Shown one piece after another: positions 1 to 64,000 of a stretch of DNA of 64,000 nucleotides. Every line of letters starts with the position of its first letter. Positions within the stretch are counted from its first letter, which is position 1. This DNA is from a virus. Location of the stretch: positions 99,356-163,355 of IMG/VR virus record IMGVR_UViG_3300012039_000002. One strand, written 5' to 3'. A model generated the notes under the pieces. The model did not search any database. It saw only the letters and a program-made list of their open reading frames with translations, and had not been told where the DNA came from. A program made the translations under genes and the position numbers.

Positions 1-1
1 A

Positions 2-2218
2 TTGAGAAACGCCTCTGGTACAGGCACTCCCGGTGAATCGGGTTACTCTGGTTTTTCAGGCGCAAATCCCGGCCCTACAGGCTCTGCAGGCGCCTCTGGC
101 TATTCTGGCGCCACAGGTTCTGGCTACAGTGGTTATTCAGGCCGATCGGGCACTTCTGGTAAATCAGGCTTCTCTGGTTCCGGCACTTCTGGTTACTCTG
201 GAATATCAGGCAGAGGTACAAGCGGGTATTCGGGTATAAGTGGTTCTGGTGTTTCTGGTTATTCTGGTCTTGCGGGATTATTTGCGGGCTCCGGCTATTC
301 AGGTGAAACTGGCAGTTCAGGCTATAGTGGCTATTCAGGCTACTCCGGTTACAGTGGTTCTGGTGTAAGCGGCTATTCTGGCGATTCTGGCTATTCTGGC
401 ATAGGGACTTCTGGCTATTCTGGCATAGGGACTTCTGGCTATTCTGGCGATTCTGGCTATTCTGGCATAGGGACTTCTGGCTATTCTGGCGATTCTGGAT
501 ATTCTGGTTCCGGTGTTTCCGGCTATTCGGGATTCAGTGGTTCAGGCACTTCGGGCTATTCCGGCGAACAAGGTAGCTCAGGCTACTCTGGAGATTCGGG
601 CTATTCCGGCGAACAAGGTAGCTCAGGATATTCGGGTTCTGGAGTAAGTGGCTATTCGGGCGTCTCAGGTTATTCCGGCTACTCTGGCTCTGGCGTATCT
701 GGCTACTCGGGTTTTTCTGGCTCTGGTGTATCTGGCTACTCGGGTTTTTCTGGTTCGGGTGTTTCCGGTTATTCTGGCTTCAGCGGTTATTCTGGCTTCA
801 GCGGTTATTCTGGAATTGGTACTTCGGGTTATTCTGGAATATCAGGACATTCAGGCTCAGGTGTTTCAGGTTATAGCGGCTATTCTGGCGTAAGCGGTTA
901 CTCTGGGTTTTCTGGCCGCTCTGGTGTAAGCGGATATTCAGGTTATTCAGGTAGGTCGGGCTATTCAGGCACTAATCCCGGTGTTCAGGGTGCTTCAGGT
1001 TATTCGGGTTATTCAGGCGGTTCTGGTATCGATGGTCTTCCTGGTGGAACATCTGGTTATTCTGGTTTTAGCGGATACTCAGGTGTTTCGGGTTATTCGG
1101 GTTCAGGTACTAGTGGTTATTCTGGCGAACAGGGCACTTCTGGTTATTCTGGTTCGGACGCTTTAACGTCAGGCTATTCTGGTATTGATGGCACATCTGG
1201 TTATTCTGGCATCAATGGCGTTTCTGGCTATTCTGGCATCGATGGAGTGTCTGGCTATTCTGGTGTCGACGGTTCATCTGGTTATTCGGGTTTTGTGCCG
1301 GGTGGCTCAGGCTATTCTGGTATTTCCGGTTATTCAGGTGAATCTGGTGCTTCGGGCTACTCAGGTTTCGTTCCTGGCGGCTCAGGTTACTCTGGCATTT
1401 CTGGCTATTCAGGCATTGGAACTTCGGGTTATTCAGGTTCTGGCGTTTCTGGCTACTCTGGTTTTTCTGGATCCGGTGTATCAGGCTATTCAGGCTATTC
1501 AGGTAAGTCAGGTTACTCGGGTCATTCAGGTTTTGTGGGTGCGACGGGAAATTCTGGCTATTCAGGCGCATCAGGTACTGATGCTCAATATTCTGGTTCA
1601 TCTGGCTATTCTGGTTCATCTGGCTATTCTGGTTCCTCTGGAACGTCAGGTTATTCTGGTAAGTCGGGCTACTCAGGAAATTCTGGTTATTCTGGCTTTG
1701 GATATTCAGGCTATTCAGGAGCTACAGGCCTTCAAGGTTATTCAGGCGAAGCAACGTCAGGCTATTCTGGCGGCCAGGGTAATCAAGGTCTTTCTGGCTA
1801 TTCTGGTTCTGGTGTGTCGGGTTACAGTGGTTCAGGTGTAAGCGGCTATTCGGGCTCAGGCGTTTCTGGCTATTCAGGCTTCTCAGGCTATTCAGGCTTG
1901 AGCACATCTGGTTACTCAGGTGAATCAGGCTATAGTGGCGCATCAGGCTACAGTGGTTATTCAGGAGTTTCAGGTTATTCTGGCACGCCGCCTGCAGGAC
2001 TGGGCACTTATTCTGGATGGTCTGGCGCTGGTTCAACCTTTGTTCAGAACTCCGGTGTAGCAGTAGGGACGCCACTGGTATTTTTGACTCCAACAGATGC
2101 ATCTGGAGCGACTTTATTTGGATACGTTTCTGGAATTGATGGAACTTCAGGCTTTACAGCAGGCTACACTTCGCCAACAGGCGTTGTCACCTGGAACTAC
2201 ATAATCTTTACAAGCTAA
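2..2218 (+). CDS. collagen-like tail-fibre protein, 5' part missing
   Basis: The frame is open to the left edge, so the TTG at the edge is probably not the true start. About the first 655 residues are GYSGxSG-type triplets (Gly at every third place, Tyr/Ser elsewhere, almost no Pro), broken by short phase shifts such as GSGVS, GIGTS and GEQGSS. The last ~80 residues lose the repeat and make a small Thr/Val/Gly-rich domain ending WNYIIFTS, which I infer to be a trimerising or receptor-facing tip. Two similar giant fibre genes follow at 3394 and 8930. Collagen-like fibres are common phage adhesins; the exact structural role is inferred. Confidence 0.85.
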   Translation: MRNASGTGTPGESGYSGFSGANPGPTGSAGASGYSGATGSGYSGYSGRSGTSGKSGFSGSGTSGYSGISGRGTSGYSGISGSGVSGYSGLAGLFAGSGYSGETGSSGYSGYSGYSGYSGSGVSGYSGDSGYSGIGTSGYSGIGTSGYSGDSGYSGIGTSGYSGDSGYSGSGVSGYSGFSGSGTSGYSGEQGSSGYSGDSGYSGEQGSSGYSGSGVSGYSGVSGYSGYSGSGVSGYSGFSGSGVSGYSGFSGSGVSGYSGFSGYSGFSGYSGIGTSGYSGISGHSGSGVSGYSGYSGVSGYSGFSGRSGVSGYSGYSGRSGYSGTNPGVQGASGYSGYSGGSGIDGLPGGTSGYSGFSGYSGVSGYSGSGTSGYSGEQGTSGYSGSDALTSGYSGIDGTSGYSGINGVSGYSGIDGVSGYSGVDGSSGYSGFVPGGSGYSGISGYSGESGASGYSGFVPGGSGYSGISGYSGIGTSGYSGSGVSGYSGFSGSGVSGYSGYSGKSGYSGHSGFVGATGNSGYSGASGTDAQYSGSSGYSGSSGYSGSSGTSGYSGKSGYSGNSGYSGFGYSGYSGATGLQGYSGEATSGYSGGQGNQGLSGYSGSGVSGYSGSGVSGYSGSGVSGYSGFSGYSGLSTSGYSGESGYSGASGYSGYSGVSGYSGTPPAGLGTYSGWSGAGSTFVQNSGVAVGTPLVFLTPTDASGATLFGYVSGIDGTSGFTAGYTSPTGVVTWNYIIFTS

Positions 2219-2228
2219 CGGGAGATAA

Positions 2229-3041
2229 ATGATGGTTCTTTTTATTAGATATACAAAAAGTTTGGGCGATTCAGCCATCTATACTCGCCTTAGAAATGCT
2301 ACGGGTCAGTTCTGGGATTTCGTAGCAGCAGCTTGGGTGAATTCTCTCGTTGCGGATTGTAAAGTGTTTCTGCTTGAATCAGTTTTCCCAGATGATGATT
2401 CGCAGGACGCTCTTTACTCAGCTACAGCATCGATTCCCAATGGCGGCCCTTGGGTAGAAGAAACAGTCTTAGTGTCCTCAGGCAAAGTTATTGGATACGA
2501 CAACACTGAGGGAGTAACCGATTCTGAAACTCTCAACTTAAAGCAATCTTTATTGGCTTATGTTGGAGATGCTGATAACGTCTTCTCTATTGTGGCAGGT
2601 TCATTTACTGGTCTTATCAATTTCTACGCTTGTTCGCTTGCTGATTTCTCCGCGAATATGGCTGATCCTGCTAACGCAACGCTTGTTTGCACATTGGGTC
2701 CTACTGGAGTGATGACTAATGTGGCTGACATAGCTACAAGTGGAGAAGTGCTATTCTTTAGACTCGAAACGTTCAATTGCCTTGCTGACTTGACTGTGAA
2801 CATATACGCCGCAGCCATCTATGGAAACGTAAGAGTCTACGTCCCTCTTGGTGCACAGACGATTGCAACCGCTTACGTGTATTATCCTACGGCTGACGCT
2901 AGTCTTCTAGTCTACGAAGGCAGCAACCTTATTACGTTTAGTGAAAGCGCTTACGGAAAGTCTCTGGCTTTGATCCCAACGATTAATTGGGACATGATTT
3001 CACAGCCAGTAAATCTTACTACTACTCAGGTAATAGTGTAA
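2229..3041 (+). CDS. tail-associated protein, paralogue of the 22443 gene
   Basis: A 270-residue protein starting at ATG 2229 behind GGGAGA; a second ATG at 2232 is equally possible. Residues 1-90 (FIRYTKSL...YTRLRNATGQFWDFV...GGPWVEE) match the start of the protein at 22443 (FVRTTKSL...YARLKNSSGEFWDFV...GGPWIEE). The rest is a beta-rich, Ala/Thr/Val-rich domain without a motif I recognise. Its place between two fibre genes suggests an adaptor or baseplate-fibre connector. No function can be assigned from sequence alone. Confidence 0.7.
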   Translation: MMVLFIRYTKSLGDSAIYTRLRNATGQFWDFVAAAWVNSLVADCKVFLLESVFPDDDSQDALYSATASIPNGGPWVEETVLVSSGKVIGYDNTEGVTDSETLNLKQSLLAYVGDADNVFSIVAGSFTGLINFYACSLADFSANMADPANATLVCTLGPTGVMTNVADIATSGEVLFFRLETFNCLADLTVNIYAAAIYGNVRVYVPLGAQTIATAYVYYPTADASLLVYEGSNLITFSESAYGKSLALIPTINWDMISQPVNLTTTQVIV

Positions 3042-3053
3042 CGGAGATAAACA

Positions 3054-3392
3054 ATGGCGTTTGAATACGAAAAGCAGCCCTGGGAAGAGGAAATAGTTGG
3101 CGTTGATTTTTCTCGGCGTGTGCCTGCTACAACTTCTATCACTGCATACACAGTTGCAGTTGAAGAAACCATTTCTCCGCCGGGCTTTCAGGCTGGCAGC
3201 TATTCTCCCCACTTGAGTTGCGGCACACCAGCGCTGTCTGGTCCTGGCGTTGATCCTGCTAGACATAAAATACTCTCTTCGCTGCTTACGGGCGGCGTCA
3301 ACAACTTCCAATACCGTGTAACATTTAGAGTGACCTTGTTAGATGGTCAGAAAAAGGAAGAGGATGTTCTCGTAACGGTTAAGGAGACTTAA
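3054..3392 (+). CDS. small tail protein, possible fibre-tail adaptor
   Basis: A 112-residue protein with ATG behind GGAGA. It has a WEEEIVGVDFSRRVP-like start, then TTSITAYTVAV and a C-terminal strand-rich part (FQYRVTFRVTLLDGQKKEEDVLVTVKE). This layout resembles the small immunoglobulin-like or adaptor proteins often encoded just before phage fibre genes. It sits 2 bp before the 1505-residue fibre gene, so the two are probably translated together. The family call is by resemblance only. Confidence 0.5.
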   Translation: MAFEYEKQPWEEEIVGVDFSRRVPATTSITAYTVAVEETISPPGFQAGSYSPHLSCGTPALSGPGVDPARHKILSSLLTGGVNNFQYRVTFRVTLLDGQKKEEDVLVTVKET

Positions 3393-3393
3393 T

Positions 3394-6300
3394 TTGGCCA
3401 TAGTTTTTCAAAACAAGAACTTTGCTAAGTCTCTCGTTGCGACCCTTCTTGGTTCTGGCGGTCTAAGCATATCTGTCACTGCTGGCACGGGAGTAAGGTT
3501 CCCTCAAACTGGCTTGTTTAAGCTAGTTATTTGGGGCGCTGCGTATTCGAATCCTTCCGACGATCCCAACAGAGAAATAGTTCACGCTACATTATCAGCA
3601 GCGGATACTTTCACTATCGTTAGAGCTCAAGAAGACACAGTTGCAGGCACTTGGGTCGTTGGCTCTAAAGTCGCACACACAATTACTGCTGGAAAAATAA
3701 AAGAAATAGAAGATGAAATCTCTGTCGGCGGATCTGGATACTCAGGCTTTTCTGGCTATTCTGGTGTTGCTGGAGGCACTGGAGTTGCGGGCGTTTCTGG
3801 CTATTCTGGCTCAGGTGTAAGTGGCTACTCTGGCTCAGGCGTAAGTGGCTATTCTGGCTCAGGAATAAGCGGATATTCTGGCGAAGGTACTTCAGGTTAT
3901 TCAGGCGCGGTCGGTGATATTGGTTTTTCTGGTTATTCTGGTTTTAGCGGTGCTCTTGGATTTCCAGGCGGCCCTGGCTTATCAGGTATGTCAGGCTATT
4001 CCGGCTTTGGAATAAGTGGCTACTCTGGCTCTGGAGTGTCTGGTTACAGCGGAGATGCTGGCGTATCGGGCTATTCTGGCAGTGACGCTCAAACGTCAGG
4101 CTATTCTGGTGCAAGTGGCTATTCTGGCAGCGATGCTCAAACGTCGGGTTATTCTGGTGCAAGTGGCTATTCTGGACCAATGGGTCCTGGCGGCGGAGAT
4201 TCTGGTTATTCTGGTTATTCAGGTAGCGATGCTCAAACGTCTGGTTATTCAGGTTTTTCTGGTTATTCTGGTGTCGGTTTTTCTGGCTCTGACGGTTCGT
4301 CAGGCTATTCAGGCTACTCTGGCGTCGGAACGTCTGGCTATTCTGGCGTAGGTTTTTCTGGAGCAGATGGTACGTCTGGTTACTCTGGCTCTGGAATTTC
4401 TGGTTATTCCGGCTCTGGTGTCTCCGGTTACTCTGGTTCTGGCGTCTCCGGCTACTCTGGCTCTGGAACTTCAGGCTATAGTGGAATAAGCGGCTACTCT
4501 GGCTCTGGTGTTTCTGGCTACAGTGGAGCATCCGGCTACTCTGGCTCAGGCGTCAGTGGCTACTCTGGCTCAGGCGTCAGTGGCTACTCTGGTTCTGGCG
4601 TATCAGGTTACTCTGGCTATTCAGGAATTTCAGGTTACTCCGGCTACTCTGGTTATTCTGGAGTTTCAGGATATTCTGGCATTTCTGGCTATTCAGGTTA
4701 TTCAGGATATAGCGGAACGACGGGTACAGGATTCGACTACTATCTAAGAGATATAGCGTCTGATGTTAGCGGATATGGTGAATTAACTAGATCGACACCG
4801 TCAGAAGCTCAAAATGACGACTCTGTTACTACAACAAGTGGTGCTCTGATCGAGGCATATGCAACTGAATCAGGCGATCCAAATGTCACGTCTATTTCTC
4901 CAGGAAAGTGGGCTTTCCACTTCTGGGGCTGGGTTAACAACAACGCGGGTTTACAGACATTTGTTTACGATGTTTATAAGAGAGACGCGTCGGGTGTCGA
5001 AACACTTCTCTTCACAAAGAGCAGTGCATCAATTGAATCTACCGCTTCTGGCACACCGACCGAACTTCAAGACGATTATTTTGATGGCAGTGGATTCACG
5101 ATTGCTAATACAGATCGACTAGTTCTAAAAGTAAATGGCTTTACTGATACGGGCACTAGAACAATCCATCTACTCCATTCAGGCCCGACATTTGCGTCTC
5201 ACTTTTCAACGCCACTCACAGTGGGTATCTCTGGCAGTTCAGGTTTTAGTGGTTATAGTGGAATTGGAACATCTGGTTACTCTGGAGTTTCAGGCTACAG
5301 TGGCATAAGCGGCTATTCTGGAATATCTGGCTATAGCGGTTATTCAGGCTCGGGTGTTAGTGGCTATTCTGGCTCTGGCGTAAGCGGCTATTCGGGCTCG
5401 GGTGTTTCTGGCTATTCCGGATATTCAGGTTCTGGAGTAAGCGGTTATTCTGGTTCCGGAGTTTCTGGTTATTCTGGAACATCTGGCTATAGTGGCTATT
5501 CTGGCTCTGGCGTTAGTGGCTATTCTGGTGTCGATGGCGTTTCTGGCTACTCTGGTTCTGGAACCTCTGGTTACTCTGGTTTAGCGCCAGAAACAATTAC
5601 TTATCTGCCAACATGGGTTTCAGGTATTTCAGGCAGTTATTCAGGCGGAAATCTTGCTTCAATACAGACTGCTTATGACGCCGATGACTACATTGTCTGG
5701 GAAGTATCAGGCGTCCCTGGATTCGTAGTCAATGTCGATTACTCAGGTGTAGCGGCTTTCAATAAGGTCCAGCTTAGAACTGGCTATACGAACCCTAATC
5801 ACACTGTCTTAGTAGAAGCATACAACAGTGGTGATACCACATGGGATTCACTGGGTTCTTTCAGAGGATTTGCTGGTGGTTATGCAACATTCTCTTATGA
5901 CGTCATTACAGATGTTCCATACATCCAAGCTGGAGGCTACGTACAGACGAGGTTTTACCATCAGTCGACGGGTAATCCTGCTGATGAGTTCTTGCTTGAC
6001 TACATGACATTACAACAGGCTACCGCCGGCCCTCAGGGTCCTGAAGGTCAGTCGGGAGTATCCGGATATAGTGGAGTTTCAGGTTATTCTGGAACGTCGG
6101 GATACTCTGGTTATTCAGGCGATAGTGGTTATTCAGGACATAGTGGAAGCGGTATTTCTGGCTATTCTGGTTCTGGAACATCTGGTTATTCTGGTGTCTC
6201 AGGCTATTCTGGCTATTCTGGTTATTCGGGAATTTCAGGCTACAGTGGTGCTTCGGGCTACTCTGGTTATTCGGGAATTTCAGGTTACTCTGGATCTTCT

Positions 6301-7911
6301 GGTTATTCAGGCGTAAGTGGTGAAAATTATCCATGGCAAGGTGCTTGGGCTTCTGGAACTGCTTATGTGCCGAATGATACAGTCGGCTATCTAGGCGCCG
6401 GTTATATCTCAATTCAAAGCGGTTCGGGCCAAACCCCAGTTCCTACGAGCACGGCATACTGGGATTTGCTTACTGCTTCAGGCTATTCAGGAATGTCGGG
6501 CTATTCTGGTTACTCTGGCTCTGGAGTTTCTGGTTATTCTGGAATTGGCACTTCTGGCTATTCGGGCATTTCAGGCGCCTCTGGCTATTCTGGAATTTCT
6601 GGCTACTCCGGTTATTCAGGTTCTGGTGTAAGCGGCTATTCTGGCGTCGGAACATCTGGTTATTCAGGAGATTCTGGTTATTCAGGAATTACATATCCTT
6701 GGGAAGGCGCATGGGTTTCAGGCACGCTTTATCAAGTAAATGACACTGTAAGTTATCTTGGTGCAGGTTTCATTTCTATTCAAAGCGGAGTAGGACAGAC
6801 GCCTGATCCTGCAGGCACTGCTTATTGGGATCTTGTTTCTAGCTCAGGCTATTCAGGAATTTCAGGATATTCTGGCGTTTCTGGTTATTCAGGAGCTTCA
6901 GGTTATAGTGGTTACTCTGGCTCTGGCGTAAGTGGCTATTCTGGCTCAGGTGTAAGCGGCTATTCTGGCGTCGGAACATCTGGCTACTCTGGCTATTCTG
7001 GAGTATCTGGTTACTCTGGTTATTCAGGAATAAGTGGCTATAGTGGCTCAGGCGTATCGGGTTACTCTGGATATAGTGGCTATTCAGGTTCTGGTGTATC
7101 TGGCTATTCTGGCTCAGGTGTCTCTGGTTACAGCGGCTATTCAGGTTCTGGAATATCAGGTTACTCTGGTTCTGGAACATCTGGCTACTCTGGAGCCGGA
7201 ACGTCTGGCTATTCTGGAGTAAGTGGCTATTCGGGTGTCTCTGGCTACTCTGGTTCAGGTGTAAGCGGTTACTCTGGTTCTGGTGTGTCGGGTTATAGTG
7301 GCTATTCTGGCGCAGGAACTTCAGGCTACTCTGGAGCTGGAACTTCCGGTTATTCTGGCTCTGGTGTTTCAGGTTACTCTGGCTATTCTGGCTCTGGCGT
7401 AAGCGGCTATTCTGGTGTTTCTGGTGCCGGAACGTCTGGCTATTCTGGTGGAACTGGTACCGATGGTACTTCTGGCTATTCTGGTGGAACTGGTACTGAT
7501 GGTACGTCAGGTTACTCTGGATGGTCAGGCGCCGGAACGTCTGGCTACTCAGGATATTCTGGTCGTGCAGGTGTTAGAACTTACACATGGGTTATTGATA
7601 CGCCTGTGGCAAGTAGTGCTCTTGCATCTGGAGTTCCTGGTCCGCGCCTTCGTGAAGCTCAGACCGCCACAAGAGTAGACGCATACACTCTAAACAACTC
7701 TGGATGGACGATCAACATTCAAGAGAGAAGTGCTATCGGTACTTCAGGTTCTAACCTCATTGCAAGCACTTACTTCCCAGCTGCTGGCGGTTCTGTGGCA
7801 AGCTTCTCAGATGCTGCTCTTGCTGCCGACAACTGGCTCTGGCTACAGATAGTCGCTGTCTCTGGAACTCCAGGTCTTGGCGTTGTCACTCTAAGCACAA
7901 CGGTACCATAA
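3394..7911 (+). CDS. giant collagen-like tail fibre with inserted binding domains
   Basis: A 1505-residue protein; the TTG start at 3394 is preceded by AAGGAGA. Residues 1-110 form a typical fibre N-terminal domain (FKLVIW...DDPNREIVHAT...FTIVRAQE...KVAHTITAG) likely to attach to the virion. GYSGxSG triplets then alternate with globular inserts: about 445-610 (beta-sandwich-like), 731-882 (a ~150-residue domain found twice more in the 8930 gene), and 977-1029 plus 1100-1149. The last two are small chitin-binding-like repeats with YPW(Q/E)GAW, a GxGYISIQSG-like core and a closing AYWDLL. The C-terminal 115 residues are non-repetitive. Role: host-surface adhesion. Confidence 0.88.
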   Translation: MAIVFQNKNFAKSLVATLLGSGGLSISVTAGTGVRFPQTGLFKLVIWGAAYSNPSDDPNREIVHATLSAADTFTIVRAQEDTVAGTWVVGSKVAHTITAGKIKEIEDEISVGGSGYSGFSGYSGVAGGTGVAGVSGYSGSGVSGYSGSGVSGYSGSGISGYSGEGTSGYSGAVGDIGFSGYSGFSGALGFPGGPGLSGMSGYSGFGISGYSGSGVSGYSGDAGVSGYSGSDAQTSGYSGASGYSGSDAQTSGYSGASGYSGPMGPGGGDSGYSGYSGSDAQTSGYSGFSGYSGVGFSGSDGSSGYSGYSGVGTSGYSGVGFSGADGTSGYSGSGISGYSGSGVSGYSGSGVSGYSGSGTSGYSGISGYSGSGVSGYSGASGYSGSGVSGYSGSGVSGYSGSGVSGYSGYSGISGYSGYSGYSGVSGYSGISGYSGYSGYSGTTGTGFDYYLRDIASDVSGYGELTRSTPSEAQNDDSVTTTSGALIEAYATESGDPNVTSISPGKWAFHFWGWVNNNAGLQTFVYDVYKRDASGVETLLFTKSSASIESTASGTPTELQDDYFDGSGFTIANTDRLVLKVNGFTDTGTRTIHLLHSGPTFASHFSTPLTVGISGSSGFSGYSGIGTSGYSGVSGYSGISGYSGISGYSGYSGSGVSGYSGSGVSGYSGSGVSGYSGYSGSGVSGYSGSGVSGYSGTSGYSGYSGSGVSGYSGVDGVSGYSGSGTSGYSGLAPETITYLPTWVSGISGSYSGGNLASIQTAYDADDYIVWEVSGVPGFVVNVDYSGVAAFNKVQLRTGYTNPNHTVLVEAYNSGDTTWDSLGSFRGFAGGYATFSYDVITDVPYIQAGGYVQTRFYHQSTGNPADEFLLDYMTLQQATAGPQGPEGQSGVSGYSGVSGYSGTSGYSGYSGDSGYSGHSGSGISGYSGSGTSGYSGVSGYSGYSGYSGISGYSGASGYSGYSGISGYSGSSGYSGVSGENYPWQGAWASGTAYVPNDTVGYLGAGYISIQSGSGQTPVPTSTAYWDLLTASGYSGMSGYSGYSGSGVSGYSGIGTSGYSGISGASGYSGISGYSGYSGSGVSGYSGVGTSGYSGDSGYSGITYPWEGAWVSGTLYQVNDTVSYLGAGFISIQSGVGQTPDPAGTAYWDLVSSSGYSGISGYSGVSGYSGASGYSGYSGSGVSGYSGSGVSGYSGVGTSGYSGYSGVSGYSGYSGISGYSGSGVSGYSGYSGYSGSGVSGYSGSGVSGYSGYSGSGISGYSGSGTSGYSGAGTSGYSGVSGYSGVSGYSGSGVSGYSGSGVSGYSGYSGAGTSGYSGAGTSGYSGSGVSGYSGYSGSGVSGYSGVSGAGTSGYSGGTGTDGTSGYSGGTGTDGTSGYSGWSGAGTSGYSGYSGRAGVRTYTWVIDTPVASSALASGVPGPRLREAQTATRVDAYTLNNSGWTINIQERSAIGTSGSNLIASTYFPAAGGSVASFSDAALAADNWLWLQIVAVSGTPGLGVVTLSTTVP

Positions 7912-7912
7912 G

Positions 7913-8653
7913 ATGGGAATAACGCTAGTAGGTGCAAACTTTTCAAGTGGTACATCGAGTGGCACATTTACAACATCACTGACGGCTCTTACTAGCGGCA
8001 TTGACACAGCTGCTAGAGCTGGAGACTTAGTTCTTGCTATCACAGCAGCTTCGAACAACGCCACAAGCGGTGCTGGTGTTTCGGGAGTGGCAGGAGTTGA
8101 ATATACAACTCTATTTACGGGTTACGCGAATGATAACTTAGACTGTTCTTGCTCTGTTCGGTACAAATATTTGACAGCAGAAGATGCTACTTGTTTGCAT
8201 TTCAGTAACGGTTTGCTAACTAGAGGCATGGTCGGAATTGCCACTGTTTGGAGAGGTGTAGACCCAGCGACTCCAATAAGTAATAGCGGCGCAGCTGCCA
8301 GCACAAATACTGGACGTGGAAATCCGCCGTCTGGAACAACGTGGGATAATCAGCGCCCGGGCGGAATGACTGTAATTATCGGAGCAGGAACTGCTTTTTC
8401 AGGAACAGCTTTTGGCGGCCATCTTGTATTTCCTGCTGGCTTCACAGGTATTGCTAGAGCTCGTCATAGTGGCACAGTTGTTTCAGGCGGTGTGAACGCT
8501 GCTATCGGATATAGACCTTGGTCGGGATATGGAATAGAAGATCCTGCAGCATTTACTAGCGGTTCTGTTTCAACTGCGGATTCTGCTCTCGGAATAATTG
8601 TCAGTCTCAACCCCTCTGTAAACGGCTGCATAATGGTAGCTGGAGAGATTTAG
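7913..8653 (+). CDS. tail or fibre-associated protein of unknown fold
   Basis: A 246-residue protein, Gly/Ser/Thr/Ala-rich, starting one base after the fibre gene stops. It begins MGITLVGANFSSG and has alternating hydrophobic stretches suited to a beta-sandwich. Ser/Gly-rich loops and a near-C-terminal SALGIIVSLNP strand follow. No catalytic motif is visible. The setting between two fibre genes suggests a virion surface component. Confidence 0.6.
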   Translation: MGITLVGANFSSGTSSGTFTTSLTALTSGIDTAARAGDLVLAITAASNNATSGAGVSGVAGVEYTTLFTGYANDNLDCSCSVRYKYLTAEDATCLHFSNGLLTRGMVGIATVWRGVDPATPISNSGAAASTNTGRGNPPSGTTWDNQRPGGMTVIIGAGTAFSGTAFGGHLVFPAGFTGIARARHSGTVVSGGVNAAIGYRPWSGYGIEDPAAFTSGSVSTADSALGIIVSLNPSVNGCIMVAGEI

Positions 8654-8662
8654 GATAATGGA

Positions 8663-8929
8663 ATGTACGGAAACTATGAATATGGCTCTGTGCCCTATGG
8701 CGATTCATATGTAATAACCGTAACTATCGTCAGAGTAGGCGATATTGATGTCATATTTACTTCAAACAGGCGATCGCTGCTCTTTATATCAGAAAACAAA
8801 GCCTCGTTGTTTTCTTCAATTGACCCTCACATGACTATTTTTAAAGTCTTGGCTAAAGACTTTCCATTCGTTTCTCCAAAGAAGCGGAACATATTCATCA
8901 CTCAAGAAAAAATGGGACGATCACACTAA
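8663..8929 (+). CDS. small tail-region protein, unknown
   Basis: An 88-residue protein opening MYGNYEYGSVPYGDSY, a Tyr/Gly-rich start seen in small phage tail proteins, followed by a basic C-terminal half (KDFPFVSPKKRNIFITQEK). It ends directly at the ATG of the 1691-residue fibre, so the pair is likely co-translated. It may cap or attach that fibre; there is no motif to prove this. Confidence 0.5.
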   Translation: MYGNYEYGSVPYGDSYVITVTIVRVGDIDVIFTSNRRSLLFISENKASLFSSIDPHMTIFKVLAKDFPFVSPKKRNIFITQEKMGRSH

Positions 8930-11900
8930 ATGCAGCGCATATATAAGAGATTCCGCGAATTATTAGACGCTTCTCAGCCAGACGCTGGGAAGTTTTTGCG
9001 TTGGAGCACTAGCGGAACAATAGAAAATGCTGTGGGCGTTTCTGGCTATAGCGGCGATTCGGGCTACAGTGGTACGTCAGGAAAATCGGGATATTCCGGC
9101 TCTAGTGTATCGGGTTATTCTGGTAAGTCGGGCTACAGTGGTCGAAGTGGCTATTCGGGAATTTCCGGCTCAGGTGTTTCTGGCTATTCAGGCACTTCTG
9201 GCTATTCTGGTGCTCATGGTGTAATCGGTTTGTCGGGCACATCAGGATACTCGGGAAGATCAGGATCAGGAGTGTCTGGCTATTCAGGTTCTGGTACTTC
9301 TGGCTATAGTGGCTATTCCGGAGTTACTGGATCACAAGGCGCCTCAGGCAAGTCAGGCTATTCTGGTGCCGATGGAGTTAACGGAGCTTCAGGTCACTCT
9401 GGCTACTCAGGCAAGTCGGGTTATAGCGGCGCAGACGGGTCTATCGGTTATTCAGGTGAATCAGGCTATTCTGGCTTTTCTGGCTCCGGTGTTTCTGGTT
9501 TTTCTGGCTCCGGTGTTTCAGGCTATTCAGGAATTGGTACATCAGGATATTCTGGCTTAGATGCTCAGATGTCCGGCTATTCGGGTTATAGTGGTCTCAG
9601 CGGGGTTGGACTTGTCGGCCCTCCAGGCACTTCTGGTTATTCTGGAATTGGCACTTCTGGTTATTCTGGAATTGGAACTTCTGGTTATTCTGGAGTCTCA
9701 GGCTTAGGTGTGTCGGGTTATTCTGGAGTCTCTGGCTCTGGTGTGTCAGGCTACTCCGGCGTTGCGCCGTCGACTACGACATATCTTCCATCTTCAGTTT
9801 CAACAAACGTTGGGTCGTATGTATCAGGAACTTTGACGTCTATACAGATATTTGGTGACAATGATGTTTATGAGGTAGATGAAGTTTCTGGAGTTCCCGG
9901 ATTTGATATTCGCATTGATTTTTCTGGAGTATCCGGCTTTAATAAAGCGCAAATGAATATTTGGTACACGGGTGTTGCCAATCACATACCTAAAGTGCAA
10001 ATCTATAACAACAACACAACAAGCTGGGATAGCATAGGTTCTCTAAACGACGATACAGAACTTCAATCGCACGAATTTGCTGTAATAAATAGTGTTCCGT
10101 ACATATCAGCCGGCGCAGTTTCGACTAGAATTTATCACGAAACATCTGGCATAATAACGCACGACATTTTAGTAGATTATTTTGTACTTCAAAATGCTAT
10201 TGGCGGCGCTCAAGGCATCCCCGGCTTTATTGGTCCTTCTGGCTATAGCGGCTCTAGTACCTCGGGTTACAGTGGACTCTCAGGTTATTCAGGACTTTCT
10301 GGTACTTCCGGTTCTGGTACGTCAGGTTATAGCGGTTTTGTAGGAGTACCAGGAGGCCAAGGAATATCTGGCTATTCTGGCATAAGTGGTTATTCCGGCA
10401 TAAGTGGGACTTCTGGTTATTCCGGTATTGGAACATCCGGTTATTCTGGAATAAGTGGTTATAGCGGTTCAGGCGTTTCAGGCTATAGCGGAATTTCAGG
10501 CTCAGGCGTAAGCGGTTATTCTGGTTCCGGAGCTTCGGGTTACAGCGGCTATTCTGGTTTTGGAGTGTCGGGTTACAGTGGTTCAGGTGTAAGTGGCTAT
10601 TCTGGTTCTGGTATTTCCGGTTATTCGGGTGACATAGGAACTTCGGGCTACTCAGGATTAAACGCTGATTCAGGATCGCCCGGCGTATCCGGCTACTCTG
10701 GCTATTCTGGTATTGGCACGTCGGGCTATTCTGGTATCGGTACATCCGGGTATTCAGGCGATAGCGGTATTTCTGGCTACTCTGGTTCTGGTGTAAGTGG
10801 ATACTCTGGTTATAGCGGCGTTTCAGGAATTTCTGGCTACTCTGGTGTGTCTGGTTCTGGTGTGTCTGGTTATTCTGGTTACTCTGGTTCTGGTGTGTCC
10901 GGTTACTCTGGTGTCTCTGGCTTTTCTGGTTACTCTGGTTCTGGTTATTCTGGTTATTCTGGTTATTCTGGTTACTCTGGTTCTGGTGTATCTGGTTATT
11001 CTGGTTACTCTGGTTCTGGCGTGTCTGGTTATAGTGGCTATTCTGGCTCCGGTGTAAGTGGCTATTCTGGTTCTGGCGTATCAGGTTATAGTGGCTATTC
11101 TGGTTCTGGCGTATCGGGTTATTCAGGACAAGACGGTGCGACGGGAAATTCTGGCGACTCTGGCTACAGTGGCGCCTCGGGATACTCTGGCCAGGATGGT
11201 ATCATCGGCTTTAATGGCGACTCTGGCTACAGTGGCCTCTCAGGATACTCTGGCTACAGCGGCTACTCTGGCTCAGGTGTAAGTGGTTATAGTGGCTATT
11301 CTGGCTACAGTGGCGTTTCAGGATATTCTGGTTATAGTGGCATTTCGGGCTACAGCGGCTCTGGCATTTCGGGCTACAGTGGCTCTGGCGTAAGTGGCTA
11401 CAGCGGGCTCTCACCAGAAAATGTCACTTACTATGCTAGTGGCTTTGATGTGCTGACAGGAACTCTCACATCTGGGACTACTCTTTCTCTATCTGGCTTC
11501 AATGACGGTGACTTTGCTCATGTAGACGAAGTTGGAGGTGCTCCGGGATTTGACATTCGTATTGGCTTCTCTGGTGTCGACACTTTCAACGAAGTAATAC
11601 TAAATGCTTTTTATCTTGGTAGTGCTGGTCACATAGTAAAAGTTGACTTCTTCAATAATGCAACCTCTGGCTGGGATTCGTTTGGAACACTGAATGATGA
11701 CATAGCTTTTCAGGTCCACGAGTTCCCAATCCCAGATGATACTGATTATATTGCTACAGGTGGAGTGGTTGCTTCAAGAATATATCATTATTCTAATGGT
11801 CAAACGTCGCATGATTTTGACTTAGACTATTTTGTCATCCGAGATTCCATTGGCGGCTCTCAAGGAATAGAAGGCATATCTGGCTACTCTGGCTACTCTG

Positions 11901-14005
11901 GTTATTCGGGTTCGGGCGTCTCAGGCTATTCGGGTTCTGGTGTCTCAGGTTATTCTGGCTCAGGCGTAAGCGGCTATTCTGGTTCTGGAACATCAGGCTA
12001 TTCTGGTGTCGGAACGTCTGGCTACTCGGGAGCTTCCGGCTATTCTGGCATCTCAGGTATTCAATATCCGTGGCAGGGCGCTTGGGTGTCGGGTACTGCT
12101 TATATACCGAACGATTGTATTGGTTATCTTGGTGCGTCATACATTTCGATTCAGAGTGGTTCGGGTCAAACCCCAGTCCCTACTGGAACAGCATATTGGG
12201 ATCTACTGGCGTCGTCAGGTTACTCTGGCATTTCAGGTTACTCTGGCTCCGGTGTTTCGGGCTACTCAGGTTCAGGCACTTCTGGTTATTCTGGCTATAG
12301 CGGAAAATCTGGCTATAGCGGCTATTCAGGCTATTCAGGCTCTGGTGTTTCAGGTTACTCAGGTTCTGGAACATCAGGCTATTCAGGCTATAGTGGTTAT
12401 TCAGGATATTCTGGACATTCTGGTTACTCTGGTGTCAGCGGTTATTCAGGTGTCTCTGGCTATTCGGGTATTAGTGGTTCTGCGCCGTATATCGGAGTAA
12501 ATACTCATACATCTTCAGATCTCATGGGTACATATCCTGCTGGTATGTCTTTGATGACAGTGAACGTAGGACTCTCTACTGGTTGGCCTGAACCTGTAGG
12601 TTCTGCAAATTGTCAAGGAGAAGTAATTACTTATTATGACAATACATATGGTGCCGACGGCATAGGATTAGGTTATCAAGAATATCATGTTAGAGGAGGT
12701 CAACCAAATTCAAATACTTCAAGATATTATAGAAAACCAGATACAGCTGAAGCTGGTTCAGCATGGACAGCTTGGAGTGAAGGAATAGGCATTTCTGGAT
12801 ACAGTGGTTATAGCGGCTACTCTGGATATTCTGGCTACTCAGGATTCAGTGGTTATTCTGGAAACTCAGGATACTCTGGCTACTCTGGCTCAGGTGTAAG
12901 TGGTTATAGTGGCTATTCTGGCTACTCTGGCTCTGGAACTTCTGGCTACAGTGGCTTTAGTGGAATTTCAGGTTACTCTGGCTTCTCTGGTATCAGTGGT
13001 TACTCTGGCTATTCCGGTTCTGGTGTTAGTGGCTATTCCGGATATTCCGGTTCTGGTGTTAGTGGCTATTCCGGATCGCCTAACTCTAATGCAGACACAG
13101 TAGACGGACAGCATAATTACGATTTCTGGAGATATTGTGGTAATAGAACGACTGATGCTACACCGACTGACGTATCTAATTTGGTTGGGGGATTTACTTT
13201 TTATACACAATTTGTCTCAGACGTATCTGGTTATCCAGAAACAACGTACGGCCCAGTGTGGGGTTTCGCCGATAATCTTAATGGTTCTGTATTTTACGGC
13301 TGGGAAATGTATAAGGGTTACAGCGCTAGTTTGTATCTTAGGACACAGACTGGCTTAACTACATGGTCTAGTTGGTCTATACTTGGATCATCAGGAAACA
13401 GCGGTTATTCCGGTTTCTCTGGTATTAGTGGCTATTCAGGATCTGGCGTTTCTGGTTATTCAGGATTCAGCGGCTACTCAGGTGTTTCTGGCTACTCTGG
13501 CTCTGGTGTCTCTGGCTACTCCGGAACTGTAGCCGCGGGATCTATTACAGGATCAGGAACAAGCGGGTATATCACTAAATGGGGGAGTGCTTCTGGTATA
13601 ACTTCTTCTCTTCATCTTCGTGAAGACGCTGAAGGAGTGTTCATTGGTGGCAATCTTTCTAGCGGCGCTGCATACTTTCATATAGATTCTGACACAAAAG
13701 ACGACGTACCGTTTAAGGTTACAGGAACTCAGGGAGAGCTGTTTTCAGTTACAGACAATCTAGATTCACTTCTTCAATCAGTCAACGACATCACAGGACT
13801 GCCAGTATTTGAAGTTTATGCTGATGACCGCGTAGTAGTACACGGGGCAACTGAGGTGGTGGCGAAGGACGCTCCGTCAACTCCGGCAGCTGATAATGCG
13901 AGACTTTACGTGACGGCTTCCGGCGCAACACCAAACAGGGAAATCGCTCTTAATGTAAAATTCGAAGATGGAACAGTAGTGATATTATCATCGGTATTGG
14001 TGTAA
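8930..14005 (+). CDS. giant collagen-like tail fibre with several globular inserts
   Basis: A 1691-residue protein. A short head (residues 1-35, MQRIYKRFRELLD...KFLRWS) may dock to the virion. GYSGxSG triplets are interrupted by: a ~150-residue beta domain at about 279-428 and again at 827-977; a chitin-binding-like YPWQGAW...YWDLL unit at about 1044-1094; an APYIGVNTH domain at 1184-1287; and an ADTVDGQH domain at 1386-1487, the last motif being common in phage fibres. The final ~160 residues (from ITGSGTSGYITKWGS) resemble common fibre tips. Inserts shared with the 3394 gene indicate domain exchange. Confidence 0.88.
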   Translation: MQRIYKRFRELLDASQPDAGKFLRWSTSGTIENAVGVSGYSGDSGYSGTSGKSGYSGSSVSGYSGKSGYSGRSGYSGISGSGVSGYSGTSGYSGAHGVIGLSGTSGYSGRSGSGVSGYSGSGTSGYSGYSGVTGSQGASGKSGYSGADGVNGASGHSGYSGKSGYSGADGSIGYSGESGYSGFSGSGVSGFSGSGVSGYSGIGTSGYSGLDAQMSGYSGYSGLSGVGLVGPPGTSGYSGIGTSGYSGIGTSGYSGVSGLGVSGYSGVSGSGVSGYSGVAPSTTTYLPSSVSTNVGSYVSGTLTSIQIFGDNDVYEVDEVSGVPGFDIRIDFSGVSGFNKAQMNIWYTGVANHIPKVQIYNNNTTSWDSIGSLNDDTELQSHEFAVINSVPYISAGAVSTRIYHETSGIITHDILVDYFVLQNAIGGAQGIPGFIGPSGYSGSSTSGYSGLSGYSGLSGTSGSGTSGYSGFVGVPGGQGISGYSGISGYSGISGTSGYSGIGTSGYSGISGYSGSGVSGYSGISGSGVSGYSGSGASGYSGYSGFGVSGYSGSGVSGYSGSGISGYSGDIGTSGYSGLNADSGSPGVSGYSGYSGIGTSGYSGIGTSGYSGDSGISGYSGSGVSGYSGYSGVSGISGYSGVSGSGVSGYSGYSGSGVSGYSGVSGFSGYSGSGYSGYSGYSGYSGSGVSGYSGYSGSGVSGYSGYSGSGVSGYSGSGVSGYSGYSGSGVSGYSGQDGATGNSGDSGYSGASGYSGQDGIIGFNGDSGYSGLSGYSGYSGYSGSGVSGYSGYSGYSGVSGYSGYSGISGYSGSGISGYSGSGVSGYSGLSPENVTYYASGFDVLTGTLTSGTTLSLSGFNDGDFAHVDEVGGAPGFDIRIGFSGVDTFNEVILNAFYLGSAGHIVKVDFFNNATSGWDSFGTLNDDIAFQVHEFPIPDDTDYIATGGVVASRIYHYSNGQTSHDFDLDYFVIRDSIGGSQGIEGISGYSGYSGYSGSGVSGYSGSGVSGYSGSGVSGYSGSGTSGYSGVGTSGYSGASGYSGISGIQYPWQGAWVSGTAYIPNDCIGYLGASYISIQSGSGQTPVPTGTAYWDLLASSGYSGISGYSGSGVSGYSGSGTSGYSGYSGKSGYSGYSGYSGSGVSGYSGSGTSGYSGYSGYSGYSGHSGYSGVSGYSGVSGYSGISGSAPYIGVNTHTSSDLMGTYPAGMSLMTVNVGLSTGWPEPVGSANCQGEVITYYDNTYGADGIGLGYQEYHVRGGQPNSNTSRYYRKPDTAEAGSAWTAWSEGIGISGYSGYSGYSGYSGYSGFSGYSGNSGYSGYSGSGVSGYSGYSGYSGSGTSGYSGFSGISGYSGFSGISGYSGYSGSGVSGYSGYSGSGVSGYSGSPNSNADTVDGQHNYDFWRYCGNRTTDATPTDVSNLVGGFTFYTQFVSDVSGYPETTYGPVWGFADNLNGSVFYGWEMYKGYSASLYLRTQTGLTTWSSWSILGSSGNSGYSGFSGISGYSGSGVSGYSGFSGYSGVSGYSGSGVSGYSGTVAAGSITGSGTSGYITKWGSASGITSSLHLREDAEGVFIGGNLSSGAAYFHIDSDTKDDVPFKVTGTQGELFSVTDNLDSLLQSVNDITGLPVFEVYADDRVVVHGATEVVAKDAPSTPAADNARLYVTASGATPNREIALNVKFEDGTVVILSSVLV

Positions 14006-14006
14006 C

Positions 14007-15536
14007 ATGGGCACACGATCAGGGCAGAACATAGTCACTGACGGCTTGATTTTATGTCACGACGCTGGCAATTTCAAGAGCTTTAGAGGAGAACCGTCAA
14101 CCAATCTTATTTCTGGAATCGCTTGCGGCTACCCAACAGCTTCAAATACTTGGGGAACGTACGAGGTGTTTCAAAATCCGACAGACTTGTACAACGGAGG
14201 TTCGCCCTTTACTTTAACGATCGGAGGGGTGGCAGGAAATGAAGTTACAGTTACTGGCCATCCGTTTCTGACGTATGATGGCGTTCAGCCTCAGAGTACT
14301 GGAGGCGGTTTAACTTCAGGAGCGGTTTATTTTGTAAAAAAGACTGGAGCTAATACATTTACTCTTCATGTTTATGACGATACTGAAAATGGAAGCAAGG
14401 GTCTAGACGCTTATGGATATGCCGTTCACAACTCGGTCAACACAGATACTAGAGTTTCGATAAACTCATCTGGCTTTCCTACGTCCTGGTGGGGCCCGCC
14501 TCACTTGCCGAACACCACGACAGTAAAGCAGATAATGAAGAGCGGTTTTAAGTATGAAGACAAGGTTCACGACTGCATGCGAATTCATTATTTTAGGGGC
14601 GATCGCAGTGAGGCGGGTGGAATGGCTTACGGGGGCGGCGTCGCGATCCCGACTCTTGCCGCTAGTACAACGTACACTATTTCATTTTATTATAGAGGTG
14701 TAGACGAACAAGCTTCCGGAAAGTCCGTTCTGTTTCAGATTTACTGTTCAGATTCTACCAATGGCTACGCTAATCCAGGAAGTCCAGTAGTACAGTACTG
14801 GGATCCTGGCGATACTAATTGGAAACGATTTACTCATACATGGACTCAGGCTGCCAACCAAGCAGGAGTTAGTTACTTTTACTGGATAGAAAATGTTGGC
14901 GGAGCAGGGACATTTGCCATTGACATCGCAGAGATACAGTTAGAAGTTATGGGTCACGTCACTGCGTATACATCGGGAACTCGTTCTGGTACTTTGGCTT
15001 CAGGTGGCGGAATGAAGGATCTTGCTAGCCTTCATCATCACGAGATAGTTGGAAATCCAGTTTATAATTCTGATGTCGGCGGGAATTTAGTTTTAGATGG
15101 TTCTGACGACGGATGGACTCTGGAGTCTGCTCTTGCGGGATCTCCGTCTAGTGCTACGGTTGTTGCATTCTTCAAGTCTACTGATACTACTAATTTATGG
15201 GTTCAAGGAAATGACACAGGATTTTACGTCGGCGCTACAGATCCAAGTTCTAGCAACGTATTCTATCAGAATAATTGCGGCACTCCGACTTACTATATAG
15301 ATACTGTGAGTAGAGCAAACCCTACAACTCCGGTAAATTATTTAGACGGAAATTGGCACATGTGGGAGGCAAAGGGCGTCAATTTTTCAACTTGGACTAG
15401 GTTCCAGTGGTGGACTTATTACGCTGGTTATCAGCTTCTTGGTTCTGTTGCTCTTGTTATGGTTTACAATCGATCGCTTTCTGCATCTGAATCGGCGCAA
15501 AATTTTGCTGCTTTGAGAAATAGGTTTGGAATCTAA
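14007..15536 (+). CDS. LamG-like tail adhesin
   Basis: A 509-residue protein. It opens with IVTDGLILCHDAGNFKSF, the motif that usually precedes concanavalin/LamG-type beta-sandwich domains in phage tail proteins. The C-terminal half has the other LamG signs (a NLVLDGSDDGWTL strand, VVAFFKST, DGNWHMWEAKG, LGSVALVMVYNRSLSASE). A middle region around residues 150-320 looks like a carbohydrate-binding jelly roll (TYTISFYYRG...WKRFTHTW). It follows the fibre gene by one base and is paralogous to the next gene. Likely role: binding host surface glycans. Confidence 0.75.
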   Translation: MGTRSGQNIVTDGLILCHDAGNFKSFRGEPSTNLISGIACGYPTASNTWGTYEVFQNPTDLYNGGSPFTLTIGGVAGNEVTVTGHPFLTYDGVQPQSTGGGLTSGAVYFVKKTGANTFTLHVYDDTENGSKGLDAYGYAVHNSVNTDTRVSINSSGFPTSWWGPPHLPNTTTVKQIMKSGFKYEDKVHDCMRIHYFRGDRSEAGGMAYGGGVAIPTLAASTTYTISFYYRGVDEQASGKSVLFQIYCSDSTNGYANPGSPVVQYWDPGDTNWKRFTHTWTQAANQAGVSYFYWIENVGGAGTFAIDIAEIQLEVMGHVTAYTSGTRSGTLASGGGMKDLASLHHHEIVGNPVYNSDVGGNLVLDGSDDGWTLESALAGSPSSATVVAFFKSTDTTNLWVQGNDTGFYVGATDPSSSNVFYQNNCGTPTYYIDTVSRANPTTPVNYLDGNWHMWEAKGVNFSTWTRFQWWTYYAGYQLLGSVALVMVYNRSLSASESAQNFAALRNRFGI

Positions 15537-15561
15537 TGGGAACAAGACACAGGTTTAAATA

Positions 15562-16884
15562 ATGACACTAATTTATTCACCCAAAATTGTTACAGACGGA
15601 CTGATAATGTGCTTAGATCCGGCCAACGTTAAGTCTTCTTGTGGTCGCAGATCTTTGATAGATTGGGCTAGTTGGGTGGCGGGTACTGGAGATGCAACTT
15701 CTGGTGGCGGTACAGATTATTATAACGTAGCTGAAACCGCAGGAGAGAGCACTCGGGCACTTGGAACAGATCCATGGGGCAGATCGAGCATGCTCTGGAA
15801 TTGTACAACTCAAGGAACGAACAATGCTGACGGCGGCTTTACGACTAGCTATGTGCCTATAGCTATAGGTCAGACATATAGATTTTCTGTTTGGTTTAAG
15901 AGAACATCAGCAACGACGACTGGAACTGCTTATTTTGGTTTATCTTCTGATGACTCTGGCAACGTTGTGGATTTAGACGACGATGCAAACGAAGGAAATC
16001 CGTATTGGCATTACGGCAATTTAGCTACTTTTACACAAAACACATGGTATTTATTTGTAGGTCATGCATATCTGTCAGATCATTCTAGTAGCATAAAACG
16101 GCACCCTGAAAGTGGTGTGTATACTATTGCCGGTGGAAGACTTTCCAACTGTTCAGGCAATATTGCCGATTGTAAGTGGACAGCGGGAGCAACTCAGGCG
16201 CTTCTTAGAAGCTTTATGTATTATTGCACTGATGCTGCTGACGCTGGGTCTTTATTTAATCCGAGAATCGATGTGTGTGACGGCTCGGAGCCCTCTATAG
16301 CAGAGCTCTTAAATGATGCAGGCTCTTCTTTGTTTGACATTACAGGAAATGGAAATCATGGCATTCTTGTTAAGAACCCTATATACGCTCCGACAAATAG
16401 CGGAATAATAACGCTAAACGGAACCGACCAAATTATAAGCGTCTCTAAAAATATGGCAGCTCTCAACTACACTGTTTTTGGAGCAGTAAGATATTCTGGC
16501 GCTACAAGAGGAAGAATATTGAGCGCTTTAGCTAATAACTGGTTGCTTGGAAATCATAGCACAACTTCAGAGAACTATTATGCAGAAGGATGGATTACTG
16601 ACGGTTCTGGTCACGGCGCAAACGATACAAACTGGCGAACATTAGCAGGCACTGGTGACATTCTTGGAGATAATTATTCGCTTTATGTGAATGGTGTTGA
16701 GCAATCCGTCTTAACACCCACAGGCGGCACAGCAGGGCCTAATGGTTTGGCAATAGGTTCTTATGCTGGAGTGAGCGAATTTAGTACTGCTGACGTTGGG
16801 ATAGTTTTGATGTACGATAGAACGCTAACTGCCAACGAGGTGTTGCAGAATCACATCGCCGTGAAAGGGAGGTATGGATTGTAA
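15562..16884 (+). CDS. LamG-like tail adhesin, second copy
   Basis: A 440-residue protein opening IVTDGLIMCLDPANVKSS, clearly paralogous to the preceding gene. It has a jelly-roll-like middle (YRFSVWFKRTSATTTGTAYFGL) and a LamG-type C-terminal half (IITLNGTDQIISV, VFGAVRYSG, DNYSLYVNGVEQ, DVGIVLMYDRTLTANE). Its stop TAA shares its last A with the ATG of the next gene, showing tight coupling. Likely a virion adhesin. Confidence 0.75.
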   Translation: MTLIYSPKIVTDGLIMCLDPANVKSSCGRRSLIDWASWVAGTGDATSGGGTDYYNVAETAGESTRALGTDPWGRSSMLWNCTTQGTNNADGGFTTSYVPIAIGQTYRFSVWFKRTSATTTGTAYFGLSSDDSGNVVDLDDDANEGNPYWHYGNLATFTQNTWYLFVGHAYLSDHSSSIKRHPESGVYTIAGGRLSNCSGNIADCKWTAGATQALLRSFMYYCTDAADAGSLFNPRIDVCDGSEPSIAELLNDAGSSLFDITGNGNHGILVKNPIYAPTNSGIITLNGTDQIISVSKNMAALNYTVFGAVRYSGATRGRILSALANNWLLGNHSTTSENYYAEGWITDGSGHGANDTNWRTLAGTGDILGDNYSLYVNGVEQSVLTPTGGTAGPNGLAIGSYAGVSEFSTADVGIVLMYDRTLTANEVLQNHIAVKGRYGL

Positions 16885-17246
16885 TGACTACGTATAGATT
16901 ATCTCCGAAAGGTTCATTTGCTTTTCTCATTGACGGTGGCGGTGCTACGATCACGACAGGTGTAAAGGGCGACATCGAAATACCTTTCGCTTGTACGATA
17001 ATTGCTGCTAGAATGTTTGCGGACCAATCGGGCAGCATTACTGTGTCTATCTGGAAAGATACATACGCTAACTTCCCTCCAGTAGTGGGAGATTTGATAG
17101 ATACATATGTCCTGACTACTACAACTAAATACGAAGAAACCGGCTTAGTTCTTTCTGTTGCTGCAGGCAGCATCATAAGATTCAATGTGGACTCTTGTAC
17201 TACAATACAAAGATGCACAGTTTCGCTGACTGCGATGAAGGTGTAG
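16884..17246 (+). CDS. small tail protein
   Basis: A 120-residue protein (MTTYRLSPKGSFAFLIDGGG..TTGVKGDIEIPFACTI). A Gly-rich turn is followed by eight or so short strands, a pattern seen in small phage tail or fibre-associated proteins. Its start overlaps the stop of the LamG gene by one base. No catalytic residue pattern is visible. Confidence 0.55.
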   Translation: MTTYRLSPKGSFAFLIDGGGATITTGVKGDIEIPFACTIIAARMFADQSGSITVSIWKDTYANFPPVVGDLIDTYVLTTTTKYEETGLVLSVAAGSIIRFNVDSCTTIQRCTVSLTAMKV

Positions 17247-17247
17247 C

Positions 17248-18030
17248 ATGCCAAGTTCCGTAATACGACCTACAACACACGTCGACTCAACTCCTGCATG
17301 TAACAGTCCTACGCAAGCGTATGATGGCGGAACTGGTGCTGCTCCTGATACGTCGACGTATGCTTATCACCTCTCGCCGGGCGCTGGCGGGTATGCAACT
17401 TCGATTTTTAAAGTAAAAAACTGTGGAAGTCTTCCTGGCGGTTGCATCGCTGCTTATATGAAAGCCAGAGTTTGGCCTGTACCGGCTACTAACGCATGGG
17501 TTTATTACTATTGGTATACTGATGGTGGAACTACTCCATTTAATACTGATGATCTTTATGTTTCGGATCCAGGTGGTCCCGTTGTTCTTTCGCATGCCAT
17601 ATCGACTAGTGTCACGATGTCGAATCTTGTTTGGGAAAGCAGGCCAAACGACCCTTCTGGTGCTGGTCTTCAAGGATATTCTTTTGTTTGGGACTGTTGG
17701 GTTGAAGCATGGACTGCAATAAGTGCACCCGGAAGTCCAAGTTGCACACCGGGATTAAGAAAGAATTCTCTTGGTTGGTCAGCTGTCTCTGGTGCAGATG
17801 ATTACGTTATTCGTTGGACGAGTGATGGCTCTACGCCAACTAAATCTAGCGCTGCTATTACTCCGGGAAATGTTACTTCGTACGAACACACTAGTTTGAG
17901 TCACATACTCTATAAGTATAAAATATCTGCAAGGGACGCCGGTGACGCCGCTGGTGGAGATTTGTCGACAGAAGTTTCTGGAACGCCTGCTCTCCCTGGT
18001 AGCGCTATTAGTTCTATCATAGGGTTTTAA
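17248..18030 (+). CDS. tail protein with fibronectin type III-like C-terminal domain
   Basis: A 260-residue protein. The first ~150 residues are a Gly/Tyr/Thr-rich beta domain. Residues about 160-250 look like a fibronectin type III fold (SPSCTPGLRKNSLGWSAVSGADDYVIRW...TSYEHTSLSHILYKYKISARDAG). Such domains decorate phage tail proteins and bind surface sugars weakly. It is the last gene of the left fibre block. Confidence 0.6.
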   Translation: MPSSVIRPTTHVDSTPACNSPTQAYDGGTGAAPDTSTYAYHLSPGAGGYATSIFKVKNCGSLPGGCIAAYMKARVWPVPATNAWVYYYWYTDGGTTPFNTDDLYVSDPGGPVVLSHAISTSVTMSNLVWESRPNDPSGAGLQGYSFVWDCWVEAWTAISAPGSPSCTPGLRKNSLGWSAVSGADDYVIRWTSDGSTPTKSSAAITPGNVTSYEHTSLSHILYKYKISARDAGDAAGGDLSTEVSGTPALPGSAISSIIGF

Positions 18031-18039
18031 GGAGAAAAC

Positions 18040-18387
18040 ATGTTTATAGTAAAGTTTGGAAGATACGCTGTTGTTTTTTATATCGGATGGAACAATTGGT
18101 CTTTTGGCGTGAAATCAGGCTTTCAGGGTCGGTCCTTTGGGCCTATTATTTTTATTCGGCCCAGATGCATTGATGATAGAGGAATGTTGGAACACGAACT
18201 GGTTCACTCACGTCAGTTCTGGAATCCGAGAAAGTGGTTCATTGGAAAGCTCGCTAGAGAGGTTGAAGCATACCGAGAGCAGCTAAAATGGCATCCAGAT
18301 AGAGCAGACATTTTTGCGACAATATTGTCGACGAGATATGGATTAAATATTACAAAAGAAGAAGCTTTAAAATTGCTTACAGCATAG
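18040..18387 (+). CDS. small HExxH metallopeptidase-like protein
   Basis: A 115-residue protein with ATG behind AAGGAGA. HELVH at residues 52-56 is a zinc-peptidase signature, and the acidic cluster REVEAYREQ about 20 residues on could supply the third ligand. It is too short for a full SprT or M48 peptidase. A hydrophobic N-terminal strand region (residues 3-17) precedes the motif. It may process a virion protein; this is inferred from the motif only. Confidence 0.5.
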   Translation: MFIVKFGRYAVVFYIGWNNWSFGVKSGFQGRSFGPIIFIRPRCIDDRGMLEHELVHSRQFWNPRKWFIGKLAREVEAYREQLKWHPDRADIFATILSTRYGLNITKEEALKLLTA

Positions 18388-18388
18388 A

Positions 18389-18397
18389 TGATATAAT
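18389..18397 (+). promoter_or_regulatory. possible extended -10 promoter
   Basis: TGATATAAT is a perfect extended -10 element just upstream of the radical SAM gene. No good -35 box lies 16-18 bp upstream, so the call is tentative. Confidence 0.35.
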
Positions 18398-18428
18398 AAA
18401 AGCATAAATAACGCAATAGGAGTCGCAT

Positions 18429-19646
18429 TTGAAAGTATTATTAATTCATCCGCCGCACCCTAATTCTACTGATGACAGGCTTGATCCTCCAATGGGCCTT
18501 CTTTATATTGCATCTCATTTAGAGAAAAACTATGTAGACGTGGATGTTTTAGATTTGTCGGGAAACAGCGATTGGGACGTTGCTATACCATTTGCTGACA
18601 TTTATGGGATTACGTCTTATATCGCCACGCTGGGTATAACTGAATCGATAGCAAAGCTGTGCAGATTAAAAAACGCAAAAGCTCAGGTAATTATCGGCGG
18701 AGCTCACGCATCTGTGCGTCCGCAAGACTTTCCGTATGCCGACAAGGTGGTTAGAGGCTATGGTGAAGCTCCCATGCTGGCTCTTTGTGGCAAACAAGCG
18801 ACAGTGGACCTATTTGAGTTCCCTGCATTCAATAAAGTTAATTTAGGATCCTATTCAAGGCTAATAGACGGAAAGCCCTCGGTTCCCTTTTTAACATCTA
18901 GAGGCTGCCCATTCAAATGCAGCTTTTGTGGTCTGGCTTCTATGCATAATATAAATGGTCGGTACCACATGATGAAGCCTGACGTGGCTGCAACGCAGCT
19001 ATGCCGTATTAAGAATGAACTTGGCATTGATAGATTAAACTTCCAAGATGACATTTTTACGATGAATCGCCCTAGACTCTTTAAAATACTAGAGGCAGTA
19101 AAGGAGCTAGGATTTAGATTCTCTTGTATGGGTAGGGCAGGCTACGACACTGAAGAGACTTACGAGAAACTAGCTGAGTCAGGATGTCAACAGATAGCAT
19201 GGGGAATAGAAACAGGTTCGCAATACATGCTTGACCGTATGAGAAAAGAAATAAAAGTTCAAGACAACTATAACGTAATTAAATGGGCTAAGAAATATGG
19301 TATAGTATCTAGGGCTTTCTTTATGATAGGATTTCCCGGAGAGACTAGAGAAACGATAGAGGAAACAAAACGTTTCATAGAAAAATCAGATCCTGACCAA
19401 TACTTTGTTTCTAACTTTACGCCGTATCCTGGAACAGAAGTAGCTGAAAATCCAGAATGGTACGGAATTACTGGCATGTCTCATGATTATAGCAACTATT
19501 TTCAGGTTTCAAAAGACGGCCCTGGCGGATGTAACATAGATACAGAGTGGCTTTCTAGAGAGCAATTTAGAGAACTAGAACTAGAGTTTAGACAATGGAT
19601 TAAGTCCCGAGGCATGAGAGGAGCTAAGCAAAAATATGAAGGTTAG
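18429..19646 (+). CDS. cobalamin-binding-type radical SAM enzyme
   Basis: A 405-residue protein; TTG start behind GGAG. The N-terminal Rossmann-like part (MKVLLIHPPHP, DPPMGLLYIASHL, DIYGITSY, VIIGGAHASVRP, VRGYGE) is that of B12-binding radical SAM proteins, though I see no DxHxxG cobalamin-ligand motif. The iron-sulphur motif is classical: C160-PFK-C164-SF-C167. The core continues with FQDDIFTMN, GIETGSQ and FMIGFPGET. Members of this class methylate or rearrange unactivated carbons in lipids, sugars or peptides. It overlaps the next glycosyltransferase gene by 11 bp, so a joint role in glycan or fibre modification is likely. Confidence 0.85.
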   Translation: MKVLLIHPPHPNSTDDRLDPPMGLLYIASHLEKNYVDVDVLDLSGNSDWDVAIPFADIYGITSYIATLGITESIAKLCRLKNAKAQVIIGGAHASVRPQDFPYADKVVRGYGEAPMLALCGKQATVDLFEFPAFNKVNLGSYSRLIDGKPSVPFLTSRGCPFKCSFCGLASMHNINGRYHMMKPDVAATQLCRIKNELGIDRLNFQDDIFTMNRPRLFKILEAVKELGFRFSCMGRAGYDTEETYEKLAESGCQQIAWGIETGSQYMLDRMRKEIKVQDNYNVIKWAKKYGIVSRAFFMIGFPGETRETIEETKRFIEKSDPDQYFVSNFTPYPGTEVAENPEWYGITGMSHDYSNYFQVSKDGPGGCNIDTEWLSREQFRELELEFRQWIKSRGMRGAKQKYEG

Positions 19647-22005
19647 TATAATAATTGCAACTTACAACCACTTGGAAGATTGTTTAAAGCCTTGCTGCGA
19701 GGCAATTAAGCAATACGTAAACTTAAACGAATGTGAAGTAATTATTGCGGCTAATGGCTGTACAGATGGTACTCGTGAATACGTAGAAAGCTTGGGCGAA
19801 TCCTTTAAGCTTGTTTGGTTTGAGAAGCCCGGTTTTGCCATTCCCGTTAATGCAGCGGCGCAAATAGCTCAGGGCGAGTACTTGTTGTTTCTAAACAACG
19901 ATTGCTTCTTGCTTAAAGACAACGTCATCAATCTTATGTTGGCTGAGTTTGAGAAAGATTCTAAAGTCGGTGTTGTCGGCCCTGAATTTTGCTACAACGA
20001 ATACGCTGATACAAATTATTTGAAGTTCTATTGCGCAATGATGCCCAAGACTCTCTTTGATGAGCTTGGACGATTCGACGTGCTCTTTGCTGATGGTACT
20101 TGTGAAGATGTTGATTTATGTATAAAGACAGAAAAGGCTGGCTATAAGCTTGTTATGGTCACTTTGCCAATCTTTCACAAATTTGGAGTTACTGTAAGGG
20201 AGTTGAAAAACATAAGTCAGATTCTGACCAAAAATGCTCTCAGTCTTGGCAAAAGATATAATTCTAAATGGTATCAGAAATATTATAAGAAAATGTCGGA
20301 AAGACTTTGCGTATCTATTGTTATTGCGACGTATAATCACTTAGAGGACTGCTTAAAGCCTTGCATAGAATCAATACAGAAATACTGCAATCTTAATAAC
20401 AAGGAAGTGATAGTCGTTGCTAACGGATGCACAGACGGAACTAGAGAATATGTTGAGAGTCTGGGAGCTCCGTTTAGACTTATTTGGTTTGACGAGGCAA
20501 TCGGCGCTGCTAGGGCGTACAACGCAGGAATAAAAGAAGCTAAGTACGAAAACATTCTGATTCTTAATAACGACGTCTTTTTCTTAGAACAAGAAAAAGA
20601 CACTCTAATCAATATGCATCTAATACATTTCAACAATCCAAAGATCGGTATTGTGGGTCCTATTAAGTCGGTTAGCGCTCCAATTAATCGAGAATTTATA
20701 ATATTCTTTTGTGCAATGATTCGCAAAGAGGTCTTTGACAAGATTGGCTATCTTGATGAAATTTTCACAGTGGGTGCCGGCGAGGATACAGACTTCTGTT
20801 TGAGGGCTGAGGCTGCTGGTTATAAAATGGCAGTAGCAGGGGAGATGACTGGTCACAATTCTGCTGAGGGTCAAATCACAGGCTCTGTCCCTATCTTTCA
20901 TAAGGGCGAAGCGACTGTACATGATGAAAGTTTGGTCTCGGGCTGGAAGGAGATATTTCAGCGCAATGGTGAGATTCTTGCTGAAAGGTATCCCAAAGTT
21001 GAGGTTGTGGAGCGAAAAGAAATTCTCTGCGTTATTCCGACGAAAGGCAGATATTTTACAACTCTTCCTCTTGCAATTCAGTCTGTAATTTCGCAGACTG
21101 TAAAGCCCGACAGATTAATCGTGTACGATGATGGCGAACATAAAGATTTGAGACAAAACTCTGTTTATCAGTATCTTTTTAGCACACTGGATTCTGCTGG
21201 TATAAAGTGGGAAGTTTCGTTCACAAGAGGCATAGGTCAGCATTTTGCGCATCAAGCTGCTAACACATCTGATTTTAAGTTCGTGTGGCGATTGGACGAC
21301 GATACAGTTGCTCGCCCCGATGTTTTAGAGAAGCTGCTGTCTCATATGCAAGAAGGCATTGGCGCAGTTGCTGGTTCGGTGATTACGCCGGGACAGGAAG
21401 CTAAATCAGATTTTTATGCGACGCATCTTATTGATATAAATAGAATGCCCAATTTGCAATGGGCTAGAGGTGCAGGCGTTTACGAAGTAGAACATCTCTA
21501 TAGTTCGTTTCTGTATAGAACTAACATAGCTGATTATTGTTTGGAGCTTTCAAAGGTAGCTCATAGAGAAGAAACGATTTTTACTCATAGGCTGTTTCGT
21601 GCTGGCTATAAACTTTTAGTAGATAGATCAGCCGTAACTTATCACTACCGCAATCCTGAAGGTGGTATTAGAACCGAAAAGGATCCCAAGCTTTGGGAAC
21701 AGGACGAGGAAATATTTAGAACTGAATTGAGAAAATGGGGCTATAAGTTTATTGCTCTATCTCATGGCCTTGGCGATCATCTTATGTTTGTTAATATCGT
21801 CCCTGAACTTTTAAAGAGATGCAAGACGCTTGTTATGTTTTGCGTTTACGGCGACGTTTTTATGGGGCTGCCAAATGTTATTTGTTTGCCTTTGGGCGAC
21901 GCAGCTGCTTTTGGTTGCAAAGAGACAAGCGTGTATGAATGGATGGTAAAGTACAATTGGAAAAGGAGCATGTTAGAGGCTTATGAAAAACTATATCTTA
22001 ATTAG
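19636..22005 (+). CDS. triple GT2 glycosyltransferase with C-terminal GT9-like half
   Basis: A 789-residue multidomain protein. Domains 1 (residues 1-215) and 2 (216-455) are close duplicates starting VSI(I/V)IATYNHLEDCLKPC, with ANGCTDGTREYVESLG and a NND metal site. Domain 3 (about 465-690) is a more distant GT2 with VIPTKGR, WRLDDDT as its DxD site, and an RGAGVYEV acceptor-side segment. The last ~90 residues (ALSHGLGDHLMFVNIVPELLKR) resemble the N-terminal half of a GT9 heptosyltransferase, continued by the next gene. It probably builds a short glycan on a virion protein or alters host surface sugars. Confidence 0.85.
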   Translation: MKVSIIIATYNHLEDCLKPCCEAIKQYVNLNECEVIIAANGCTDGTREYVESLGESFKLVWFEKPGFAIPVNAAAQIAQGEYLLFLNNDCFLLKDNVINLMLAEFEKDSKVGVVGPEFCYNEYADTNYLKFYCAMMPKTLFDELGRFDVLFADGTCEDVDLCIKTEKAGYKLVMVTLPIFHKFGVTVRELKNISQILTKNALSLGKRYNSKWYQKYYKKMSERLCVSIVIATYNHLEDCLKPCIESIQKYCNLNNKEVIVVANGCTDGTREYVESLGAPFRLIWFDEAIGAARAYNAGIKEAKYENILILNNDVFFLEQEKDTLINMHLIHFNNPKIGIVGPIKSVSAPINREFIIFFCAMIRKEVFDKIGYLDEIFTVGAGEDTDFCLRAEAAGYKMAVAGEMTGHNSAEGQITGSVPIFHKGEATVHDESLVSGWKEIFQRNGEILAERYPKVEVVERKEILCVIPTKGRYFTTLPLAIQSVISQTVKPDRLIVYDDGEHKDLRQNSVYQYLFSTLDSAGIKWEVSFTRGIGQHFAHQAANTSDFKFVWRLDDDTVARPDVLEKLLSHMQEGIGAVAGSVITPGQEAKSDFYATHLIDINRMPNLQWARGAGVYEVEHLYSSFLYRTNIADYCLELSKVAHREETIFTHRLFRAGYKLLVDRSAVTYHYRNPEGGIRTEKDPKLWEQDEEIFRTELRKWGYKFIALSHGLGDHLMFVNIVPELLKRCKTLVMFCVYGDVFMGLPNVICLPLGDAAAFGCKETSVYEWMVKYNWKRSMLEAYEKLYLN

Positions 22006-22441
22006 CCCATGGTCAAAAGAGCTTAGGGACAAGTCATATAATCCTAAAAACTATCCATTTTGGGAAGACGTAATTGAGGTGCTTAAAGAAGAGTACGATA
22101 TTGTTCAAATCGGGGTAGTTGGGGAAAAGCAGCTTGTAGATGATTTTAGGACTAATCTTCCGCTAAGAATAGTGGGTGAGCTTCTTTTGGATCCCGCTTG
22201 TTACATTTGGATCTCAGTTGACAATTTTCTTCCGCATTTAGCACACGTGGTGGGAAAAGAGCCGGGCATTGTTCTTTGGGGACCTTCGGACCCCAACATC
22301 TTCGGATACAAACAAAACAAGAATTTGCTTAAAGCTAGAAAATACTTGCGGCCAGATCAATTTGGCATATGGGATGGGCAGAAATACAATCCAGATGCTT
22401 TTGTGCCTGCTAGTAAAGTCATAGAAGCAGTAAGGGGTTAG
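21983..22441 (+). CDS. GT9-like glycosyltransferase C-terminal half
   Basis: A 152-residue protein that looks like the nucleotide-sugar-binding half of GT9 (heptosyltransferase-type) enzymes: YILISPWSKELRDKSYNPKNYP, a DIVQIGVVGEKQL strand, and DNFLPHLAHVVGKEPGIVLWGPSDPNIFGY. It overlaps the preceding gene by 23 bp; that gene ends in what looks like the first half of the same fold, so the pair may form a split enzyme. Confidence 0.65.
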   Translation: MKNYILISPWSKELRDKSYNPKNYPFWEDVIEVLKEEYDIVQIGVVGEKQLVDDFRTNLPLRIVGELLLDPACYIWISVDNFLPHLAHVVGKEPGIVLWGPSDPNIFGYKQNKNLLKARKYLRPDQFGIWDGQKYNPDAFVPASKVIEAVRG

Positions 22442-22442
22442 A

Positions 22443-22904
22443 ATGCTATTTTTTGTTAGAACTACAAAGAGTCTGAGTACGATGTACGCTCGTCTCAAGA
22501 ATTCGTCAGGCGAGTTTTGGGACTTTGTCTCTTTGGCCTGGGTCGCTTTATTCGCTCCAACGTGCAAAGTTCTTTTGCTTGAGTATGATGATGGTGATCC
22601 ATATGAAAGTCTTTATATGGGTGAAGGCGATGTTCCTCCAGGAGGCCCTTGGATAGAAGAGGCTGTAGATAGTGCAACGGGTGAAGTAATAGCATTTGAT
22701 AACAATGTCATGGGAGAGCTTACTTCTATACCAAGTACAAATTCTACGATACAAGAAAAGATTGAATTCATTTATCAATACTTGGCTCTGAAGAGAACAG
22801 CAACTAGTAATTTGGAGACTTTACACAAAGACGACGGCTCGTCTTTAGGTACGGCGATTCTTTCGGACGATGGCACTACTTTTACTAAGAACAAGGTTGT
22901 TTAA
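22443..22904 (+). CDS. tail-associated protein, paralogue of the 2229 gene
   Basis: A 153-residue protein whose first ~90 residues match those of the 2229 protein (FFVRTTKSL, YARLKNSSGEFWDFVSLAW, GGPWIEEAVDSATGEVIAFDNN). The C-terminal 55 residues differ and include a helix-like segment (NSTIQEKIEFIYQYLALKRT). The shared part is probably a docking domain. Unknown function. Confidence 0.6.
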   Translation: MLFFVRTTKSLSTMYARLKNSSGEFWDFVSLAWVALFAPTCKVLLLEYDDGDPYESLYMGEGDVPPGGPWIEEAVDSATGEVIAFDNNVMGELTSIPSTNSTIQEKIEFIYQYLALKRTATSNLETLHKDDGSSLGTAILSDDGTTFTKNKVV

Positions 22905-23134
22905 TGGACGCTAGACAGCGCAGAATGTGGGTTCTCCCTGCTCCCGATACTAATATCGAGAAACGAGATCGATATGAAATAGGCATATTCTATTCGTTCT
23001 TGAGGATGATAGGGACGATCACAAAGCCCATTAGAAGAATATTTGAGTCGCTTGAGAAGCCACCGCATGTTTTTATATCGAAAAAGGGTCCGAACACATT
23101 CATATCATTGCGAAAGACAAGCAAAGATGTTTAA
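22904..23134 (+). CDS. small unknown protein
   Basis: A 76-residue basic protein (MDARQRRMWVLPAPDTN, FYSFLRMIGTITKPIRRIFESL, HVFISKKGPNTFISLRK). ATG overlaps the stop of the previous gene. An amphipathic helix is likely in the middle. Possibly a small structural or linker protein; no family recognised. Confidence 0.5.
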   Translation: MDARQRRMWVLPAPDTNIEKRDRYEIGIFYSFLRMIGTITKPIRRIFESLEKPPHVFISKKGPNTFISLRKTSKDV

Positions 23135-23200
23135 TTTATAACTAAATTGACGAGGTCTGCCGCGGGACTAAAATGCCCTACGCTGAAAGAAAGATAACGA

Positions 23201-24838
23201 TTGAAAACTAACTTGTTAAAGATGATCTTCGTAAAGAAGAAGAATCTAGACTACTTTGATCTGCCTTGTGCAGACAAATTAGAAGACGTTAGAAGGGCAG
23301 TTGTCGATTTGCAGGCTATGGTTTTTTACCTGAATTCTGAACTGTCACAAGGCGTTGTGCTTTCAGAAGTTGTAAAGGTATCGAATAGAGAGTTTCTATC
23401 TAAATACTTAGGGTTAAAAGATAGCCATTTTGCGTCGGCTTCAGAGGACAAGATTAGCAATTACCTTAGAGTTACAGCTACTGACAGATATTTCGTGTTT
23501 AACTATTCTGATAACTTTTTCTTTAATTCTATAAACAAAGATCTCGAAGCAATGTATCGCCCTACTTGGACTGTTCAGTTGCGAATTTGTAGAGGGATTA
23601 TTTTTGATCGTGAAAATGGAGAGCTTGTTTCTTTCCCACTAGAAAAGATATTCAACGTAGGCGAATATAGAGATGGAGAGATTTCACGATTTGCTAAGAA
23701 ATTTGTTGATGTGCCGTCTCAGATGGCTGAAAAGCTTGATGGAATATTAATACAAGCGTTCTACGATAGGCAGAACGACGAAGTGCACTTTAGCACTCGA
23801 TCGCAGATCGATTATGACGACAATGGCTATATAGATACGGCACGTCGGCTAGCGAAACGAACTGGGCGCATTTCAGCGCTAAAAGATTTGCTAAGGCATA
23901 ACAAATCAGTGGCTTTTGAGCTTATTTCTCCCGATCACAGAGTTGTTATTGGATATGGCAAGAAATTTGGGCTGATACTTCATCATGTAAGAGATCTTAA
24001 AACATACAAGACTTTAGACTATATAGAGCTTCAGAAGGTGGCAAAGAGCTTGGGCTTTGCTTCTCCGACTACAGCTCATTTTAATAGCTTTGAGGAGCTC
24101 CTAGATTTTCAGAAGACGAACAAGCAGGCTGAAGGCTATATTGTTAAGTTTGAGGACGGATCCGCAGTTAAGGTTAAGACGAATTCTTATTTTGACAAGC
24201 TTAAGGGTTTGAGATCTCTATCATATGCTTCTATTGCTGAGTCCGTTCTTAATCGTGAAGATTGGAACATATTCAAATACGATAAGATTAAGTCTGAAGA
24301 GCTGTTTAGTGCTGCGAATCATTATCGCGCGAAAATAATTGACCAGTTCGGCGCGTTCGACAAATTCATCCAGCAATTCTGCGAAAAGCTGGTATGCTTT
24401 TCTGGATGGCAGGAATATGGCACTAGGGAAAAACTAGAGGCTATGACTGAATTCAATTACGCTTACATAGAGGCTGTAAACCAGCGCTCCCTCGATCCTG
24501 ACAAGGTCTCAAAAGAAGACTTTCGTATAGCAATCAACTATTGCATCAAATATATGTTGCTACACGATGAGAACGTCATCGATGCTTACAACAAGAAAGT
24601 CATGGAAATCACTGTAAAGGCGCTTCGCACTTCAGCATGGATGGGCGCCAAATTGGAAGAGCTTAATAGATCATACACAGCTGCTTCACTTAGAAAAGAT
24701 TTAGGCGGATCGGCCATGGGAGGCGGAAGCACTTCTATGGGCGGTCTTGGTTCTATAGTATCTGACATTGGGAAACCCATTGTCCCTATGAAGAAAGAAG
24801 AAAAGGACAAACGGAAGAAGGTGGAGGAATGGCACTAA
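23201..24838 (+). CDS. T4 Rnl1-type RNA ligase
   Basis: A 545-residue protein with the full nucleotidyltransferase motif set: motif I EKLDG with the adenylated Lys178; the upstream Arg131-Gly of RGIIFDRENGE; motif III FELISP at 239-244; motif IV EGYIVKF at 311-317; motif V VKVKT at 323-327. Rnl1 seals 5'-phosphate/3'-OH RNA breaks, as in T4 repair of anticodon-cleaved tRNA. It is longer than T4 Rnl1 (about 374 residues), with an extra C-terminal region ending in a Gly/Ser-rich stretch and a Lys/Glu-rich tail. TTG at 23201 has only a weak ribosome site; ATG 23222 is an alternative. RtcB and a CCA-adding enzyme lie in the same window. Confidence 0.9.
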   Translation: MKTNLLKMIFVKKKNLDYFDLPCADKLEDVRRAVVDLQAMVFYLNSELSQGVVLSEVVKVSNREFLSKYLGLKDSHFASASEDKISNYLRVTATDRYFVFNYSDNFFFNSINKDLEAMYRPTWTVQLRICRGIIFDRENGELVSFPLEKIFNVGEYRDGEISRFAKKFVDVPSQMAEKLDGILIQAFYDRQNDEVHFSTRSQIDYDDNGYIDTARRLAKRTGRISALKDLLRHNKSVAFELISPDHRVVIGYGKKFGLILHHVRDLKTYKTLDYIELQKVAKSLGFASPTTAHFNSFEELLDFQKTNKQAEGYIVKFEDGSAVKVKTNSYFDKLKGLRSLSYASIAESVLNREDWNIFKYDKIKSEELFSAANHYRAKIIDQFGAFDKFIQQFCEKLVCFSGWQEYGTREKLEAMTEFNYAYIEAVNQRSLDPDKVSKEDFRIAINYCIKYMLLHDENVIDAYNKKVMEITVKALRTSAWMGAKLEELNRSYTAASLRKDLGGSAMGGGSTSMGGLGSIVSDIGKPIVPMKKEEKDKRKKVEEWH

Positions 24839-25194
24839 TCGATCACTTGCAATGCGGAAGGGTCATCGTTTTCAACTCAATGCTTTTCAAGTTGCGATGG
24901 GCTTTCTGCATTAACTACTCGGCGGATGTTCAAATTATATATAGAGGCTTTTTCGGACTGAGAGCGATAGACAAGAAAACTTTCCTTGGGTTTGCAAGGA
25001 TAGTTGATGTGTTTGACTATATCGATAGGCCGCTTACCGACGCTGAAAAGTTTAAACTTAAGACGGCTCATAAAACTGGCATCATGAAGACTTGCGACAA
25101 TGTAGAGCAATACGTAGACAAGCTCTTCAAGAAAGCTGAAATAAAACTATTCGTAAACCCTGAAGGATGGATTCATGAAGATATCACTAAATAA
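24829..25194 (+). CDS. unknown 121-residue protein
   Basis: The ATG lies inside the last codons of the RNA ligase gene (10-bp overlap), so the two are probably co-translated. The protein starts MALIDHLQCGRVIVF and has mixed hydrophobic strands and a Lys-rich C-terminal half ending FVNPEGWIHEDITK. No family recognised. Confidence 0.55.
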   Translation: MALIDHLQCGRVIVFNSMLFKLRWAFCINYSADVQIIYRGFFGLRAIDKKTFLGFARIVDVFDYIDRPLTDAEKFKLKTAHKTGIMKTCDNVEQYVDKLFKKAEIKLFVNPEGWIHEDITK

Positions 25195-25690
25195 CATCAA
25201 GTTCGTTAGAAAAGCCCAGATGGGAACAGCGTCTGCAAGTTCTCGGCTTGGTCTTGAGCGCCCCACTCACAAGTACATTAAGCGGGAGAACTTGGGCAAT
25301 GGGGAATACAAGTATATCTACGAGGATGCCAAGGGGAAGTCTGCTCCCTCTTCTAAGGATACAGAAGCTATGGTTGCTGACTTCACGACTTCTCTCTCAC
25401 GGGACAAGATGTTCAAGAAGTACGCTCAATACTTCGATGCAAAGGACTACACAAATGTAGCTGGCGCTATCATGGCTCGTGGGAAAGATGCTACGCCACA
25501 GGCATTTCTCACGGAGATGCAATACGCCAACAAGCTGTTGGGCCACAAGACAAGTCGTTTTCTACCTACAGGCGTTGCTGCAAAGGAATATAAGAAGCTC
25601 TTCTCACAGGCCGGCAATAGAGTGTCTGAATACAATGCTAAGATTTCTAAGATTGAGGCGGAACTAACTTCTCCAAGCCGAGGTGAATAA
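25175..25690 (+). CDS. tag-bearing unknown protein (THKYIKR...YKYIYED)
   Basis: A 171-residue protein with two short shared signatures. Residues 1-13 (MKISLNNIKFVRK) resemble the start of the Nudix-ART protein at 29168. Residues about 31-53 carry the tag THKYIKRxxxxNGEYKYIYED, also seen at 29168 and 37629 and, weakly, at 25690. The remaining ~115 residues look helical. It has no catalytic motif; it may be an internal virion protein or effector whose tag directs packaging (inference). Confidence 0.6.
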   Translation: MKISLNNIKFVRKAQMGTASASSRLGLERPTHKYIKRENLGNGEYKYIYEDAKGKSAPSSKDTEAMVADFTTSLSRDKMFKKYAQYFDAKDYTNVAGAIMARGKDATPQAFLTEMQYANKLLGHKTSRFLPTGVAAKEYKKLFSQAGNRVSEYNAKISKIEAELTSPSRGE

Positions 25691-26511
25691 TGGACGGTTC
25701 ACTTGAAAGGAAAAGATCTGGCTCCAAGTTTCTACGGAAGAAGCTGACAGATGATGGGAAAGTTCGCTATATCTACAAAGAGTCCGAGCCTAGAGGGAAG
25801 AAAGCCGAAGAAGTCCCTCAAGACAAGAAACAACGCTTTATTCAGACTATTGACTCTACTGATAGAGGATTCAAAAACCTCTTCAGCGAAGCGTGCGATG
25901 AAATAGATGACATCCACTATGTTTGCATAAACTCAGGGTGCTCTTCGGTCCAGATGACTAATGACGTTGAGACGTTCTTTGATGTGTTGGATGTGCTGCC
26001 AGAATATCAGGAGAAAGATGTTTTCCGCTCTGCGTCGGGATGTTTTAATGTCAACAAGGGCAAGATTGCCTTTTGCTTAGACAACTTCCCTCAGGATATG
26101 TCGGAAACGATTAAGCAAGTCGTGATGCTACATGAGACTATGCATAGCTTTTTCTATGGAGCGCTCCGGTTAAAACACAAACAGCCTCTGACTGCTGACT
26201 CTTCAGATGACAAAATGGATAAGGATTACATTAAGAAAGCTGTCAAATTCGTTGACAGCTTTGGCAAAATAGATCAAAATATGCGCAAGACAGCTGAAGG
26301 TTCTGTTAAGGAAGTAAAGGGACAAGACAAAGAAACTCTATTGCTGAATCAGATTAGCGCAGCAATGATAAGTGAGTATGCGGCGATTAGCCCTGAAGAG
26401 CACTTCGCCGAAGCTGGTGCTTTCTATTTCATTCTACCCAATGTTCTAAAAACGAAAGAGGCAGAAGTCTACAAGGCTTTCAATGAATTTTTCGAGAAGT
26501 ATGAGGACTAG
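25690..26511 (+). CDS. zinc metallopeptidase with degenerate tag
   Basis: A 273-residue protein starting on the last base of the previous gene. Residues 12-34 (SKFLRKKLTDDGKVRYIYKE) are a degenerate copy of the KYIRR/KYIYxE tag. The peptidase core has HETMH at 148-152, then a long helical stretch and SPEEHFAEAGAFYF near 242-255, where the Glu would be the third zinc ligand. This arrangement resembles phage and toxin-type zincins. Its target is unknown; the tag and operon suggest it is delivered with the virion or matures virion proteins. Confidence 0.7.
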   Translation: MDGSLERKRSGSKFLRKKLTDDGKVRYIYKESEPRGKKAEEVPQDKKQRFIQTIDSTDRGFKNLFSEACDEIDDIHYVCINSGCSSVQMTNDVETFFDVLDVLPEYQEKDVFRSASGCFNVNKGKIAFCLDNFPQDMSETIKQVVMLHETMHSFFYGALRLKHKQPLTADSSDDKMDKDYIKKAVKFVDSFGKIDQNMRKTAEGSVKEVKGQDKETLLLNQISAAMISEYAAISPEEHFAEAGAFYFILPNVLKTKEAEVYKAFNEFFEKYED

Positions 26512-26516
26512 TTTTT

Positions 26517-26663
26517 ATGAAGTATATAGTTACGGGCGGTAAAGAAAAAGACTTGCATTACACAATCATAATGGAAAACCAAGACGCAGAAAAGAAAGAA
26601 GCTCCGGCTGATCCTCCGCCTACTAAGTATAAAGAGGAGAAGAAGGAGAAGAAAAGTGGGTAA
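26517..26663 (+). CDS. small charged protein
   Basis: A 48-residue protein (MKYIVTGGKEKDLHYTIIM..., then a Lys/Glu/Pro tail PPPTKYKEEKKEKKSG). Its end overlaps the GTG start of the holin-like gene by 8 bp. There is no clear ribosome site apart from the close upstream stop, suggesting coupling. Function unknown. Confidence 0.45.
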   Translation: MKYIVTGGKEKDLHYTIIMENQDAEKKEAPADPPPTKYKEEKKEKKSG

Positions 26664-27075
26664 GCAGCGTCTTCGTAAATGGATAATGAACAACCCGTTC
26701 TTTCAGTATCAAGGTCAGTTTAGCAAGTCTGCTTTCATTGCTATGAGTACATGGTTTCTTGTGCTTGTTAAATATCTCATGGCAGGCATGGCTTTTGGCG
26801 TAAGCACTGTTGAGCGTGTAATAGGCGGCCATGTAATTCCAGCGCTGTCATGGGCGTGGACCATTTCATTCAATGGAGAAGCCTCTATTGCTCTTCTAAC
26901 TACATGCTTTGCGCTGTACTTTGGTGGGAAGTTCTCACCGAAGACCAACGGTAAAGCGGAAGATGAACGTGATCAACGTCGTGACATTCGAGAAGATGCA
27001 GCGGCTGAGCGAAAAGACATAAGAGAAGATGCAGCTCAAGACAGAAAAGATATTAGAGAAGGTAAAGGAGCTTAA
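26656..27075 (+). CDS. holin-like membrane protein
   Basis: A 139-residue protein; GTG start behind AGGAGAAG. Two hydrophobic segments (about residues 27-48 and 69-90) flank a short loop. The C-terminal third is a charged repeat, R(R/K)DIREDAA three times, likely a helix in the cytoplasm. Size and layout fit phage holins of the two- or three-segment class, but a lysis role is not proven and no endolysin was identified nearby. Confidence 0.5.
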   Translation: MGKQRLRKWIMNNPFFQYQGQFSKSAFIAMSTWFLVLVKYLMAGMAFGVSTVERVIGGHVIPALSWAWTISFNGEASIALLTTCFALYFGGKFSPKTNGKAEDERDQRRDIREDAAAERKDIREDAAQDRKDIREGKGA

Positions 27076-27077
27076 TC

Positions 27078-28838
27078 ATGCCAGGGTTTGTAAGGACAAA
27101 GAAAGATGAAACGAAATGGTCCCGGGCTAAGGGAGCTGCTGGTGAAAAGGGCGGCGAGACTAAGTGGGCTCTGGCTAATTACATATTCCATAGAATGAAA
27201 AGTCTTGGGATAGATCTTGAAAAGTGCGTCGTTGAAAAGAGTAGCAACACAGGGATGCAGCAGTATTCTTCAGTTGTGTTCCAGACGCCTGGTAAGATAG
27301 GAGAACACGAACTAGAGAATGAGAAGCTTGACTTCCCATCTACTGGCAAGGCTCTCGATTTGACTAGGGTTATCCCTCCAGAATTTCCTTCAACGCCTGA
27401 GACAGGCAAGCCAATTGCTGCTGCATTTGGTTCTCCTGGTCGGCCAAACGAAAAGAGCTGGAACGGTCCTGACACTCAGCGCAAGGGCTCTGATTTTCCT
27501 AACGCTGATGTGCAAGAGTTTGCTAAGAAATCCTTCACAATGGCTGGTCGTAGAGTCAAAATAGTCAAGGGCGGAGATGAAGGCAGTCGTAACGGCAACT
27601 TGGGCGGCTATCCAATTGATGCTACGGAAGATGTCGAAAAGCGCCGGGCTTTCATAGCCAATGAGAAGATGAAAGAGAAGATGAAGGTGCATGAAGACAA
27701 CAAGAAGTATTCTGGCAATAGCACCTTCCAGATCTCTACAGGTCCTGATGCTTATTTGGGTAGAAGCTCTAAGCTTATTCTCATGAAGGGCAAGGAACGA
27801 ATAGGCGAATACACTGTTACATCTCCTGATAAGACCAAAGTGTATAAGCGCGCACCAATTGATCCAAACAAGCCACATGGCATCAATCTGATTCATTATT
27901 CTGCCGAGGCTCTTCGTAAGAAAGAGGAAAGAGCAAAGCGTAAAGTGTCTAAGGGCTCAGCGCTTGGTCAGATTATTCAGCAATGGTATACGCAAAATCA
28001 GCCACTCGACGCCAGTCTAAAGCCTCTTCTTGGCTTTCTTATAAAGAAGGACGACAAGAAAAAGGAAGAGACTGAAAAGGGCATGTCTTCTGAAGAAGTG
28101 CATAAGAAGATTAGGGAAACCACAAAGAAAGAGGGCGGCCCAAGGATCAAGCCTATTAAGAAGCCTGATCTGGGTCCTGACGGTCTTCCTGAAGACTATC
28201 AATCGCACGATCCTGATTTTTCTAAGTGGGCTACAGAATTCAACGCTAAGAAGTCACACGTCAACCCTATTGATGGTGGCATTGGTGACGAATTAGAATA
28301 TAAAGACGTTGACCAGAAAGAACTTGAAGCAGGAATAGAAGTTGAGCAAGAACACGTTGGCAACGATCCTAATATCGACGATGATGAAAAGAAGGTTCGT
28401 GGAGCTGATATTGCTATGGATCACTTGAAAGAGGATCCTAACTACTATACTCACTTGCAGGAAATGGAAAGAAGCGCCAAAGAAGAGAACAAATCAGAAA
28501 CTCAAAAGAAGAAGCTTCTTGCAGTGGACGAAGCAACAAAGTCTATTCCTAGACAAAGAAAGCTAGAAGACACTGTTGCTAGTGCCGAAAAAATGGTGGG
28601 TATTAGAGAGGAAACAGGCGCCAGTCCCGGAGAGCTAAAGACTACAAGAGGACAGCTTAAGGCGTACACAGCCAAGCTCAAGGCCGAAAGAAGGAAGAAC
28701 TCAGGCTTAGTTAAGGCTCAAACAAGAGAAGAAAGAGATCCTTCTAGCAAAGCTTACAAGAAGCTTCAGCGTGAAAATAAAGTGAAGTTTCATGCTGAAC
28801 CAAAGGTATACGTGAAGAAAGAAGAATCAAATGACTAA
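27078..28838 (+). CDS. large charged virion-type protein
   Basis: A 586-residue, highly Lys/Glu-rich protein opening MPGFVRTKKDETKWSRAKGAAGEKGG, a start I associate with phage proteins of unknown role. Long stretches (about 430-560) look like coiled coil. No enzyme motif is seen. The gene lies between the holin-like gene and the Nudix-ART gene, so it could be a scaffold or internal protein. Confidence 0.5.
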   Translation: MPGFVRTKKDETKWSRAKGAAGEKGGETKWALANYIFHRMKSLGIDLEKCVVEKSSNTGMQQYSSVVFQTPGKIGEHELENEKLDFPSTGKALDLTRVIPPEFPSTPETGKPIAAAFGSPGRPNEKSWNGPDTQRKGSDFPNADVQEFAKKSFTMAGRRVKIVKGGDEGSRNGNLGGYPIDATEDVEKRRAFIANEKMKEKMKVHEDNKKYSGNSTFQISTGPDAYLGRSSKLILMKGKERIGEYTVTSPDKTKVYKRAPIDPNKPHGINLIHYSAEALRKKEERAKRKVSKGSALGQIIQQWYTQNQPLDASLKPLLGFLIKKDDKKKEETEKGMSSEEVHKKIRETTKKEGGPRIKPIKKPDLGPDGLPEDYQSHDPDFSKWATEFNAKKSHVNPIDGGIGDELEYKDVDQKELEAGIEVEQEHVGNDPNIDDDEKKVRGADIAMDHLKEDPNYYTHLQEMERSAKEENKSETQKKKLLAVDEATKSIPRQRKLEDTVASAEKMVGIREETGASPGELKTTRGQLKAYTAKLKAERRKNSGLVKAQTREERDPSSKAYKKLQRENKVKFHAEPKVYVKKEESND

Positions 28839-29187
28839 AATAGTTGACTGGGACAAGTTCCAGAGCATGACGCCCAGACAAAAATCTGAGATAAATACTT
28901 CGACTATGTTCTCTGAACAGCGCGAGCAGGACGAAGACGATGATTCAGAAAAGAATGTCGGATTGAAAAAGATGGAAGAAGAAGTCCCGATCGAGTGGCC
29001 CGACGAAACAGAGAAGTCTAAAGCAAGCTCTATTTATACCACGCCGGGAGCACTTGTTTCTAGAACTTCTGGCGGAAAAGAGGGCGTCAATTTGATGCAT
29101 GAAATCGATAAGTTTAAGAGAAAAGAACCCTCAGAATTGGATCCCAAAAAGCCTACAGAGGAAACAGATGCAAATAAAGTTCAATAA
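28831..29187 (+). CDS. small acidic unknown protein
   Basis: A 118-residue Glu/Lys/Ser-rich protein beginning MTKIVDWDKFQSMTPRQKSE and largely without hydrophobic core, so probably disordered. It overlaps the preceding gene by 8 bp and the start of the Nudix-ART gene by about 20 bp. Perhaps a linker or chaperone for its neighbours; function unknown. Confidence 0.5.
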   Translation: MTKIVDWDKFQSMTPRQKSEINTSTMFSEQREQDEDDDSEKNVGLKKMEEEVPIEWPDETEKSKASSIYTTPGALVSRTSGGKEGVNLMHEIDKFKRKEPSELDPKKPTEETDANKVQ

Positions 29188-31768
29188 CATAAAGTTCATT
29201 AGAAAAGACAAAACACTCTTTTCTAGTCCACATAAGACTATCATGGAACACGACCAGACTGGCTACGTGTATCTTGACAATGCCGAAGGCGTTGCTATTA
29301 TGCCCTACAAAATGGGAGCAAATGGTAAAGAAGTATTGATCCGTGACGAATATAACCCTTTGCACACCACAGTGATGTCGATTATCACTGGTCGTAAAGA
29401 CAAGGGTGAGACCTGGAGGCAGACAGCTAAAAGGGAATTAGAGGAAGAGGCGGGCATTGTAGTACAGGAAAGATGGTTTGAAGATCTTGGCACTATTCTA
29501 CCCAGCGGTGATCATAAGAATCCTGATATCTTCTGTATCGTGGACGTTACTGGCATGGCTCAAGGCAAGCCCAAGACAGACGGTTCTATATTTGAAAAGA
29601 AGTCTACGAATAGTTGGGTCTCTATTTACGATCTTCATCGTATAGTAAGAGAGCCTTCTAATGTTGACGCATATTTGCTTTCGGCTATTGTAAAGATGCT
29701 TGAATGGGCCGGGCTTATAGCACAGAAATCAGAAGAGTCTGATTTGCTTAAAGCTAAGAAGGGTGAGCAAAAGGCTGGTCACAAATATATCCGAAGAGAA
29801 GGCTCTGAAGGCAAGTATAAATACATCTATACAGAGCCAAAGGGAAAGACCGGCAAGAAGGAAGAGACTAAAGGAAAGAAGCCAACGATGGTTGAGCAGT
29901 TAGCTGCTCTCATTGGGAAGAAGTCGGGCGGCGAGGAAGAAGAAACTGTTAAGAAGCAAGACGATTGGGATGCTTGGCCAATTGCGCCCAAGGATCTGCC
30001 CGAATTTAGCAAGGGCGTGAGCGCGTCTCAATGGGTTTCTAATATTATCAGAATGGTTGACACAAACGTGGCTCAATATGTCTCTTCCATTGACGACGGC
30101 ACGCTTGAGCTTATGAATAGTCCCGACGCTAAGAAGGGCTATATAGATGAAGCGCTTAACATGATGTATGAAAAGAATCACAAGTATGCAGGCACAGAAT
30201 CGAATTGGAAAGACTTGAATGTTGAAAATAAGAAATTAGATCCAAGTGCCCAAAACGAAGTAAAGAAAGCTATGCTACAAATGTCAACGGCGCTGGGAAT
30301 TGTTAATCACACCACAGCAGTGCTTAATAGCAGTGTCGCTGCTAATATTCATAGCAATTTCGAGAGTAGAGTGAAAGCAGCTGATGCTAAAGAAAGCGCC
30401 ACTTATCCGTCTTTTGAAAAGCTGTCTGAACTCATGGGTGACATCAAGAAGTCCCTTAATGTCGCGGATAATGTAATTCAGGACACTAAATGGCTTCAAG
30501 GCAACGACCCTAAATTGGATTGGCTAAACGATGCTGTGTTTAATGCTGTAGATAAGCTGATGAAGACTAGAAACAGATTTGTAAAAGACACTTTTGGCAT
30601 GTTCATTGGCTTGATAAGTGATAAAATGGACACTATGGACGATGCTTATAGTATCGAATCTACAGCGTCTCTTATAAATAGCTTCCAGAAGTTCAAGGAA
30701 GACGGCATGTATTCAACTACTTTAGCTCGTGACAACAAGACATTCGCTAATCAGTGGAACATGAAACAAAAAGGAATTTATTCTGGCGCTTCAAGGTTCT
30801 CTGCTAATGCTACGGCCAAGGTTGTTGATAAGATACACAGTCTCGATGGCGTAGAATCTGACGTCGCCGTAAGTAGATTACTTACCAAGATCTCAGATCA
30901 AAGAGCGTTTTCATTTCTTTCAATGAATCGTGTGGGTGCTAATAATTTCCATATGTCAGAGCAAGCATTCTCATATGTCGCTGAGCACGGTTTGGATAAG
31001 TTCTATCAAGACATGATGTTTGTGGCTGGTGGCAGAAAGCTATTTGCTGGAGATAAGACTTCTATTACTAGAACTAGATTGAGTTTTGCTCTCGATATGA
31101 TCGATAAAGCTTACAAGGGCGACGACGTATTCAAACAGTCGGATAACGCTGATAGAGCGCTTGGAAAGCCGTTAGGAGACATGACTAGAGGCGGTGATAG
31201 CCTTATAGAAGTGGGAGCTTTTAATGTTGCAATAAATACCATTGTTTTACTGAATAAAAAGAGTCCTGCCGAATCAAAGAACGCAGCCTTTGTGAGAATG
31301 TGGTCGTCTGCTTCTCATAACTCGCTAATGTCCAACGCAGTGGAATCGTTTGTTGAGACTAAGGCAATAGACAGGGGCACTTACGTCAATTACCACCTGG
31401 CTTCCAATAGAGTTGTTGCTATAAGCAGGCCAGAAGTCAAAGAGGTGTTGTCCACCACGATTCAAGATGTATATGATCAGACGCAAAGCTCTTTAGGATC
31501 TGGTAAGACTCTGAAACTATACCGAGGCAATGGGAAGAGTGAGGTTAAGTCTGTGGCTTCGTCTTGGACTTCTGATAGAGGCGTAGTTGATAACTTTGGT
31601 CCCGTGATTACCGAAGCCGAGGTGCCGACTGAAGCAGTGCTGATTTATCACCACTCAAAGAATAGCAGCGACTGGTCTTATCCATATGAGCAGGAACACG
31701 TACTTGTCCCTGGAATACTACCTGTTGAGAAAAGAATAGTTGGCAATGTTATAGAAGGCGGCGATTAA
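29168..31768 (+). CDS. Nudix hydrolase fused to R-S-E ADP-ribosyltransferase, with internal tag
   Basis: Start at ATG 29168 is chosen over 29099: it follows AGAGGAAA, shortens the overlap, and gives MQIKFNNIKFIRK, like the start of the 25175 protein. Residues 40-180 are a Nudix domain with a perfect box (G75, E81, R89-E90, E93-E94, G96), the ADP-ribose/NAD-type pyrophosphatase fold. Residues 204-226 are the tag GHKYIRREG...YKYIYTEPKGK. A ~550-residue helical middle follows. The C-terminus is an ADP-ribosyltransferase: Arg786 in LYRG, SWTS at 799-802, and catalytic E841-Q-E843. It may ADP-ribosylate host proteins early in infection and clean up ADP-ribose or NAD-capped RNA. Confidence 0.85.
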   Translation: MQIKFNNIKFIRKDKTLFSSPHKTIMEHDQTGYVYLDNAEGVAIMPYKMGANGKEVLIRDEYNPLHTTVMSIITGRKDKGETWRQTAKRELEEEAGIVVQERWFEDLGTILPSGDHKNPDIFCIVDVTGMAQGKPKTDGSIFEKKSTNSWVSIYDLHRIVREPSNVDAYLLSAIVKMLEWAGLIAQKSEESDLLKAKKGEQKAGHKYIRREGSEGKYKYIYTEPKGKTGKKEETKGKKPTMVEQLAALIGKKSGGEEEETVKKQDDWDAWPIAPKDLPEFSKGVSASQWVSNIIRMVDTNVAQYVSSIDDGTLELMNSPDAKKGYIDEALNMMYEKNHKYAGTESNWKDLNVENKKLDPSAQNEVKKAMLQMSTALGIVNHTTAVLNSSVAANIHSNFESRVKAADAKESATYPSFEKLSELMGDIKKSLNVADNVIQDTKWLQGNDPKLDWLNDAVFNAVDKLMKTRNRFVKDTFGMFIGLISDKMDTMDDAYSIESTASLINSFQKFKEDGMYSTTLARDNKTFANQWNMKQKGIYSGASRFSANATAKVVDKIHSLDGVESDVAVSRLLTKISDQRAFSFLSMNRVGANNFHMSEQAFSYVAEHGLDKFYQDMMFVAGGRKLFAGDKTSITRTRLSFALDMIDKAYKGDDVFKQSDNADRALGKPLGDMTRGGDSLIEVGAFNVAINTIVLLNKKSPAESKNAAFVRMWSSASHNSLMSNAVESFVETKAIDRGTYVNYHLASNRVVAISRPEVKEVLSTTIQDVYDQTQSSLGSGKTLKLYRGNGKSEVKSVASSWTSDRGVVDNFGPVITEAEVPTEAVLIYHHSKNSSDWSYPYEQEHVLVPGILPVEKRIVGNVIEGGD

Positions 31769-32274
31769 TGATAAAGAAGCTTATTAAGAGTAGAAACTTT
31801 AGGTTCTTGCATCCAGAAGTTGTCGCCAAAGCTAACGAGCCTGAGTTACAGTCAATTCTTAAGGCCGTCTCCTATTTCAGGAACTTTGCTATTTTCAAGG
31901 CTCTCTATACAGCTCTTTATAAAGGCCGAAATCTTACTCTAGATCAATATCGTGGCCTTTATGATTTGCTAATCGACTATAGAAATACTCATCCAAAGGA
32001 TTATTTTGTAAGAGGTTTTAGTTCTGCGATACTGAAGTCTACTGCTATAAGCAAGAGCTCTAAAGCCATTTACGCTGTTATGGTTTATAATCAGCTATAC
32101 GAAGATGGGCTATTTAATGATCAAATTCACAAGTCAAATAAGCGACTAACCAAAGCTGTTGCAGCTTACTATTTGAGCAGCAAGCCCATTCATTTAGCTG
32201 TCATAAAGAAGACTAAGGTGAGCGTGATCAACAATAACAATCTTATAAAGTCTATCACAAAATGGAATCTTTAG
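31768..32274 (+). CDS. unknown basic protein
   Basis: A 168-residue Lys/Tyr-rich, probably helical protein (MIKKLIKSRNFRFLHPEV...YFRNFAIFKALYTALYKG). ATG shares a base with the stop of the Nudix-ART gene. It could assist its neighbour, but nothing in the sequence names a family. Confidence 0.5.
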   Translation: MIKKLIKSRNFRFLHPEVVAKANEPELQSILKAVSYFRNFAIFKALYTALYKGRNLTLDQYRGLYDLLIDYRNTHPKDYFVRGFSSAILKSTAISKSSKAIYAVMVYNQLYEDGLFNDQIHKSNKRLTKAVAAYYLSSKPIHLAVIKKTKVSVINNNNLIKSITKWNL

Positions 32275-32771
32275 CCACTACTCTCATCGTTCCGGACATG
32301 CGGACTAAAATAGCGGCTCTTAAACAATATATAAAGAGCGCCAATATGCACGCCACTAAAGCTCAATCATTCTTGCCTATGATTAAAGAAAAGAGGCTCT
32401 TGCCTCTCAATCACTCAAAATACTCAGGGAAAGTTGCGTACATCAATTGGATTACTAGAGGCAAGGCAATGTACTTGAATCTTAATGTATGTTACGATAA
32501 TGTTGGCAACATTACTAGTTTTGAGGTTATGACTAGAAATTTAAAGGTTAAGAAGCTATTTGATGTGAATAGGGTAAGAACGTTAGATGGCAAAATGTTT
32601 AAGCGGCATACAGAGCTTAAACGAAAGGAATCTCTTGTCTATACTGTGGACACTAAAAGCCTATATCCTGGCAGGCCTATAAAGCTTCTTGAGAATGGCC
32701 TTGAAAATTTTGCGTCTAGGGACAGAATTCTTCAAAAATTCGGTGTACAATTTGCTCCAATTGGAGTATAA
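32262..32771 (+). CDS. unknown basic protein
   Basis: A 169-residue basic protein overlapping the previous gene by 13 bp. It has mixed helix and strand (KVAYINWITRGKAMYLNLNVCYDN, SFEVMTRNLKVKKLFDVNRV). No motif recognised. Codon use and spacing match the neighbours, so it is likely a real gene of the same operon. Confidence 0.5.
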   Translation: MESLATTLIVPDMRTKIAALKQYIKSANMHATKAQSFLPMIKEKRLLPLNHSKYSGKVAYINWITRGKAMYLNLNVCYDNVGNITSFEVMTRNLKVKKLFDVNRVRTLDGKMFKRHTELKRKESLVYTVDTKSLYPGRPIKLLENGLENFASRDRILQKFGVQFAPIGV

Positions 32772-32782
32772 TGGAGGTTTAC

Positions 32783-32947
32783 ATGGATCTCTTTGAAAAG
32801 TCTGTTGAAAAAGAAAAACAGCATGTACCATCACTTGAGATTTTTGCTCGTAAAAAGGGTAGAGCATCAAAGAGATACGGCACAAAGAAACCTGATGAGA
32901 AAGTAAACCAGAAAGATTTACTAATTGCATGGCGGGAGGATACGTGA
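32783..32947 (+). CDS. small basic protein
   Basis: A 54-residue Lys-rich protein (MDLFEKSVEKEKQHVPSLEI...AWREDT); ATG 32783 sits 6 bases after a clear GGAGG. It overlaps the SLOG gene start by 4 bp (GTGA). Function unknown. Confidence 0.5.
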   Translation: MDLFEKSVEKEKQHVPSLEIFARKKGRASKRYGTKKPDEKVNQKDLLIAWREDT

Positions 32948-33306
32948 GGCTATTAATTTGCGGAGACCGTAACTGGTCCGACGGTTCGGCAATTAGAGAA
33001 ATAATTGCAAGATTTCAGCCTGACGTAGTTATCGAGGGCGAAGCTAGAGGAGCTGACACTCTCGCTCGTTTGTCTGCGGAATCTGCTGGGATAGAAGTAT
33101 TGAGATTCCCTGCCGATTGGACTACGTATGGTAAAGCTGCCGGTCCTATTAGAAATTCCCAAATGCTTCGCGAAGGCAAGCCAGACGTTATAGTAGGATT
33201 TCATTACAACGTGAATGAATCTAAAGGCACAAGAGATATGCTAATTCGTGCTAAAAAGTCTGGCAAAGCAACATTCATATTCGACGGTGAACTTAAGGAA
33301 TTCTAA
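32944..33306 (+). CDS. SLOG-superfamily protein of the DUF2493/YspA type
   Basis: A 120-residue protein. GTG 32944 follows GGGAGGA and yields MRLLICGDRNWSDG, the usual start of this family; ATG 32929 has no ribosome site. Family motifs are clear: CGDRNW, VVIEGEARGADTLA, FPADWTTYGKAAGPIRN, QML, FH...KGTRDM. SLOG proteins bind nucleotide-derived ligands (NAD- or ADP-ribose-like molecules are proposed), and this branch is common in phages. With Nudix, ART and NADAR in the window, a nucleotide-signal role is attractive but inferred. Confidence 0.85.
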   Translation: MRLLICGDRNWSDGSAIREIIARFQPDVVIEGEARGADTLARLSAESAGIEVLRFPADWTTYGKAAGPIRNSQMLREGKPDVIVGFHYNVNESKGTRDMLIRAKKSGKATFIFDGELKEF

Positions 33307-35130
33307 GTGAAAATAAGAGAAGAATATTGGATTTTTGCTGGTGGTGCTGGTCCCCCAGTTTACCCAAAGACCATCTACATATCGGATTACAACAATAGCA
33401 GAATTGTCGAGCGCTCTATTCCCGATTTAGCATACGTAGGACAAATGACTAGTTACAATTTGATAGAGCTTACGAATCTTTATAGACCACAATTTATAAA
33501 GGCAAACTCAACGCATCTGTTTATCTGGGATAATGATAATCCTTTTCTTTTTAGAATTGACAAAACAGATCTCGGCGCCACTGCTCAAACCATCGATGTA
33601 ACAGATTACTACCCGATCTACGGGATGGGTGTTGACGATAATTATATTTATCTTCCGAACTATAATAATGATTCTATTGTTAGACTAGATGCTACGACGA
33701 TGGCTTTTGTTGATGAAACCTCTTCGTATACGATAGGGATGGACACTTACTATTTTTATGGTCCCGAAAACATACATTCTGACGGCACTTACATTTATAT
33801 TACAAGCAACAGTGATAACAGCGTCGTAAAAGTGACAGCAGCCGACCCTTCGATCGGTGTTGCTTCATCGATCTTAGCTGGCAATGTTGACTTATCTTAC
33901 CCGGAAGGCGTTTGCGTCGATGGCAGTGGGAATGTGTACATCGCGGATTCGGGTTGGTTTAGAATAGTAAAACTAAACTCAAGTTTGCAATTTCAAGCTC
34001 AGGGCGGATATGGACCAAAAGCGACTGTGACTGCTATTGCGGGTGTCACAGGTTATTTTCAACCGACGTCGTTCACCGGGACATTCAATACGAGCGATGC
34101 CATTACATGGACGTCCGGAGCTACTGGAGAATGTTCAAGCTGGGATGGCACGACTCTTAATTTCAATGTGTTCACAGGCATGCCAGTTATAGGTGACACA
34201 GTTACGGGCCCAAGTGGCACAGCTGTAATGCAATGGGTGAATATAGACACAGATCTGACTTATACGGGACTGACGGATGGCCCATTTCAGCCTGGCTATG
34301 GCGGCTACGAGTATGTTCATTGCTCCAGACTGGGGGCAGAAACAATGAACGCTTATTTCTTGTCAGACAATGGCACTGTTGCTCGTGCTAGATTCCAGAC
34401 AAGCGATGGCATATACAATGCAACTGTGTTTGGGCTGCCGCAGATTGGGGACACTCTTGTACAATTTTTGGTCGACACTGGTCCTGTTGGCGGATATACG
34501 GTTCCTGATGCCGCGTTCTTTTATCCTTATGGCATAACAACTGACAATGTATCAATATACGTGGCAGACGTTGATAATAATCGTGTTTCAAGACGTACAT
34601 GTTCTACTCTGGCGCATCAAGGCATTTCATCTTACACTTATACTGCTACAGACGTTTATTATGACGGCGACAATCTTATTCTTTATGTAACAGAACCATG
34701 GTCCCCAAACATAGAAATATTAGAGACGGATTTTAGTGTTTTAGATTCTTATGTTAGCGCTACGATTGGGTTGGCGACGGGAGGATTTATTTTTCAAGAC
34801 GCAGCATCGCAGTTTGCTGTAGAATTCCCTACTCTTGCTCCGGGTGATTTTCTTTCTGCTTCAGGTTTTGCCGACGCAGACTACAACAGAGTATACGAGG
34901 TGGTGTCTGTAGATGGCGCGAATCAAATAACATGCGTAAATCCCTTTTCTAGTTTTAAAATTGGAGAGAGTGGAAACATTATAACTCTTGATATCGTTAG
35001 TTCTTTGCTAATAATAGATGACTTGACACAGCTCACCGCTGGAATTCCAAACGCTATTGTTAGCCCTACTGGAATTTGTTCTGACGGAACTTACGTCTAC
35101 ATTACGATTAATGATGGGGTAGCAGTGTAA
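33307..35130 (+). CDS. NHL-type beta-propeller tail protein
   Basis: A 607-residue protein; GTG start two bases after the upstream stop. Repeats of the form YISDYNNSRIVER, YIYLPNYNNDSIVRLD, YIYITSNSDNSVVKV, VYIADSGWFRIVKL and IYVADVDNNRVSR show an NHL/SMP-30-like propeller. An inserted region near residues 235-350 (GECSSWDGTTLNFNV, GDTVTGPSGTAVMQW) is a Gly/Thr-rich beta domain. It heads a run of propeller proteins (35130, 36797), probably virion surface or carbohydrate-binding proteins. Confidence 0.65.
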   Translation: MKIREEYWIFAGGAGPPVYPKTIYISDYNNSRIVERSIPDLAYVGQMTSYNLIELTNLYRPQFIKANSTHLFIWDNDNPFLFRIDKTDLGATAQTIDVTDYYPIYGMGVDDNYIYLPNYNNDSIVRLDATTMAFVDETSSYTIGMDTYYFYGPENIHSDGTYIYITSNSDNSVVKVTAADPSIGVASSILAGNVDLSYPEGVCVDGSGNVYIADSGWFRIVKLNSSLQFQAQGGYGPKATVTAIAGVTGYFQPTSFTGTFNTSDAITWTSGATGECSSWDGTTLNFNVFTGMPVIGDTVTGPSGTAVMQWVNIDTDLTYTGLTDGPFQPGYGGYEYVHCSRLGAETMNAYFLSDNGTVARARFQTSDGIYNATVFGLPQIGDTLVQFLVDTGPVGGYTVPDAAFFYPYGITTDNVSIYVADVDNNRVSRRTCSTLAHQGISSYTYTATDVYYDGDNLILYVTEPWSPNIEILETDFSVLDSYVSATIGLATGGFIFQDAASQFAVEFPTLAPGDFLSASGFADADYNRVYEVVSVDGANQITCVNPFSSFKIGESGNIITLDIVSSLLIIDDLTQLTAGIPNAIVSPTGICSDGTYVYITINDGVAV

Positions 35131-35531
35131 TGTGTATTTTAAAGTTCTTAATAGCCGGAACAACAATAGCGGATTTAGAATACGTCACAAAAAGCGTTCA
35201 GTCTTCGAATACGCAGGGTTGCTGTACGGATGGCACACACGTCTTTTCGATACACGCAGAAAGTATAGAGAAATTCTTGTGTTCTGATATGTCGCTTGTA
35301 GATGACTTTAGTGTATTTAATGGTTCAGACTCTTTTACAACAGTAATTGGAATAACTACAGATGGTACGTATTTTTATGTTACAGATGGATCAGGCTCAA
35401 ATGGTAGAGTAGTAATATTTAACAATTCTGACATGTCGTACGTTGGAGAATTTCCCACAGACATGGTGCCTCAAGGAATAGATCATGATGGTTCTAAACT
35501 GTATGTAAGTGAAATGATGTTATTGGGCTAA
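35130..35531 (+). CDS. short beta-propeller fragment protein
   Basis: A 133-residue protein with about three propeller-like blades (GCCTDGTHVFSIHAESIEKF, GITTDGTYFYVTDGSGSNGRVVIF, GIDHDGSKLYVSEM). ATG overlaps the stop of the preceding gene. It is too short for a closed propeller, so it may assemble with its neighbours or be a split-off piece of a longer ancestor. Confidence 0.55.
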   Translation: MCILKFLIAGTTIADLEYVTKSVQSSNTQGCCTDGTHVFSIHAESIEKFLCSDMSLVDDFSVFNGSDSFTTVIGITTDGTYFYVTDGSGSNGRVVIFNNSDMSYVGEFPTDMVPQGIDHDGSKLYVSEMMLLG

Positions 35532-35534
35532 TAT

Positions 35535-35861
35535 ATGAAAATCTATACATATAACATAACGTCTCCGTACGCTTTTGTCGATAATTTTATTTTAGGGACG
35601 CCCGAGTGTTTTACTGAATATGATCCAATCGCGGATTTTGGCTACGGAGTTTCGGTTGATTCTGGTAAGACATACGCAACGAATAGGTCTGTTGACAAGT
35701 TAGCTAGAGCCGACAATACTACGCTACTTGGAGACGCAATTGTGGGTTCAACTGGTTTTGGCAACGATAATTTTGATAACCCTACGTTTTCAGCCATTAT
35801 AACATATCCCGTGCCACCATCGCCGGCGATCGAAAATATCTTTGGTAATATTATATGGTAA
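35535..35861 (+). CDS. short propeller-like protein with FGNIIW terminus
   Basis: A 108-residue protein (MKIYTYNITSPYAFVDNF...GVSVDSGKTYATNRSVDKLARAD) ending IENIFGNIIW. The same kind of ending (SFGNIVW) closes the 36797 protein. The body has one or two propeller-blade motifs. It may be the C-terminal part of a propeller split over 33307-35861. Confidence 0.5.
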   Translation: MKIYTYNITSPYAFVDNFILGTPECFTEYDPIADFGYGVSVDSGKTYATNRSVDKLARADNTTLLGDAIVGSTGFGNDNFDNPTFSAIITYPVPPSPAIENIFGNIIW

Positions 35862-36796
35862 AGTATGATTTTTACATTCATACGTATGACGACGACCCGA
35901 CGCAAATTTTGGATCAAATAAAACAATTTCATCCATCTGCTAGAGCAATTTTAATTTCCGACGGCGGGAAAAAAGATTGGAACACTCAATACTTCCATAA
36001 ATTTGCTGATCGTCTTGAGAATAAGAGCTCTAAGTGGATTACTCGATGGTGGGATGTTACAAGAATCTATAATTCTGATTTCATTATAAGAGTAGATCCT
36101 GATTCTACAATCAGCGGGTCATTCAAAGATCCATTTCCATTAGCCGACTATTTTGGACACATTACAAGCTATCATAATTTTGGCGAAGAAAAGAAATTTA
36201 TTATTCACGCTGGCTTTGGTTTGTTTATAACAAAGCGTTTTGTGAATCTTGTGTACGATCAAGTAACAGATGAAAAGTTTTTAAAGAAAGAGTTCATGTA
36301 TAGAAACACATTAGTTTCAAACGAAAAAATATTGGCTTATTTAGCTTCTCAGAATGACATCTTGCCAGTCGAATATGATTCTGGTATAAAGCACAAGGCT
36401 CGCAGTATCGCCGACATTAGAAACGCAACTAGAGATAGCATAGATCTCGGCCAATTTGCTACTAAGTATGCTGAAAAAGTTAGAATTGCTGAAGAAGCTG
36501 AAAAAGCACTGCAAATAAGGAGAGAACAAGATGCTAAGCTTAAAGTCGACGAAGATGCTAGACTGAAAGCCGAACTTGAAGTAAAACGGACAGCTGAACT
36601 CAAAAAAGAGGCTAACCGCCAGCGGATAGAGAGCTTAAAAGACTCGGCTAAGCCAAGCGCTAGCGATACGATAGAAGATGTTGAAAGAAAATTGGGCGTA
36701 CTAAAATCACTGTATCTTGAAAAAGTAATTACTCAAAAAGAGTTTTTTGTGTCTACTAATAGTGTAAGAAATGCTATTAGTGAGAAAGAATCTTAA
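35855..36796 (+). CDS. GT-A-like glycosyltransferase with coiled-coil tail
   Basis: A 313-residue protein. Residues 1-195 look like a small GT-A fold (YDFYIHTYDDDP, ARAILISDGG, RVDPDST as a DxD-type metal site, HAGFGLFITKRFV). Residues 205-275 are a Glu/Lys/Ala-rich coiled coil, followed by a helical C-terminus (TIEDVERKLGVLKSLYLEKVITQKEF). It overlaps the previous gene by 7 bp and lies between two propeller genes, suggesting it modifies or assembles them. The transferase call is moderate. Confidence 0.5.
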   Translation: MVKYDFYIHTYDDDPTQILDQIKQFHPSARAILISDGGKKDWNTQYFHKFADRLENKSSKWITRWWDVTRIYNSDFIIRVDPDSTISGSFKDPFPLADYFGHITSYHNFGEEKKFIIHAGFGLFITKRFVNLVYDQVTDEKFLKKEFMYRNTLVSNEKILAYLASQNDILPVEYDSGIKHKARSIADIRNATRDSIDLGQFATKYAEKVRIAEEAEKALQIRREQDAKLKVDEDARLKAELEVKRTAELKKEANRQRIESLKDSAKPSASDTIEDVERKLGVLKSLYLEKVITQKEFFVSTNSVRNAISEKES

Positions 36797-37627
36797 ATGG
36801 CTTCGACGCTGTATATTGCTGACAGAGACAATTTTACAATCAAGAAATTTAGCGTCACTGATTTGTCTCTTGTAGACGAAGTAGCGACAGATGACAGTCG
36901 ATATGGTAGAGCGCTAACGATTATTGAGAGTATCGTTTATATGACGACAAACAATAATCGAATACAGGTTTTTACAGATAATCCGCTTACTCATGTTATG
37001 ACGTCGGGAACATATTCGGCAGGCACTCTGTATGCATTATCAGACGACGAAACAGTTCTATATTTAATTACAGATACCGGAAATGGAATACGACGAATAG
37101 ATAAAGACACTCTGCTATTTCTTACTGGATTCACAACACCAAAGGGATATACTATTAAAATATTCAACGGCAAGTCTTACAACAATACGTTAGCAGCACC
37201 ACAAACAGTAAATAAATACGACTTATCCGATTTCAATACGATAGAAGACTCATTTACAACACCAGATTCGGCACAGGCTTTAAGCTTTTACGCAAACGAC
37301 AATTATTTTATGGTATCAACTTCAGGAAACTTGTATCGCTGTGATCTTGCTACAATGACTTTCGAAGATTCGGTTACTAAATTGTCTCTATTCGGCAATA
37401 ACTATAATATAAAAGGCATTGTATGCGACAGCACTTATGTTTATGTATGTGGTAATCCCACCGAGGTTGGAGCCTCAAAGATTGCCAAGGTTCTTATTAG
37501 TGATCTGTCAATCGATCAATCAGTTAACGTGCTCGATACGGGACGGTTAGAATCTATAGAAATAATATTAGATGAAGCGCCGCCTTTTGTCGCTGGTCCG
37601 AATTCTTTTGGAAATATAGTGTGGTAA
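36797..37627 (+). CDS. beta-propeller protein with FGNIVW terminus
   Basis: A 276-residue protein opening STLYIADRDNFTIKKFSVTDLSLVDEV. Blade-like units recur (VYMTTNNNRIQVF, VLYLITDTGNGIRRID, YFMVSTSGNLYRCDL, YVYVCGNPTEVGASKIAKV). It ends NSFGNIVW, like the 35535 protein. Likely a virion propeller related to the 33307 protein. Confidence 0.6.
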   Translation: MASTLYIADRDNFTIKKFSVTDLSLVDEVATDDSRYGRALTIIESIVYMTTNNNRIQVFTDNPLTHVMTSGTYSAGTLYALSDDETVLYLITDTGNGIRRIDKDTLLFLTGFTTPKGYTIKIFNGKSYNNTLAAPQTVNKYDLSDFNTIEDSFTTPDSAQALSFYANDNYFMVSTSGNLYRCDLATMTFEDSVTKLSLFGNNYNIKGIVCDSTYVYVCGNPTEVGASKIAKVLISDLSIDQSVNVLDTGRLESIEIILDEAPPFVAGPNSFGNIVW

Positions 37628-37628
37628 T

Positions 37629-39095
37629 ATGAAACCTGGCGACCAGAAGCCGAATCACAAGTACATTCGTAGAGTGCCTGATAGCAAGGGCGGTTGGAAG
37701 TACGTCTACGAAGAGTCGCAAGAAAGACTGCCTACGAAGCATGAGGAAGTTGTGGAAGCTAAAAAATACCCATTTAATATTGAGCTGGGCTTTAAGACTT
37801 TGGCAATCATTGACAAGCTTAAAGCTGCAGGACACGAGTCGTATGTTGTTGGCGGTTGTGTAAGAGACGCATTGCTTGGAAAACAGCCAAAAGACTTCGA
37901 TATCGTAACTTCAGCTAAGCCCAACCAGATTCAAGAGCTGTTTGGTATTCCCGGTTCAGTAGGTGCTAAGTTTGCTGTGAATATAGTTGACGGCCACGAA
38001 GTTGCGTCTTATAGAATTGATGATGAGGAAGCTACAAGCGCCAAAGAGACAGAAGTGTCTTTGGCTTCTTCAGTTGATGAAGACATGAGACGCAGAGATT
38101 TTACTGTAAATGCTCTTGTCTATGATCCAGAAACAAGACAAGTGTTTGATTTTGTTGGCGGTTTAGACGACGCTAAGAATAGAGTGCTTCGATTTGTGGG
38201 AGACCCTGACAAGAGAATCAAGCAAGATCCTATGAGAATGCTTCGTGCTATTCGTTTTGCTAATAGTAAGGACCTGTCTATTGACATAGAGTCTTTCAAG
38301 GCACTACAGCGAAACATGCCGCTGATTAAGAAAGAGGCACCTGAAAGAATATCTGCTGAAATAATGAAAATGTTTGAGTCAAGAGATACACTCACGGGTC
38401 TCTATCTGATGCTTACTACTGGCTTCTTAAAGGAAGTGATACCTGAGTTGTACGAGGGCTTTGAAGTTGAGCAAAACAAGCATCACGCTGAGTCGATTCT
38501 AATGCACAATATGCTTGCAGCTGACGCAATTAAAAAGAAAGATCCTGTGCTTAAGCTAGCGCTTTTGCTGCATGATGTGGGAAAAGTTAAGACAAAAGAG
38601 CTGAATCCTGAAACAGGCGACTACAACTTTTTAGGCCACGAAACTGTGGGTGCCGATATGGCTCGCAAGATCATGCGTCGCTTAAAGTTCTCAACAGAAC
38701 AAACAGATAAAGTTGACAATATTATTCGTCATCATATGTACTATTTTACTGATGAGACTAAAGACAAAACGATCAAGAAGTTTATGGCACTGCCAGAATT
38801 CAGAAACATACTGCGTGCAAGATTGGCTGATAGAAAAGCTAATTTAGCTAAAAAGGGAGTTCCCTACTCGTTTAAGAAGCTCATCAGAAAGATTAGGGTT
38901 ATTCAGACGACCAAACAGCCCGTGACAGTGAAAGACTTGGCTATAAATGGAAGAGACTTGATGGATTTGGGGCTTAAGCCAGGGCCGTTGTTTGGTAAGT
39001 TTCTCAACAACGCACTTGAACTAGTGCTTGAACAGCCAGAACAGAATCAAAAAGAGATTTTATTAGAGTTTGCTAAGAAGGAGTTCGGTCAATAA
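37629..39095 (+). CDS. cca: CCA-adding tRNA nucleotidyltransferase with N-terminal tag
   Basis: A 488-residue class II polymerase-beta enzyme. Core motifs: YVVGGCVRDALLG at 72-84; catalytic D89-F-D91; RRDFTVNAL at 155-163; DPMRMLRAIRFA at 200-211; ERISAEIMKM at 239-248. A C-terminal HD domain follows (LLLHDVGK, His315-Asp316; NIIRHHMYY). It adds or repairs the 3'-CCA end of tRNA. Unusually, residues 9-29 (NHKYIRR...GGWKYVYEES) are the same tag as in the 25175 and 29168 proteins, which ordinary CCA enzymes lack. No tRNA gene is visible in the window, so it more likely repairs damaged tRNA during infection. Confidence 0.92.
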   Translation: MKPGDQKPNHKYIRRVPDSKGGWKYVYEESQERLPTKHEEVVEAKKYPFNIELGFKTLAIIDKLKAAGHESYVVGGCVRDALLGKQPKDFDIVTSAKPNQIQELFGIPGSVGAKFAVNIVDGHEVASYRIDDEEATSAKETEVSLASSVDEDMRRRDFTVNALVYDPETRQVFDFVGGLDDAKNRVLRFVGDPDKRIKQDPMRMLRAIRFANSKDLSIDIESFKALQRNMPLIKKEAPERISAEIMKMFESRDTLTGLYLMLTTGFLKEVIPELYEGFEVEQNKHHAESILMHNMLAADAIKKKDPVLKLALLLHDVGKVKTKELNPETGDYNFLGHETVGADMARKIMRRLKFSTEQTDKVDNIIRHHMYYFTDETKDKTIKKFMALPEFRNILRARLADRKANLAKKGVPYSFKKLIRKIRVIQTTKQPVTVKDLAINGRDLMDLGLKPGPLFGKFLNNALELVLEQPEQNQKEILLEFAKKEFGQ

Positions 39096-40156
39096 TGGCT
39101 ACCATTGTAACTAGATACGTCGACCCTAATTCGTCAGGTGGAAACGGCACCACAAATGCTTTATCTGGTGCTAATGCTGCTTATGCTTCGCTTTTTTCTT
39201 GGGAAGCGAATAGAAGAAGGAATCTTGTTTCGGCGGACGAAATCGAAAAAGTCATTTGTTCGTCAAATGACGGTGGAGAAGGCGCCCATTTAGCCGATAC
39301 AACATATTGTGCTATTGATGTAGGAACAGGATGGACGGTTGATTCTGGACATTTTATTTATTTGCAGGGTGCAACTAAACCAGGTGCAAAGTGGAACGAT
39401 AACATATATAGAATGATTAGAAATAACGCAGGCAGTTTTGCCTGTTTGCAGTCGAGTCAAACATATACGCTTATTGACGGCATGCAATTTCAAAGAACAG
39501 GAACTGGTTCAGGAAATGTTTCCCCGCTATACAGCGCTAGAGTCGGTAGTATCACAAGAAATTGTTTCATAAGAAATTCCATTACTAGCGGAACCTATGC
39601 GATGGGATGTTATTCGGGTGGTGAAAATAACGTTTACATATATAATAATGTTTATTTGCTTGACGGAACTCTTACTTCAAAGTTTGGAATTTATAGCTAC
39701 TGGACTAACTTCTATGCTTGGAATTGCACCGTTATTTGTAAAAATGGTTACACTGCGGGCGGCGGTGTTAGAGGAGAAATTGCTAATTGTGTGAATGCAA
39801 AAAATCTCCTTGTTAGAGGCTTTGGTGACGGATTTGCAGGGAATCTAACGGCTTCGTCCGACTATAATAGTAGTGACATTTCAGGCGACGCAGTAAATAC
39901 GGGCGGGTCTGGAAACGATAATACTGCTTCTCCGTGGTATTCTGGCGCTACAGCCGATGCTGACATATTTGTAGACGCTGCAAATAATGACTATCATCTA
40001 AAGCCGGGAACGATATTCAAGGGTGTTGGCACTAATCTTTCAGTCTCGTTTACAGAAGACATTGATGGTCAAACGAGACCTTTTTTATGGGATCTTGGTG
40101 CTGATCAACAAAATTTTAGAACAAGTGGTCCCTTTCCATTTCCTAAGATGAGTTAG
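39095..40156 (+). CDS. right-handed beta-helix tailspike-like protein
   Basis: A 353-residue protein starting on the last base of the CCA gene. It opens VTRYVDPNSSGGNGTTNAL...YASLFSWEA, the usual start of pectate-lyase-like beta-helix proteins. Repeated short strands with Asn turns follow (YTLIDGMQFQRTG, ITRNCFIRNS, NVYIYNNVYLLDG, FYAWNCTVICKNG, VNAKNLLVRG). It ends with DYHLKPGTIFKGVGTN...DIDGQTRP, also typical of the class. Likely a virion adhesin or depolymerase. Confidence 0.75.
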   Translation: MATIVTRYVDPNSSGGNGTTNALSGANAAYASLFSWEANRRRNLVSADEIEKVICSSNDGGEGAHLADTTYCAIDVGTGWTVDSGHFIYLQGATKPGAKWNDNIYRMIRNNAGSFACLQSSQTYTLIDGMQFQRTGTGSGNVSPLYSARVGSITRNCFIRNSITSGTYAMGCYSGGENNVYIYNNVYLLDGTLTSKFGIYSYWTNFYAWNCTVICKNGYTAGGGVRGEIANCVNAKNLLVRGFGDGFAGNLTASSDYNSSDISGDAVNTGGSGNDNTASPWYSGATADADIFVDAANNDYHLKPGTIFKGVGTNLSVSFTEDIDGQTRPFLWDLGADQQNFRTSGPFPFPKMS

Positions 40157-40166
40157 AGGTAATATA

Positions 40167-40805
40167 ATGACGGCACCCGCGGGTAATTGGGTACAAAAAG
40201 CTTCAGATAGCTTTGTTAGAGCTAATGAGAATCCGCTTTCAGGCGGAGGCAATTGGAGTGGTCAGGGTCGGTTTTGTTATCTAACGAGCAATACGGTTTT
40301 CGGCACTGTTAACGGCGCGTCGAATGTTTCCGTCTGGACAGCTAGAACATGGCTTCCAGATCAATATGCTACAGTGTGGGCACCGACATACAGTGGCGGC
40401 AACTTACAAGGGCCTGCTTTGCGATGTACAGGTGGCGGGGCGAATGACGGATATTATTTCAGATTTAGAAGAGGCCCTGGCGCTAATAACAGCACAACAG
40501 ATCTTCTATACAAGACAGGCATTGATTCCGGTGGGTCAATCTCTTATTCGTTTACTCAAGCAAATGTCAATTCTCTTGTTTCTGGTTACATAACTGTGTA
40601 CATCAAAGGATGGGACTTTACTGCAGTAGATGAAGTCACCGGATTAGTGTTCTGTACGGCTACCGATTCTGGTCAACGTTTCGCGACTGGTTCTCCCGGC
40701 GTGCATGTATATACTGCTTTTGGAACTCCAGGTGTAATTGGTCCGTGGACTGGCGGAGAAGATATCGGTCGTGTTCGCTATCCAATTGTGTCGTTCAAGG
40801 GATAA
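40167..40805 (+). CDS. jelly-roll-like tail protein
   Basis: A 212-residue protein (WVQKASDSFVRANENPLSGGGNWSG...) whose start matches that of the next gene. SDSFxRAxENPLS-type openings precede concanavalin-like beta-sandwiches in phage tail proteins. Ribosome site GAGG. Probably a surface carbohydrate-binding protein. Confidence 0.6.
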   Translation: MTAPAGNWVQKASDSFVRANENPLSGGGNWSGQGRFCYLTSNTVFGTVNGASNVSVWTARTWLPDQYATVWAPTYSGGNLQGPALRCTGGGANDGYYFRFRRGPGANNSTTDLLYKTGIDSGGSISYSFTQANVNSLVSGYITVYIKGWDFTAVDEVTGLVFCTATDSGQRFATGSPGVHVYTAFGTPGVIGPWTGGEDIGRVRYPIVSFKG

Positions 40806-40839
40806 ACAATGGTTATGTTTGTAAGCGAGGCAGGTAGCA

Positions 40840-41442
40840 ATGGCTTGGTATGAAAAAGCAACAGATGATTTCAATCGTGCTGATGAAAACCCTCTATCTA
40901 AAGGCGGGATGTGGCAAGGGTGGTCTGACAGACCTAAGATGAAAGTTCTTAGCAATGTCGCAACACTAAATACTTTTGCTGTGTTTAATTTTTCAATGTA
41001 TACTGGCGTTCGATTCGGCCCAAATCAATACGTTCAGAGTACAAATGCTGGGACGTCGGGATATATGGGTCATGTACTAAGAGCTAATGGAATGCCCGGT
41101 TCGAGTGCTGCTGCTTCTTGGTATTTCGTGTATTGGAATTCAGGAAATAATCTCGTCAACATGTTTAGAATACTAAATGGCGTTGGCACTCAAATAATTA
41201 CGAACGCTGCTGGAAACTCTGCTGCAGGAACATTTAGATCTGAATTCATAGGTTCCAATTTTAAATTGTACAGAAATAGTGTTCAAATTGCTACTGTTAA
41301 TGATTCCGTAATCCCAACTGGGTATCCCGGTATCTGTCTTAATGACACGCCCGCCGTTCATAACAACTTTTCAGCTGGAGATGACGGTACTGGTCTTTTT
41401 TCTCCTTTCCCCGCGGGCCGACCTTCAGCTTTAAATCAATAA
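40840..41442 (+). CDS. jelly-roll-like tail protein, second copy
   Basis: A 200-residue paralogue of the preceding gene (WYEKATDDFNRADENPLSKGGMWQGW). Concanavalin-like strands recur (GYMGHVLRANG, SWYFVYWNSGNNLVNMF, FRSEFIGSNFKLYRNSVQIATV). The 34-bp gap before it holds only a short overlapping reading frame that I do not call. It is the last structural gene before a terminator. Confidence 0.6.
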   Translation: MAWYEKATDDFNRADENPLSKGGMWQGWSDRPKMKVLSNVATLNTFAVFNFSMYTGVRFGPNQYVQSTNAGTSGYMGHVLRANGMPGSSAAASWYFVYWNSGNNLVNMFRILNGVGTQIITNAAGNSAAGTFRSEFIGSNFKLYRNSVQIATVNDSVIPTGYPGICLNDTPAVHNNFSAGDDGTGLFSPFPAGRPSALNQ

Positions 41443-41530
41443 ACAACACGTACGACATTTGAATCGATTAAATCACAGTATCTTCCTAATTTAGTAGTAA
41501 ATCATACAAACATGCCGAACCAGAAAACGT

Positions 41531-41566
41531 AGGCACCACGCGGACGCGTCGGTGTCTTTTTGTTTT
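41531..41566 (+). terminator. rho-independent terminator
   Basis: GGCACC-ACGC...GCGT-CGGTGTC forms a strong hairpin followed by TTTTTGTTTT. It closes the long structural operon just before the CxxCH-protein gene. Confidence 0.8.
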
Positions 41567-41583
41567 AACGATTGGAGGGAGTG

Positions 41584-41958
41584 ATGAAGAGGTTATTTTT
41601 TGCCGTACTGTTGATGGCGACGGCGACATCTGCTATGGCTGTGTCATCATATTTGACATCATTCAATACTAAGTATGGAACATCAGCGACAGTGCTGAAC
41701 ACTTGTTTAATATGTCACAATGCAAGTGCAACAGGCGGCAGACTCAATAGCAGAAATCCTTACGGTGCAGCCTGGGAAAATGCTGGAGGCGATACTGCTG
41801 CGTATGCTTCTATTGAGCCACAAGATTCGGACGGTGATAGTTTCACTAACATCGTAGAAATAACGGCAAGAACATTTCCGGGTAATGCAACAAGCTTCCC
41901 AATTGTTGTCAAAACTCCAAACGCTCCTACGAACTTGAATGTTCAGCCGGTGCAATAA
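41584..41958 (+). CDS. secreted CxxCH (c-type cytochrome-like) protein with EF-hand loop
   Basis: A 124-residue protein; ATG 41584 lies behind GGAGGGA (TTG 41572 and GTG 41581 are poorer). The signal peptide MKRLFFAVLLMATATSAMA is clear. Mature residues include CLICH, a haem-c attachment motif, then NPYGAAWENAGG and DSDGDSFTNIVE, a textbook EF-hand loop (D-x-D-x-D...E). This order resembles small monohaem proteins of metal-respiring bacteria. A periplasmic cytochrome on a phage is unusual; a distal haem ligand cannot be picked out by eye. Terminators lie on both sides of the pair it forms with the next gene. Confidence 0.7.
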   Translation: MKRLFFAVLLMATATSAMAVSSYLTSFNTKYGTSATVLNTCLICHNASATGGRLNSRNPYGAAWENAGGDTAAYASIEPQDSDGDSFTNIVEITARTFPGNATSFPIVVKTPNAPTNLNVQPVQ

Positions 41959-41973
41959 TACGAGGTGAAATAA

Positions 41974-42903
41974 ATGAACAGATTTTCTACATTTTTAGCA
42001 GCGACTATAGTATCTATTGCGGCATTTGTCATGTCTGGATGCGGTTCTTCTCCTCCGGGAAATCCACCGCCAACAGGTAATGCGCCAACACTTTCAGCAA
42101 CTGCGACACAGCCTGTTGCGAATGGCGATGGATCTTATAGTTCGACAATCAATTGGCAGACAACTAATGCTACTGAGGTAGCTATTTCGGGTTATCCGCC
42201 TGTGTCGGCATCTGCTGGGAGTGGATCACAGCCTGTAACGCTTACGCAGACGACCGTATATTCAGTTGTTGCTACTGGCCCTGGTGGTCGTGCTCCAGAT
42301 GTTGAAGTCACGATAACCATTTCAATGCCGGGCCCTCCAAAGCCAACCCCAGCCGTCCCTGCATCAGTCGCAGCTAACGTAACTGGAAGTGGAGAGGTTA
42401 CTGTAACATGGTCTTCGGTTTTAAATGCAACATCATACAATGTCTACGTAAATGGTGTCCTTAGACAGGCGTCTGCTACATCACCATTTGTTGTATTTCC
42501 GCTAACTAATGGTGTGCAGTATTCATTTACTGTAACGTCCGTCTACACAAACCCAGCGGGAACAGTGTTTGAAAGCGCTCAGTCATTGCCTGCTTTAGCC
42601 ACGCCTGTTGCTTCAGTGTGGGATCAGCCTGTCAATGTTACTTGGACGCTACCTACTACATATACAGACGGTAGCCCAATTGCTCTTGTAGATCAGGCCA
42701 GAACAGTTGTTACTATTTACTCTAATACAACGGGCAATGTGCCTTGGGGCATTCCACGTGCAGTATCTGCTCCCGGTGCAACATCTACACAGTTTGTCAT
42801 GACTGTTACTGAAGGAGTGTCTTACTTCTTTACCGGTACAGCTACCCTCGACGGTCAGGTCTCGACATTTGCCGTCCCTGTAAGCTCTCAGTTCTTACCA
42901 TAA
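41974..42903 (+). CDS. lipoprotein with fibronectin type III-like domains
   Basis: A 309-residue protein with a lipoprotein signal (hydrophobic stretch then MSGC, lipid Cys near residue 23) and a Pro/Gly linker. A beta domain (TLSATATQPVANGDGSYSS, WQTTNATEVAISGYPPVSAS) is followed by a fibronectin III-like domain (ANVTGSGEVTVTWSSVLNATSYNVYVNG...YSFTVTSVY) and a third, related part. It would be anchored to a membrane of a Gram-negative cell. On a phage this suggests superinfection exclusion or lysogenic conversion (inference). Confidence 0.7.
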   Translation: MNRFSTFLAATIVSIAAFVMSGCGSSPPGNPPPTGNAPTLSATATQPVANGDGSYSSTINWQTTNATEVAISGYPPVSASAGSGSQPVTLTQTTVYSVVATGPGGRAPDVEVTITISMPGPPKPTPAVPASVAANVTGSGEVTVTWSSVLNATSYNVYVNGVLRQASATSPFVVFPLTNGVQYSFTVTSVYTNPAGTVFESAQSLPALATPVASVWDQPVNVTWTLPTTYTDGSPIALVDQARTVVTIYSNTTGNVPWGIPRAVSAPGATSTQFVMTVTEGVSYFFTGTATLDGQVSTFAVPVSSQFLP

Positions 42904-42937
42904 CATTCTTACAGAAGGCTGAGAAATCAGCCCTCTT

Positions 42938-42966
42938 TAAAAGGAGTCTTCGGACTCCTTTTTTTA
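42938..42966 (+). terminator. rho-independent terminator
   Basis: AAAAGGAGTC-TTCG-GACTCCTTTTTTT is a near-perfect hairpin with a UUCG loop and T tract. It ends the cytochrome/lipoprotein unit and precedes the first TGTACA promoter. Confidence 0.92.
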
Positions 42967-42968
42967 TG

Positions 42969-42998
42969 TGTACAATCCACAATAAAGTATTATATAAT
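42969..42998 (+). promoter_or_regulatory. TGTACA/TATAAT-family promoter
   Basis: TGTACA, 18-bp spacer, TATAAT, then GATCTATCAAATGGCGGAGGTG. It is a member of the family that dominates 53.5-62.7 kb. It drives the 43026-45056 operon. Confidence 0.85.
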
Positions 42999-43025
42999 GA
43001 TCTATCAAATGGCGGAGGTGAAGAG

Positions 43026-43343
43026 ATGGGATTCATGGGAATCAATCATTGGGTTGAGTCCGATAATGCAGCGGACTTTCATGCTCATCTTCAAACAACT
43101 CTCAACACCTCGTTCAGAAATGAGCTCAGAAATAAAGCGAACGAATACAATACGCCTGGCTGGCTGAATGCTCTTCTCATTTTTAAAGAGACTCCGGGTC
43201 TGATCTTATTCCTCGATAACAAGATTCTTGATTCGATTGAAGAAAAGATCGAAAAGGATCTTGGCTATCTAAAGGGTAAAGATGGCGGAGATCTTGTCCG
43301 TAATTTTAGGGCGACAAGGTATCTTCGGAAGAGGGACGAATAA
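43026..43343 (+). CDS. unknown protein (MGFMGINHWVESDNAADF)
   Basis: A 105-residue protein; ATG 43026 follows GGAGGTGAAGAG. The start resembles small proteins with a xxDNDxAxDF opening (the DUF4259 style), but the match is loose. The rest is helical and charged (LIFKETPGLILFLDNKILDSIEEKIEKDLGYL). It is first in an operon with NADAR and RtcB. Confidence 0.5.
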   Translation: MGFMGINHWVESDNAADFHAHLQTTLNTSFRNELRNKANEYNTPGWLNALLIFKETPGLILFLDNKILDSIEEKIEKDLGYLKGKDGGDLVRNFRATRYLRKRDE

Positions 43344-43763
43344 ATGGAAGACATAAAAGGTTTCTTCGGCAAGAACAGATTTCTGTCGAATTTCTACCCT
43401 GCTGTGATAGAATACGAGGGTGTGAAATATCCAACAGTTGAACACGCTTATCAGGCGGCCAAAACTAAGGATTGGGTTCTCAGAGGACACATTTCGAGGA
43501 TGGAGACACCCTCGCAGGCTAAAAGGGCTGGTGCAACACTCAATCCGCCCGACTGGCATGAAAGAAGTCTCCAGACAATGGAGCTTCTTGTAAGGCTGAA
43601 GTTCACAACGCACACCAATCTCAAATACAAATTAATAGCTACAGGTCTTGCTGATCTTGAAGAGACTAATGAATGGCAAGACATGTTTTGGGGCGTGTGC
43701 AATGGGGTTGGTAGCAATCATCTTGGAAAGATTCTGATGAAGGTAAGAGGAGAGTTGTGGTAA
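43344..43763 (+). CDS. NADAR-domain protein (YbiA-like)
   Basis: A 139-residue protein with the NADAR core: GKNRFLSNFYPA, YEGVKYPTVEHAYQAAKT, QAKRAGATLNPPDWHE, MELLVRLKFT, LIATGLADLEETNEWQDMFWG, NHLGKILMKVR. NADAR proteins are N-glycosidases acting on ADP-ribose-type or riboflavin-pathway compounds. Some remove ADP-ribose from guanine and so reverse DarT-type toxins. Beside RtcB, and with a phage ART at 29168, this one may undo host defence or self ADP-ribosylation (inference). Confidence 0.88.
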   Translation: MEDIKGFFGKNRFLSNFYPAVIEYEGVKYPTVEHAYQAAKTKDWVLRGHISRMETPSQAKRAGATLNPPDWHERSLQTMELLVRLKFTTHTNLKYKLIATGLADLEETNEWQDMFWGVCNGVGSNHLGKILMKVRGELW

Positions 43764-44863
43764 TGCCTAATGCGGATAAAATAAAGACCCTGATTCCAAT
43801 GCATGAGATTGAGCAGGGTGCACAGCAACAGATATACGACAACGCAAACATTCCGTTTGTGAAGACTATAGCTGTCATGCCAGACTGTCATCAGGGATAC
43901 GATTTGCCCATTGGAGCTGTGGCTCTAGTCGAAGATCATATTTCGCCTTCGTATGTCGGTTATGACATAGGTTGCGGTATGATCTGCTACGAAATACCAC
44001 AAAGCAACATCGAAAACTTTCACACAAAAGATAGACAGCATCTCTTTGAGGAAATAAAAGAATGCATTCCCGTAGGCTTCAACGAACATGAGAATCCATA
44101 TGCTAAGTCTTTTTATTCGGCTTCTGGTGATAAAGAACTCACCGACAAAGTCAATGCTAAGTTGACTAAGCAGAATGGCACACTTGGTGGTGGCAATCAT
44201 TTCATTGAGCTTGGCTATAACGCAAACGGAAGCGTCTTCATTACCATACACTCAGGCTCCAGACGCCCTGGGTGGGAGATTGGCAATTGGTATATGAATG
44301 AAGCTAAGAAAGACAACCAGCTTTATCACAAGTTCTTCCACTTGGACTCTTCATTGGGTAAGGCTTATTTAGCTGACATGAACTTCGCTCTCGAGTTCGC
44401 TTTGGCTAATAGATTGGACATGCTTAAGGAAATCATCAATCTCATTACTGGTAGCAGGACTCTATTTGAGTATATAAATGAAAACCACAATCACGCTATA
44501 GTGTGGGACGCTGGTGTGCTCCACCGTAAGGGTGCTACACCGGCAGAAAAGGGTCAGCCTGGCGTTATACCTGGCTCAATGAAAACTGGAGTCTATATAA
44601 CTGAGGGCTTGGGCAACTGGAACTACCTTGTGTCAGCGTCTCATGGCGCTGGCCGTAAGATGTCTCGTGGCTTTGCTAAGAAGAACATTACGTTGGAGTC
44701 GTTTAAAGAACAGATGGAAGGTATCATTGCCAATGTAGATGTAACGACTCTAGACGAGGCACCTGACGCTTATAAGGATTTAGATTACGTAATTAACGCG
44801 CAGAAGGGCATAGTTGTGAATGTCGTCGACTTCATTCAACCCATAATCAACATCAAGGGGTGA
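43763..44863 (+). CDS. rtcB: RtcB-type RNA ligase
   Basis: A 366-residue protein; ATG 43763 overlaps the upstream TAA (TAATG). Hallmarks: DCHQGYDLPIGAV; YDIGCGM with the metal-binding Cys71; GGGNHFIEL with His146; TIHSGSR with His163; NHNH at 241-244; SASHGAGRKMSR, whose His294 is the expected GMP-accepting residue. RtcB joins 2',3'-cyclic phosphate or 3'-phosphate RNA to 5'-OH ends using GTP and Mn, repairing ribotoxin-cut tRNA or rRNA. It is somewhat shorter than E. coli RtcB (about 408 residues). It is chemically complementary to the Rnl1-type ligase at 23201. Confidence 0.95.
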   Translation: MPNADKIKTLIPMHEIEQGAQQQIYDNANIPFVKTIAVMPDCHQGYDLPIGAVALVEDHISPSYVGYDIGCGMICYEIPQSNIENFHTKDRQHLFEEIKECIPVGFNEHENPYAKSFYSASGDKELTDKVNAKLTKQNGTLGGGNHFIELGYNANGSVFITIHSGSRRPGWEIGNWYMNEAKKDNQLYHKFFHLDSSLGKAYLADMNFALEFALANRLDMLKEIINLITGSRTLFEYINENHNHAIVWDAGVLHRKGATPAEKGQPGVIPGSMKTGVYITEGLGNWNYLVSASHGAGRKMSRGFAKKNITLESFKEQMEGIIANVDVTTLDEAPDAYKDLDYVINAQKGIVVNVVDFIQPIINIKG

Positions 44864-44867
44864 CGCT

Positions 44868-45056
44868 ATGAAATGCATTAGCTGTTCATTTGCAAAGTTT
44901 GAGAGGGATCCCGACCCTTATGATTGGTTTTGTGATGACGACACTAAAATCATTTGCACAGCGGGCAAGAAACAACGGCAGGTTTGTGGCGGTGTTCGTC
45001 CATATGAGTTGAAAAAAGTCGAGGCTCCTAAGTGGTGTATTCTCCGCGATAAATAG
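44868..45056 (+). CDS. small Cys-rich, probably zinc-binding protein
   Basis: A 62-residue protein with six Cys: C-I-S-C at the start, then WFCDDD, IICTAGKK, VCGGVRPYE and KWCILR. The spacing fits a compact zinc or Fe-S fold. Short proteins of this sort are frequent in phage early regions. It is last in the NADAR-RtcB operon. Confidence 0.55.
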   Translation: MKCISCSFAKFERDPDPYDWFCDDDTKIICTAGKKQRQVCGGVRPYELKKVEAPKWCILRDK

Positions 45057-45059
45057 AGA

Positions 45060-45088
45060 TGTACAATCCCTATAGCTTTTGATATAAT
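45060..45088 (+). promoter_or_regulatory. TGTACA/TATAAT-family promoter
   Basis: TGTACA, 17-bp spacer ending TTTGA, TATAAT, then AATCCCATCAATCAATGAGGAG. It starts the radical SAM plus NSSSSSF operon, which therefore forms its own transcription unit. Confidence 0.88.
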
Positions 45089-45115
45089 AATCCCATCAAT
45101 CAATGAGGAGAGTGC

Positions 45116-46192
45116 ATGATCACACTCGCTGACAAGACGAATAAGTTCGTGTCTATGTTTGACCCTAAAACAGGATTCTATGTCCGTACAGGCATTATTG
45201 AGAACGGAAAAGACACGGGTGTCGATCCCTTCATGACTACTTACCCTCAGCTTATTGATGTCGGAATCATGGGCTCTTGTGAGTCGGGAAGACTAGGCCT
45301 GTGCAAACAAGCGGGAATTCAGTGCTACCAGGACGGTCTCAATAAGTCTCTCCCAGACATGACGCTCGACAACTTCAAGAAGATTGTGGATGAGTCTAAG
45401 GGCAAGGTATTTCAAATCGCTCTTGGTGGTAGAGGTAATCCCAACAAGCACGCTCAGTTCGGTGAAATCCTCAAATATTGTCGAGGCAACGGTATTGTGC
45501 CCAACTACACTACTTCAGGAATGAATCTCACGGATGAAGAGGTCGCTCTTACAAAGAAGTATTGTGGTGCTGTAGCGGTTTCATGGCAGAGAGCACAGCA
45601 TACTCTTGATGCTATCAGGATGTTTGTGAAGGCAGGTGTGAAGACTAACATCCACTATGTCCTTGGTAATTTCAGTATTGAAGAGGCGGTTGATAATCTT
45701 TATGGCATTGATTGCAATTTTCCCAAAGGTATCAATGCTGTAGTTTTCTTGGCTCATAAGCCCGTAGGTTTAGGCGATGAGAAGAATGTGTTGCGGGCTA
45801 ACGATCCTTTAGTGAAGAGATTCTTTGATCTCATTGATAACAATTCTTTCCCATTCAAGATTGGGTTTGATTCTTGCAGCGTTCCCGGCATCCTCAACTA
45901 CACTGCTAAGATAGATAAAGCGTCTATTGACACTTGTGAGGGTGGAAGATGGAGCACGTACATTTCATCTGACATGGTGGCTCTCCCATGCTCATTCGAC
46001 CAAGAACATAGGTGGGGTGTGCAGTTGGATGAGAATACTACAATTCAAAATGCGTGGAATGGAGCGTATTTTGAGGATTTTAGGAATTCCTTCCGTACTT
46101 CATGCAGAGGGTGTAAAGATGTGATAGAATGCAAGGGCGGTTGTCCAATTAAAAAGCAGGTTGTGCTTTGCGACAGGAAAGAGAAATCATGA
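45116..46192 (+). CDS. SPASM radical SAM enzyme with atypical cluster spacing
   Basis: A 358-residue protein; ATG behind GAGGAG. The expected CxxxCxxC is replaced by C55-x7-C63-x6-C70-Y, still placed after the first strand (QLIDVGIMGSC). The fold is supported by ALGGRGNPNKHAQFGEIL (GGE-like strand), NGIVPNYTTSG and VKTNIHYVLG. A SPASM-type C-terminus holds C274, C292, then C330-x2-C333-x5-C339-x3-C343 and C352, the classical spacing for auxiliary Fe-S clusters. SPASM enzymes usually modify peptides or proteins. Its TGA overlaps the ATG of the first NSSSSSF gene (ATGA), so the downstream proteins are the obvious candidate substrates. Confidence 0.82.
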   Translation: MITLADKTNKFVSMFDPKTGFYVRTGIIENGKDTGVDPFMTTYPQLIDVGIMGSCESGRLGLCKQAGIQCYQDGLNKSLPDMTLDNFKKIVDESKGKVFQIALGGRGNPNKHAQFGEILKYCRGNGIVPNYTTSGMNLTDEEVALTKKYCGAVAVSWQRAQHTLDAIRMFVKAGVKTNIHYVLGNFSIEEAVDNLYGIDCNFPKGINAVVFLAHKPVGLGDEKNVLRANDPLVKRFFDLIDNNSFPFKIGFDSCSVPGILNYTAKIDKASIDTCEGGRWSTYISSDMVALPCSFDQEHRWGVQLDENTTIQNAWNGAYFEDFRNSFRTSCRGCKDVIECKGGCPIKKQVVLCDRKEKS

Positions 46193-46596
46193 AAATTAGA
46201 CTCGATTTTGTAACTAATAGCTCTTCTTCGGCTTTCATAATCAAGAAGAAGAGGCTTACTGCCCGGCAGATATACATGATAAACAACCATGTGTATTTTG
46301 GCTCCCTCTTCAATGGTATCTATGCTAAGCTTGTGGGATCAGATCAGGCGCCATTCTATATGGACGAATGGAAGATTGAAGAGGATGAGGCTGAGATCCG
46401 TGGAGAAACTTCTATGGATAACTTTGGCATGGAAGAATTCTTTGAGCATATTGGCGTAGAAGATAAATTCGTCAAGTGGAGCGAAGATAATTATCATGAC
46501 TTAGACACGAAATACAAGATTCCTTGGCATGGCATGACAAATAAAGAGATTCACAAAAGAGTAGTGGCGGCCAACAAAAAGAAAAGTCTTAAGTGA
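46189..46596 (+). CDS. NSSSSSF-tag protein 1
   Basis: A 135-residue protein starting at ATG 46189, in a 4-bp overlap with the radical SAM stop. The N-terminal tag is MKIRLDFVTNSSSSAF, the most divergent of the six (Leu for Thr, Ala for the last Ser). The body contains IYMINNHVYFGSLFNG and EIRGETSMDNFGMEEFFEHIGVEDKFVKW; the last part aligns with the end of tag protein 4. Function unknown; probably a substrate or partner of the upstream enzyme. Confidence 0.75.
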   Translation: MKIRLDFVTNSSSSAFIIKKKRLTARQIYMINNHVYFGSLFNGIYAKLVGSDQAPFYMDEWKIEEDEAEIRGETSMDNFGMEEFFEHIGVEDKFVKWSEDNYHDLDTKYKIPWHGMTNKEIHKRVVAANKKKSLK

Positions 46597-46604
46597 GGTA
46601 AAGC

Positions 46605-46952
46605 ATGAAAATAAGAACAGACTTCGTTACAAATTCAAGTTCAAGCTCCTTCATCATAGCCGTAAAGTCAGATCTGACCAAAGCGGAAGCAAAGGACGTT
46701 GTAGATAAATATTTTAAGACGCAAATCGAAGAGCTTATGGGAAACGTAGATCGAGATACAGAATCGCTCGAAGAAGAAATCAAGGCAGATCTTGTTTCGA
46801 CAATTATGGAAGCTAAAAGCGGCATGAAGCTTGATGACTGGAGAGTTTCTGGCGGCGACGCGCGCTCTGATGAATACGACGCTTCTTGTGTGCTCCACAT
46901 GTCCGGTGAATTCAACAGCTCAAAGGTGAAGTTCAAGAATGTGGGGTGCTAA
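46605..46952 (+). CDS. NSSSSSF-tag protein 2
   Basis: A 115-residue protein with the tag MKIRTDFVTNSSSSSFIIAV. The body is helical and acidic (KAEAKDVVDKYFKTQIEELMGNVDRDTESLEEEIKADLV), ending in strand-like SGEFNSSKVKFKNVGC with a C-terminal Cys. The body is unrelated by eye to the other five. GGTAAAG ribosome site. Confidence 0.72.
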   Translation: MKIRTDFVTNSSSSSFIIAVKSDLTKAEAKDVVDKYFKTQIEELMGNVDRDTESLEEEIKADLVSTIMEAKSGMKLDDWRVSGGDARSDEYDASCVLHMSGEFNSSKVKFKNVGC

Positions 46953-47318
46953 ATGAAGGTCAGAACCGACTTCGTTACGAACTCGAGCAGCTCAAGTTTC
47001 ATTGTCGTTGCGAAAAACAAGAGTGCGCTCAAGACTTCCGTTACTATTCCCGTTGACTTTAACACTCTGGCGTCCAAAGAGATTAAGTCAAAGAAAGACG
47101 CTTTGGAATATAGCAAGGACAACGATCTCGACGCTGAAACAACTGAACGCATGCTTGCTGAAATAGAAAAGGGCAATTCGTTGTTTGATATTCATGTAAG
47201 TTCGGACGATGATGAGCCTGTTAGCAGATACATCCACGAAACAACCGAAGGGGATTATGAAGACGTTCGGCGCCTTCTCCCCGGTATGGTTGTGTTCAAG
47301 ACGGAGTATTCGTATTGA
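46953..47318 (+). CDS. NSSSSSF-tag protein 3
   Basis: A 121-residue protein whose ATG follows the previous stop directly. The tag is MKVRTDFVTNSSSSSFIVV. The acidic body (FNTLASKEIKSKKDALEYSKDNDLDAETTERMLAEIEKG..DIHVSSDDDEPVSRYIHETTEGDYEDVRRLLPGMV) is split here only for description. Unknown function; tight spacing argues for one operon and matched amounts. Confidence 0.7.
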   Translation: MKVRTDFVTNSSSSSFIVVAKNKSALKTSVTIPVDFNTLASKEIKSKKDALEYSKDNDLDAETTERMLAEIEKGNSLFDIHVSSDDDEPVSRYIHETTEGDYEDVRRLLPGMVVFKTEYSY

Positions 47319-47650
47319 AAATCAGAACTGATTTTGTCACGAATTCAAGCAGCTCAAGCTTTGTAATTGCTAAAGCTGCCGTAACTGAAGAGCAGATTCA
47401 GGCATTTAGAGGCTTGAATAACTTTTTGCGGAACAAGTATTTTGAACAAGGCCAAGACATTTGGCAACCAGGCTTTACTTCAAAAGAAGGCTTTGATTTT
47501 GATGCTGTCTGGTGTGGCGATTATTGGACTATAAGAGAAGACGAAAACTACATTGAAGGCTACACATCTATGGACAATGGCGACTTAGGTAAATTCATTA
47601 AGGAAATAGGCATCGACACTAAACTAATGAGGTTCTCTAATGAAGGTTAG
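47315..47650 (+). CDS. NSSSSSF-tag protein 4
   Basis: A 111-residue protein starting with TTG in a TTGA overlap with the previous stop. The tag is MKIRTDFVTNSSSSSFVIA. The C-terminal part (YWTIREDENYIEGYTSMDN...FIKEIGIDTKLMRFS) aligns with tag protein 1, so these two share a real body domain. Use of TTG at an ATG-rich locus shows that translation here depends on coupling. Confidence 0.72.
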   Translation: MKIRTDFVTNSSSSSFVIAKAAVTEEQIQAFRGLNNFLRNKYFEQGQDIWQPGFTSKEGFDFDAVWCGDYWTIREDENYIEGYTSMDNGDLGKFIKEIGIDTKLMRFSNEG

Positions 47651-48152
47651 GACTGATTTTGTGACCAACAGCTCTTCAAGCTCATTCATTGTGGCATTTG
47701 AAAAGGTGCCTGAGACCATTAGCGAGATGAAGAAGCTGCTTTTCAAAGAGAATGAGCTTAAGTTCGATTGCTTCCCATACTACGACGAGCTCTATTCTGC
47801 CAATGATATCGCTATCAAGATTATCAACGACATGCCAGGGCATGAAGTCAAGAAGGCATCTGATCTTCTCGATGTCATTGACGGCGGTGATGATTGCGAT
47901 GACTATACTACTATTCCAACGCCTAAGTTCCCTGAGTTTGTAAAAGACGAGAAGCTCCGCAATAAGCAGTGGAAGGCATATGAGGATCTTGCCAGCGCTA
48001 GGGCCAAAGACATCGCAAAGAACTTTATGACTAAGAACAAGGGCAAGAGAATTTTCACTTTTGAATATAGTGATCACGATCGTCTTGGCGCCGCCATTGA
48101 ACATGGTGGTATTCTTGAAAGACTGGACTGCATCAGAATATCTCGACACTAA
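47640..48152 (+). CDS. NSSSSSF-tag protein 5
   Basis: A 170-residue protein overlapping the previous gene by 11 bp. The tag is MKVRTDFVTNSSSSSFIVAF. It is the longest of the set. The body has KKLLFKENELKFDCFPYYDEL, an acidic DVIDGGDDCDDYTT, and a Lys-rich C-terminal half ending HDRLGAAIEHGGILERLDCIRISRH. Unknown function. Confidence 0.72.
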   Translation: MKVRTDFVTNSSSSSFIVAFEKVPETISEMKKLLFKENELKFDCFPYYDELYSANDIAIKIINDMPGHEVKKASDLLDVIDGGDDCDDYTTIPTPKFPEFVKDEKLRNKQWKAYEDLASARAKDIAKNFMTKNKGKRIFTFEYSDHDRLGAAIEHGGILERLDCIRISRH

Positions 48153-48167
48153 GAGGTGAGGTGAGGC

Positions 48168-48530
48168 ATGAAAATTAGAACTGATTTTGTAACTAACAGT
48201 AGCTCAAGTTCGTTTGTTGTGTTTGGCGTAGGTACAGATATCCTGAAGCTTAATATAACAGATGAGGAGCTTGAAGAGAAGTATGACGGTAGCATGAACG
48301 AATATCTTTACGAAAAAGCCGAAGGCACGTCTCTTAAGGCCGGCTCGGCTTATTATGATAGCGACGAGCACTCTGTAGGCCTCAGCCCTGAGACTTTGCT
48401 CAAGAAATTCGGTGACAGAAAAATCAGTGAAATTCCGCAAATAGTAGCTGAAGAGATTGAGAAAGCATTCGGTGTAAAAATCGACCCAAAGAAAGTGGGC
48501 TACATCGAAGAGGCAAGTTATAACGGGTGA
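48168..48530 (+). CDS. NSSSSSF-tag protein 6
   Basis: A 120-residue protein with the tag MKIRTDFVTNSSSSSFVVFG, behind GAGGTGAGGC. The body holds ITDEELEEKYDGSMNEYLYEKAEGTSLKAGSAY...HSVGLSPETLLKKFG and ends VGYIEEASYNG. It closes the tandem array. As in the other copies, the tag codons differ at almost every third position, so the peptide itself is under selection. Confidence 0.72.
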   Translation: MKIRTDFVTNSSSSSFVVFGVGTDILKLNITDEELEEKYDGSMNEYLYEKAEGTSLKAGSAYYDSDEHSVGLSPETLLKKFGDRKISEIPQIVAEEIEKAFGVKIDPKKVGYIEEASYNG

Positions 48531-48536
48531 TATAAT
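48528..48536 (+). promoter_or_regulatory. possible extended -10 promoter
   Basis: TGATATAAT lies 25 bp before the next gene, with a second TATAAT at 48542. No TGTACA or other -35 box is at the right distance, so this is weaker than the main promoter family. Confidence 0.35.
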
Positions 48537-48561
48537 AATCTTATAATCGAAAGGATTAATA

Positions 48562-48822
48562 ATGAAAAAAATTATTGCATTCGCATTTTTTCTTTTGTTT
48601 GTTGCAATTTCAGCTGTTCAAGCAAAAGAATTGGGTAGAGAATATATGAGAGTCGAATGCCGCGATGGCCTTGTTTATACGGTGAAATATCGTTGCTCAA
48701 GGCAGAGTACTTCTGGATTAGAATGCACTAATTGGGACGTAATCGATATGAAACAAATATATGCACCAGGCAGAGCAAGCTTAGTAGATCAAGATCCTCC
48801 GCAGCCGAAGGTTTGTAAATAA
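48562..48822 (+). CDS. small secreted protein
   Basis: An 86-residue protein with a clear signal peptide (MKKIIAFAFFLLFVAISAVQA). The mature part is short, basic and has four Cys (VECRDG, YRCSRQS, LECTNWD, KVCK), which could form two disulphides in the periplasm. Function unknown. It follows the tag-protein array. Confidence 0.6.
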   Translation: MKKIIAFAFFLLFVAISAVQAKELGREYMRVECRDGLVYTVKYRCSRQSTSGLECTNWDVIDMKQIYAPGRASLVDQDPPQPKVCK

Positions 48823-48837
48823 TCAAGGAGTAGGAAG

Positions 48838-49551
48838 ATGGCCCTTATACTGGGAGACATTCACGGCAACATCGACAAGGCTAAACAGTTTCTTGCGTTT
48901 AGACCTGAGGAGCAGCATATATTTGTGGGTGACTATGTCGATTCGTTTGAAGCAAGTGACATGGATATCTACGACACGCTGAAGTTGTGTATAGAATCTA
49001 AGGCTATGATGCTTCTTGGCAATCACGATCTTCATTATTTCAAAGAGCCTCCATTCATGTGCTCTGGTTGGAGAAGTCACATGGCTAATGGACTTGCTGA
49101 GATATTTGAAGAGTTTGTCAAAGACGAAAGATTCAGGCCAGCGTGCGTTGTGGACGGTTTTCTTGTAACTCACGGTGGTTTATCTGAAGGCTTGGGCAAC
49201 AGCATGCAGGCTGGAAAAGATGCAAATACCATTCTTAGTAAGATTGAAGATGAATGGAAAGCATACTTGGAAACTAGGTTCAAGAGGAAGCCAAGTCAGC
49301 CTCGAACTCCTCGAAAGATATTCAATATCGGTGTCTTTAGAGGTGGAAGAGACTCCTTTTCTGGCATATTTTGGGCAGACTACCGAAGTGATAGACTCTA
49401 TGGCGTGCCACAAATATTCGGCCATTCAAAGACGCCACTCCATGATATAATAAACATAGGTGGCAAAAATGACTTCTGGGCTATTGGCTGTGACAATGAC
49501 AGACGTATTTGCTTTGACTCCAAGACTAAAGAGGGAGTAAACTTTGGCTGA
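48838..49551 (+). CDS. calcineurin-like metallophosphoesterase
   Basis: A 237-residue protein with the standard motif order: GDIHGN (Asp7, His9), VGDYVDSF, LLGNHDLHYF, VTHGGLSEG and a C-terminal GHSKTPLH. The family hydrolyses phosphoesters using two metal ions. In phages such enzymes may act as protein phosphatases or as nucleic acid or Ap4A hydrolases; the substrate cannot be told here. Ribosome site AAGGAG. Confidence 0.88.
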   Translation: MALILGDIHGNIDKAKQFLAFRPEEQHIFVGDYVDSFEASDMDIYDTLKLCIESKAMMLLGNHDLHYFKEPPFMCSGWRSHMANGLAEIFEEFVKDERFRPACVVDGFLVTHGGLSEGLGNSMQAGKDANTILSKIEDEWKAYLETRFKRKPSQPRTPRKIFNIGVFRGGRDSFSGIFWADYRSDRLYGVPQIFGHSKTPLHDIINIGGKNDFWAIGCDNDRRICFDSKTKEGVNFG

Positions 49552-49996
49552 TGAAAAAGGGCCGCGACGACCTCCAACAAAAGAAGACGCTTCTTTTTGG
49601 GCGGACCTTGCATTTACATTAGTAAACGAAATAGCATGCAAGTGCGGTCAGGTGAACAAAGTTCTACCAGAATGGCACACAGGATTCTTCAGAGTTGAGT
49701 GTGACAGTTGCTTTGAAGAATTAGATCTTCACAGGTTGCTGAGGACGCCTGACCGCACAAGCATGCTCATTAAAGCAATCGATGAGGATAAAGAGTCCGT
49801 CGTAAAAAGCGCATCCGAGAGCTTTACTGATTCGCTGCCACCGCAAGATCCCAAGATGAGGAAGTATGTCGCTGAGTTAGAAGATGCTTGGCGCAAGAAG
49901 GAAAAATCAAGCGAGTGGACTGATTCTGTTGAATGGAACGAAGACATAGGGCGCTACGTCAGAATAAAAGAGGACGGCTCGTATGAAACTGACTAA
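49544..49996 (+). CDS. unknown protein with zinc-finger-like Cys
   Basis: A 150-residue protein; TTG start behind GAGGGAG, overlapping the phosphoesterase stop by 8 bp. ACKCGQ near residue 33 and VECDSC near residue 53 can form a four-Cys zinc site. The remainder is acidic and helical. Function unknown. Confidence 0.55.
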   Translation: MADEKGPRRPPTKEDASFWADLAFTLVNEIACKCGQVNKVLPEWHTGFFRVECDSCFEELDLHRLLRTPDRTSMLIKAIDEDKESVVKSASESFTDSLPPQDPKMRKYVAELEDAWRKKEKSSEWTDSVEWNEDIGRYVRIKEDGSYETD

Positions 49997-50477
49997 AAAA
50001 CAGCTCGATATAGTCCAGTATCCTGAGGCTATACTCAATAGTACTAATAACTCTAAAATTGAAGATTTCGGAAGCGACTGGCTATATGCACTTATCGTCA
50101 ACATGGTGTATACAATTCAGCGAGTAAAGGGTTTGGGATTGGCGGCTCCTCAGGTGGGACTGCCTCTCCGTATAGCAGTTGCTCTTATTGATAGACAGCC
50201 AGTGGCTCTGATTAACCCTGAGATCGTGGAGAAGTCAGACGAACAGGTTACCATCGAAGAATCCTGTCTATCGTGCCCTAATGAAGCTGTGCGCATCTCT
50301 AGGTCATCTAGAGTAAAGGTGGCCTATTACAACGTAAAAGGACAAGAGAAGACATTAGAAGTGGCAGGAATCAACGCTATTATTATACAACACGAGTTAG
50401 ATCATCTCAATGGAAAGCTTATAGTGGACTATAAAGATGTCAGCCCTGCCCCCGAGCTATTACAAGATCCTAGCTGA
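49983..50477 (+). CDS. def: peptide deformylase
   Basis: A 164-residue protein with all three deformylase motifs: GLGLAAPQVG at 50-59, EESCLS at 92-97 (the usual EGCLS has Ser for Gly here), and HELDH at 137-141 in QHELDHLNG. It removes the formyl group from new proteins. Phage deformylases are known and are thought to help host or phage protein turnover during infection. It overlaps the previous gene by 14 bp. Confidence 0.93.
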   Translation: MKLTKKQLDIVQYPEAILNSTNNSKIEDFGSDWLYALIVNMVYTIQRVKGLGLAAPQVGLPLRIAVALIDRQPVALINPEIVEKSDEQVTIEESCLSCPNEAVRISRSSRVKVAYYNVKGQEKTLEVAGINAIIIQHELDHLNGKLIVDYKDVSPAPELLQDPS

Positions 50478-50646
50478 AAGAGGTGGTACTGGGATTTCAA
50501 CCCACATAGGCGGCGCCGGAAAAGATGGACCGTCCGATTTGTATAAGCCGTTATCACAACTCTTTAAGGAATGGGACAAAGAATGGAAAAGACTAGGACT
50601 AAAGCCAAAAAGAGTAAAAAAGTCAAGTACAACGTTATTGCCATAG
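50437..50646 (+). CDS. small unknown protein overlapping deformylase end
   Basis: A 69-residue protein (MSALPPSYYKILAERGGTG, GGAGKDGPSDLYKPL, EWDKEWKRLGLKPKRVKK). It overlaps the deformylase by 41 bp and the next gene by 76 bp, and has a weak ribosome site. The composition looks coding, but the overlaps make it uncertain. Confidence 0.4.
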   Translation: MSALPPSYYKILAERGGTGISTHIGGAGKDGPSDLYKPLSQLFKEWDKEWKRLGLKPKRVKKSSTTLLP

Positions 50647-50771
50647 AAATTGATTTAGAAAACTTAGCTTTACTTGACTCATTAGCTGTGCAAGCTAAAG
50701 TTTCGAGGAGTAAATATGTAACGGAAATTCTACGCAACTATATCGATAACAAAGGATTCGGTGAAAAATAA
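50571..50771 (+). CDS. ribbon-helix-helix-type DNA-binding protein
   Basis: A 66-residue protein; ATG 50571 or 50583, the latter giving MEKTRTKAKKSKK. A basic N-terminus is followed by NVIAIEIDLENLALLDSLAVQAKVSRSKYVTEILRNYIDN, a strand-helix-helix pattern like CopG/Arc repressors. Possibly a local transcription regulator. Confidence 0.65.
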   Translation: MGQRMEKTRTKAKKSKKVKYNVIAIEIDLENLALLDSLAVQAKVSRSKYVTEILRNYIDNKGFGEK

Positions 50772-51424
50772 TGAATGAAATCTTTACTCCAAACTGGCCG
50801 ATAGCTCAAAAGAAATATGAGTTGCTGGCTCTTCAAGAGTTTCTTAAAGAAGAAAAGATTGCTCGAGTGCTTGAAGTTGGCACATGGACTGGTGGCACTG
50901 CACTGCTTTGGGCTAAAATGGTTTCCCGCTATGATGATGGAGTAGTATACTGTTTAGATCTTGGTTTTAGTTATGGCGTTCATTACGCTAATGAGCCAGG
51001 AACTGAAATTATGCGGGAATATTCTGATCAGGTGTATCGTCATACTCGCTATAACAAATACATTAAAGAATTAGCAGGTGATACTCATGATCCTGCCTTC
51101 ATTGAGCAGGTTAAGAATGTGGTGGGCGGGCCAGTTGACTTCATCTTTATTGATGGTGATCATTCTTATGAAGGCGTAAAAGCCGACTTTCTTAACTATG
51201 CGCCTCTGATTAAAGTTGGCGGTGCTATTGCTTTTCATGACATCATAGATTCTGAGCATCACAGACACTACGGCTGTTTTGTGGCTCAATTTTGGGAGGA
51301 GCTCAAATCAGGCCCAGGCGTTAAGTTTTGGGAGTTTATTGACAACAATGAATATCTTGGGAACTCTCGTAATGTCATGCCATCTCGCTCTATGGGAATT
51401 GGCGTAGTTAGAAGAACTTTATGA
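50771..51424 (+). CDS. class I SAM methyltransferase, CmcI-like
   Basis: A 217-residue protein with RVLEVGTWTGGTALLWAKM (glycine-rich SAM loop), VVYCLDLG, VDFIFIDGDHSYEGVKADFLNYAPLIKVGGAIAFHDI (cited as a motif run around residues 125-160) and an acidic C-terminal part. Such proteins O-methylate small molecules or sugars. Start overlaps the previous stop (AATGA-type). Confidence 0.82.
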   Translation: MNEIFTPNWPIAQKKYELLALQEFLKEEKIARVLEVGTWTGGTALLWAKMVSRYDDGVVYCLDLGFSYGVHYANEPGTEIMREYSDQVYRHTRYNKYIKELAGDTHDPAFIEQVKNVVGGPVDFIFIDGDHSYEGVKADFLNYAPLIKVGGAIAFHDIIDSEHHRHYGCFVAQFWEELKSGPGVKFWEFIDNNEYLGNSRNVMPSRSMGIGVVRRTL

Positions 51425-51636
51425 TTCAGCTCTTGTGTGACAGCATAGGTAGCCCTGGAAAAGATCAGGTCTATGAAAAGCTAATAGATATTTATGGCAT
51501 GAGAGAGTTATTAGTTAATGACACTGCTTTTGGTATGAATAGAGTTGAACTGTTTTATCTGTATGGAGAATTCGCATTCGTTGGTTTTATTGTGCTAATG
51601 GCATTGTTATTGGAGGATTTATGGCGAAAAAGGTAG
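51421..51636 (+). CDS. small membrane-associated unknown protein
   Basis: A 71-residue protein overlapping the methyltransferase stop (ATGA). The C-terminal part (LYGEFAFVGFIVLMALLLEDLW) is a likely membrane helix capped by RKR. Function unknown. Confidence 0.5.
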   Translation: MIQLLCDSIGSPGKDQVYEKLIDIYGMRELLVNDTAFGMNRVELFYLYGEFAFVGFIVLMALLLEDLWRKR

Positions 51637-52067
51637 TCAAGAAAAAAGCATTCGATGCATTTAGCCCATATGCTACTATGCCTGTTGAGAGATATACGTT
51701 TGAGAGGGAGCCCGTAGGTTTCATGCAACGCATTTCTCGTGATCACTTAGAGCGCATTGGCAAGTGGAACATTGAGAAATTTGAAGACAACTTGGGCTAT
51801 GACATAGTCTATAGAATCACTAATATGATGGCTCATGGAGATAAAACAGTTGAGGAATGGTATGATTTTCCAGCTACCTGGTGGGACCATTTTAAAATGC
51901 ATATCAACCTACGTTACAATTTAAAACTTAAAGTTAGATTGTCTAAGTTGGCCACAAAGACTCTTATTAAAAATTATTGCCCACACTTCACTACAAGCCC
52001 TCAGCGCTCCCACATTGAATTCATGCTACAACGACCACTTGAATGGGAGGACTTAAGCCATGAATGA
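51621..52067 (+). CDS. unknown basic protein
   Basis: A 148-residue protein behind GGAGG; it starts MAKKVVKKKAFDAFSPY and has aromatic-rich stretches (VEEWYDFPATWWDHFKMHINLRYNLKLKVRL). It overlaps the previous gene by 16 bp. No family recognised. Confidence 0.5.
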   Translation: MAKKVVKKKAFDAFSPYATMPVERYTFEREPVGFMQRISRDHLERIGKWNIEKFEDNLGYDIVYRITNMMAHGDKTVEEWYDFPATWWDHFKMHINLRYNLKLKVRLSKLATKTLIKNYCPHFTTSPQRSHIEFMLQRPLEWEDLSHE

Positions 52068-52302
52068 TGGTTTCTCATATGGCCCTGAATCTCCTAAATG
52101 TGGCACTTGGACTCCTTGTAGTGAAAAACTACCTCTACAAGGAAACAACGTTTTAATATCTACTACGACTCATGTCACTATAGCGTATAGAGGCACTCCT
52201 CCACTTGGCATGTCTGTTACGTGGCGGGAGAAATATACTGGTGATATAATTAAAGATCACGTGATGGCTTGGATGCCACTGCCCATGGTGTACGGTCGAT
52301 GA
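52060..52302 (+). CDS. DUF551-like small protein
   Basis: An 80-residue protein with the usual DUF551 layout: WTPCSEKLPLQGNNVLIS, a middle strand, and DHVMAWMPLP near the end. This family is frequent in phages and unstudied. Confidence 0.7.
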   Translation: MNDGFSYGPESPKCGTWTPCSEKLPLQGNNVLISTTTHVTIAYRGTPPLGMSVTWREKYTGDIIKDHVMAWMPLPMVYGR

Positions 52303-52523
52303 GAAAGATATGGAAAGTGGTGCTTGCTTTTGCTCCCATCCTACTGGTAATGGACATGATTATGCACATTGAAACTGATCCTAAATGGGTGCTTGGCATC
52401 TACACATGTGCTTGGTACTTATTTGGTTGCTATATGGGTGAGGCTGAGATGGAAGAGAAGTATGATAAACTAAAAGGCGCTGCTCTTAATGTTATTGATG
52501 CCTATAAGAAGGCTACAGAGTAG
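52299..52523 (+). CDS. small two-segment membrane protein
   Basis: A 74-residue protein; ATG 52299 overlaps the previous TGA. Two hydrophobic segments (WKVVLAFAPILLVMDMIM and WVLGIYTCAWYLFGCYMG) precede a charged helix (EAEMEEKYDKLKGAAL). Likely an inner-membrane protein of unknown role. Confidence 0.6.
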   Translation: MRKIWKVVLAFAPILLVMDMIMHIETDPKWVLGIYTCAWYLFGCYMGEAEMEEKYDKLKGAALNVIDAYKKATE

Positions 52524-52552
52524 ATGGCTTCCGTTTAAGCTGTCATCCTGCC

Positions 52553-52639
52553 ATGTGGTATCAGTCAGTCTATTTAGTCTTAGTTCCGTATGCTCTGCTC
52601 ATACTGGCACTAATATACTACAAATGGCTAAAGAAGTAG
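52553..52639 (+). CDS. possible single-pass microprotein
   Basis: A 28-residue frame, MWYQSVYLVLVPYALLILALIYYKWLKK, described here by its parts: an aromatic start, a hydrophobic helix and a Lys-Lys end. No good ribosome site is visible, so the call is weak. Confidence 0.3.
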   Translation: MWYQSVYLVLVPYALLILALIYYKWLKK

Positions 52640-52814
52640 ATAGAACTAAACTCAACTCACATCATGCCATGGAGTCTCTTTCTACAGCTCTATTAAACGT
52701 CCAGAAAGTAGCTATCATTTCAAATCAAGTATGTCCTGCCATGGCGGCTCTAACGGCTTAGTGCTCTGGTGGGGAGTCTTCCCCATGAGGCGCTGTGATA
52801 ACAGTAGGGAAACG

Positions 52815-52991
52815 CTATAAGGCGAGACAGACGATCATAAGGGGGTCGTGTTTTTCGCGACCGCTAAACGCGTAATCTGTAATGGTTTCTGTTGCACAGT
52901 GTTGTTTTATTGTAGGCCGTGCGCTGGCCCCTAAGCGCTCCCATTCATTCACAATATCGAGCTCTGAGCGCTTTCCGAGAGCTCTCATCAT
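52815..52991 (-). CDS. possible leftward 58-residue protein
   Basis: On the minus strand GGAGGG is followed by ATGATG (52991 or 52988) and a frame reading MMRALGKRSELDIVNEWERL...FSGREKHDPLMIV. It lies downstream of the leftward promoter at 53131, which supports it. No homology is recognised, and a hairpin lies inside the frame. Confidence 0.35.
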   Translation of the reverse strand: MMRALGKRSELDIVNEWERLGASARPTIKQHCATETITDYAFSGREKHDPLMIVCLAL

Positions 52992-53004
52992 CCCTCCACG
53001 AGCG

Positions 53005-53052
53005 TTTTACTGGATAAAACATGGAGCGCTCTCATTTTACTCCATAAAACAT
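53005..53052. repeat. tandem 18-bp repeat, 30-bp period
   Basis: TTTTACTGGATAAAACAT at 53005 and TTTTACTCCATAAAACAT at 53035 differ at two bases. Each contains the inverted pair TTTTA...TAAAA, so they could be operator-like. On the minus strand each starts ATGTTTTAT. Confidence 0.5.
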
Positions 53053-53102
53053 CGCACAGTGCGCAGCTGTGCGTTTTACTTTCATCCTCCACCGTATCCT
53101 TC

Positions 53103-53131
53103 ATTATATCATTCTGGGTCGCTCCTGTACA
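53103..53131 (-). promoter_or_regulatory. leftward TGTACA/TATAAT-family promoter
   Basis: Read on the minus strand: TGTACA, 17-bp spacer ending AATGA, TATAAT, then GAAGGATACGGTGGAGGATG. Perfect spacing and extended -10. It would transcribe the 52.8-53.1 kb stretch leftward. Confidence 0.75.
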
Positions 53132-53320
53132 TCGTCAGACGAGGAGCTTCTCGACGATTGCAGCGCTTCTATTGAAGTCTCTTATTACATTTCTGTCGAT
53201 ATCACTCTGAGGCGCTGCTTCATCCATACCTCATGGTGCGCACAGCTTGAAGCAGCTTCGTTAGTATCCGACCCGGCGGTATTAAACCTCATCGATTTCT
53301 CGAGATACGTCACTGAAGTG

Positions 53321-53341
53321 GTCGTCCGGCCCCTCCGTGTC
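53321..53341 (-). repeat. 21-bp leader repeat, copy 1
   Basis: GACACGGAGGGGCCGGACGA plus C on the minus strand, just after the -10 of the leftward promoter. It is identical to 56733-56753 and occupies the start of both leftward transcripts. Confidence 0.75.
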
Positions 53342-53343
53342 TC

Positions 53344-53372
53344 ATTATATCATACAACTGTGCTATTGTACA
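53344..53372 (-). promoter_or_regulatory. leftward TGTACA/TATAAT-family promoter
   Basis: Minus strand: TGTACA, 17-bp spacer ending TATGA, TATAAT, followed by GA and the 21-bp leader found again at 56733-56753. Confidence 0.78.
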
Positions 53373-53495
53373 ACGTTTTTTATAGCTGCTGTCAGTCAGC
53401 AGCAACTTTGTTGCATTATCCACCCAAACTGACCATACGGTTTCGCTAGACGTGGTTCTATTTGAGATCTATTTTATCTCATCGAATAATTTCGG

Positions 53496-53524
53496 TGTAC
53501 AATTACACGAGAATGTGTTATTAT
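53496..53524 (+). promoter_or_regulatory. TGTACA/TATTAT-family promoter
   Basis: TGTACA, 17-bp spacer, TATTAT (one change from consensus), 27 bp before the ATG at 53552. Confidence 0.75.
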
Positions 53525-53551
53525 AGTTACAAGATAAGAATGGAGGAACTC

Positions 53552-53776
53552 ATGCCCTTCGGAAAATTTGAAAGTAATATCGAAAGGGAATTGTACAACC
53601 TCAGCCAAAGGGAATATGAAGACCTGAGGACTATGGTTCACAAGATTCAAAAACTTGTTGGAGTTACAAATGGGATAGATCCGCCTAAATATCCCCATAC
53701 AGCAACGCTGGTGGACAAGTTGGAAAGGGCTCTCATGTTCCTCGAATATGACCATGGAGGTAAGTTCGAATGGTAA
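53552..53776 (+). CDS. small unknown helical protein
   Basis: A 74-residue protein; ATG 53552 lies 5 bases after GGAGG. It reads MPFGKFESNIERELYNLSQRE, EDLRTMVHKIQKLVGV, ATLVDKLERALMFLEYDHGG, so it is mostly helical. Function unknown. Confidence 0.6.
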   Translation: MPFGKFESNIERELYNLSQREYEDLRTMVHKIQKLVGVTNGIDPPKYPHTATLVDKLERALMFLEYDHGGKFEW

Positions 53777-54012
53777 AAAGAATTCGGATGCCCAAGTATC
53801 ATGAATGTGGCGGAGAACTGAAAGCTTGTGACGTCATCGACTCCTTTACCACGCTGTTGGAGGAATTAGGGTACAAGGTAGCTGATGATCCACGGTACGA
53901 GGGCTCCGACATGTTTGGTGTTTTGGTCAGTAAAAAGAAGTTTTCGAAAGCACAGCTGAAACAACTCTTGAAGGATTGGGATGACGATTATAACGAAGGG
54001 TTCATAAGATAA
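53770..54012 (+). CDS. small unknown protein
   Basis: An 80-residue protein whose ATG overlaps the end of the previous gene by 7 bp. It has a charged start (MVKRIRMPKYHECGGELKACD) and ends in KAQLKQLLKDWDDDYNEGFIR. No family recognised. Confidence 0.55.
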   Translation: MVKRIRMPKYHECGGELKACDVIDSFTTLLEELGYKVADDPRYEGSDMFGVLVSKKKFSKAQLKQLLKDWDDDYNEGFIR

Positions 54013-54015
54013 AGA

Positions 54016-54044
54016 TGTACAATCCCAGCGCTCTGTGATACAAT
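54016..54044 (+). promoter_or_regulatory. TGTACA/TACAAT-family promoter
   Basis: TGTACA, 17-bp spacer ending TGTGA, TACAAT, then AGAATTATTAAATGGGAGGT. Confidence 0.85.
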
Positions 54045-54070
54045 AGAATTATTAAATGGGAGGTTGGGAA

Positions 54071-54244
54071 ATGACCACGCACATGGGATCGCTCAAAAGA
54101 CCGGTCAAGACTCTGGCCCTGGTGACTGAGGGCTCCAACATCAAACTTCGGATCTTCAAGGAAGATGGCGAACTCGTGGAGTACAAACTCACAAAAGATG
54201 ACTGCCGGTGGTTGGTGGCATCACTCGCCCAGAGGATACGCTAA
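54071..54244 (+). CDS. small unknown protein
   Basis: A 57-residue protein; ATG 54071 has GGGAGG 7 bases upstream, whereas the ATG at 54056 overlaps that site and is rejected. It reads as a small strand-rich protein (TLALVTEGSNIKLRIFKEDG, EYKLTKDDCRWLVASLAQ). Function unknown. Confidence 0.6.
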   Translation: MTTHMGSLKRPVKTLALVTEGSNIKLRIFKEDGELVEYKLTKDDCRWLVASLAQRIR

Positions 54245-54405
54245 TGAAGGTCCACAAATGTGATTACAAGGAAGCGTTCCTGAGGTGGTTTCCGGAAGTC
54301 ACACCCAAGATGTTTACCAACTTCAGGGTTCGTTCAATCACTGTTGTGGTTGAGAATCTTGAGGTGAAGGGTCTGACCAAATTTCAGTATAAAAAGGAGA
54401 AGTAA
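54244..54405 (+). CDS. small unknown protein
   Basis: A 53-residue protein (MKVHKCDYKEAFLRWFPEV, FRVRSITVVVENLEVKGL). ATG shares a base with the previous TAA. Function unknown. Confidence 0.55.
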   Translation: MKVHKCDYKEAFLRWFPEVTPKMFTNFRVRSITVVVENLEVKGLTKFQYKKEK

Positions 54406-54406
54406 C

Positions 54407-54625
54407 GTGGGGTTAGAATCTCACATCTACAGCGTTCTGGATGATAAGGACTACCCTCGCACCAAGTACTATTTTGAATTTGGTTTGAAGGCTGACTCGG
54501 AACAAGATGCTAAGGATATAGCGGACATCCTCAATGCATCTGGTGAGTTTGGTCGGGCTGTAGTGTTTTGGCAGGGCGGCCTGGATGTGTGGGGAGTAAA
54601 ATTCGGGAGATATAAGGAGCGCTAA
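54407..54625 (+). CDS. small unknown protein
   Basis: A 72-residue protein; GTG start behind AAGGAGA. YYFEFGLKADSEQDAKDIADIL and GRAVVFWQGGLDVWGVKF suggest a small alpha/beta fold. Function unknown. Confidence 0.6.
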   Translation: MGLESHIYSVLDDKDYPRTKYYFEFGLKADSEQDAKDIADILNASGEFGRAVVFWQGGLDVWGVKFGRYKER

Positions 54626-54876
54626 TGTTTTTCAAGACAATGAAGCAGTGCGAGGCATGTGGAGAATTTCTGGTGATCTATCCCGTCTCCACAAAGATGT
54701 CACGGATCAATGAGAGGACGCTCCCTGCATGGAGCAGGTGTGAGTGTCAGCCACGGTTCCAAGAGATCACCACGTTCGAGCTGGAAAGCCTGGTGCCTGA
54801 CTGGAAACAGATTATAAACCCGAAAGGAGAAGAGGAACATGAAACAGAAGTCAGTGGCCCGCAAGATCTTCCCTAA
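54625..54876 (+). CDS. small Cys-containing protein
   Basis: An 83-residue protein with CEACGEF near the start and a second CEC pair at about residue 39, a possible zinc knuckle. AAGGAG ribosome site; ATG shares a base with the previous stop. Function unknown. Confidence 0.55.
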   Translation: MFFKTMKQCEACGEFLVIYPVSTKMSRINERTLPAWSRCECQPRFQEITTFELESLVPDWKQIINPKGEEEHETEVSGPQDLP

Positions 54877-55147
54877 AGGTGGCAGTCCGGAGGCTGTACT
54901 GTCAGTGGCAAATGGTGAGTCTCGGTGTCTCAACCACACCATGCGCCGTATTCTCAGTGGCCTGAGAATTCCCATGACTCCCTACCAGGTGACGTATGTT
55001 CTGGACAAGAAGGGTCCCTTCAAGGTTGGGCCCACTGGTGGCGGTATTCGGTTGTACTCTGATGGTCTGTACGAGCTGGGAATGGCTGTGTGCTTTCTTC
55101 CGGAGCACTTCAAGAACAAGCGTGTCCGAAGAGAAGTCAGGATATGA
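54839..55147 (+). CDS. unknown basic protein
   Basis: A 102-residue protein behind AAAGGAGAAGAGGAAC; it overlaps the previous gene by 38 bp. It is basic and begins MKQKSVARKIFPKGGSPEAV. GPFKVGPTGGGIRLYSDGLYELG looks like a short beta hairpin region. Function unknown. Confidence 0.55.
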   Translation: MKQKSVARKIFPKGGSPEAVLSVANGESRCLNHTMRRILSGLRIPMTPYQVTYVLDKKGPFKVGPTGGGIRLYSDGLYELGMAVCFLPEHFKNKRVRREVRI

Positions 55148-55395
55148 AGATCAAGATCACGAGGCACCACTCAAATGGGCCAATTGAAATCCACAATGAT
55201 CCTATGTACGCGGGTGTGGTTTTCAATATGTCCGGTGGGCTAAACATTTTCCTTGAGTTTGATGACAAGGAGAATTCGGAGAACATTGCTGGGTTGGCCA
55301 TTGTGGGAAGTGCAGATGGCTGGAACGTCACATCAGCACATCCGGGCAGCCTTCGGTTAGCAACTTTTAAGGAATCGGTGTACAAACCCAGCTAG
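55144..55395 (+). CDS. small unknown protein
   Basis: An 83-residue protein; ATG 55144 forms an ATGA overlap with the previous stop. It is strand-rich (MKIKITRHHSNGPIEIHND, YAGVVFNMSGGLNIFLEFDD). The -35 box of the next promoter lies inside its 3' end. Confidence 0.6.
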   Translation: MKIKITRHHSNGPIEIHNDPMYAGVVFNMSGGLNIFLEFDDKENSENIAGLAIVGSADGWNVTSAHPGSLRLATFKESVYKPS

Positions 55396-55407
55396 TTGTG
55401 ATAATAT
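55379..55407 (+). promoter_or_regulatory. TGTACA-family promoter, weaker -10
   Basis: TGTACA, 17-bp spacer ending TGTGA, TAATAT. The transcript start differs from the family norm (GATATATAAAGTACACACGGAG). Confidence 0.65.
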
Positions 55408-55437
55408 AGATATATAAAGTACACACGGAGGTGTGTT

Positions 55438-55611
55438 GTGGGAAAGACGTGGAAGGACCTGAAGGCGTTTGACATAAAGCGCCACAAGGAAGGTTCTCGG
55501 TTAGTGAACAAAGATCAGGATCTACGCACCAGGGTGAAGCCTGTGGATAAGAAGGAAAAGGGTGGCGGTAAAACGTGGCAACATAGCATCAACCAAGAAG
55601 AGGAGGATTAA
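55438..55611 (+). CDS. small basic protein
   Basis: A 57-residue Lys-rich protein (MGKTWKDLKAFDIKRHKEG, LRTRVKPVDKKEKGGGKTW). GTG 55438 has GGAGG 6 bases upstream. It may bind nucleic acid by charge; there is no family call. Confidence 0.55.
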   Translation: MGKTWKDLKAFDIKRHKEGSRLVNKDQDLRTRVKPVDKKEKGGGKTWQHSINQEEED

Positions 55612-55614
55612 AGC

Positions 55615-55950
55615 ATGAATATCAGCGAGATCGATGTGGCACTGACGAACCACTACCGGACCTTCAAGGCGGAGAACGGTGGCAAGAAGACCAGTGCGGA
55701 TGGGAAGTACGGGGTGAAGACCCTCCGGTACTTCGTCAAGGAGGCTGATGCCACGGTGCACGGCCCCTTCCTGGGGCGCGGCAAAGCGCTCAACACCTTC
55801 CGGACCCAGATCAAGGCGGCCCAGAAGCCGGTGCTCGGTGTGACCTTCGCGGTCGAGGAGATCTTCAAGCCCAAGGCGAAGGGCGCCGAGGTAGAGATCC
55901 GTGGCGTGTCTGCCTTCACCGTGACCGCCAAGGAAGCCGTGACCGCCTAA
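55615..55950 (+). CDS. unknown 111-residue protein
   Basis: A protein behind AGGAGG (MNISEIDVALTNHYRTFKAENGGKK, GVKTLRYFVKEADATVHGPFLG, ending EIRGVSAFTVTAKEAVTA). It is GC-rich, with C/G in most third positions, unlike genes left of 53 kb. Function unknown. Confidence 0.6.
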   Translation: MNISEIDVALTNHYRTFKAENGGKKTSADGKYGVKTLRYFVKEADATVHGPFLGRGKALNTFRTQIKAAQKPVLGVTFAVEEIFKPKAKGAEVEIRGVSAFTVTAKEAVTA

Positions 55951-55951
55951 C

Positions 55952-56323
55952 TTGGCCCGGCGTACTAAAGATGAGCTGAGGGCGTCCAACTACTACGAGT
56001 GGTTGCAGGTAAAAGATGCCCTCAAAGCCAAAAAGAAAGCTGGCTTCAAGCTCACGGCGGAAGAAAAAGAACTGGTAAGGCTGGACCCCACTCCGGATAA
56101 ACCATATCTCGGTACACGGGGTCCGGCTGAATCAGTCAAGAGGGATGTAAAGCGTGGTACGATACCGACTAAAGATGCTGACATGCCTATAGTGGGTGGT
56201 AGCTTTGTTTGTCCACTTCATGGAGGGCCACATACGGATGAAAACTGTATGCTCTTTTGTGATGAGGAGCGCTGTCCATTCTATGGCAAAGGGTACATGA
56301 GGAGTAAAGGAATTAAATTCTGA
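55952..56323 (+). CDS. unknown protein with C-terminal Cys/His cluster
   Basis: A 123-residue protein; TTG start one base after the previous stop, with a poor ribosome site. A basic N-terminal half (LRASNYYEWLQVKDALKAKK) precedes CPLHGGPH, NCMLFC and RCPFYGKG, a possible zinc site. Function unknown. Confidence 0.55.
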   Translation: MARRTKDELRASNYYEWLQVKDALKAKKKAGFKLTAEEKELVRLDPTPDKPYLGTRGPAESVKRDVKRGTIPTKDADMPIVGGSFVCPLHGGPHTDENCMLFCDEERCPFYGKGYMRSKGIKF

Positions 56324-56328
56324 ACTGA

Positions 56329-56355
56329 TGTACAATCAGCAAGAAGTGGTATAAA
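56329..56355 (+). promoter_or_regulatory. TGTACA-family promoter, short spacer
   Basis: TGTACA, about 15-bp spacer, TATAAA. The poorest member of the family by spacing. A longer leader (about 55 nt) follows before the next gene. Confidence 0.5.
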
Positions 56356-56413
56356 ATGTATTAAAGCTGGATAGGCTTTTGAAAAACTGGCAACATGCCA
56401 CGGAGGATCTAAC

Positions 56414-56635
56414 ATGGCAGTGTATGAGCATTTACGGACGTATCAGGTGGCTAACGTCACCAAGCACTCGGCGGCGCTGAGGCCCACACGTGGCCGGAAG
56501 TTCTGGATTCGGTTTCTCACCCAGGAGACTGCTACAACTCTGTTCAAGCGGCCTCTCAAGTTGGGTGATAAGGTTGTGTACAAGAGAGTGTCCAACGCGG
56601 TCACTACCTTCTACAAGCCGGTGAAGATCAAGTAA
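56414..56635 (+). CDS. small basic unknown protein
   Basis: A 73-residue basic, strand-rich protein (VANVTKHSAALRPTRGRKFW, GDKVVYKRVSNAVTTFYKPV) behind CGGAGGA. It could be a small RNA- or DNA-binding barrel; this is not proven. Confidence 0.6.
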   Translation: MAVYEHLRTYQVANVTKHSAALRPTRGRKFWIRFLTQETATTLFKRPLKLGDKVVYKRVSNAVTTFYKPVKIK

Positions 56636-56661
56636 GTCAGGCTATCTTCCCGGGTAGCCAC

Positions 56662-56706
56662 GAGGGGCTCCGACACCATCAGGTGTTATCCAGGAGCCCC
56701 TCTTTT
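56662..56706 (+). terminator. rho-independent terminator
   Basis: GAGGGGCTCC...GGAGCCCCTC with an inner ACACC-ATCA-GGTGT hairpin and a TTTT tail. A leftward transcript from 56756 would read through the same sequence. Confidence 0.88.
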
Positions 56707-56732
56707 GCGAGCAGAATAAAACATCGGCAGTA

Positions 56733-56753
56733 GTCGTCCGGCCCCTCCGTGTC
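56733..56753 (-). repeat. 21-bp leader repeat, copy 2
   Basis: Identical to 53321-53341 and at the same place relative to a leftward promoter. The flanking sequence differs, so the 21 bp are conserved on their own. Confidence 0.75.
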
Positions 56754-56755
56754 CC

Positions 56756-56784
56756 ACTATATCACACCCGCTCAGGATTGTACA
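56756..56784 (-). promoter_or_regulatory. leftward TGTACA/TATAGT-family promoter
   Basis: Minus strand: TGTACA, 17-bp spacer ending TGTGA, TATAGT. It is back to back with the rightward promoter at 56809. Confidence 0.75.
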
Positions 56785-56808
56785 CTGTTTTGTTTGCGAA
56801 AATAGTTG

Positions 56809-56837
56809 TGTACAATCACGAGCTCGTATGATATAAT
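56809..56837 (+). promoter_or_regulatory. TGTACA/TATAAT-family promoter
   Basis: TGTACA, 17-bp spacer ending TATGA, TATAAT, then GTTCATATTAAATGCGGAGGTG. Confidence 0.88.
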
Positions 56838-56864
56838 GTTCATATTAAATGCGGAGGTGAATGG

Positions 56865-57056
56865 ATGCCGAAGACGGAACTGAAGGTGAAGCTGGTTGGC
56901 ACCGATGGTAACGCCTTTGCTCTCATGGGGAAGGTGCGCCAAGCCTTACGTAGGGGCGGGCATGATGACTTGGTGGCCGAATTCACCAAGGAAGCTACCA
57001 GCGGCGACTACGACCACCTCCTGGCCACGTGCTGCGATTATGTCCACGTGAGCTAA
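56865..57056 (+). CDS. small unknown phage protein
   Basis: A 63-residue protein (MPKTELKVKLVGTDGNAFAL, MGKVRQALRRGGHDDLVAEF, SGDYDHLLATCCDYVHV). ATG is 9 bases after GGAGG. The layout resembles small phage proteins I have seen but cannot name. It is single in its operon, closed by a terminator. Confidence 0.6.
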   Translation: MPKTELKVKLVGTDGNAFALMGKVRQALRRGGHDDLVAEFTKEATSGDYDHLLATCCDYVHVS

Positions 57057-57064
57057 ACTCACCG

Positions 57065-57109
57065 GTGGGAGGAGGGGCGTTGAGAAATCCTCTCCTCCCA
57101 CAAACTTTT
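57065..57109 (+). terminator. rho-independent terminator
   Basis: GTGGGAGGAG paired with CTCCTCCCAC over a 17-base loop, followed by AAACTTTTG. Confidence 0.75.
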
Positions 57110-57111
57110 GA

Positions 57112-57140
57112 TTTACAATCCCTGTGTGGTATGATATAAT
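57112..57140 (+). promoter_or_regulatory. TTTACA/TATAAT-family promoter
   Basis: TTTACA in place of TGTACA, 17-bp spacer ending TATGA, TATAAT, then GTACTTATTAAATGGGAGGT. Confidence 0.88.
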
Positions 57141-57166
57141 GTACTTATTAAATGGGAGGTTACAAC

Positions 57167-57343
57167 ATGGCACATTTCATATGTACCAAATGTGGTAACG
57201 AGGTCGTTACCAGAGGGGACGACCGTCCCACGCCACTTCCCTGGTCGGATGGTCACCGGTGCCAAAACTACCGGCTGGATACGGAAACGCCCGAACGTCA
57301 AGCGGAAATCATCAAGCATGTCGACGAAACGAGGGTTCTGTAA
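57167..57343 (+). CDS. small zinc-knuckle-like protein
   Basis: A 58-residue protein with FICTKCGNEVV near the start and HRCQNYRL later, a partial zinc ribbon. ATG 57167 is 6 bases after GGGAGGT; the earlier ATG at 57152 overlaps the ribosome site. Confidence 0.6.
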   Translation: MAHFICTKCGNEVVTRGDDRPTPLPWSDGHRCQNYRLDTETPERQAEIIKHVDETRVL

Positions 57344-57594
57344 TGCCGGCCATACCGATAACTCGTGTCATCACTCACATCGACCACATTTTCATCCGGG
57401 AGGAGGAACTCCAGTTCACACTGGATATGATTGAAAATTCTCACCCTATGGACCGGAACGATGTGGCATTGGAAAAAGCAAAGGAAATAATTGACCGTGC
57501 TCACCACACCACGGCTAACAAGAAAGAAGTGGCAAAATGGATCATGACGGAATGGTTCAACATGCATAATTTCAGGGAGGTTTCACATGGATAA
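57343..57594 (+). CDS. small unknown protein
   Basis: An 83-residue protein (MPAIPITRVITHIDHIFIRE, LEKAKEIIDRAHHTTANKK, EWFNMHNFREVSHG), probably helical. ATG shares a base with the previous stop. Function unknown. Confidence 0.55.
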   Translation: MPAIPITRVITHIDHIFIREEELQFTLDMIENSHPMDRNDVALEKAKEIIDRAHHTTANKKEVAKWIMTEWFNMHNFREVSHG

Positions 57595-57970
57595 GTTCTA
57601 CAAGCATCCATACCAGAATAGCTGGTCCAAACCGATGACCTTTGCTAGGCCATTTACCAAGGATGGAGAACCTACCGTGTATTGCTCCATCCTTCTTTTT
57701 CTCCATAGGGTAGGACAAGCAACTAAGGCTGAAATCCTCATCAATGGACTAGGCAGGACAGAGCCTTTCTACGACCCCAGTCCATATGGTCACAAAAATA
57801 ACCAGTTCAAAGATACCACGGCTGGTTATCTTTCTAAAATGTTCGCCAGCATGAGGCATGCTGGCTTAATTCAGTATTCAACTGGAACCAAAACTTGGTC
57901 TCTGGGTCCTCGTTACGAGGAATGGAAAAACTGGCTGAGAACTGGAAAATCGATGTACAATCCGGACTAA
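57587..57970 (+). CDS. winged-helix-like protein
   Basis: A 127-residue protein; ATG behind CAGGGAGG. ILLFLHRVGQATKAEILINGL and AGYLSKMFASMRHAGLIQYS then TKTWSLGPRY follow the helix-turn-helix-wing order of small DNA-binding proteins. It may be a regulator of this region. Its 3' end contains the -35 box of the next promoter. Confidence 0.55.
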   Translation: MDKFYKHPYQNSWSKPMTFARPFTKDGEPTVYCSILLFLHRVGQATKAEILINGLGRTEPFYDPSPYGHKNNQFKDTTAGYLSKMFASMRHAGLIQYSTGTKTWSLGPRYEEWKNWLRTGKSMYNPD

Positions 57971-57982
57971 ATAGGATATAAT
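57954..57982 (+). promoter_or_regulatory. TGTACA/TATAAT-family promoter
   Basis: TGTACA, 17-bp spacer, TATAAT, then GGTCTTATCAAATGAAGGAGG. The spacer ends AGGA, not TGA. Confidence 0.85.
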
Positions 57983-58008
57983 GGTCTTATCAAATGAAGG
58001 AGGACCAT

Positions 58009-58152
58009 ATGTCCAAAACGTATAGTGTAACATTCACGGTCGTCGGTCCGGAAGGCGCTGGTGATACTATCACGCCGTATCCGTTTGATGATGTTTTCGA
58101 ATCACTCGGGATGGAGATAGTCAACGTCGCGGTTGAGGAGGAAAAAGAATGA
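58009..58152 (+). CDS. small acidic protein
   Basis: A 47-residue protein (MSKTYSVTFTVVGPEGAGD..., then acidic GMEIVNVAVEEEKE) behind AGGAGG. It ends in an ATGA overlap with the next gene. Function unknown. Confidence 0.55.
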   Translation: MSKTYSVTFTVVGPEGAGDTITPYPFDDVFESLGMEIVNVAVEEEKE

Positions 58153-58427
58153 CATCCGAAAAGTTAGGCATAATTCTGGCGGCACAGCACGCCAAATCTC
58201 CTCAAGTGGATGAGGCAGCCAAAACGTTGGCCATGAGTATATGTGATAACCTTATCCCGGAGCTTGCAACGAAACTGCGACTGGATCTAATGAAGGAGCT
58301 CGGAATTGAATTTCCGGAAGACTACCCTGAAGCTGGCGAGAAATATTACGAATTCGCAATGGCATTTGACGGCGATACAAGTCGTACGTTGTCCAGGCTG
58401 GTGAGGGATTACATAGATTCGTACTAA
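58149..58427 (+). CDS. small helical protein
   Basis: A 92-residue protein (MTSEKLGIILAAQHAKSPQV, LIPELATKLRLDLMKELG, DGDTSRTLSRLVRDYIDSY). ATGA overlap and a GAGGAGG ribosome site. Function unknown. Confidence 0.6.
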   Translation: MTSEKLGIILAAQHAKSPQVDEAAKTLAMSICDNLIPELATKLRLDLMKELGIEFPEDYPEAGEKYYEFAMAFDGDTSRTLSRLVRDYIDSY

Positions 58428-58434
58428 ATAGTTG

Positions 58435-58463
58435 TGTACAATCAAGTGTCATTATGATAGAAT
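58435..58463 (+). promoter_or_regulatory. TGTACA/TAGAAT-family promoter
   Basis: TGTACA, 17-bp spacer ending TATGA, TAGAAT, then AGTTCTATCAAATGGCGGAGGT. Confidence 0.85.
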
Positions 58464-58490
58464 AGTTCTATCAAATGGCGGAGGTGGTAC

Positions 58491-58976
58491 ATGAACTTGG
58501 TAATTGAGCATGGTGGGGTGGAGCCAAATGACCGTGGTTATAAGTCAGGCTACCCCAAGGCCAACAAGGGTGACAGGATTGCGACTGTCTACGTCTCTGG
58601 TGTCCGCCCCTTTGATCAAGGTGACCTGATCGGGGACTTCGCATGGAGACGTGAACACAGCGCTCCTGTGGCACCCAAGGTGATGCTGACTCTCATCGCC
58701 CCGGACTTCTACAAGAAGCACTTTGTGAAGATCCGGAAGATCAGCTACGATCGCAAGGCGGGGTGCAACTGTGGTTGCTCTCCGGGCTACAAGGTGTGGG
58801 GTGAAGTGGACATGGAAGCACGTGTGAAGGCTGGGCAGGACTACCACAGCGAAGGCTACATTGAGCCCAGGTATCACCACCTCAACTACTGGGTTTCCAC
58901 TCCTGAGCATATTCAGGAACAGAAGGAAAAGATGGAGGCCAGAACCTGCCGTGAGGCGGCATTTGGCGGGTGGTAA
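58491..58976 (+). CDS. unknown protein with CNCGC motif
   Basis: A 161-residue protein; the middle has KAGCNCGCSPGYKVWGEVD, a tight Cys cluster that may bind zinc or iron, and the C-terminal part is His/Tyr-rich (YIEPRYHHLNYWVS). No family recognised. It is alone in its operon, closed by a terminator. Confidence 0.6.
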   Translation: MNLVIEHGGVEPNDRGYKSGYPKANKGDRIATVYVSGVRPFDQGDLIGDFAWRREHSAPVAPKVMLTLIAPDFYKKHFVKIRKISYDRKAGCNCGCSPGYKVWGEVDMEARVKAGQDYHSEGYIEPRYHHLNYWVSTPEHIQEQKEKMEARTCREAAFGGW

Positions 58977-58980
58977 AGGA

Positions 58981-59004
58981 GTGGGGCTTCGGCCCCACTT
59001 TTTT
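58981..59004 (+). terminator. rho-independent terminator
   Basis: GTGGGGC-TTCG-GCCCCAC then TTTTTT. The next promoter starts two bases later. Confidence 0.93.
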
Positions 59005-59005
59005 A

Positions 59006-59034
59006 TTTACAATCCCTATTCTATTTGATATAAT
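59006..59034 (+). promoter_or_regulatory. TTTACA/TATAAT-family promoter
   Basis: TTTACA, 17-bp spacer ending TTTGA, TATAAT, then AGATCTATCAAATGGTGGAGG. Confidence 0.88.
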
Positions 59035-59060
59035 AGATCTATCAAATGGTGGAGGGCAAG

Positions 59061-59624
59061 ATGACCAACTTCGAATTCATGCAGGCGGCAGAGGTAGAGC
59101 TCACCACGGTGTGGAACAAGTTGCAGTCCCACTCCAACGTGACGCACCCTCGCCCCAAGCTGACCTACAACCTGAGGGGTGGGGCAGCTGGTGAGGCGGC
59201 CGGGGCACACACTATTGATCTCAACCTGGGCTTTGTGCCTCGCAATCCAGATGAGATGCTGCACCAAGTAGTAAAGCACGAGGCGGTGCACTGCTGGCTC
59301 ACAGCCATCAAGGATCCCTCCCACTACATCAGCTATGAGCAGCGCTCCTATAACTACGCTGCATATGGCCGGAGGGTGAAGAGAAGTCCCCATGGTCCCA
59401 CCTTCATGCGCTACCTGGCATTCCTCGGTGGCCGGACGGAGCGGACGCACAGCATGGACACCTCGGATGTGAAGCGCGGCTGGAAATACACTTGCTCGTG
59501 CGGAAACATCTTCATTCTCTCTACTCGGAAACACAATATCATCAGGGAATCAAAAGTGACTGGCCGGAAGACGTGGTGCCGGAAGTGCAAGGGTGAATTA
59601 ATCTACGTAGGCTACTCAGGCTGA
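59061..59624 (+). CDS. SprT-like zinc metallopeptidase
   Basis: A 187-residue protein; ATG 59061 follows GGAGGGCAAG. HEAVH at 73-77 is the zinc motif, preceded by a typical approach (DEMLHQVVKHE) and followed by HGPTFMRYLAFLGG and ERTHSMD. A C-terminal zinc ribbon (YTCSCGN ... TWCRKCKGEL) is as in SprT/Spartan proteins. That family cleaves DNA-linked or other target proteins; phage copies are common and little studied. Confidence 0.85.
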   Translation: MTNFEFMQAAEVELTTVWNKLQSHSNVTHPRPKLTYNLRGGAAGEAAGAHTIDLNLGFVPRNPDEMLHQVVKHEAVHCWLTAIKDPSHYISYEQRSYNYAAYGRRVKRSPHGPTFMRYLAFLGGRTERTHSMDTSDVKRGWKYTCSCGNIFILSTRKHNIIRESKVTGRKTWCRKCKGELIYVGYSG

Positions 59625-59633
59625 GGAGGTTAT

Positions 59634-59813
59634 ATGAAGCCCACATTTCGTGACATGTACTGCGCACTGCCGACGCTGAGGTGGAACATCTTCAACCTCA
59701 ATAAGTATGCCATCCTGGCTCTTGGACTCTTCCTGTTCGGCGCATACATCAGTGCTACTCTCATGCTTGAGTTCTATGAGTGGTTGGGAGAGGCATGGGT
59801 GTTTTTCTTCTAA
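59634..59813 (+). CDS. single-pass membrane microprotein
   Basis: A 59-residue protein behind GAGGAGG. Residues about 24-46 (KYAILALGLFLFGAYISATL) form a membrane helix, and the C-terminus is aromatic and acidic (EFYEWLGEAWVFFF). Function unknown. Confidence 0.6.
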   Translation: MKPTFRDMYCALPTLRWNIFNLNKYAILALGLFLFGAYISATLMLEFYEWLGEAWVFFF

Positions 59814-59825
59814 TGCACTAATTGG

Positions 59826-59854
59826 TGTACAATCCTCAGACTGTATGATATAGT
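59826..59854 (+). promoter_or_regulatory. TGTACA/TATAGT-family promoter
   Basis: TGTACA, 17-bp spacer ending TATGA, TATAGT, then AGTCTTATCAAATCAAGGAGG. Confidence 0.85.
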
Positions 59855-59883
59855 AGTCTTATCAAATCAAGGAGGTACACAGA

Positions 59884-60855
59884 ATGGCAGCTAACATCGA
59901 AACAATGGCCTACTTCGGCTCCAAGCCTTGGCACGGCCTGGGTGTGGAGGTGCTTCAGCTGATGACTGCTGAGGAATGCCTCCAGAAGGCTGGCCTGGAC
60001 TGGACAGTGGAGAAGAGGGAACTGATGACCGTTGACGGCATCCCGGTTCCTGGCCACTACGCCACGGTGCGCACCTCGGACAACTACCCTCTGGGGGTGG
60101 TTGGAAAGATCTATTCTCCGGTGCAGAATGTGGAGGCACTGGACTTCATGGACGCTCTCACCAAGTCCGGTGAGGCCAAGTATGAGACTGCTGGCTCCCT
60201 CCAGCATGGGAAGCTGGTCTGGATCATGGCCAAGATTCCCAACGGTGGTGGTGTGGATCCGGTGGAGCCCTTTCTGCTCCTCGCCACGTCCCATGACGGC
60301 ACCTCTCCGGTGATGGCCACGGCCACAGATGTCCGGGTGGTGTGCAATAACACCCTGAATGCGGCTCTCAAGGGTGCCAAGAACAAGTTCCGGATCCGGC
60401 ACACGACCAACTGGGCTGACAAGATTGCTGAGGCTCGGAAGACCCTTTCCGGCTCCCTCCAGTACTTCGAGAAGGCTCACGCCCTGTACGACAAGATGAA
60501 GGGCGAGAAGTTCACGGATGAAAATCTTGAGAAGCTGATTCTCAAGGTCTTCAAGGGCACGGATGATGTGGAGGATCTCTCCGCTCGCCAGGTCAAGTCT
60601 TATGATGAACTGGTTGCAGACATCTTCCAGCTCTCCCGCACTGGGAAGGGTGTGGATCTCCCCGGTGTCCGTGGCACGGCCTGGGGCGCCTACAACGCCA
60701 TCACGGAATTCCTCGACCACAAGTCGGAAGTCAAGGGCCGGAAGGCCTCCTCGGAGGAGGAAGCTATCATGTCCTCAGTCTGGTTCGGCACTATCGCCGA
60801 AAAGAACCAGACGGCAATGGATGAAATCCTGGCCATTACCAAACTGGCCGCCTAA
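59884..60855 (+). CDS. DUF932 (phage/plasmid-like) protein
   Basis: A 323-residue protein with the family's usual features: FGSKPWHGLGVEV near the start, DNYPLGVVGKIYSPVQNVEAL, GKLVWIMAKIP, ATATDVRVVCNNTLNAAL, RHTTNW, and a charged helical C-terminal half. DUF932 proteins are widespread on phages and plasmids; their function is not settled. GC-rich codon use. It is alone in its operon. Confidence 0.88.
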   Translation: MAANIETMAYFGSKPWHGLGVEVLQLMTAEECLQKAGLDWTVEKRELMTVDGIPVPGHYATVRTSDNYPLGVVGKIYSPVQNVEALDFMDALTKSGEAKYETAGSLQHGKLVWIMAKIPNGGGVDPVEPFLLLATSHDGTSPVMATATDVRVVCNNTLNAALKGAKNKFRIRHTTNWADKIAEARKTLSGSLQYFEKAHALYDKMKGEKFTDENLEKLILKVFKGTDDVEDLSARQVKSYDELVADIFQLSRTGKGVDLPGVRGTAWGAYNAITEFLDHKSEVKGRKASSEEEAIMSSVWFGTIAEKNQTAMDEILAITKLAA

Positions 60856-60874
60856 CAAGGTGCCTCCAGCAGGG

Positions 60875-60902
60875 GAGGGAGGGCTTCGGCCCTCCCTCTT
60901 TT
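60875..60902 (+). terminator. rho-independent terminator
   Basis: GAGGGAGGGC-TTCG-GCCCTCCCTC then TTTT. Confidence 0.92.
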
Positions 60903-60905
60903 GTA

Positions 60906-60934
60906 TGTACAATCCTTGCCCTGTGTGATACAAT
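60906..60934 (+). promoter_or_regulatory. TGTACA/TACAAT-family promoter
   Basis: TGTACA, 17-bp spacer ending TGTGA, TACAAT, then AGTCTTATTAAATGGGAGGT. Confidence 0.87.
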
Positions 60935-60959
60935 AGTCTTATTAAATGGGAGGTTCTAC

Positions 60960-61322
60960 ATGAAAATCTGGCTGGACGACATACGCCCTGAGCCCTTCCC
61001 TCTCAGGGACCATAGAGAAAGCTATCCCTTCGATCGCTATGCTCCCTATGATGTAGTCTGTGTCAATGCGGAGCAGGCGATAGCACTCATTAACCTGGGC
61101 CAAGTGACATTCATCAGCTTTGATCATGACCTGGGTCAGGGCAAAACAGGCTATGATGTGGCCAAGCACATAGAAGAGGGTGCAGTAACAGGAACTATTA
61201 CTACTCCCATCTACTACAAGTGCCACTCGGCTAACCCAGTGGGAAAAGAGAATATCTGCGCTGCAATGGACAATGCGTGGAGGCACTGGGCTGAAAAAAG
61301 CGTTGTACAATTCATGAACTAG
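60960..61322 (+). CDS. cREC-type receiver domain protein
   Basis: A 120-residue protein with MKIWLDDIRPEP at the start, VVCVNAEQAIALINLG, and ISFDHDLGQGKTGYDVAKHI, then a last strand (IYYKCHSANPVG) and helix. This is the pattern of the 'cyclic-phosphate processing receiver' family, proposed from genome context to act on RNA 2',3'-cyclic phosphate ends. With RtcB, Rnl1-like ligase and CCA enzyme in the window it may be a fourth RNA-repair part. The activity is proposed, not shown. Confidence 0.75.
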   Translation: MKIWLDDIRPEPFPLRDHRESYPFDRYAPYDVVCVNAEQAIALINLGQVTFISFDHDLGQGKTGYDVAKHIEEGAVTGTITTPIYYKCHSANPVGKENICAAMDNAWRHWAEKSVVQFMN

Positions 61323-61332
61323 GTGATATAAT
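61304..61332 (+). promoter_or_regulatory. TGTACA/TATAAT-family promoter
   Basis: TGTACA (inside the end of the cREC gene), 17-bp spacer ending GGTGA, TATAAT, then AGTCTTATCAAATGGAGGTG. Confidence 0.88.
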
Positions 61333-61356
61333 AGTCTTATCAAATGGAGGTGCTAC

Positions 61357-61494
61357 ATGCCCACTCTTGAAGAGATGCACATTGATGAGATGATGGCACG
61401 CTCCCTCGACATCGAGTATACTGAGGCTGAACTAGCCGAGATGGAAGCGGAATACGCTCGCAACATCGGCTACGACTCCGACTTCGGCGAATAA
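61357..61494 (+). CDS. acidic microprotein, cassette 1
   Basis: A 45-residue strongly acidic protein (MPTLEEMHIDEMMARSLDIE, ending IGYDSDFGE). Start fixed by GGAGGTGCTAC. It is paired with a membrane microprotein directly downstream, as in cassette 2 at 61792. Function unknown. Confidence 0.6.
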   Translation: MPTLEEMHIDEMMARSLDIEYTEAELAEMEAEYARNIGYDSDFGE

Positions 61495-61495
61495 T

Positions 61496-61615
61496 ATGTG
61501 GAGTGATCCAATACTCTTCTGGTCCTGTGTGGTGTGGTGGGGAGTGCTTCTCTTCCTAGCTGTCCAGCAGGTCCGTAGACGCAGGCGGGAGAAGCGGCAG
61601 GCCGAAACGGAATAA
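61496..61615 (+). CDS. membrane microprotein, cassette 1
   Basis: A 39-residue protein one base after the acidic gene stops. MWSDPILF begins a hydrophobic helix to about residue 24, followed by QQVRRRRREKRQAETE. The shape is a single-pass helix with a basic cytoplasmic tail. Confidence 0.55.
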   Translation: MWSDPILFWSCVVWWGVLLFLAVQQVRRRRREKRQAETE

Positions 61616-61700
61616 TCGGGCCCAGCCTTGCCGCCTCTCGAACACCAGATACTCGGCGCTCCCCTCGGGCTACCGCGCTCGGTCGCAATGCTGGTGTAAC

Positions 61701-61735
61701 GGCTACCTGAAAACGTAAGGGTAGCCATAATATTT
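61701..61735 (+). terminator. possible terminator hairpin
   Basis: GGCTACC...GGTAGCC with a 12-base loop, followed by ATAATATTT. Weak T tract. The preceding 85 bp (61616-61700) hold no gene that I can support. Confidence 0.45.
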
Positions 61736-61736
61736 G

Positions 61737-61765
61737 TGTACAATCCCTGTTTGGTGTGATATAGT
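61737..61765 (+). promoter_or_regulatory. TGTACA/TATAGT-family promoter
   Basis: TGTACA, 17-bp spacer ending TGTGA, TATAGT, then AGTCTCATCAAATGCGGAGGT. Confidence 0.87.
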
Positions 61766-61791
61766 AGTCTCATCAAATGCGGAGGTGCCAC

Positions 61792-61929
61792 ATGGAAGAC
61801 TATGAGCCGGACATTGATGAGTGCTACGAGATAGAGTCCGCCCTTGGCTCTGCCGGTATGGGTACGGATGAGTACTACCGGCCCGACATGGACATCGACT
61901 CCCTTCTCCCTAATGAGGAGGTTGAGTGA
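61792..61929 (+). CDS. acidic microprotein, cassette 2
   Basis: A 45-residue acidic protein (MEDYEPDIDECYEIESAL, ending SLLPNEEVE). Same length, charge and position as the 61357 protein. Its TGA overlaps the next ATG. Confidence 0.6.
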   Translation: MEDYEPDIDECYEIESALGSAGMGTDEYYRPDMDIDSLLPNEEVE

Positions 61930-62033
61930 TGTGGGGTGATACGGCTGCCCTGGTAGTGATAGTCGCACTGTGGGCGCTCTTCTTCGCAGGGTGCTACACG
62001 GTGCATAGAGCTAAAAAGAGCGGTAAATATTGA
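61929..62033 (+). CDS. membrane microprotein, cassette 2
   Basis: A 34-residue protein beginning MWGDTAALVVIVALWALFF, with a short basic tail (HRAKKSGKY). It matches the MW(S/G)D start and shape of the 61496 protein. A Cys at residue 22 is not in a full lipobox setting. Confidence 0.55.
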   Translation: MWGDTAALVVIVALWALFFAGCYTVHRAKKSGKY

Positions 62034-62062
62034 TGTACAATCACCGGACTATTTGATATAAT
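62034..62062 (+). promoter_or_regulatory. TGTACA/TATAAT-family promoter
   Basis: TGTACA directly after the previous stop, 17-bp spacer ending TTTGA, TATAAT, then GTATCTATCAAATGGAGGTG. Confidence 0.88.
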
Positions 62063-62088
62063 GTATCTATCAAATGGAGGTGCTACCC

Positions 62089-62223
62089 ATGAAGAAGTTC
62101 TTCGGCTATGTGCTCAGCTTCAATGACAACCGGTGGTACTGCTTTGAGTGCAAGCGCTTCCAGCCTCGCCAGGTGAAGTTCTGTGTCTACTGCGGCTCCC
62201 AGGAGGTTGACAATGTCGCTTAA
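62089..62223 (+). CDS. small zinc-ribbon protein
   Basis: A 44-residue protein with WYCFECKRF and KFCVYCGSQ, two CxxC pairs that make a classical zinc ribbon. Start behind GGAGGTGCTACCC. Possibly a transcription or translation modulator; not shown. Confidence 0.7.
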   Translation: MKKFFGYVLSFNDNRWYCFECKRFQPRQVKFCVYCGSQEVDNVA

Positions 62224-62425
62224 GCTGGAGGACAGGGTGTTCGCCCTCAACAAGTCCCAGGTCTCCAAGCTGGTGAGGACTGGCAAGCTTCCCCTCAGCT
62301 TCCTTGGCGGCAAGTCTATTGTCCGCATCGTCCTCCCTGAGGATCTCTCGGAGAACGTGGTGGTTGTGGATGATGCCGGCGGTCACCTCGGCTACATCTC
62401 TGTCAAGGAGGCGTGGGCGCTGTGA
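62213..62425 (+). CDS. small unknown protein
   Basis: A 70-residue protein; ATG 62213 has AGGAGG 6 bases upstream, preferred to GTG 62183. It reads MSLKLEDRVFALNKSQVSKL, FLGGKSIVRIVLPEDLSEN and ends GYISVKEAWAL, with a helix-turn-helix-like first half. Function unknown. Confidence 0.55.
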   Translation: MSLKLEDRVFALNKSQVSKLVRTGKLPLSFLGGKSIVRIVLPEDLSENVVVVDDAGGHLGYISVKEAWAL

Positions 62426-62586
62426 AAAAGAAGCTTGATGATCCTGTCATCCTTGTCTATGAGCGCTGGGATAGAGAGGTGGGCTGGACTACTCACGAAA
62501 GATGTTGCTCTCGCATTCTTGCCGAAACTAGGCTTAAAAACTCTACTATGACCCGTCACTATCTAGAAATAAGGGAGATGGACTGA
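62422..62586 (+). CDS. small unknown protein
   Basis: A 54-residue protein (MKKKLDDPVILVYERWDREV, TTHERCCSRILAETRL). GTG start in a GTGA overlap with the previous stop. Function unknown. Confidence 0.5.
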   Translation: MKKKLDDPVILVYERWDREVGWTTHERCCSRILAETRLKNSTMTRHYLEIREMD

Positions 62587-62594
62587 AATAGAGG

Positions 62595-62623
62595 TGTACA
62601 ATCCACTCTTCAGTTGATATAAT
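62595..62623 (+). promoter_or_regulatory. TGTACA/TATAAT-family promoter
   Basis: TGTACA, 17-bp spacer ending GTTGA, TATAAT, then AGACTCATCAAATGGAGGTG. Last copy in the window. Confidence 0.88.
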
Positions 62624-62652
62624 AGACTCATCAAATGGAGGTGCTACTCTAC

Positions 62653-62841
62653 ATGGGCTATGTGGTCAAGGTAGAAGCCAAGAATGGTGAGGTCCGGTTT
62701 GCTGACCGGAAGGGCTCTGGCTCCAAGAATGCTAATGATGCCCAGATCTTCTACAGCTACCTTCAGGCTACTGAGGTGAGAGACACTATCCAGAAGTGTG
62801 TGGGTGACAAGGCCCATGCTTACCTTGTAGTGCTGCCATAG
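62653..62841 (+). CDS. small unknown protein
   Basis: A 62-residue protein; ATG 62653 follows GGAGGTGCTACTCTAC, while the ATG at 62635 overlaps the ribosome site. MGYVVKVEAKNGEVRFADRK and KCVGDKAHAYLVVLP suggest a small alpha/beta fold. Function unknown. Confidence 0.6.
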   Translation: MGYVVKVEAKNGEVRFADRKGSGSKNANDAQIFYSYLQATEVRDTIQKCVGDKAHAYLVVLP

Positions 62842-63180
62842 TACACAGCAAGCACTGAGTAAGTGGCTAGTTGTGCTGCTTACTCTCATCATGCTATGTT
62901 GATGTGCTATAAAGCAAGCGCTCAAGAAGTGGCTAGTCGTTCTCTTTGCTGGTGTCATGCCACCCGTCGTACACGGGTCGCAGGTAGGGCGGCGTCGCAG
63001 GTAGAACGGGATCCACTTGGGGACCCCCCTTACAGTATACGGCTGTCGCGCGTGACGATGGGGCCCCAAGGTGGGGAACAAAATCCCTAGCTAGAGCTGC
63101 TCTAGAGCTGCAGATAGTGCTCCCTAGTGTTTCCAAATAGCCTTCTATCTCTCGTGGGAGTAAAACAAAGGAGACTCTAA
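62842..63180. other. repeat-rich stretch without supported genes
   Basis: It contains a 28-bp imperfect direct repeat (62847-62874 and 62913-62940, five mismatches), GTCGCAGGTAG twice (62977 and 62994), the palindrome TGGGGCCCCA (63059-63068) and CTAGAGCTGC twice (63091 and 63102). A GTG frame at 62863-63090 has no ribosome site. The stretch may be a structured RNA or a replication or regulatory site. Confidence 0.4.
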
Positions 63181-63276
63181 ATGAAAGAAGTCTTTGACAT
63201 TCTGGCTTCCCATCCCATTACCTCTATACTCCTGGGACTTCTTATTCTCGCCATCATCTCTGAACTGAGAGGATAA
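63181..63276 (+). CDS. membrane microprotein
   Basis: A 31-residue protein behind AAAGGAGAC: MKEVFDILASHP, a hydrophobic helix (ITSILLGLLILAII), then SELRG. A single-pass helix is likely. Confidence 0.55.
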   Translation: MKEVFDILASHPITSILLGLLILAIISELRG

Positions 63277-63287
63277 AGACTGCTCTA

Positions 63288-63752
63288 ATGAAGACCTACG
63301 ACTTTAAAGTGGGAGATAAATGCTGGTATCTTAATGGCGGTCTCATCTATACAGGAAAGATCTCCGGTATTGATGAACACTTCTACACGATCGCGCCCAC
63401 CTTTAACGGCGCTGGGCTGCCTGACCCGTGGGAAGTTCACGAGAGGGTGTTCCCGAGACCCTCAGCTGCTAAAGAGGTTCTCGCTCAGACTCGTGACTAC
63501 ATCATATCGATCAAATATGATATGGAATACCTCGAGACTAGCATTGAATTAGCTAGGGAGGTTGATACCATATCGACAGGCTTTGTAGACGTGCTGAACG
63601 AAGGCTCTGGGGAGGGAGAGGCACGCTGCGGTAAGTGCCGGACCAAGTTTGAATGGTCAGTCTTCACCTCTGAGGGAGTGACGTGGGATGAAGAGTCTGG
63701 CAACCACAAGCTTGAATGCCCTGAATGCGCAAAGACCGCGCCTATTGAATGA
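63288..63752 (+). CDS. unknown protein with C-terminal zinc ribbon
   Basis: A 154-residue protein. The N-terminal part is a small barrel-like region (FKVGDKCWYLNGGLIYTGKI), the middle a helix, and the C-terminus has RCGKCRTKF and LECPECAKT, a CxxC...CxxC zinc site. Function unknown. The ribosome site at ATG 63288 is weak, suggesting coupling with the microprotein upstream. Confidence 0.6.
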   Translation: MKTYDFKVGDKCWYLNGGLIYTGKISGIDEHFYTIAPTFNGAGLPDPWEVHERVFPRPSAAKEVLAQTRDYIISIKYDMEYLETSIELAREVDTISTGFVDVLNEGSGEGEARCGKCRTKFEWSVFTSEGVTWDEESGNHKLECPECAKTAPIE

Positions 63753-63940
63753 AATATGTATCTGAAAGGTCAGTGCGGAGATTCATAAAGTTCAAGGGCT
63801 GTTGCTGCTCAAGCTGCCATAATGACGACGATGATGGGCTTGTACAGATGATGGAGTTCTACTTCACCAAGGAACGCTACACTGTTGCTTGCTGCGCTGT
63901 GCTCAATGCACTAGATGAATATCTCAAGGAGAAGAAGTAA
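63749..63940 (+). CDS. small Cys-rich protein
   Basis: A 63-residue protein with FKGCCCSSCHNDDDDG and a later VACCAVL. ATG overlaps the previous TGA (ATGA). Metal binding is possible. Function unknown. Confidence 0.55.
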   Translation: MKYVSERSVRRFIKFKGCCCSSCHNDDDDGLVQMMEFYFTKERYTVACCAVLNALDEYLKEKK

Positions 63941-64000
63941 TGACTAAAAAGCTTCTCTGTGAAGGCGCTTGCTCCAATTATGTGAATGGCTGCCATGGCA
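63940..64000 (+). CDS. start of a Cys-containing protein, cut by window end
   Basis: ATG 63940 shares a base with the previous TAA. The visible part reads MTKKLLCEGACSNYVNGCHG, Cys-rich as in its neighbour. The rest lies outside the window. Confidence 0.5.
   Translation, partial: MTKKLLCEGACSNYVNGCHG

What the first reader, a model, noticed from the sequence alone, without database searches (positions are those of the whole stretch)
29168..31768. Nudix hydrolase and ADP-ribosyltransferase in one polypeptide
The Nudix box is perfect and the C-terminus has R, S-W-T-S and E-Q-E as in arginine-type ARTs. T4 keeps such functions in separate proteins (Alt/ModA and NudE). T4 ModB is known to attach RNA to proteins using NAD-capped RNA. 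A fusion could couple modification with removal of ADP-ribose, or with processing of NAD-capped RNA. The tag lies between the two domains, so the two halves may be separately delivered or cleaved.
Basis: partly seen in the sequence, partly recalled or inferred. Interest (0 to 1): 0.8.

Follow-up and report, generated by a model that had tools for sequence, protein, structure and literature searches.

The report
Phage Nudix–ADP-ribosyltransferase fusion protein
A tailed bacteriophage carries one long protein that joins an ADP-ribose-cutting (Nudix) enzyme to a probable ADP-ribose-attaching enzyme, and distant relatives keep the same fusion, so the phage probably uses both activities together against its host cell.

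Summary
ORF 29168-31768 (866 aa) has an N-terminal Nudix domain (Pfam E 5e-7, above cut-off) and a C-terminal R-S-E motif set: R786, ASSWT 797-801, E841-Q-E843. Four distinct sequences on five IMG/VR contigs (45-50% identical to the window's) keep the whole fusion, the catalytic Nudix REUxEE and all the ART residues. No split form was found. The Nudix part resembles ADP-ribose pyrophosphatases. The ART part has weak DRAT hits in 4 of 4 members, below Pfam's cut-off where checked. A low-confidence AlphaFold2 model finds mainly ART-superfamily structures (Z at most 4.0). So ART is likely, not proven. The inter-domain 'tag' is one of a family of about 30-aa hairpin-like modules at module boundaries of neighbouring phage enzymes; cleavage is untested. 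The virus has a contractile tail and also encodes NADAR, a SLOG (YAcAr) protein, RtcB, an RNA ligase and a CCA-adding enzyme. Best reading: a bifunctional, possibly virion-delivered effector whose ART modifies host macromolecules and whose Nudix removes free ADP-ribose or related signals. A Nudix-ART fusion was not described in the papers I could search; Nudix and ART domains separately fused into phage proteins are known. New variant of a known kind.

The parts
29168..31768 (+). Nudix-tag-helical-ART fusion gene, 866 aa
   Evidence: ORF; full-length relatives; fusion intact in 4 of 4 distinct sequences
29282..29725 (+). Nudix domain region (residues about 39-186), ADP-ribose-pyrophosphatase-like
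   Evidence: PF00293 residues 52-156 E 5e-7; PDB hits include ADP-ribose pyrophosphatases, E about 1.2e-4 to 1.6e-4
29390..29458 (+). Nudix box, residues 75-97
   Evidence: sequence; conservation
29768..29851 (+). tag, residues 201-228 (GHKYIRREGSEGKYKYIYTEP core), modelled at low confidence as a beta hairpin
   Evidence: tag HMM; secondary structure of low-confidence model
30017..31237 (+). helical middle region, residues 284-690, the least conserved part apart from the last residues
   Evidence: structure search gives only designed or repeat helical proteins at high Z
31238..31717 (+). ART-like domain, residues 691-850
   Evidence: DRAT weak hits 4 of 4; VIA-align rows mainly ART superfamily; motif
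31523..31525 (+). R786, candidate R of R-S-E
   Evidence: invariant 4 of 4
31556..31570 (+). A-S-S-W-T, residues 797-801, candidate S motif
   Evidence: invariant 4 of 4
31688..31696 (+). E841-Q-E843, candidate ExE
   Evidence: both Glu invariant 4 of 4
31768..32274 (+). downstream gene of unknown function, conserved order
32262..32771 (+). second downstream gene of unknown function, conserved order
32929..33306 (+). SLOG (YAcAr) protein, conserved third neighbour
   Evidence: PF10686 E 4.8e-12; present downstream in L002, L003, L004, L068
25175..25690 (+). tagged small protein, shares the N-terminal motif MxIxxNNIKFxRK with the fusion
25690..26511 (+). tagged M90-like metallopeptidase
   Evidence: PF06167 E 6.6e-7; tag
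37629..39095 (+). tagged CCA-adding enzyme (tRNA nucleotidyltransferase)
   Evidence: PF01743 E 4.9e-31; tag
43344..43763 (+). NADAR protein in the same virus
   Evidence: PF08719 E 1.8e-23; whole-record search

Best explanation
A phage effector with two enzymes on one chain. Shown: the gene, the fusion and its conservation, the Nudix family, and the R-S-E residues. Inferred: the C-terminal domain is an active mono-ADP-ribosyltransferase that moves ADP-ribose from NAD+ to a host macromolecule, probably on arginine because of the ExE pair. Inferred: the N-terminal Nudix cuts free ADP-ribose or an ADP-ribose-derived signal into AMP and phosphoribose, cleaning up the NADase by-product of the ART and blunting host ADP-ribose-based immune signals. 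Inferred: the protein is made with the structural genes and may be packaged and injected, as T4 Alt is. The tag joins modules.
For: Nudix above the Pfam cut-off in the window and matched by 4 of 4 members. Closest solved structures include ADP-ribose pyrophosphatases and NudF. R, ASSWT and ExE invariant in 4 of 4. DRAT hits in 4 of 4 ART domains, best E 3.2e-4. Of the 50 VIA-align rows shown, 46 are ARTs by title (PARP, tankyrase, pertussis S1, Tpt1 and the like); the other four are IcmQ and three CNFy rows, which I recall as ART-like. Fusion intact in 4 of 4 distinct sequences. SLOG neighbour conserved and NADAR in the same virus. The virus has portal, terminase, capsid, sheath and baseplate genes. 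Iyer et al. 2022 (PMC9503650; [quoted passage not shown]
Against: Both models have mean pLDDT below 50. VIA-align Z is at most 4.0, under the tool's own noise level, and Foldseek gave no E below 0.001 against PDB. DRAT stays below its curated cut-off in the window's domain (16.1 of 25 bits). The profile comparison with T4 Alt is not significant. No evidence shows packaging. A Nudix that attacks NAD+ would starve the ART.
Confidence: 0.5

Rival explanations
1. NAD-capped RNA handling: the ART attaches NAD-RNA to host proteins (RNAylation, as T4 ModB does) and the Nudix removes NAD caps.
For: T4 ModB does RNAylation (PMC10468400, passages). An RNA ligase, RtcB and a CCA-adding enzyme are encoded nearby, so RNA handling is a theme of the locus.
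Against: The Nudix part is closest to ADP-ribose pyrophosphatases and NudF; its NAD+ diphosphatase (NudC-type) match is weak (E 0.056). No RNA-binding domain was reported by the Pfam scans.
Confidence: 0.12
2. The ART-like domain has lost activity or serves as a binding module; the functional part is the Nudix.
For: Low model confidence; short spacing between R and S (R786 to S798) compared with T4 Alt.
Against: All candidate catalytic residues are invariant in 4 of 4 at 45-50% identity, while the helical middle has drifted (37-43% pairwise identity).
Confidence: 0.15
3. The C-terminal domain is not an ART at all and the motif is coincidental.
For: No Pfam, NCBIfam or PADLOC model passes for this domain; Foldseek against PDB has no E below 0.001.
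Against: Motif order, the P-G after ExE, weak DRAT hits in 4 of 4, and ART-dominated structure rows agree.
Confidence: 0.1
4. A self-limiting pair: the Nudix depletes NAD+ or ADP-ribose to turn the fused ART off, for example inside the virion or late in infection.
For: The NadM fusion pairs a NAD+-making domain with a Nudix that lowers NAD+ (PMC9503650, passages).
Against: No direct evidence; substrate unknown.
Confidence: 0.08

Closest known systems
Phage T4 Alt (R-S-E mono-ADP-ribosyltransferase, virion-injected)
   Same: LYR[GS], S-x-S-type and ExE-x-x-[LIV]-P-G motif order; both match one pattern; contractile-tailed phage
   Different: T4 Alt has no Nudix domain (recalled; not scanned here); profile comparison not significant; spacing between R and S is much shorter here
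DRAT, dinitrogenase reductase ADP-ribosyltransferase (PF07357)
   Same: Weak hits in 4 of 4 ART domains; in the window from S798 to about residue 829
   Different: Below the curated cut-off; only about 32 of 256 positions matched in the window
Phage Nudix proteins of the NAD+-ADPr network, incl. Nudix fused to MuF, portal or protease (Iyer 2022, PMC9503650, passages read)
   Same: Nudix in a contractile-tailed phage, fused into a larger protein, with NADAR and SLOG in the same genome
   Different: Here the partner is an ART-like domain, not a head protein
Polyvalent proteins (Iyer 2017, PMC5512222, passages read)
   Same: Several effector domains on one chain, ART among them
   Different: Their usual ARTs have an H-Y-D active site; this one has R-S-E
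ADP-ribose pyrophosphatases of the NudF/NUDT5 group
   Same: Among the best solved-structure matches of the Nudix domain (E about 1e-4 to 0.24)
   Different: Those chains are about 140-240 residues long; this one is fused to tag, helical region and ART

Membership tests
Nudix hydrolase superfamily | Match to PF00293 above the curated cut-off | tested here: met
   30.2 bits against 21.1 for the window protein; 4 of 4 members match
Nudix hydrolase superfamily | Nudix box GX5EX7REUXEEXGU | tested here: met
   Exact in the window; REUXEEXGU kept in 4 of 4; the first Glu is D in the other 3, with one extra residue
ADP-ribose pyrophosphatase group | Closest sequence relatives are ADP-ribose pyrophosphatases | tested here: inconclusive
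   PDB matches include ADP-ribose pyrophosphatases at E 1.6e-4 and NudF at 0.0066-0.0071; NCBIfam models far below cut-off, best NudE at 4.4e-4
ADP-ribosyltransferase, R-S-E clade | R, S-x-S-type and ExE residues in order | tested here: met
   Invariant in 4 of 4; pattern also hits T4 Alt
ADP-ribosyltransferase, R-S-E clade | ART fold | tested here: inconclusive
   Low-confidence model (pLDDT 49.8); VIA-align rows mainly ARTs but Z at most 4.0
ADP-ribosyltransferase, R-S-E clade | Transferase activity | not testable with these tools
   Needs a biochemical assay
DRAT (PF07357) | Curated cut-off of 25 bits | tested here: not met
   16.1 bits in the window's domain, 19.9 bits in L003's
T4 Alt/VIP2 family | Significant profile similarity to T4 Alt | tested here: inconclusive
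   hhalign probability 0.1 with only 4 sequences against 1
Polyvalent / virion-injected effector | Packaged in the virion | not testable with these tools
   Only context: contractile-tailed phage, tag shared with other enzymes

The most novel reading that the evidence does not exclude
The two domains act in series on the same target: the ART attaches ADP-ribose to a host protein and the fused Nudix trims it at once to phosphoribose, leaving a mark that host ADP-ribosyl hydrolases cannot recognise or remove. The logic would resemble that of the Legionella SidE effectors (recalled), where an ART and a phosphodiesterase share one chain.
Probability: 0.07. Interest if true: 0.85.

Novelty: new variant of a known kind. 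Interest (0 to 1): 0.5.

Why it matters
Phages use NAD+ and ADP-ribose chemistry both to take over the host and to defeat ADP-ribose-based immunity, usually with separate proteins. A conserved chain holding both a writer and an ADP-ribose-cutting enzyme makes it directly testable whether the two activities are coupled. The tag family also offers a handle: it marks a set of enzymes (RNA ligase, metallopeptidase, Nudix-ART, CCA-adding enzyme) in one phage lineage and may prove to be a packaging or assembly signal.

Tried and rejected
Distant relatives. Scans of viral contigs with the protein, the full alignment, the ART domain (two alignments) and the Nudix domain returned the same small family; the fourth distinct member came in through the SLOG neighbour. 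Both genome-contig scans found no relative. Terminase-based relatives gave records of other members of the lineage with no match to the fusion; most are short fragments, so absence says little.

Sequence hits in named phages. Full protein: 6 phage records, all in the Nudix part only; I read two of these (huge uncultured phages) and both are stand-alone Nudix ORFs of about 190 aa. ART domain alone: only noise; the Knocker match lies on the strand opposite the tape measure gene.

Structure. Full-length model: its searches returned only helical repeats and weak viral rows. BFVD's top row for the ART model, a phage protein named for a DEDDh domain (E 1.4e-3, prob 1.00), could not be read. CNFy and IcmQ rows are called ART-like from memory only.

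Tag. Short tblastn queries with a tag consensus found nothing in phages or plasmids; low-complexity filtering may explain this. Cleavage at the tag was considered and is untested.

Promoters and terminators: counts at or below the shuffled expectation for promoters (30 against 35.2) and near it for terminators (14 against 12.7), so no operon boundary is claimed.

Not in print: the listings showed no paper naming a Nudix-ART fusion; of the listed papers I opened only those cited in the report (PMC9503650, PMC5512222, PMC7824862, PMC10468400, PMC4680915 and PMC5389931, the last searched for fusion terms only). The 2015 natural history of ARTs is not held.

Full report
What is there. The window is bases 99356-163355 of a 163,355-base virus record. 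The ORF at 29168-31768 encodes 866 aa. Its ATG lies just after AGAGGA and overlaps the end of the preceding gene (stop at 29187). Relatives start at the corresponding methionine.

Conservation. Five IMG/VR contigs carry the fusion: one is identical to the window over the protein (L001), two give the same sequence (L003, L004), plus L002 and L068. That makes four distinct sequences; the other three are 49, 50 and 45% identical to the window's. In all four the Nudix, tag, middle and ART regions are in one ORF. Pairwise identity by region is 66% for the Nudix region, 70% for the post-Nudix/tag stretch, 37% and 43% for the two middle segments, 56% for the helices before the ART core and 54% for the ART core. 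The ends that carry the candidate active sites are thus kept better than the middle.

Nudix. PF00293 passes its cut-off in the window protein, and all four members match. The box is exact in the window; in the other three its first Glu is Asp and the loop is one residue longer, while REUxEExGU is kept. Solved relatives by sequence include ADP-ribose pyrophosphatases (8wv3, 9jax; 1.6e-4), a methanol dehydrogenase activator (8zr8; 1.2e-4) and NudF.

ART. Conserved in 4 of 4 are R786-G787-N788-G789, S798-S799-W800-T801, F810-G811, P820, E841, E843 and P848-G849; S802 is not conserved. DRAT hits occur in 4 of 4 but below the cut-off in the two members whose bit scores I saw. NCBIfam, PADLOC and sequence searches of the PDB gave nothing significant for this domain. 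The domain model has pLDDT 49.8 and strands and helices in an ART-like order around the R and ExE (my reading). Foldseek against PDB had no E below 0.001. VIA-align on Foldseek's 650 top chains gave Z at most 4.0, but 46 of 50 rows shown are ARTs by title, and the remaining four are IcmQ and three CNFy rows. I call the domain a probable ART.

Tag. A profile built from twelve tag peptides finds tags in the window's genes at 25175, 25690, 29168 and 37629, and in the relative G028 in the Nudix-ART, CCA-adding and 177-aa proteins, twice in an 819-aa ORF, and in an RNA ligase of 620 aa. The RNA-ligase tag was not in the training set (E 1.3e-6); the others were. The second tag in the 819-aa ORF precedes a metallopeptidase (M90-like, E 4.1e-4, below cut-off) that is a separate tagged gene in the window (E 6.6e-7). 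Outside this lineage's contigs only two hits at E 0.5 appeared among the 117 loci and the window then held. The tag therefore seems to mark module starts; whether it directs packaging or is cut is open.

Surroundings. The genes at 31768, 32262 and 32929 (SLOG, YAcAr) follow in the same order in L002, L003, L004 and L068, with extra ORFs inserted in L002. The virus also encodes NADAR (PF08719, 1.8e-23), RtcB (9.2e-77) and peptide deformylase (4.8e-41), an RNA ligase (3.6e-22) and a CCA-adding enzyme. Portal, terminase, major head protein, head protease, tail sheath and baseplate J proteins make it a contractile-tailed phage.

Mechanism. The most economical reading is a bifunctional effector: ADP-ribosylation of a host macromolecule by the ART and hydrolysis of free ADP-ribose or an ADP-ribose-derived signal by the Nudix. 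Iyer et al. 2022 (PMC9503650; abstract, section 27 and passages) argue that phage Nudix, NADAR and SLOG proteins counter soluble ADP-ribose signals and that phage ARTs are often packaged. [quoted passage not shown] The passages I read in these papers describe no ART fused to a Nudix; their figures are not held. A serial action on protein-bound ADP-ribose is possible in principle, since EcRppH and NudT16 do this, but a tested group of ADP-ribose pyrophosphatases did not (PMC4680915; abstract and one section).

Verdict. The name 'Nudix' is secure, 'ADP-ribosyltransferase' is probable, coupling and delivery are hypotheses.

Noticed in passing
window 43344-43763 and 43757-44863: NADAR protein overlapping an RtcB RNA ligase gene (PF08719 1.8e-23, PF01139 9.2e-77).
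   Followed up: partly
window 46168-48530: A run of small ORFs that share the N-terminus MK[IV]R.DFVTNSSSSSF with different bodies.
   Followed up: no
window 35535-35861 and 36797-37627; L003 10097-10360 and 13357-13683: Fibre-like or propeller-like ORFs end in a shared C-terminal peptide FG[NH][IV][IV]W, which might be an assembly signal.
   Followed up: no
window 2-14005: Very long GYSG-repeat, collagen-like proteins, probably tail fibres.
   Followed up: no
L068 1694-4153: One ORF with two tags joins an unknown module to the metallopeptidase that is a separate gene in the window.
   Followed up: partly
L002 and L003, between cluster genes: Extra ORFs that look by eye like GIY-YIG homing endonucleases are inserted between the conserved genes; no family search was run on them.
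   Followed up: no
window 25175-25690 and 29168-31768: Two genes share the N-terminal motif MxIxxNNIKF[VI]RK ahead of their tags.
   Followed up: no
window 23201-24838 and L114 11076-12938: RNA ligase (T4 Rnl1-type) lacks a recognised tag in the window but carries one in the relative.
   Followed up: partly

Follow-up and report, generated by a model that had tools for sequence, protein, structure and literature searches.

Analysis of a 64,000-nucleotide window (the whole stretch of DNA that was analysed, part of a 163-kb virus record) and of related loci points to an undescribed system, so far deduced from sequences, that would chemically mark the front ends of proteins in many bacterial viruses and in some bacteria and archaea. 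We consider it probable that a SPASM-type radical SAM enzyme (rSAM) recognises an 18-residue tag present on unrelated proteins and performs identical radical chemistry on all of them; no modified peptide has been seen.

Results

The tag array and the rSAM gene

The region of the window that includes the rSAM gene and the tagged genes has the following features:

45060..45088, + strand: candidate promoter (TGTACA-17-TATAAT, extended TG) ahead of the rSAM gene
45116..46192, + strand: rSAM gene of the SPASM type (clade 1, CX7CX6C), product a putative modifier of the tag (AF2 pLDDT 95.4; SuiB E 4.6e-12)
46189..46596, + strand: tagged protein 1 (MKIRLDFVTNSSSSAF), body family 2, shared with gene 4
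46605..46952, + strand: tagged protein 2 (MKIRTDFVTNSSSSSF), body family 29
46953..47318, + strand: tagged protein 3 (MKVRTDFVTNSSSSSF), body family 30
47315..47650, + strand: tagged protein 4 (TTG start, GGAG ahead; MKIRTDFVTNSSSSSF), body family 2
47640..48152, + strand: tagged protein 5 (MKVRTDFVTNSSSSSF), body family 4 (phrog_7397)
48168..48530, + strand: tagged protein 6 (MKIRTDFVTNSSSSSF), body family 6

As the original prediction described, six tandem genes on the + strand (46189-48530) start with MK(I/V)R(T/L)DFVTNSSSS(S/A)F directly 3′ of the rSAM gene (45116-46192), and the start of the first of them overlaps the stop of the rSAM gene (ATGA). The other gene junctions in the array range from -11 to +15 bases, and the whole virus record has no tags besides these six. 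Genes 1 and 4 do have a common body family, while the other four bodies belong to other families. The proposal that all the genes share one promoter remains only plausible: the best sigma-70-like site (45060-45088) immediately precedes the rSAM gene, but the region is not enriched in promoter-like sites over shuffles. The AF2 model of tagged protein 5 (pLDDT 88) shows tag residues 1-10 as disordered and thus accessible. The body fold of this protein has no match in PDB or BFVD, and PADLOC did not match it either.

Selection on a strictly N-terminal peptide

The tag consensus comprises 18 residues, MK-x-R-x-[G/D]-F-V-[S/T]-N-S-S-S-S-S-F-[IV]-[IV], past which conservation drops from about 4 bits to background. 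Pairwise comparison of the six copies in the window showed 58, 47, and 153 differences at codon positions 1, 2, and 3, with 143 synonymous versus 18 non-synonymous codon pairs within the tag. The same Ser positions are written by both TCN and AGY codons. The excess of third-position and synonymous changes, together with the mixed Ser codons, indicated that selection acts on the peptide, in agreement with the earlier claim that the copies are not the product of recent duplication. The synonymous saturation ruled out such a duplication and also excluded a DNA- or RNA-level signal as the role of the tag. Within 1.47 Mb of rSAM loci, 271 copies of the core F[VI][ST]NSS were counted; every one lies 4-7 residues from a start codon (258 at exactly 6), whereas five trinucleotide shuffles gave a single copy.

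The bodies behind the tag were grouped in about 129 families, including LRR (E 1e-60), BRCT (E 2e-10), and beta-propeller (E 7e-9) proteins. The tagged proteins are globular, have about 80-919 aa, and their folds are known in part. No residue pattern common to the bodies was found beyond residue 18, and their Pfam matches include no sulfatase. The analysis established that the shared and selected part of these proteins is the tag, not the body.

The rSAM enzyme and its closest relatives

The radical SAM motif of the window enzyme is C55-X7-C63-X6-C70, and the three cysteines are invariant across 56 relatives, in line with the superfamily criterion of three Cys that bind a [4Fe-4S] cluster in the N-terminal part of a partial TIM barrel. 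A CX3CX2C spacing is typical of the radical SAM superfamily, although not universal. The window enzyme departs from this canonical spacing: like the majority of the cellular members, it has CX7CX6C. Elsewhere in the family the spacing is CX3CX2C, or a long X followed by X2. Judging by the sequences compared, CX7CX6C is a variant spacing inside one family. The SPASM domain that follows the motif was matched in Pfam with 18.3 bits (E 0.0029), under the 21.5 cut-off. The C-terminal auxiliary-cluster domain meets the SPASM/Twitch feature: C254, C274, and C292 are invariant, CX2CX5CX3CX8C is located near the C-terminus, and the region is covered by Foldseek alignments. In PHROGs, the enzyme gave a match to phrog_7293 (E 1e-21) and tagged protein 5 one to phrog_7397 (E 4e-11); both families are of unknown function. 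PHROGs list these two families separately, and neither a mutual link nor a link to other tagged families is recorded. Prokaryotic viperin (pVip) was rejected as a relative of the enzyme because the profile match was too weak (E 0.011 over just 94 residues).

The AF2 model of the enzyme (pLDDT 95.4) matches solved radical SAM enzymes; the nearest folds are SuiB, anSME, SkfB, PqqE, CteB, TigE, and ChlB, most of which modify peptides or proteins. SuiB, SkfB, CteB, PqqE, and TigE have, like the window enzyme, a partial TIM barrel and a SPASM-type auxiliary-cluster region. SuiB (5v1s) is the best structural match (E 4.6e-12, TM about 0.65), and SPASM RiPP maturases are also the best PDB profile matches. 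A further likeness, which is presumed, is that SuiB-type maturases act on a peptide substrate with an N-terminal recognition sequence. However, the window enzyme differs from them in sequence (about 16% identity) and in its CX7CX6C spacing, and the putative substrates of the tag-associated enzymes are full-size unrelated proteins, without export or protease genes. Only about 45 residues, modelled as strands, precede the radical SAM core, apparently too few for a SuiB-like RRE; no RRE-like neighbour was noticed among recurrent genes, for which no separate RRE profile was used. Another of the top fold matches, anSME (4k38, E 2e-9), resembles the proposed tag system: a SPASM radical SAM enzyme acting on a Ser or Cys inside a short motif, with a full-size protein as substrate. 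anSME targets C/S-x-P-x-R, located internally in the members of a single enzyme family, whereas the tag stands at the N-terminus, lacks P and R at the corresponding places, and precedes a multitude of body families.

The closest folds being leader-using RiPP maturases, and the bodies varying as cores do, the tag could follow classical RiPP logic: it would be a recognition leader, possibly removed later, and the enzyme would modify residues of the body. A RiPP system, however, has a short precursor with a conserved leader and a small variable core. The tagged proteins do not meet this description, with bodies that are full-size, unrelated, and globular, in proteins of up to 919 aa, and that share no residue pattern past the tag. 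The recurrent neighbours in phage and cellular loci include no leader peptidase or exporter, neither a peptidase nor a transporter recurs beside the tagged genes, and a standard RiPP cluster was ruled out because protease and exporter are missing. Furthermore, neither the Ser run nor F16 varies more than the other tag positions. We consider this explanation unlikely. The original prediction had offered the tag as either a recognition leader or a modification site; recognition is supported by the co-variation described below, while a role as leader for modification of the bodies is the less likely part. The tag is more likely itself modified, because its conservation covers all of the Asn-Ser-Phe half and does not extend past residue 18. 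The best reading is that one modification is installed within the tag's Asn-Ser-run-Phe portion, with neither its chemistry nor its purpose shown.

Linkage and co-variation of tag and rSAM

The original prediction had proposed that the tag and such radical SAM genes are associated beyond this phage. The association was assessed in both directions and held by a wide margin. Searching by tag only, the same rSAM family was found in 93/118 bacterial or archaeal loci and in 40/118 viral stretches, and all tag genes in loci carrying the rSAM (242/242) were on its strand. Viral rSAM loci were retrieved with a closer rSAM set, the window enzyme alone as query having given none; tags were present in 67 of these 80 loci, again with every tag gene (249/249) on the rSAM strand. 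The complete phages among the loci without tags nearby have them elsewhere in the genome. In 200 whole genomes of one bacterial family, six had the rSAM and four the tag, and all four tag genomes had the rSAM. The rSAM was the sole frequent neighbour family, present in 120 viral loci versus 14 for the next family. Together with the co-variation of tag and enzyme, this linkage showed the rSAM to be the partner of the tag at the genomic level.

One point against the proposed pairing of enzyme and tag is that some tags were found without an rSAM. No rSAM was found anywhere in 20/50 viral records that had a tag without a nearby rSAM, several of them >100 kb, or elsewhere in the genome in 8/24 cellular cases of the same kind. 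Such cases would be explained by an rSAM supplied by the host, by incompleteness of the records, or by a different role.

The system was found in Bacillota, Bacteroidota, Verrucomicrobiota, Cyanobacteriota, delta-proteobacterial MAGs, and methanogenic archaea, as well as in cultured E. coli and Klebsiella phages. The earlier idea of a phage protein-tagging system is supported by linkage and co-variation, but the system is not restricted to phages.

Tag flavour follows the rSAM clade, not the host or the body. Thr occupies position 9 in 118/124 clade-1 tags and in 0/242 clade-2 tags, and Asp occupies position 6 in 113/124 and 3/242, respectively. On the rSAM tree, tag flavour requires 2 changes and the virus/cell division 6. 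Where a body family is present in both kinds of genomes, the flavour matches the rSAM of its own genome. In one phage record (L079/L316), T6 is present in 9/9 tags, on eight body families, and tags without G6 are concentrated in few genomes (4 loci versus 12.4 expected; 0/20,000 shuffles). The co-variation of flavour with clade and the concerted change of nine tags in one phage argue for direct recognition of the tag by the rSAM, as far as can be inferred without biochemical data. The clade-level flavour could be in part the result of vertical inheritance of whole arrays, and a different trans-acting reader is not excluded.

A strict N-terminal place and unrelated cargo are also typical of sorting signals, and the tag might be a localisation or assembly signal (an address for a phage compartment, the virion, or the membrane), merely co-inherited with an rSAM of unrelated role. 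This is quite improbable when the rSAM is the sole universal neighbour in phages, bacteria, and archaea, its clade predicts tag residues 6 and 9, and no other candidate reader is conserved. That the tag is just the conserved N-terminus of one fast-evolving superfamily, kept by shared ancestry or gene conversion and without a separate role, is barely credible: a distant relationship does exist between some body families (the HMM matches of families 1 and 3 overlap), but the clearly unrelated LRR, BRCT, and propeller folds rule out a single superfamily for all tagged proteins, gene conversion would erase the saturated synonymous changes and mixed Ser codons, and tags within a genome change in concert over unrelated bodies.

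Discussion

We propose that the tag, located at the exact start of several unrelated proteins per genome, is recognised by a dedicated SPASM rSAM. The first half (MKxRx[G/D]FV[S/T]) would be bound by the enzyme and the invariant N10-S11-S12...S15-F16 half would be modified, for example by a cross-link between Ser, Asn, or Phe side chains or by oxidation or epimerisation of Ser. Every tagged protein would then carry the same modified N-terminus, without leader removal. The weakest steps of this inferred scheme concern function: the phage tagged set may consist of accessory proteins that act on the host, in one cellular form the tagged protein may be a component of a STAND-NTPase defence-like operon, and the mark may stabilise, anchor, or activate the proteins.

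This cellular form, STAND-c8-TAG-rSAM, is a conserved STAND-NTPase operon whose make-up suggests defence; it is absent from the window. Its NTPase is Avs2-like (PADLOC E 1e-16 to 1e-25), and the N-terminal effectors differ among operons. In contrast to Avs2, the NTPase is much shorter and is always followed by c8, the tagged protein, and this rSAM. To our knowledge, the operon is not a described Avs type. In the literature searched, no relevant paper was found that names the tag or connects it with radical SAM enzymes; the tag is also unnamed in Pfam, NCBIfam, and PHROGs.

More tentatively, and with the balance slightly against it, the tag may represent a general protein-marking code, in which one rSAM installs one new modification on a fixed tag in both phage infection and cellular STAND-type immunity. 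If true, the same mark would be used on both sides of the phage-host conflict. The main proposal by itself would describe a radical SAM system that acts not on a peptide but on a portable tag borne by whole proteins unrelated to each other. Phage families without a function would gain a common biochemical identity; a new modification could be tested directly, the tag might serve in protein engineering, and the operon that resembles defence systems could be followed from here.

Results

The window covers the final 64 kb of a virus record 163 kb long. Within it, an uninterrupted series of six genes comes directly after that of a SPASM-type radical SAM enzyme (rSAM), and the proteins they encode begin MK(I/V)R(T/L)DFVTNSSSS(S/A)F, the start of an 18-residue N-terminal tag; no further tags were found in the 163-kb record.

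Features of the window
45116-46192, SPASM-type radical SAM gene, then the six tag genes
47640-48152 (+), one of the six, encoding tagged protein 5
43344-44863, adjoining genes for a NADAR-domain protein and an RtcB RNA ligase, shortly before the tag operon
18429-19646, second radical SAM gene, by its sequence apparently of the cobalamin-binding type, adjoined by a double glycosyltransferase-like gene
2-14005, three very large SGYSG collagen-like repeat proteins (738, 1505 and 1691 aa) that may belong to the tail or fibres

The original prediction held that the tag DNA has diverged while the peptide was kept, and the codon counts bear this out. Differences between the six copies numbered 153 at codon position 3 versus 58 and 47 at the others, the codon pairs were synonymous in 143 cases and non-synonymous in 18, and the tag serines are encoded by a mixture of TCN and AGY codons.

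Viral and one-genome-per-species collections were searched with a degenerate pattern for MKxRxxFV[ST]NSSSSSF, position 6 being left free, and rSAM was detected in the retrieved stretches with a profile built from the enzymes of the window, Klebsiella phage Miro and Escherichia phage UPEC03. The predicted association extends beyond this phage: among the matches listed, the rSAM family was present in 93 of 118 bacterial or archaeal and 40 of 118 viral tag stretches, many of the latter just 1-5 kb long. All 242 tag genes in the rSAM-bearing loci among these matches lie on the strand of rSAM, with a median gap of 380 bases. Searches of whole genomes located rSAM, elsewhere or at all, in 16 of 24 cellular genomes, nearly all picked for an rSAM-less tag stretch (three, L186, L160 and L161, had it in the stretch), and elsewhere in 30 of 50 viral records without rSAM near the tag. 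A detectable rSAM was absent from a minority of the tag-bearing genomes and records searched whole. Among 200 genomes of one bacterial family, six had rSAM and four the tag, all four being within the six. The rSAM frame of seven tag-bearing virus records (G027, G040, G046, G052, G055, G057 and G059) holds one or two TAA, TAG or TGA codons, possibly reflecting recoding or broken genes.

The link was also recovered in the reverse direction. At least one full tag was present in 67 of 80 viral loci retrieved on rSAM similarity alone, and all 249 tags agreed in strand with rSAM; a control pattern with two letters swapped gave zero matches in these loci. Two of the 13 exceptions contain the near-tag MKIRTGFVSNSSSISF, and the remaining 11 were searched as whole records along with Miro and UPEC03. 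The complete phages (Miro, UPEC03, KP15-, CfP1- and RB16-type) have two tagged genes each, about 20 kb from rSAM, tags lie elsewhere in three further exception records, and the five that lack any tag are fragments no longer than 39 kb. In the cultured E. coli phage RB16, the enzyme is RB16p156 and the tagged proteins are RB16p106 and RB16p111; the gene for RB16p109 (VWA) lies between those of the two tagged proteins. The core F[VI][ST]NSS occurs 271 times in 1.47 Mb of rSAM loci, always 4-7 residues from the start codon (exactly 6 in 258 cases) and never internally, and five shuffles of this DNA gave one match. rSAM is the sole common neighbour family of the tags, at 120 viral loci versus 14 for the runner-up.

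The tag behaves as a module. Iterative HMM clustering placed 567 distinct tagged proteins in about 129 families of bodies, the remainder of the protein, including LRR_5 (E 1e-60), BRCT (2e-10) and PQQ-type propeller (7e-9) domains, which are unmistakably different folds. Phage arrays reach about nine tagged genes, and the same body families recur. When each body family is represented by a single protein, the first 16 residues are conserved almost to the maximum, and conservation then declines at 17-18 and is at background from 19. The conservation figures rest on tags found by patterns fixing most positions except 3, 5, 6 and, as S/T, 9; therefore, the results on position 6, position 9 and the start offset are the unbiased ones. 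AF2 models tagged protein 5 (pLDDT 88) with residues 1-10 disordered and the end of the tag entering the first strand; a structure search found no fold match for its body.

The rSAM tree has two clades (support 100): clade 1 is mostly cellular but also holds three of the tree's viral rows, one of them the window's, and clade 2 is mostly phage. Tags are of the D6/T9 flavour in clade-1 genomes and G6/S9 in clade-2 genomes: T9 was found in 118 of 124 clade-1 versus 0 of 242 clade-2 tags, and D6 in 113 versus 3. Tag flavour needs 2 changes on the tree versus 6 for virus or cell. Body families 0, 2, 4, 6, 7, 10, 11 and 30 change flavour with the genome, bearing D/T where the rSAM is of clade 1 and G/S where it is of clade 2, and tags on unrelated bodies agree within a genome (mixed loci, 3 of 195). 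Agreement at the level of clades alone could be inheritance. Stronger evidence comes from one phage (L079/L316), whose nine tags, attached to bodies of eight families, have all changed in concert to Thr at position 6; the per-genome clustering of position-6 exceptions was equalled in none of 20,000 shuffles. The agreement within genomes and with the rSAM clade is accounted for if a partner acting in trans reads the tag, and rSAM is the sole candidate present throughout.

Discussion

The invariant residues of rSAM include C55, C63, C70, S156, H180, K215, C254, C274, C292 and W314, and the cysteine spacing is not uniform across the family: the window's group has CX7CX6CY, other members CX3CX2CY or longer-X2. 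The nearest structures to its model (pLDDT 95.4) are SuiB, anSME, SkfB, PqqE, CteB, TigE and ChlB; SuiB, SkfB and PqqE were also matched in a profile search, in which the hits to designed repeat proteins span some 30 residues and are spurious. As only about 45 residues stand ahead of its core, rSAM appears to lack an RRE like that of SuiB, and no recurrent peptidase or exporter was found among the neighbours of the rSAM and tag genes. For these reasons the tag itself is most likely the substrate, an inference made without any modification having been observed. No mention of the tag or of its link to rSAM was found in the searchable literature, which covers few subscription papers, so they may have been described elsewhere.

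In Clostridia, rSAM adjoins just one tagged protein, about 124 aa long. Another cellular form places rSAM and tag beside EspG-like and MoxR/VWA genes. In L138, L145, L168, L209 and L225, rSAM precedes a tagged protein (about 470-560 aa) and an EspG-like one (about 313 aa), an arrangement that may indicate ESX-type secretion; in L124 and L205, genes for a MoxR-type AAA ATPase and DUF2201/VWA directly adjoin tagged LRR proteins. VWA and TROVE-like genes (Ro60-like, by eye) are also near phage tags.

The remaining form is an operon, [MBL]-STAND NTPase-c8-TAG-rSAM-(c18), its genes in constant order and for the most part overlapping or directly adjoining, at 16 loci (L122, L126, L128, L131, L135, L158, L160-L162, L183, L193, L194, L206, L212, L226 and L229). 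It spans five named phyla, archaea included, its hosts being Bacillota, Bacteroidota, Verrucomicrobiota, Cyanobacteriota and methanogens, and the recurrent c8 protein has about 134 aa. The STAND NTPase resembles Avs2 and bears varied N-terminal effectors, a trypsin-like one among them. The operon is a candidate for an undescribed defence system.

Follow-up and report, generated by a model that had tools for sequence, protein, structure and literature searches.

The ORF at positions 45116-46192 (plus strand) of the DNA analysed here raises two questions: can a protein with the cluster motif CX7CX6C be a radical SAM enzyme, and what would its substrate be? The window, as the whole stretch of 64,000 nucleotides is called below, belongs to a viral record of 163 kb, and the virus infects bacteria. 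Elsewhere in the window, very long collagen-like GYSG/GVSG repeat proteins are encoded at 2-2218, 3394-7911 and 8930-14005.

Cluster motif and predicted fold

The ORF has an ATG start and encodes a radical SAM/SPASM protein of 358 aa. The first-pass annotation had pointed to C55, C63 and C70 followed by a tyrosine, with long gaps between them, and the translation indeed reads C55-ESGRLGL-C63-KQAGIQ-C70-Y71, i.e., CX7CX6CY (codons at 45278-45328, plus strand), in place of the classical CX3CX2C. The remaining motifs it had considered intact (ALGGRGNP, TTSG and the SPASM pattern CX2CX5CX3C) were all found, the last one as C330-X2-C333-X5-C339-X3-C343. The SPASM region (45875-46171, plus strand) contains a seven-cysteine pattern (C274, C292, C330, C333, C339, C343 and C352) plus C254, so that C254, C274, C292 and C352 together with the CX2CX5CX3C cysteines make up a complete two-cluster SPASM set. 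By analogy to anSME, C254, C274, C292 and C343 would be the Aux I ligands, and C330, C333, C339 and C352 the Aux II ligands. A second radical SAM-like protein of the window (18429-19646) has the classical motif CPFKCSFC (CX3CX2C) and is encoded near glycosyltransferase-like genes.

At the level of family profiles the similarity is weak. The SPASM profile PF13186 matched the enzyme with E=0.0029 and 18.3 bits, below its cut-off of 21.5, and TIGR04085 gave 18.1 against a cut-off of 27, which one homologue (L051) exceeds with 34.8. Weak similarity to radical SAM proteins was also seen in the match of the NCBIfam mycofactocin maturase to part of the enzyme (E=2e-8), and a sequence search of the PDB returned pentatricopeptide noise only. 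The AlphaFold2 model, built from 35 aligned sequences (pLDDT 88.5, pTM 0.90), has the partial TIM barrel of radical SAM enzymes followed by a SPASM domain, in agreement with the original assignment of the protein as a radical SAM enzyme. The model matched 166 PDB chains at Z >= 8, the top ones all being radical SAM/SPASM enzymes. The best match was SuiB (Z 26.4, 312 residues, rmsd 3.0), followed by SkfB (Z 23.7), CteB (21.2), anSME (20.8), ChlB (20.8) and PqqE (20.3). The fold predicted for the enzyme is that of RiPP and sulfatase maturases. Residues 1-42 (45116-45241, plus strand) were modelled as three short strands aligning with the start of SuiB and SkfB, with no full RRE domain. The RiPP recognition element, a leader-binding domain, is located in this N-terminal part of SuiB and SkfB, and the alignment is a weak indication, suggestive only, that the strands may correspond to the leader-binding part.

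Spacing of the cluster cysteines among homologues

Homologues were collected from 172 RB16-like phages, 38 IMG/VR loci, 11 bacterial or MAG contigs and further genomes. The single-sequence search of IMG/VR with the enzyme gave no close relatives, and an alignment-based search was required to find the loci. The comparison of homologues proposed by the first-pass annotation came out in favor of the motif: C55, C70 and Y71 are invariant among 94 aligned homologues, and a middle cysteine is present in each row. Conservation of this extent rules out a chance motif. One homologue, L084, was excluded from the 94-row set, as its middle motif cysteine is apparently lost (CLPNENYFSEGILTHNCY); this sequence could be degenerate or reflect an alignment error.

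The spacing itself is variable. CX7CX6C is found in 24 of the 94 homologues, coming from phages, Clostridia, Erysipelotrichaceae, Oscillospiraceae and other MAGs. The other spacings are CX3CX2C (32 homologues), CX7CX2C (18), CX5CX3C (7), CX12CX2C (4) and CX6CX2C (3), the rarest being CX7CX8C, CX13CX2C, CX8CX2C and CX17CX2C with 1-2 each. Because the enzyme has CX7CX6C and the classical CX3CX2C occurs in 32 of its 94 homologues, its radical SAM membership rests on homology and fold rather than on the motif. In a family tree computed without the motif columns, homologues with a longer second gap (X6, X3 or X8) form a single clade of 33 rows (SH-aLRT 93) with the spacings CX7CX6C, CX5CX3C and CX7CX8C. 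The lengthened second gap is not a trait of the whole family, since the more distant relatives have CX3CX2C or CX(6-17)CX2C. The tree requires at least 19 changes of spacing. The radical SAM cluster loop, usually treated as a signature, can therefore change in spacing several times in a single family without loss of the three cysteines.

The Aux I cysteines (C254, C274, C292 and C343) are kept family-wide, C343 being present in 93 of the 94 homologues. The 33-member clade has the full set of Aux II cysteines (C330, C333, C339 and C352), of which most other homologues have only some. This pattern bears on the idea that SAM cleavage disappeared with the expansion of the loop, leaving the protein as a pseudo-radical-SAM scaffold or tag-binding chaperone. 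Such proteins do have a precedent in the NCBIfam class named 'pseudo-SAM/SPASM' (TIGR04347), and the spacing is unlike every classical motif, but a dead enzyme would not need the three cluster cysteines, the Aux I and all the Aux II ligands found in 33/33 clade members, and we consider loss of activity very improbable. In an active enzyme, C55, C63 and C70 would be the ligands of a site-differentiated, SAM-cleaving [4Fe-4S] cluster, held in a loop that would be four residues longer than the classical one on either side of the middle cysteine.

Tagged proteins next to the enzyme

Directly 3' of the enzyme, six ORFs on the same strand (46189-48530) encode proteins with a common 16-residue N-terminal tag. 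All of them start with [ML]K[IV]R[TL]DFVTNSSSS[SA]F, summarized as MK[IV]RxDFVTNSSSSSF, and each has its own ribosome-binding-like sequence. Tag protein 1 (MKIRLDFVTNSSSSAF..., 135 aa, 46189-46596) has a start codon overlapping the enzyme stop codon. It is followed by tag proteins 2 (MKIRTDFVTNSSSSSF..., 46605-46952), 3 (MKVRTDFVTNSSSSSF..., 46953-47318), 4 (LKIRTDFVTNSSSSSF..., TTG start, 47315-47650), 5 (MKVRTDFVTNSSSSSF..., 170 aa, 47640-48152) and 6 (MKIRTDFVTNSSSSSF..., 48168-48530), all on the plus strand. The bodies behind the tags are mostly unrelated; a clear match was seen only between tag proteins 1 and 4 (42% over 45 aa), and a tblastn search of phages with one of the window tag proteins gave no match.

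The association of enzyme and tag extends far beyond the window. In a forward test, IMG/VR was scanned for the tag DNA pattern only, and the enzyme family turned out to be encoded in 42 of the 50 viral records obtained, the other eight having no enzyme. The controls were 41 large viral records picked by a deformylase pattern and a random 16-mer. The enzyme was found in one of these, with four tags right behind it, and the other 40 contained one tag-pattern match. In the reverse test, the strict tag pattern was present in 36 of 48 enzyme-bearing records, the rest being mostly short fragments or records with tags outside the strict pattern, e.g., NSSSTSF. No tag was seen within the sequenced fragments of one group of phage loci with CX3CX2C enzymes (L025, L028-L031). 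Tags follow the enzyme in most viral loci, in up to eight copies. Of 50,697 phage records, 175 encode the RB16 tag protein and 173 the enzyme, with a nearly identical breakdown by organism; the tag genes of RB16-like phages lie ~20 kb away from the enzyme, and in Vibrio phage D479 three tags are located no more than 9 kb from the enzyme. When bacterial loci were selected solely for the presence of the enzyme, a tag gene was adjacent in 10/11 and 15/16 of them (25/27 in total), and 872 kb of control DNA contained one tag look-alike. All 124 tags near an enzyme share its strand, and the tag family is the sole neighbour common to most loci (27/33). Enzyme family and tag thus co-occur, usually side by side on one strand, in unrelated phage groups and in bacteria.

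Two other neighbours in the window were considered as parts of the system and rejected, as other loci generally do not have them next to the enzyme. The RtcB-family RNA ligase directly upstream (43757-44863) is near the enzyme in just one other examined locus (L033). A small Cys-rich ORF of 62 aa, located between these two genes (44868-45056), is absent from the other loci examined.

As the enzyme is nearly always found beside tag-bearing genes, we propose that it modifies the tag chemically: it is probably a radical SAM/SPASM peptide maturase, the substrate of which is the N-terminal tag of the mostly unrelated downstream proteins. Like the precursor genes of RaS-RiPP systems, the tag genes are adjacent genes with a conserved leader, and their products are putative substrates. 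By analogy, the enzyme would work like a RiPP maturase, although the label itself is debatable, given that its putative substrates are folded and are not known to lose a leader. The flexible MKxRxxFVxN part could serve as the recognition leader, and hydrogen abstraction might take place in or beside the invariant Asn10-Ser11-Ser12 core, a guess based on its conservation. Candidate chemistries are, for example, the oxidation, epimerisation or crosslinking of a Ser/Asn. The modified tag would then serve one purpose for all its carriers, whose bodies differ, be it by marking them for localisation, by providing a reactive group or by acting as a covalent handle.

The general form of the tag is MKxRx[D/G]FV[T/S]NSSSSS[F/Y]. 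A profile was made from 123 tags of enzyme-chosen or enzyme-confirmed loci, aligned on an anchor independent of the serine run (F/Y16 as anchored). N10 and S11 are present in 123/123, S12 in 121, S13 in 115, S14 in 109 and S15 in 116 of the tags, figures that lean somewhat towards the tag pattern because loci L174-L203 were first reached through it. The bacterial variants NSSSTSF, NSSSTNF and NSSSEVF show that positions 14-15 are changeable. Tags of the D6/T9 form accompany enzymes of the expanded-loop clade, and tags of the G6/S9 form those of the other main clade, as expected of co-evolving partners; shared ancestry alone could also produce such matching. Selection acts on the tag as protein, since the six window tags differ by 154 synonymous versus 40 non-synonymous codon differences and display 40 switches between TCN and AGY serine codons, each taking more than one base change. 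The codon switching also rules out a DNA-level repeat or a shared translation signal as the explanation of the tag.

The tag proteins are mostly 100-250 aa long and fall into 126 body clusters. Essentially no Pfam match was obtained for the 99 representatives scanned, and these share no common core motif (7% mean column identity). Tag protein 5 was modelled with a folded body and with disorder at residues 1-9; no PDB or viral structural match was above noise. Its relatives, which range from RB16-like to clostridial phages, have D145, E154-H155 and H170 invariant, possibly forming a metal-binding catalytic site. Large tag proteins of about 150-717 aa are encoded in Firmicutes loci (L359-L361, L363-L366, L347 and L047); some have a hydrophobic stretch right behind the tag, and the one of L366 has a BRCT domain.

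A conserved N-terminal leader with a variable remainder and several precursors per enzyme is the logic of RiPPs, and the tag might accordingly be a docking leader only, the enzyme modifying the variable bodies as a promiscuous RiPP maturase does its many cores. Yet the bodies are large domains lacking such a core, and invariance peaks at N10-S11-S12, more than simple docking needs. We therefore regard docking alone as unlikely and prefer modification of the tag itself.

In several bacterial loci (L043, L049, L051, L053, L054, L055, L362, L367 and L369), enzyme and tag share an operon with a STAND NTPase, the effector part of which is changeable, and with a protein 119-148 aa in length; the single tag protein of the operon has 131-142 aa. 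The loci come from Alteromonadaceae, Geobacteraceae, Pseudovibrio, Rhodobacterales, Oscillospiraceae, a prophage and further Clostridia. SMEK_N and NACHT are found in L043 and L051, and a trypsin-like peptidase effector with a metallo-beta-lactamase gene in L362 and L369. L049 and L367 have a membrane N-terminus and weak NACHT or nSTAND matches; the NACHT/STAND score of L369 is also weak, and the L362 protein at the NTPase position has no Pfam match. The STAND NTPase with its effector domain is a feature of the bacterial relatives only and is not present in the window. Assignment of the window locus to Fxs, Avs or viperin systems was unsupported, PADLOC giving pVip at E=0.011 only. Exchange of effectors is typical of phage defence, and the bacterial operons look like candidate phage defence systems.

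These bacterial loci also bear on a different role of the tag, in which it would target or package its carriers (e.g., have them loaded into the capsid, injected or sent to a phage compartment), with the enzyme merely co-travelling and not acting on it. One N-terminal tag on many unrelated bodies does resemble a sorting signal, and its residues 1-9 are predicted to be disordered. Capsid loading, however, would be senseless in STAND operons and other chromosomal loci of bacteria, and the tag is the only neighbour that the enzyme has in most loci. A pure targeting role is in our opinion decidedly unlikely.

If the tag is modified, its occurrence in STAND-NTPase operons suggests that the modification matters in phage defence. 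More tentatively, with the chances somewhat against it, the locus may represent a new protein-marking system, in which one elastic-loop enzyme (CX3-17CX2-8C) would put the same modification on the NSS tag of dozens of unrelated proteins, in phages on arrays of small proteins and in bacteria coupled to STAND-NTPase immunity, the mark itself maybe being a signal contested between phage and host. In any case, a common feature has been assigned to the 126 body clusters, and a putative substrate, hence a direct test, is now at hand for a radical SAM family that no fewer than 170 sequenced phages of enterobacteria encode, along with many uncultured phages.

Comparison with known systems

No mention of NSSSSSF, of CX7CX6C or of Pseudotevenvirus together with radical SAM was found in the literature searched, which covered neither subscription papers nor preprints. 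Within the searched papers and family libraries there was also no published account of the enzyme-tag pair, nor were the STAND/tag/enzyme operons found described in that literature. The remark of the first-pass annotation that the CX7CX6C spacing was not known to it as described holds to the same extent. Its statement that non-classical spacings occur in a few families, ThiC and PhnJ among them, agrees with the published list of ThiC (CX2CX4C), PhnJ (CX2CX21CX5C), HmdB (CX5CX2C) and QueE (CX14CX2C) (PMC4389238). The enzyme differs from all four in its spacing, and the four are enzymes of other kinds. QueE and HmdB lengthen the first gap only, as do many members of the enzyme family, and since QueE does so, a longer loop can still carry a normal cluster.

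A relative already annotated is the 'radical SAM protein' phrog_7293 of RB16, RB43, Lw1 and KP15, a homologue over 91% of the length with 26-30% identity. The RB16-like phages carrying it also encode two tag proteins. It differs from the enzyme in its CX7CX2C spacing, incomplete Aux II ligands, a tag of the GFVSN type and tag genes that are not adjacent.

Modules of an FxSxx peptide and a radical SAM/SPASM enzyme have been described within bacterial conflict systems (Kaur et al., 2020, PMC7159879). In them, too, the enzyme is accompanied by a small partner that carries a motif, and the setting is an NTPase-based conflict system. The motif is FxSxx on a peptide in those modules, whereas the proteins studied here have the N-terminal NSSSSSF tag in common and not FxSxx. 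Unlike the FxSxx modules, the tag pair goes with STAND NTPases having SMEK, trypsin-like and membrane effectors, and it is also found in multi-copy arrays of phages.

The enzyme is like SuiB, SkfB, CteB and anSME in its predicted fold and SPASM cluster ligands, and just as their genes adjoin those of their own peptide or protein substrates, the enzyme gene adjoins the tag genes. It differs from them in having CX7CX6C instead of CX3CX2C, in an identity of 15-18%, in the absence of a full RRE domain and in its proposed substrate, an N-terminal tag on folded proteins. In RiPP substrates the core is usually small and the leader is lost, in contrast to the tag, which is followed by a folded protein of roughly 100-700 aa.
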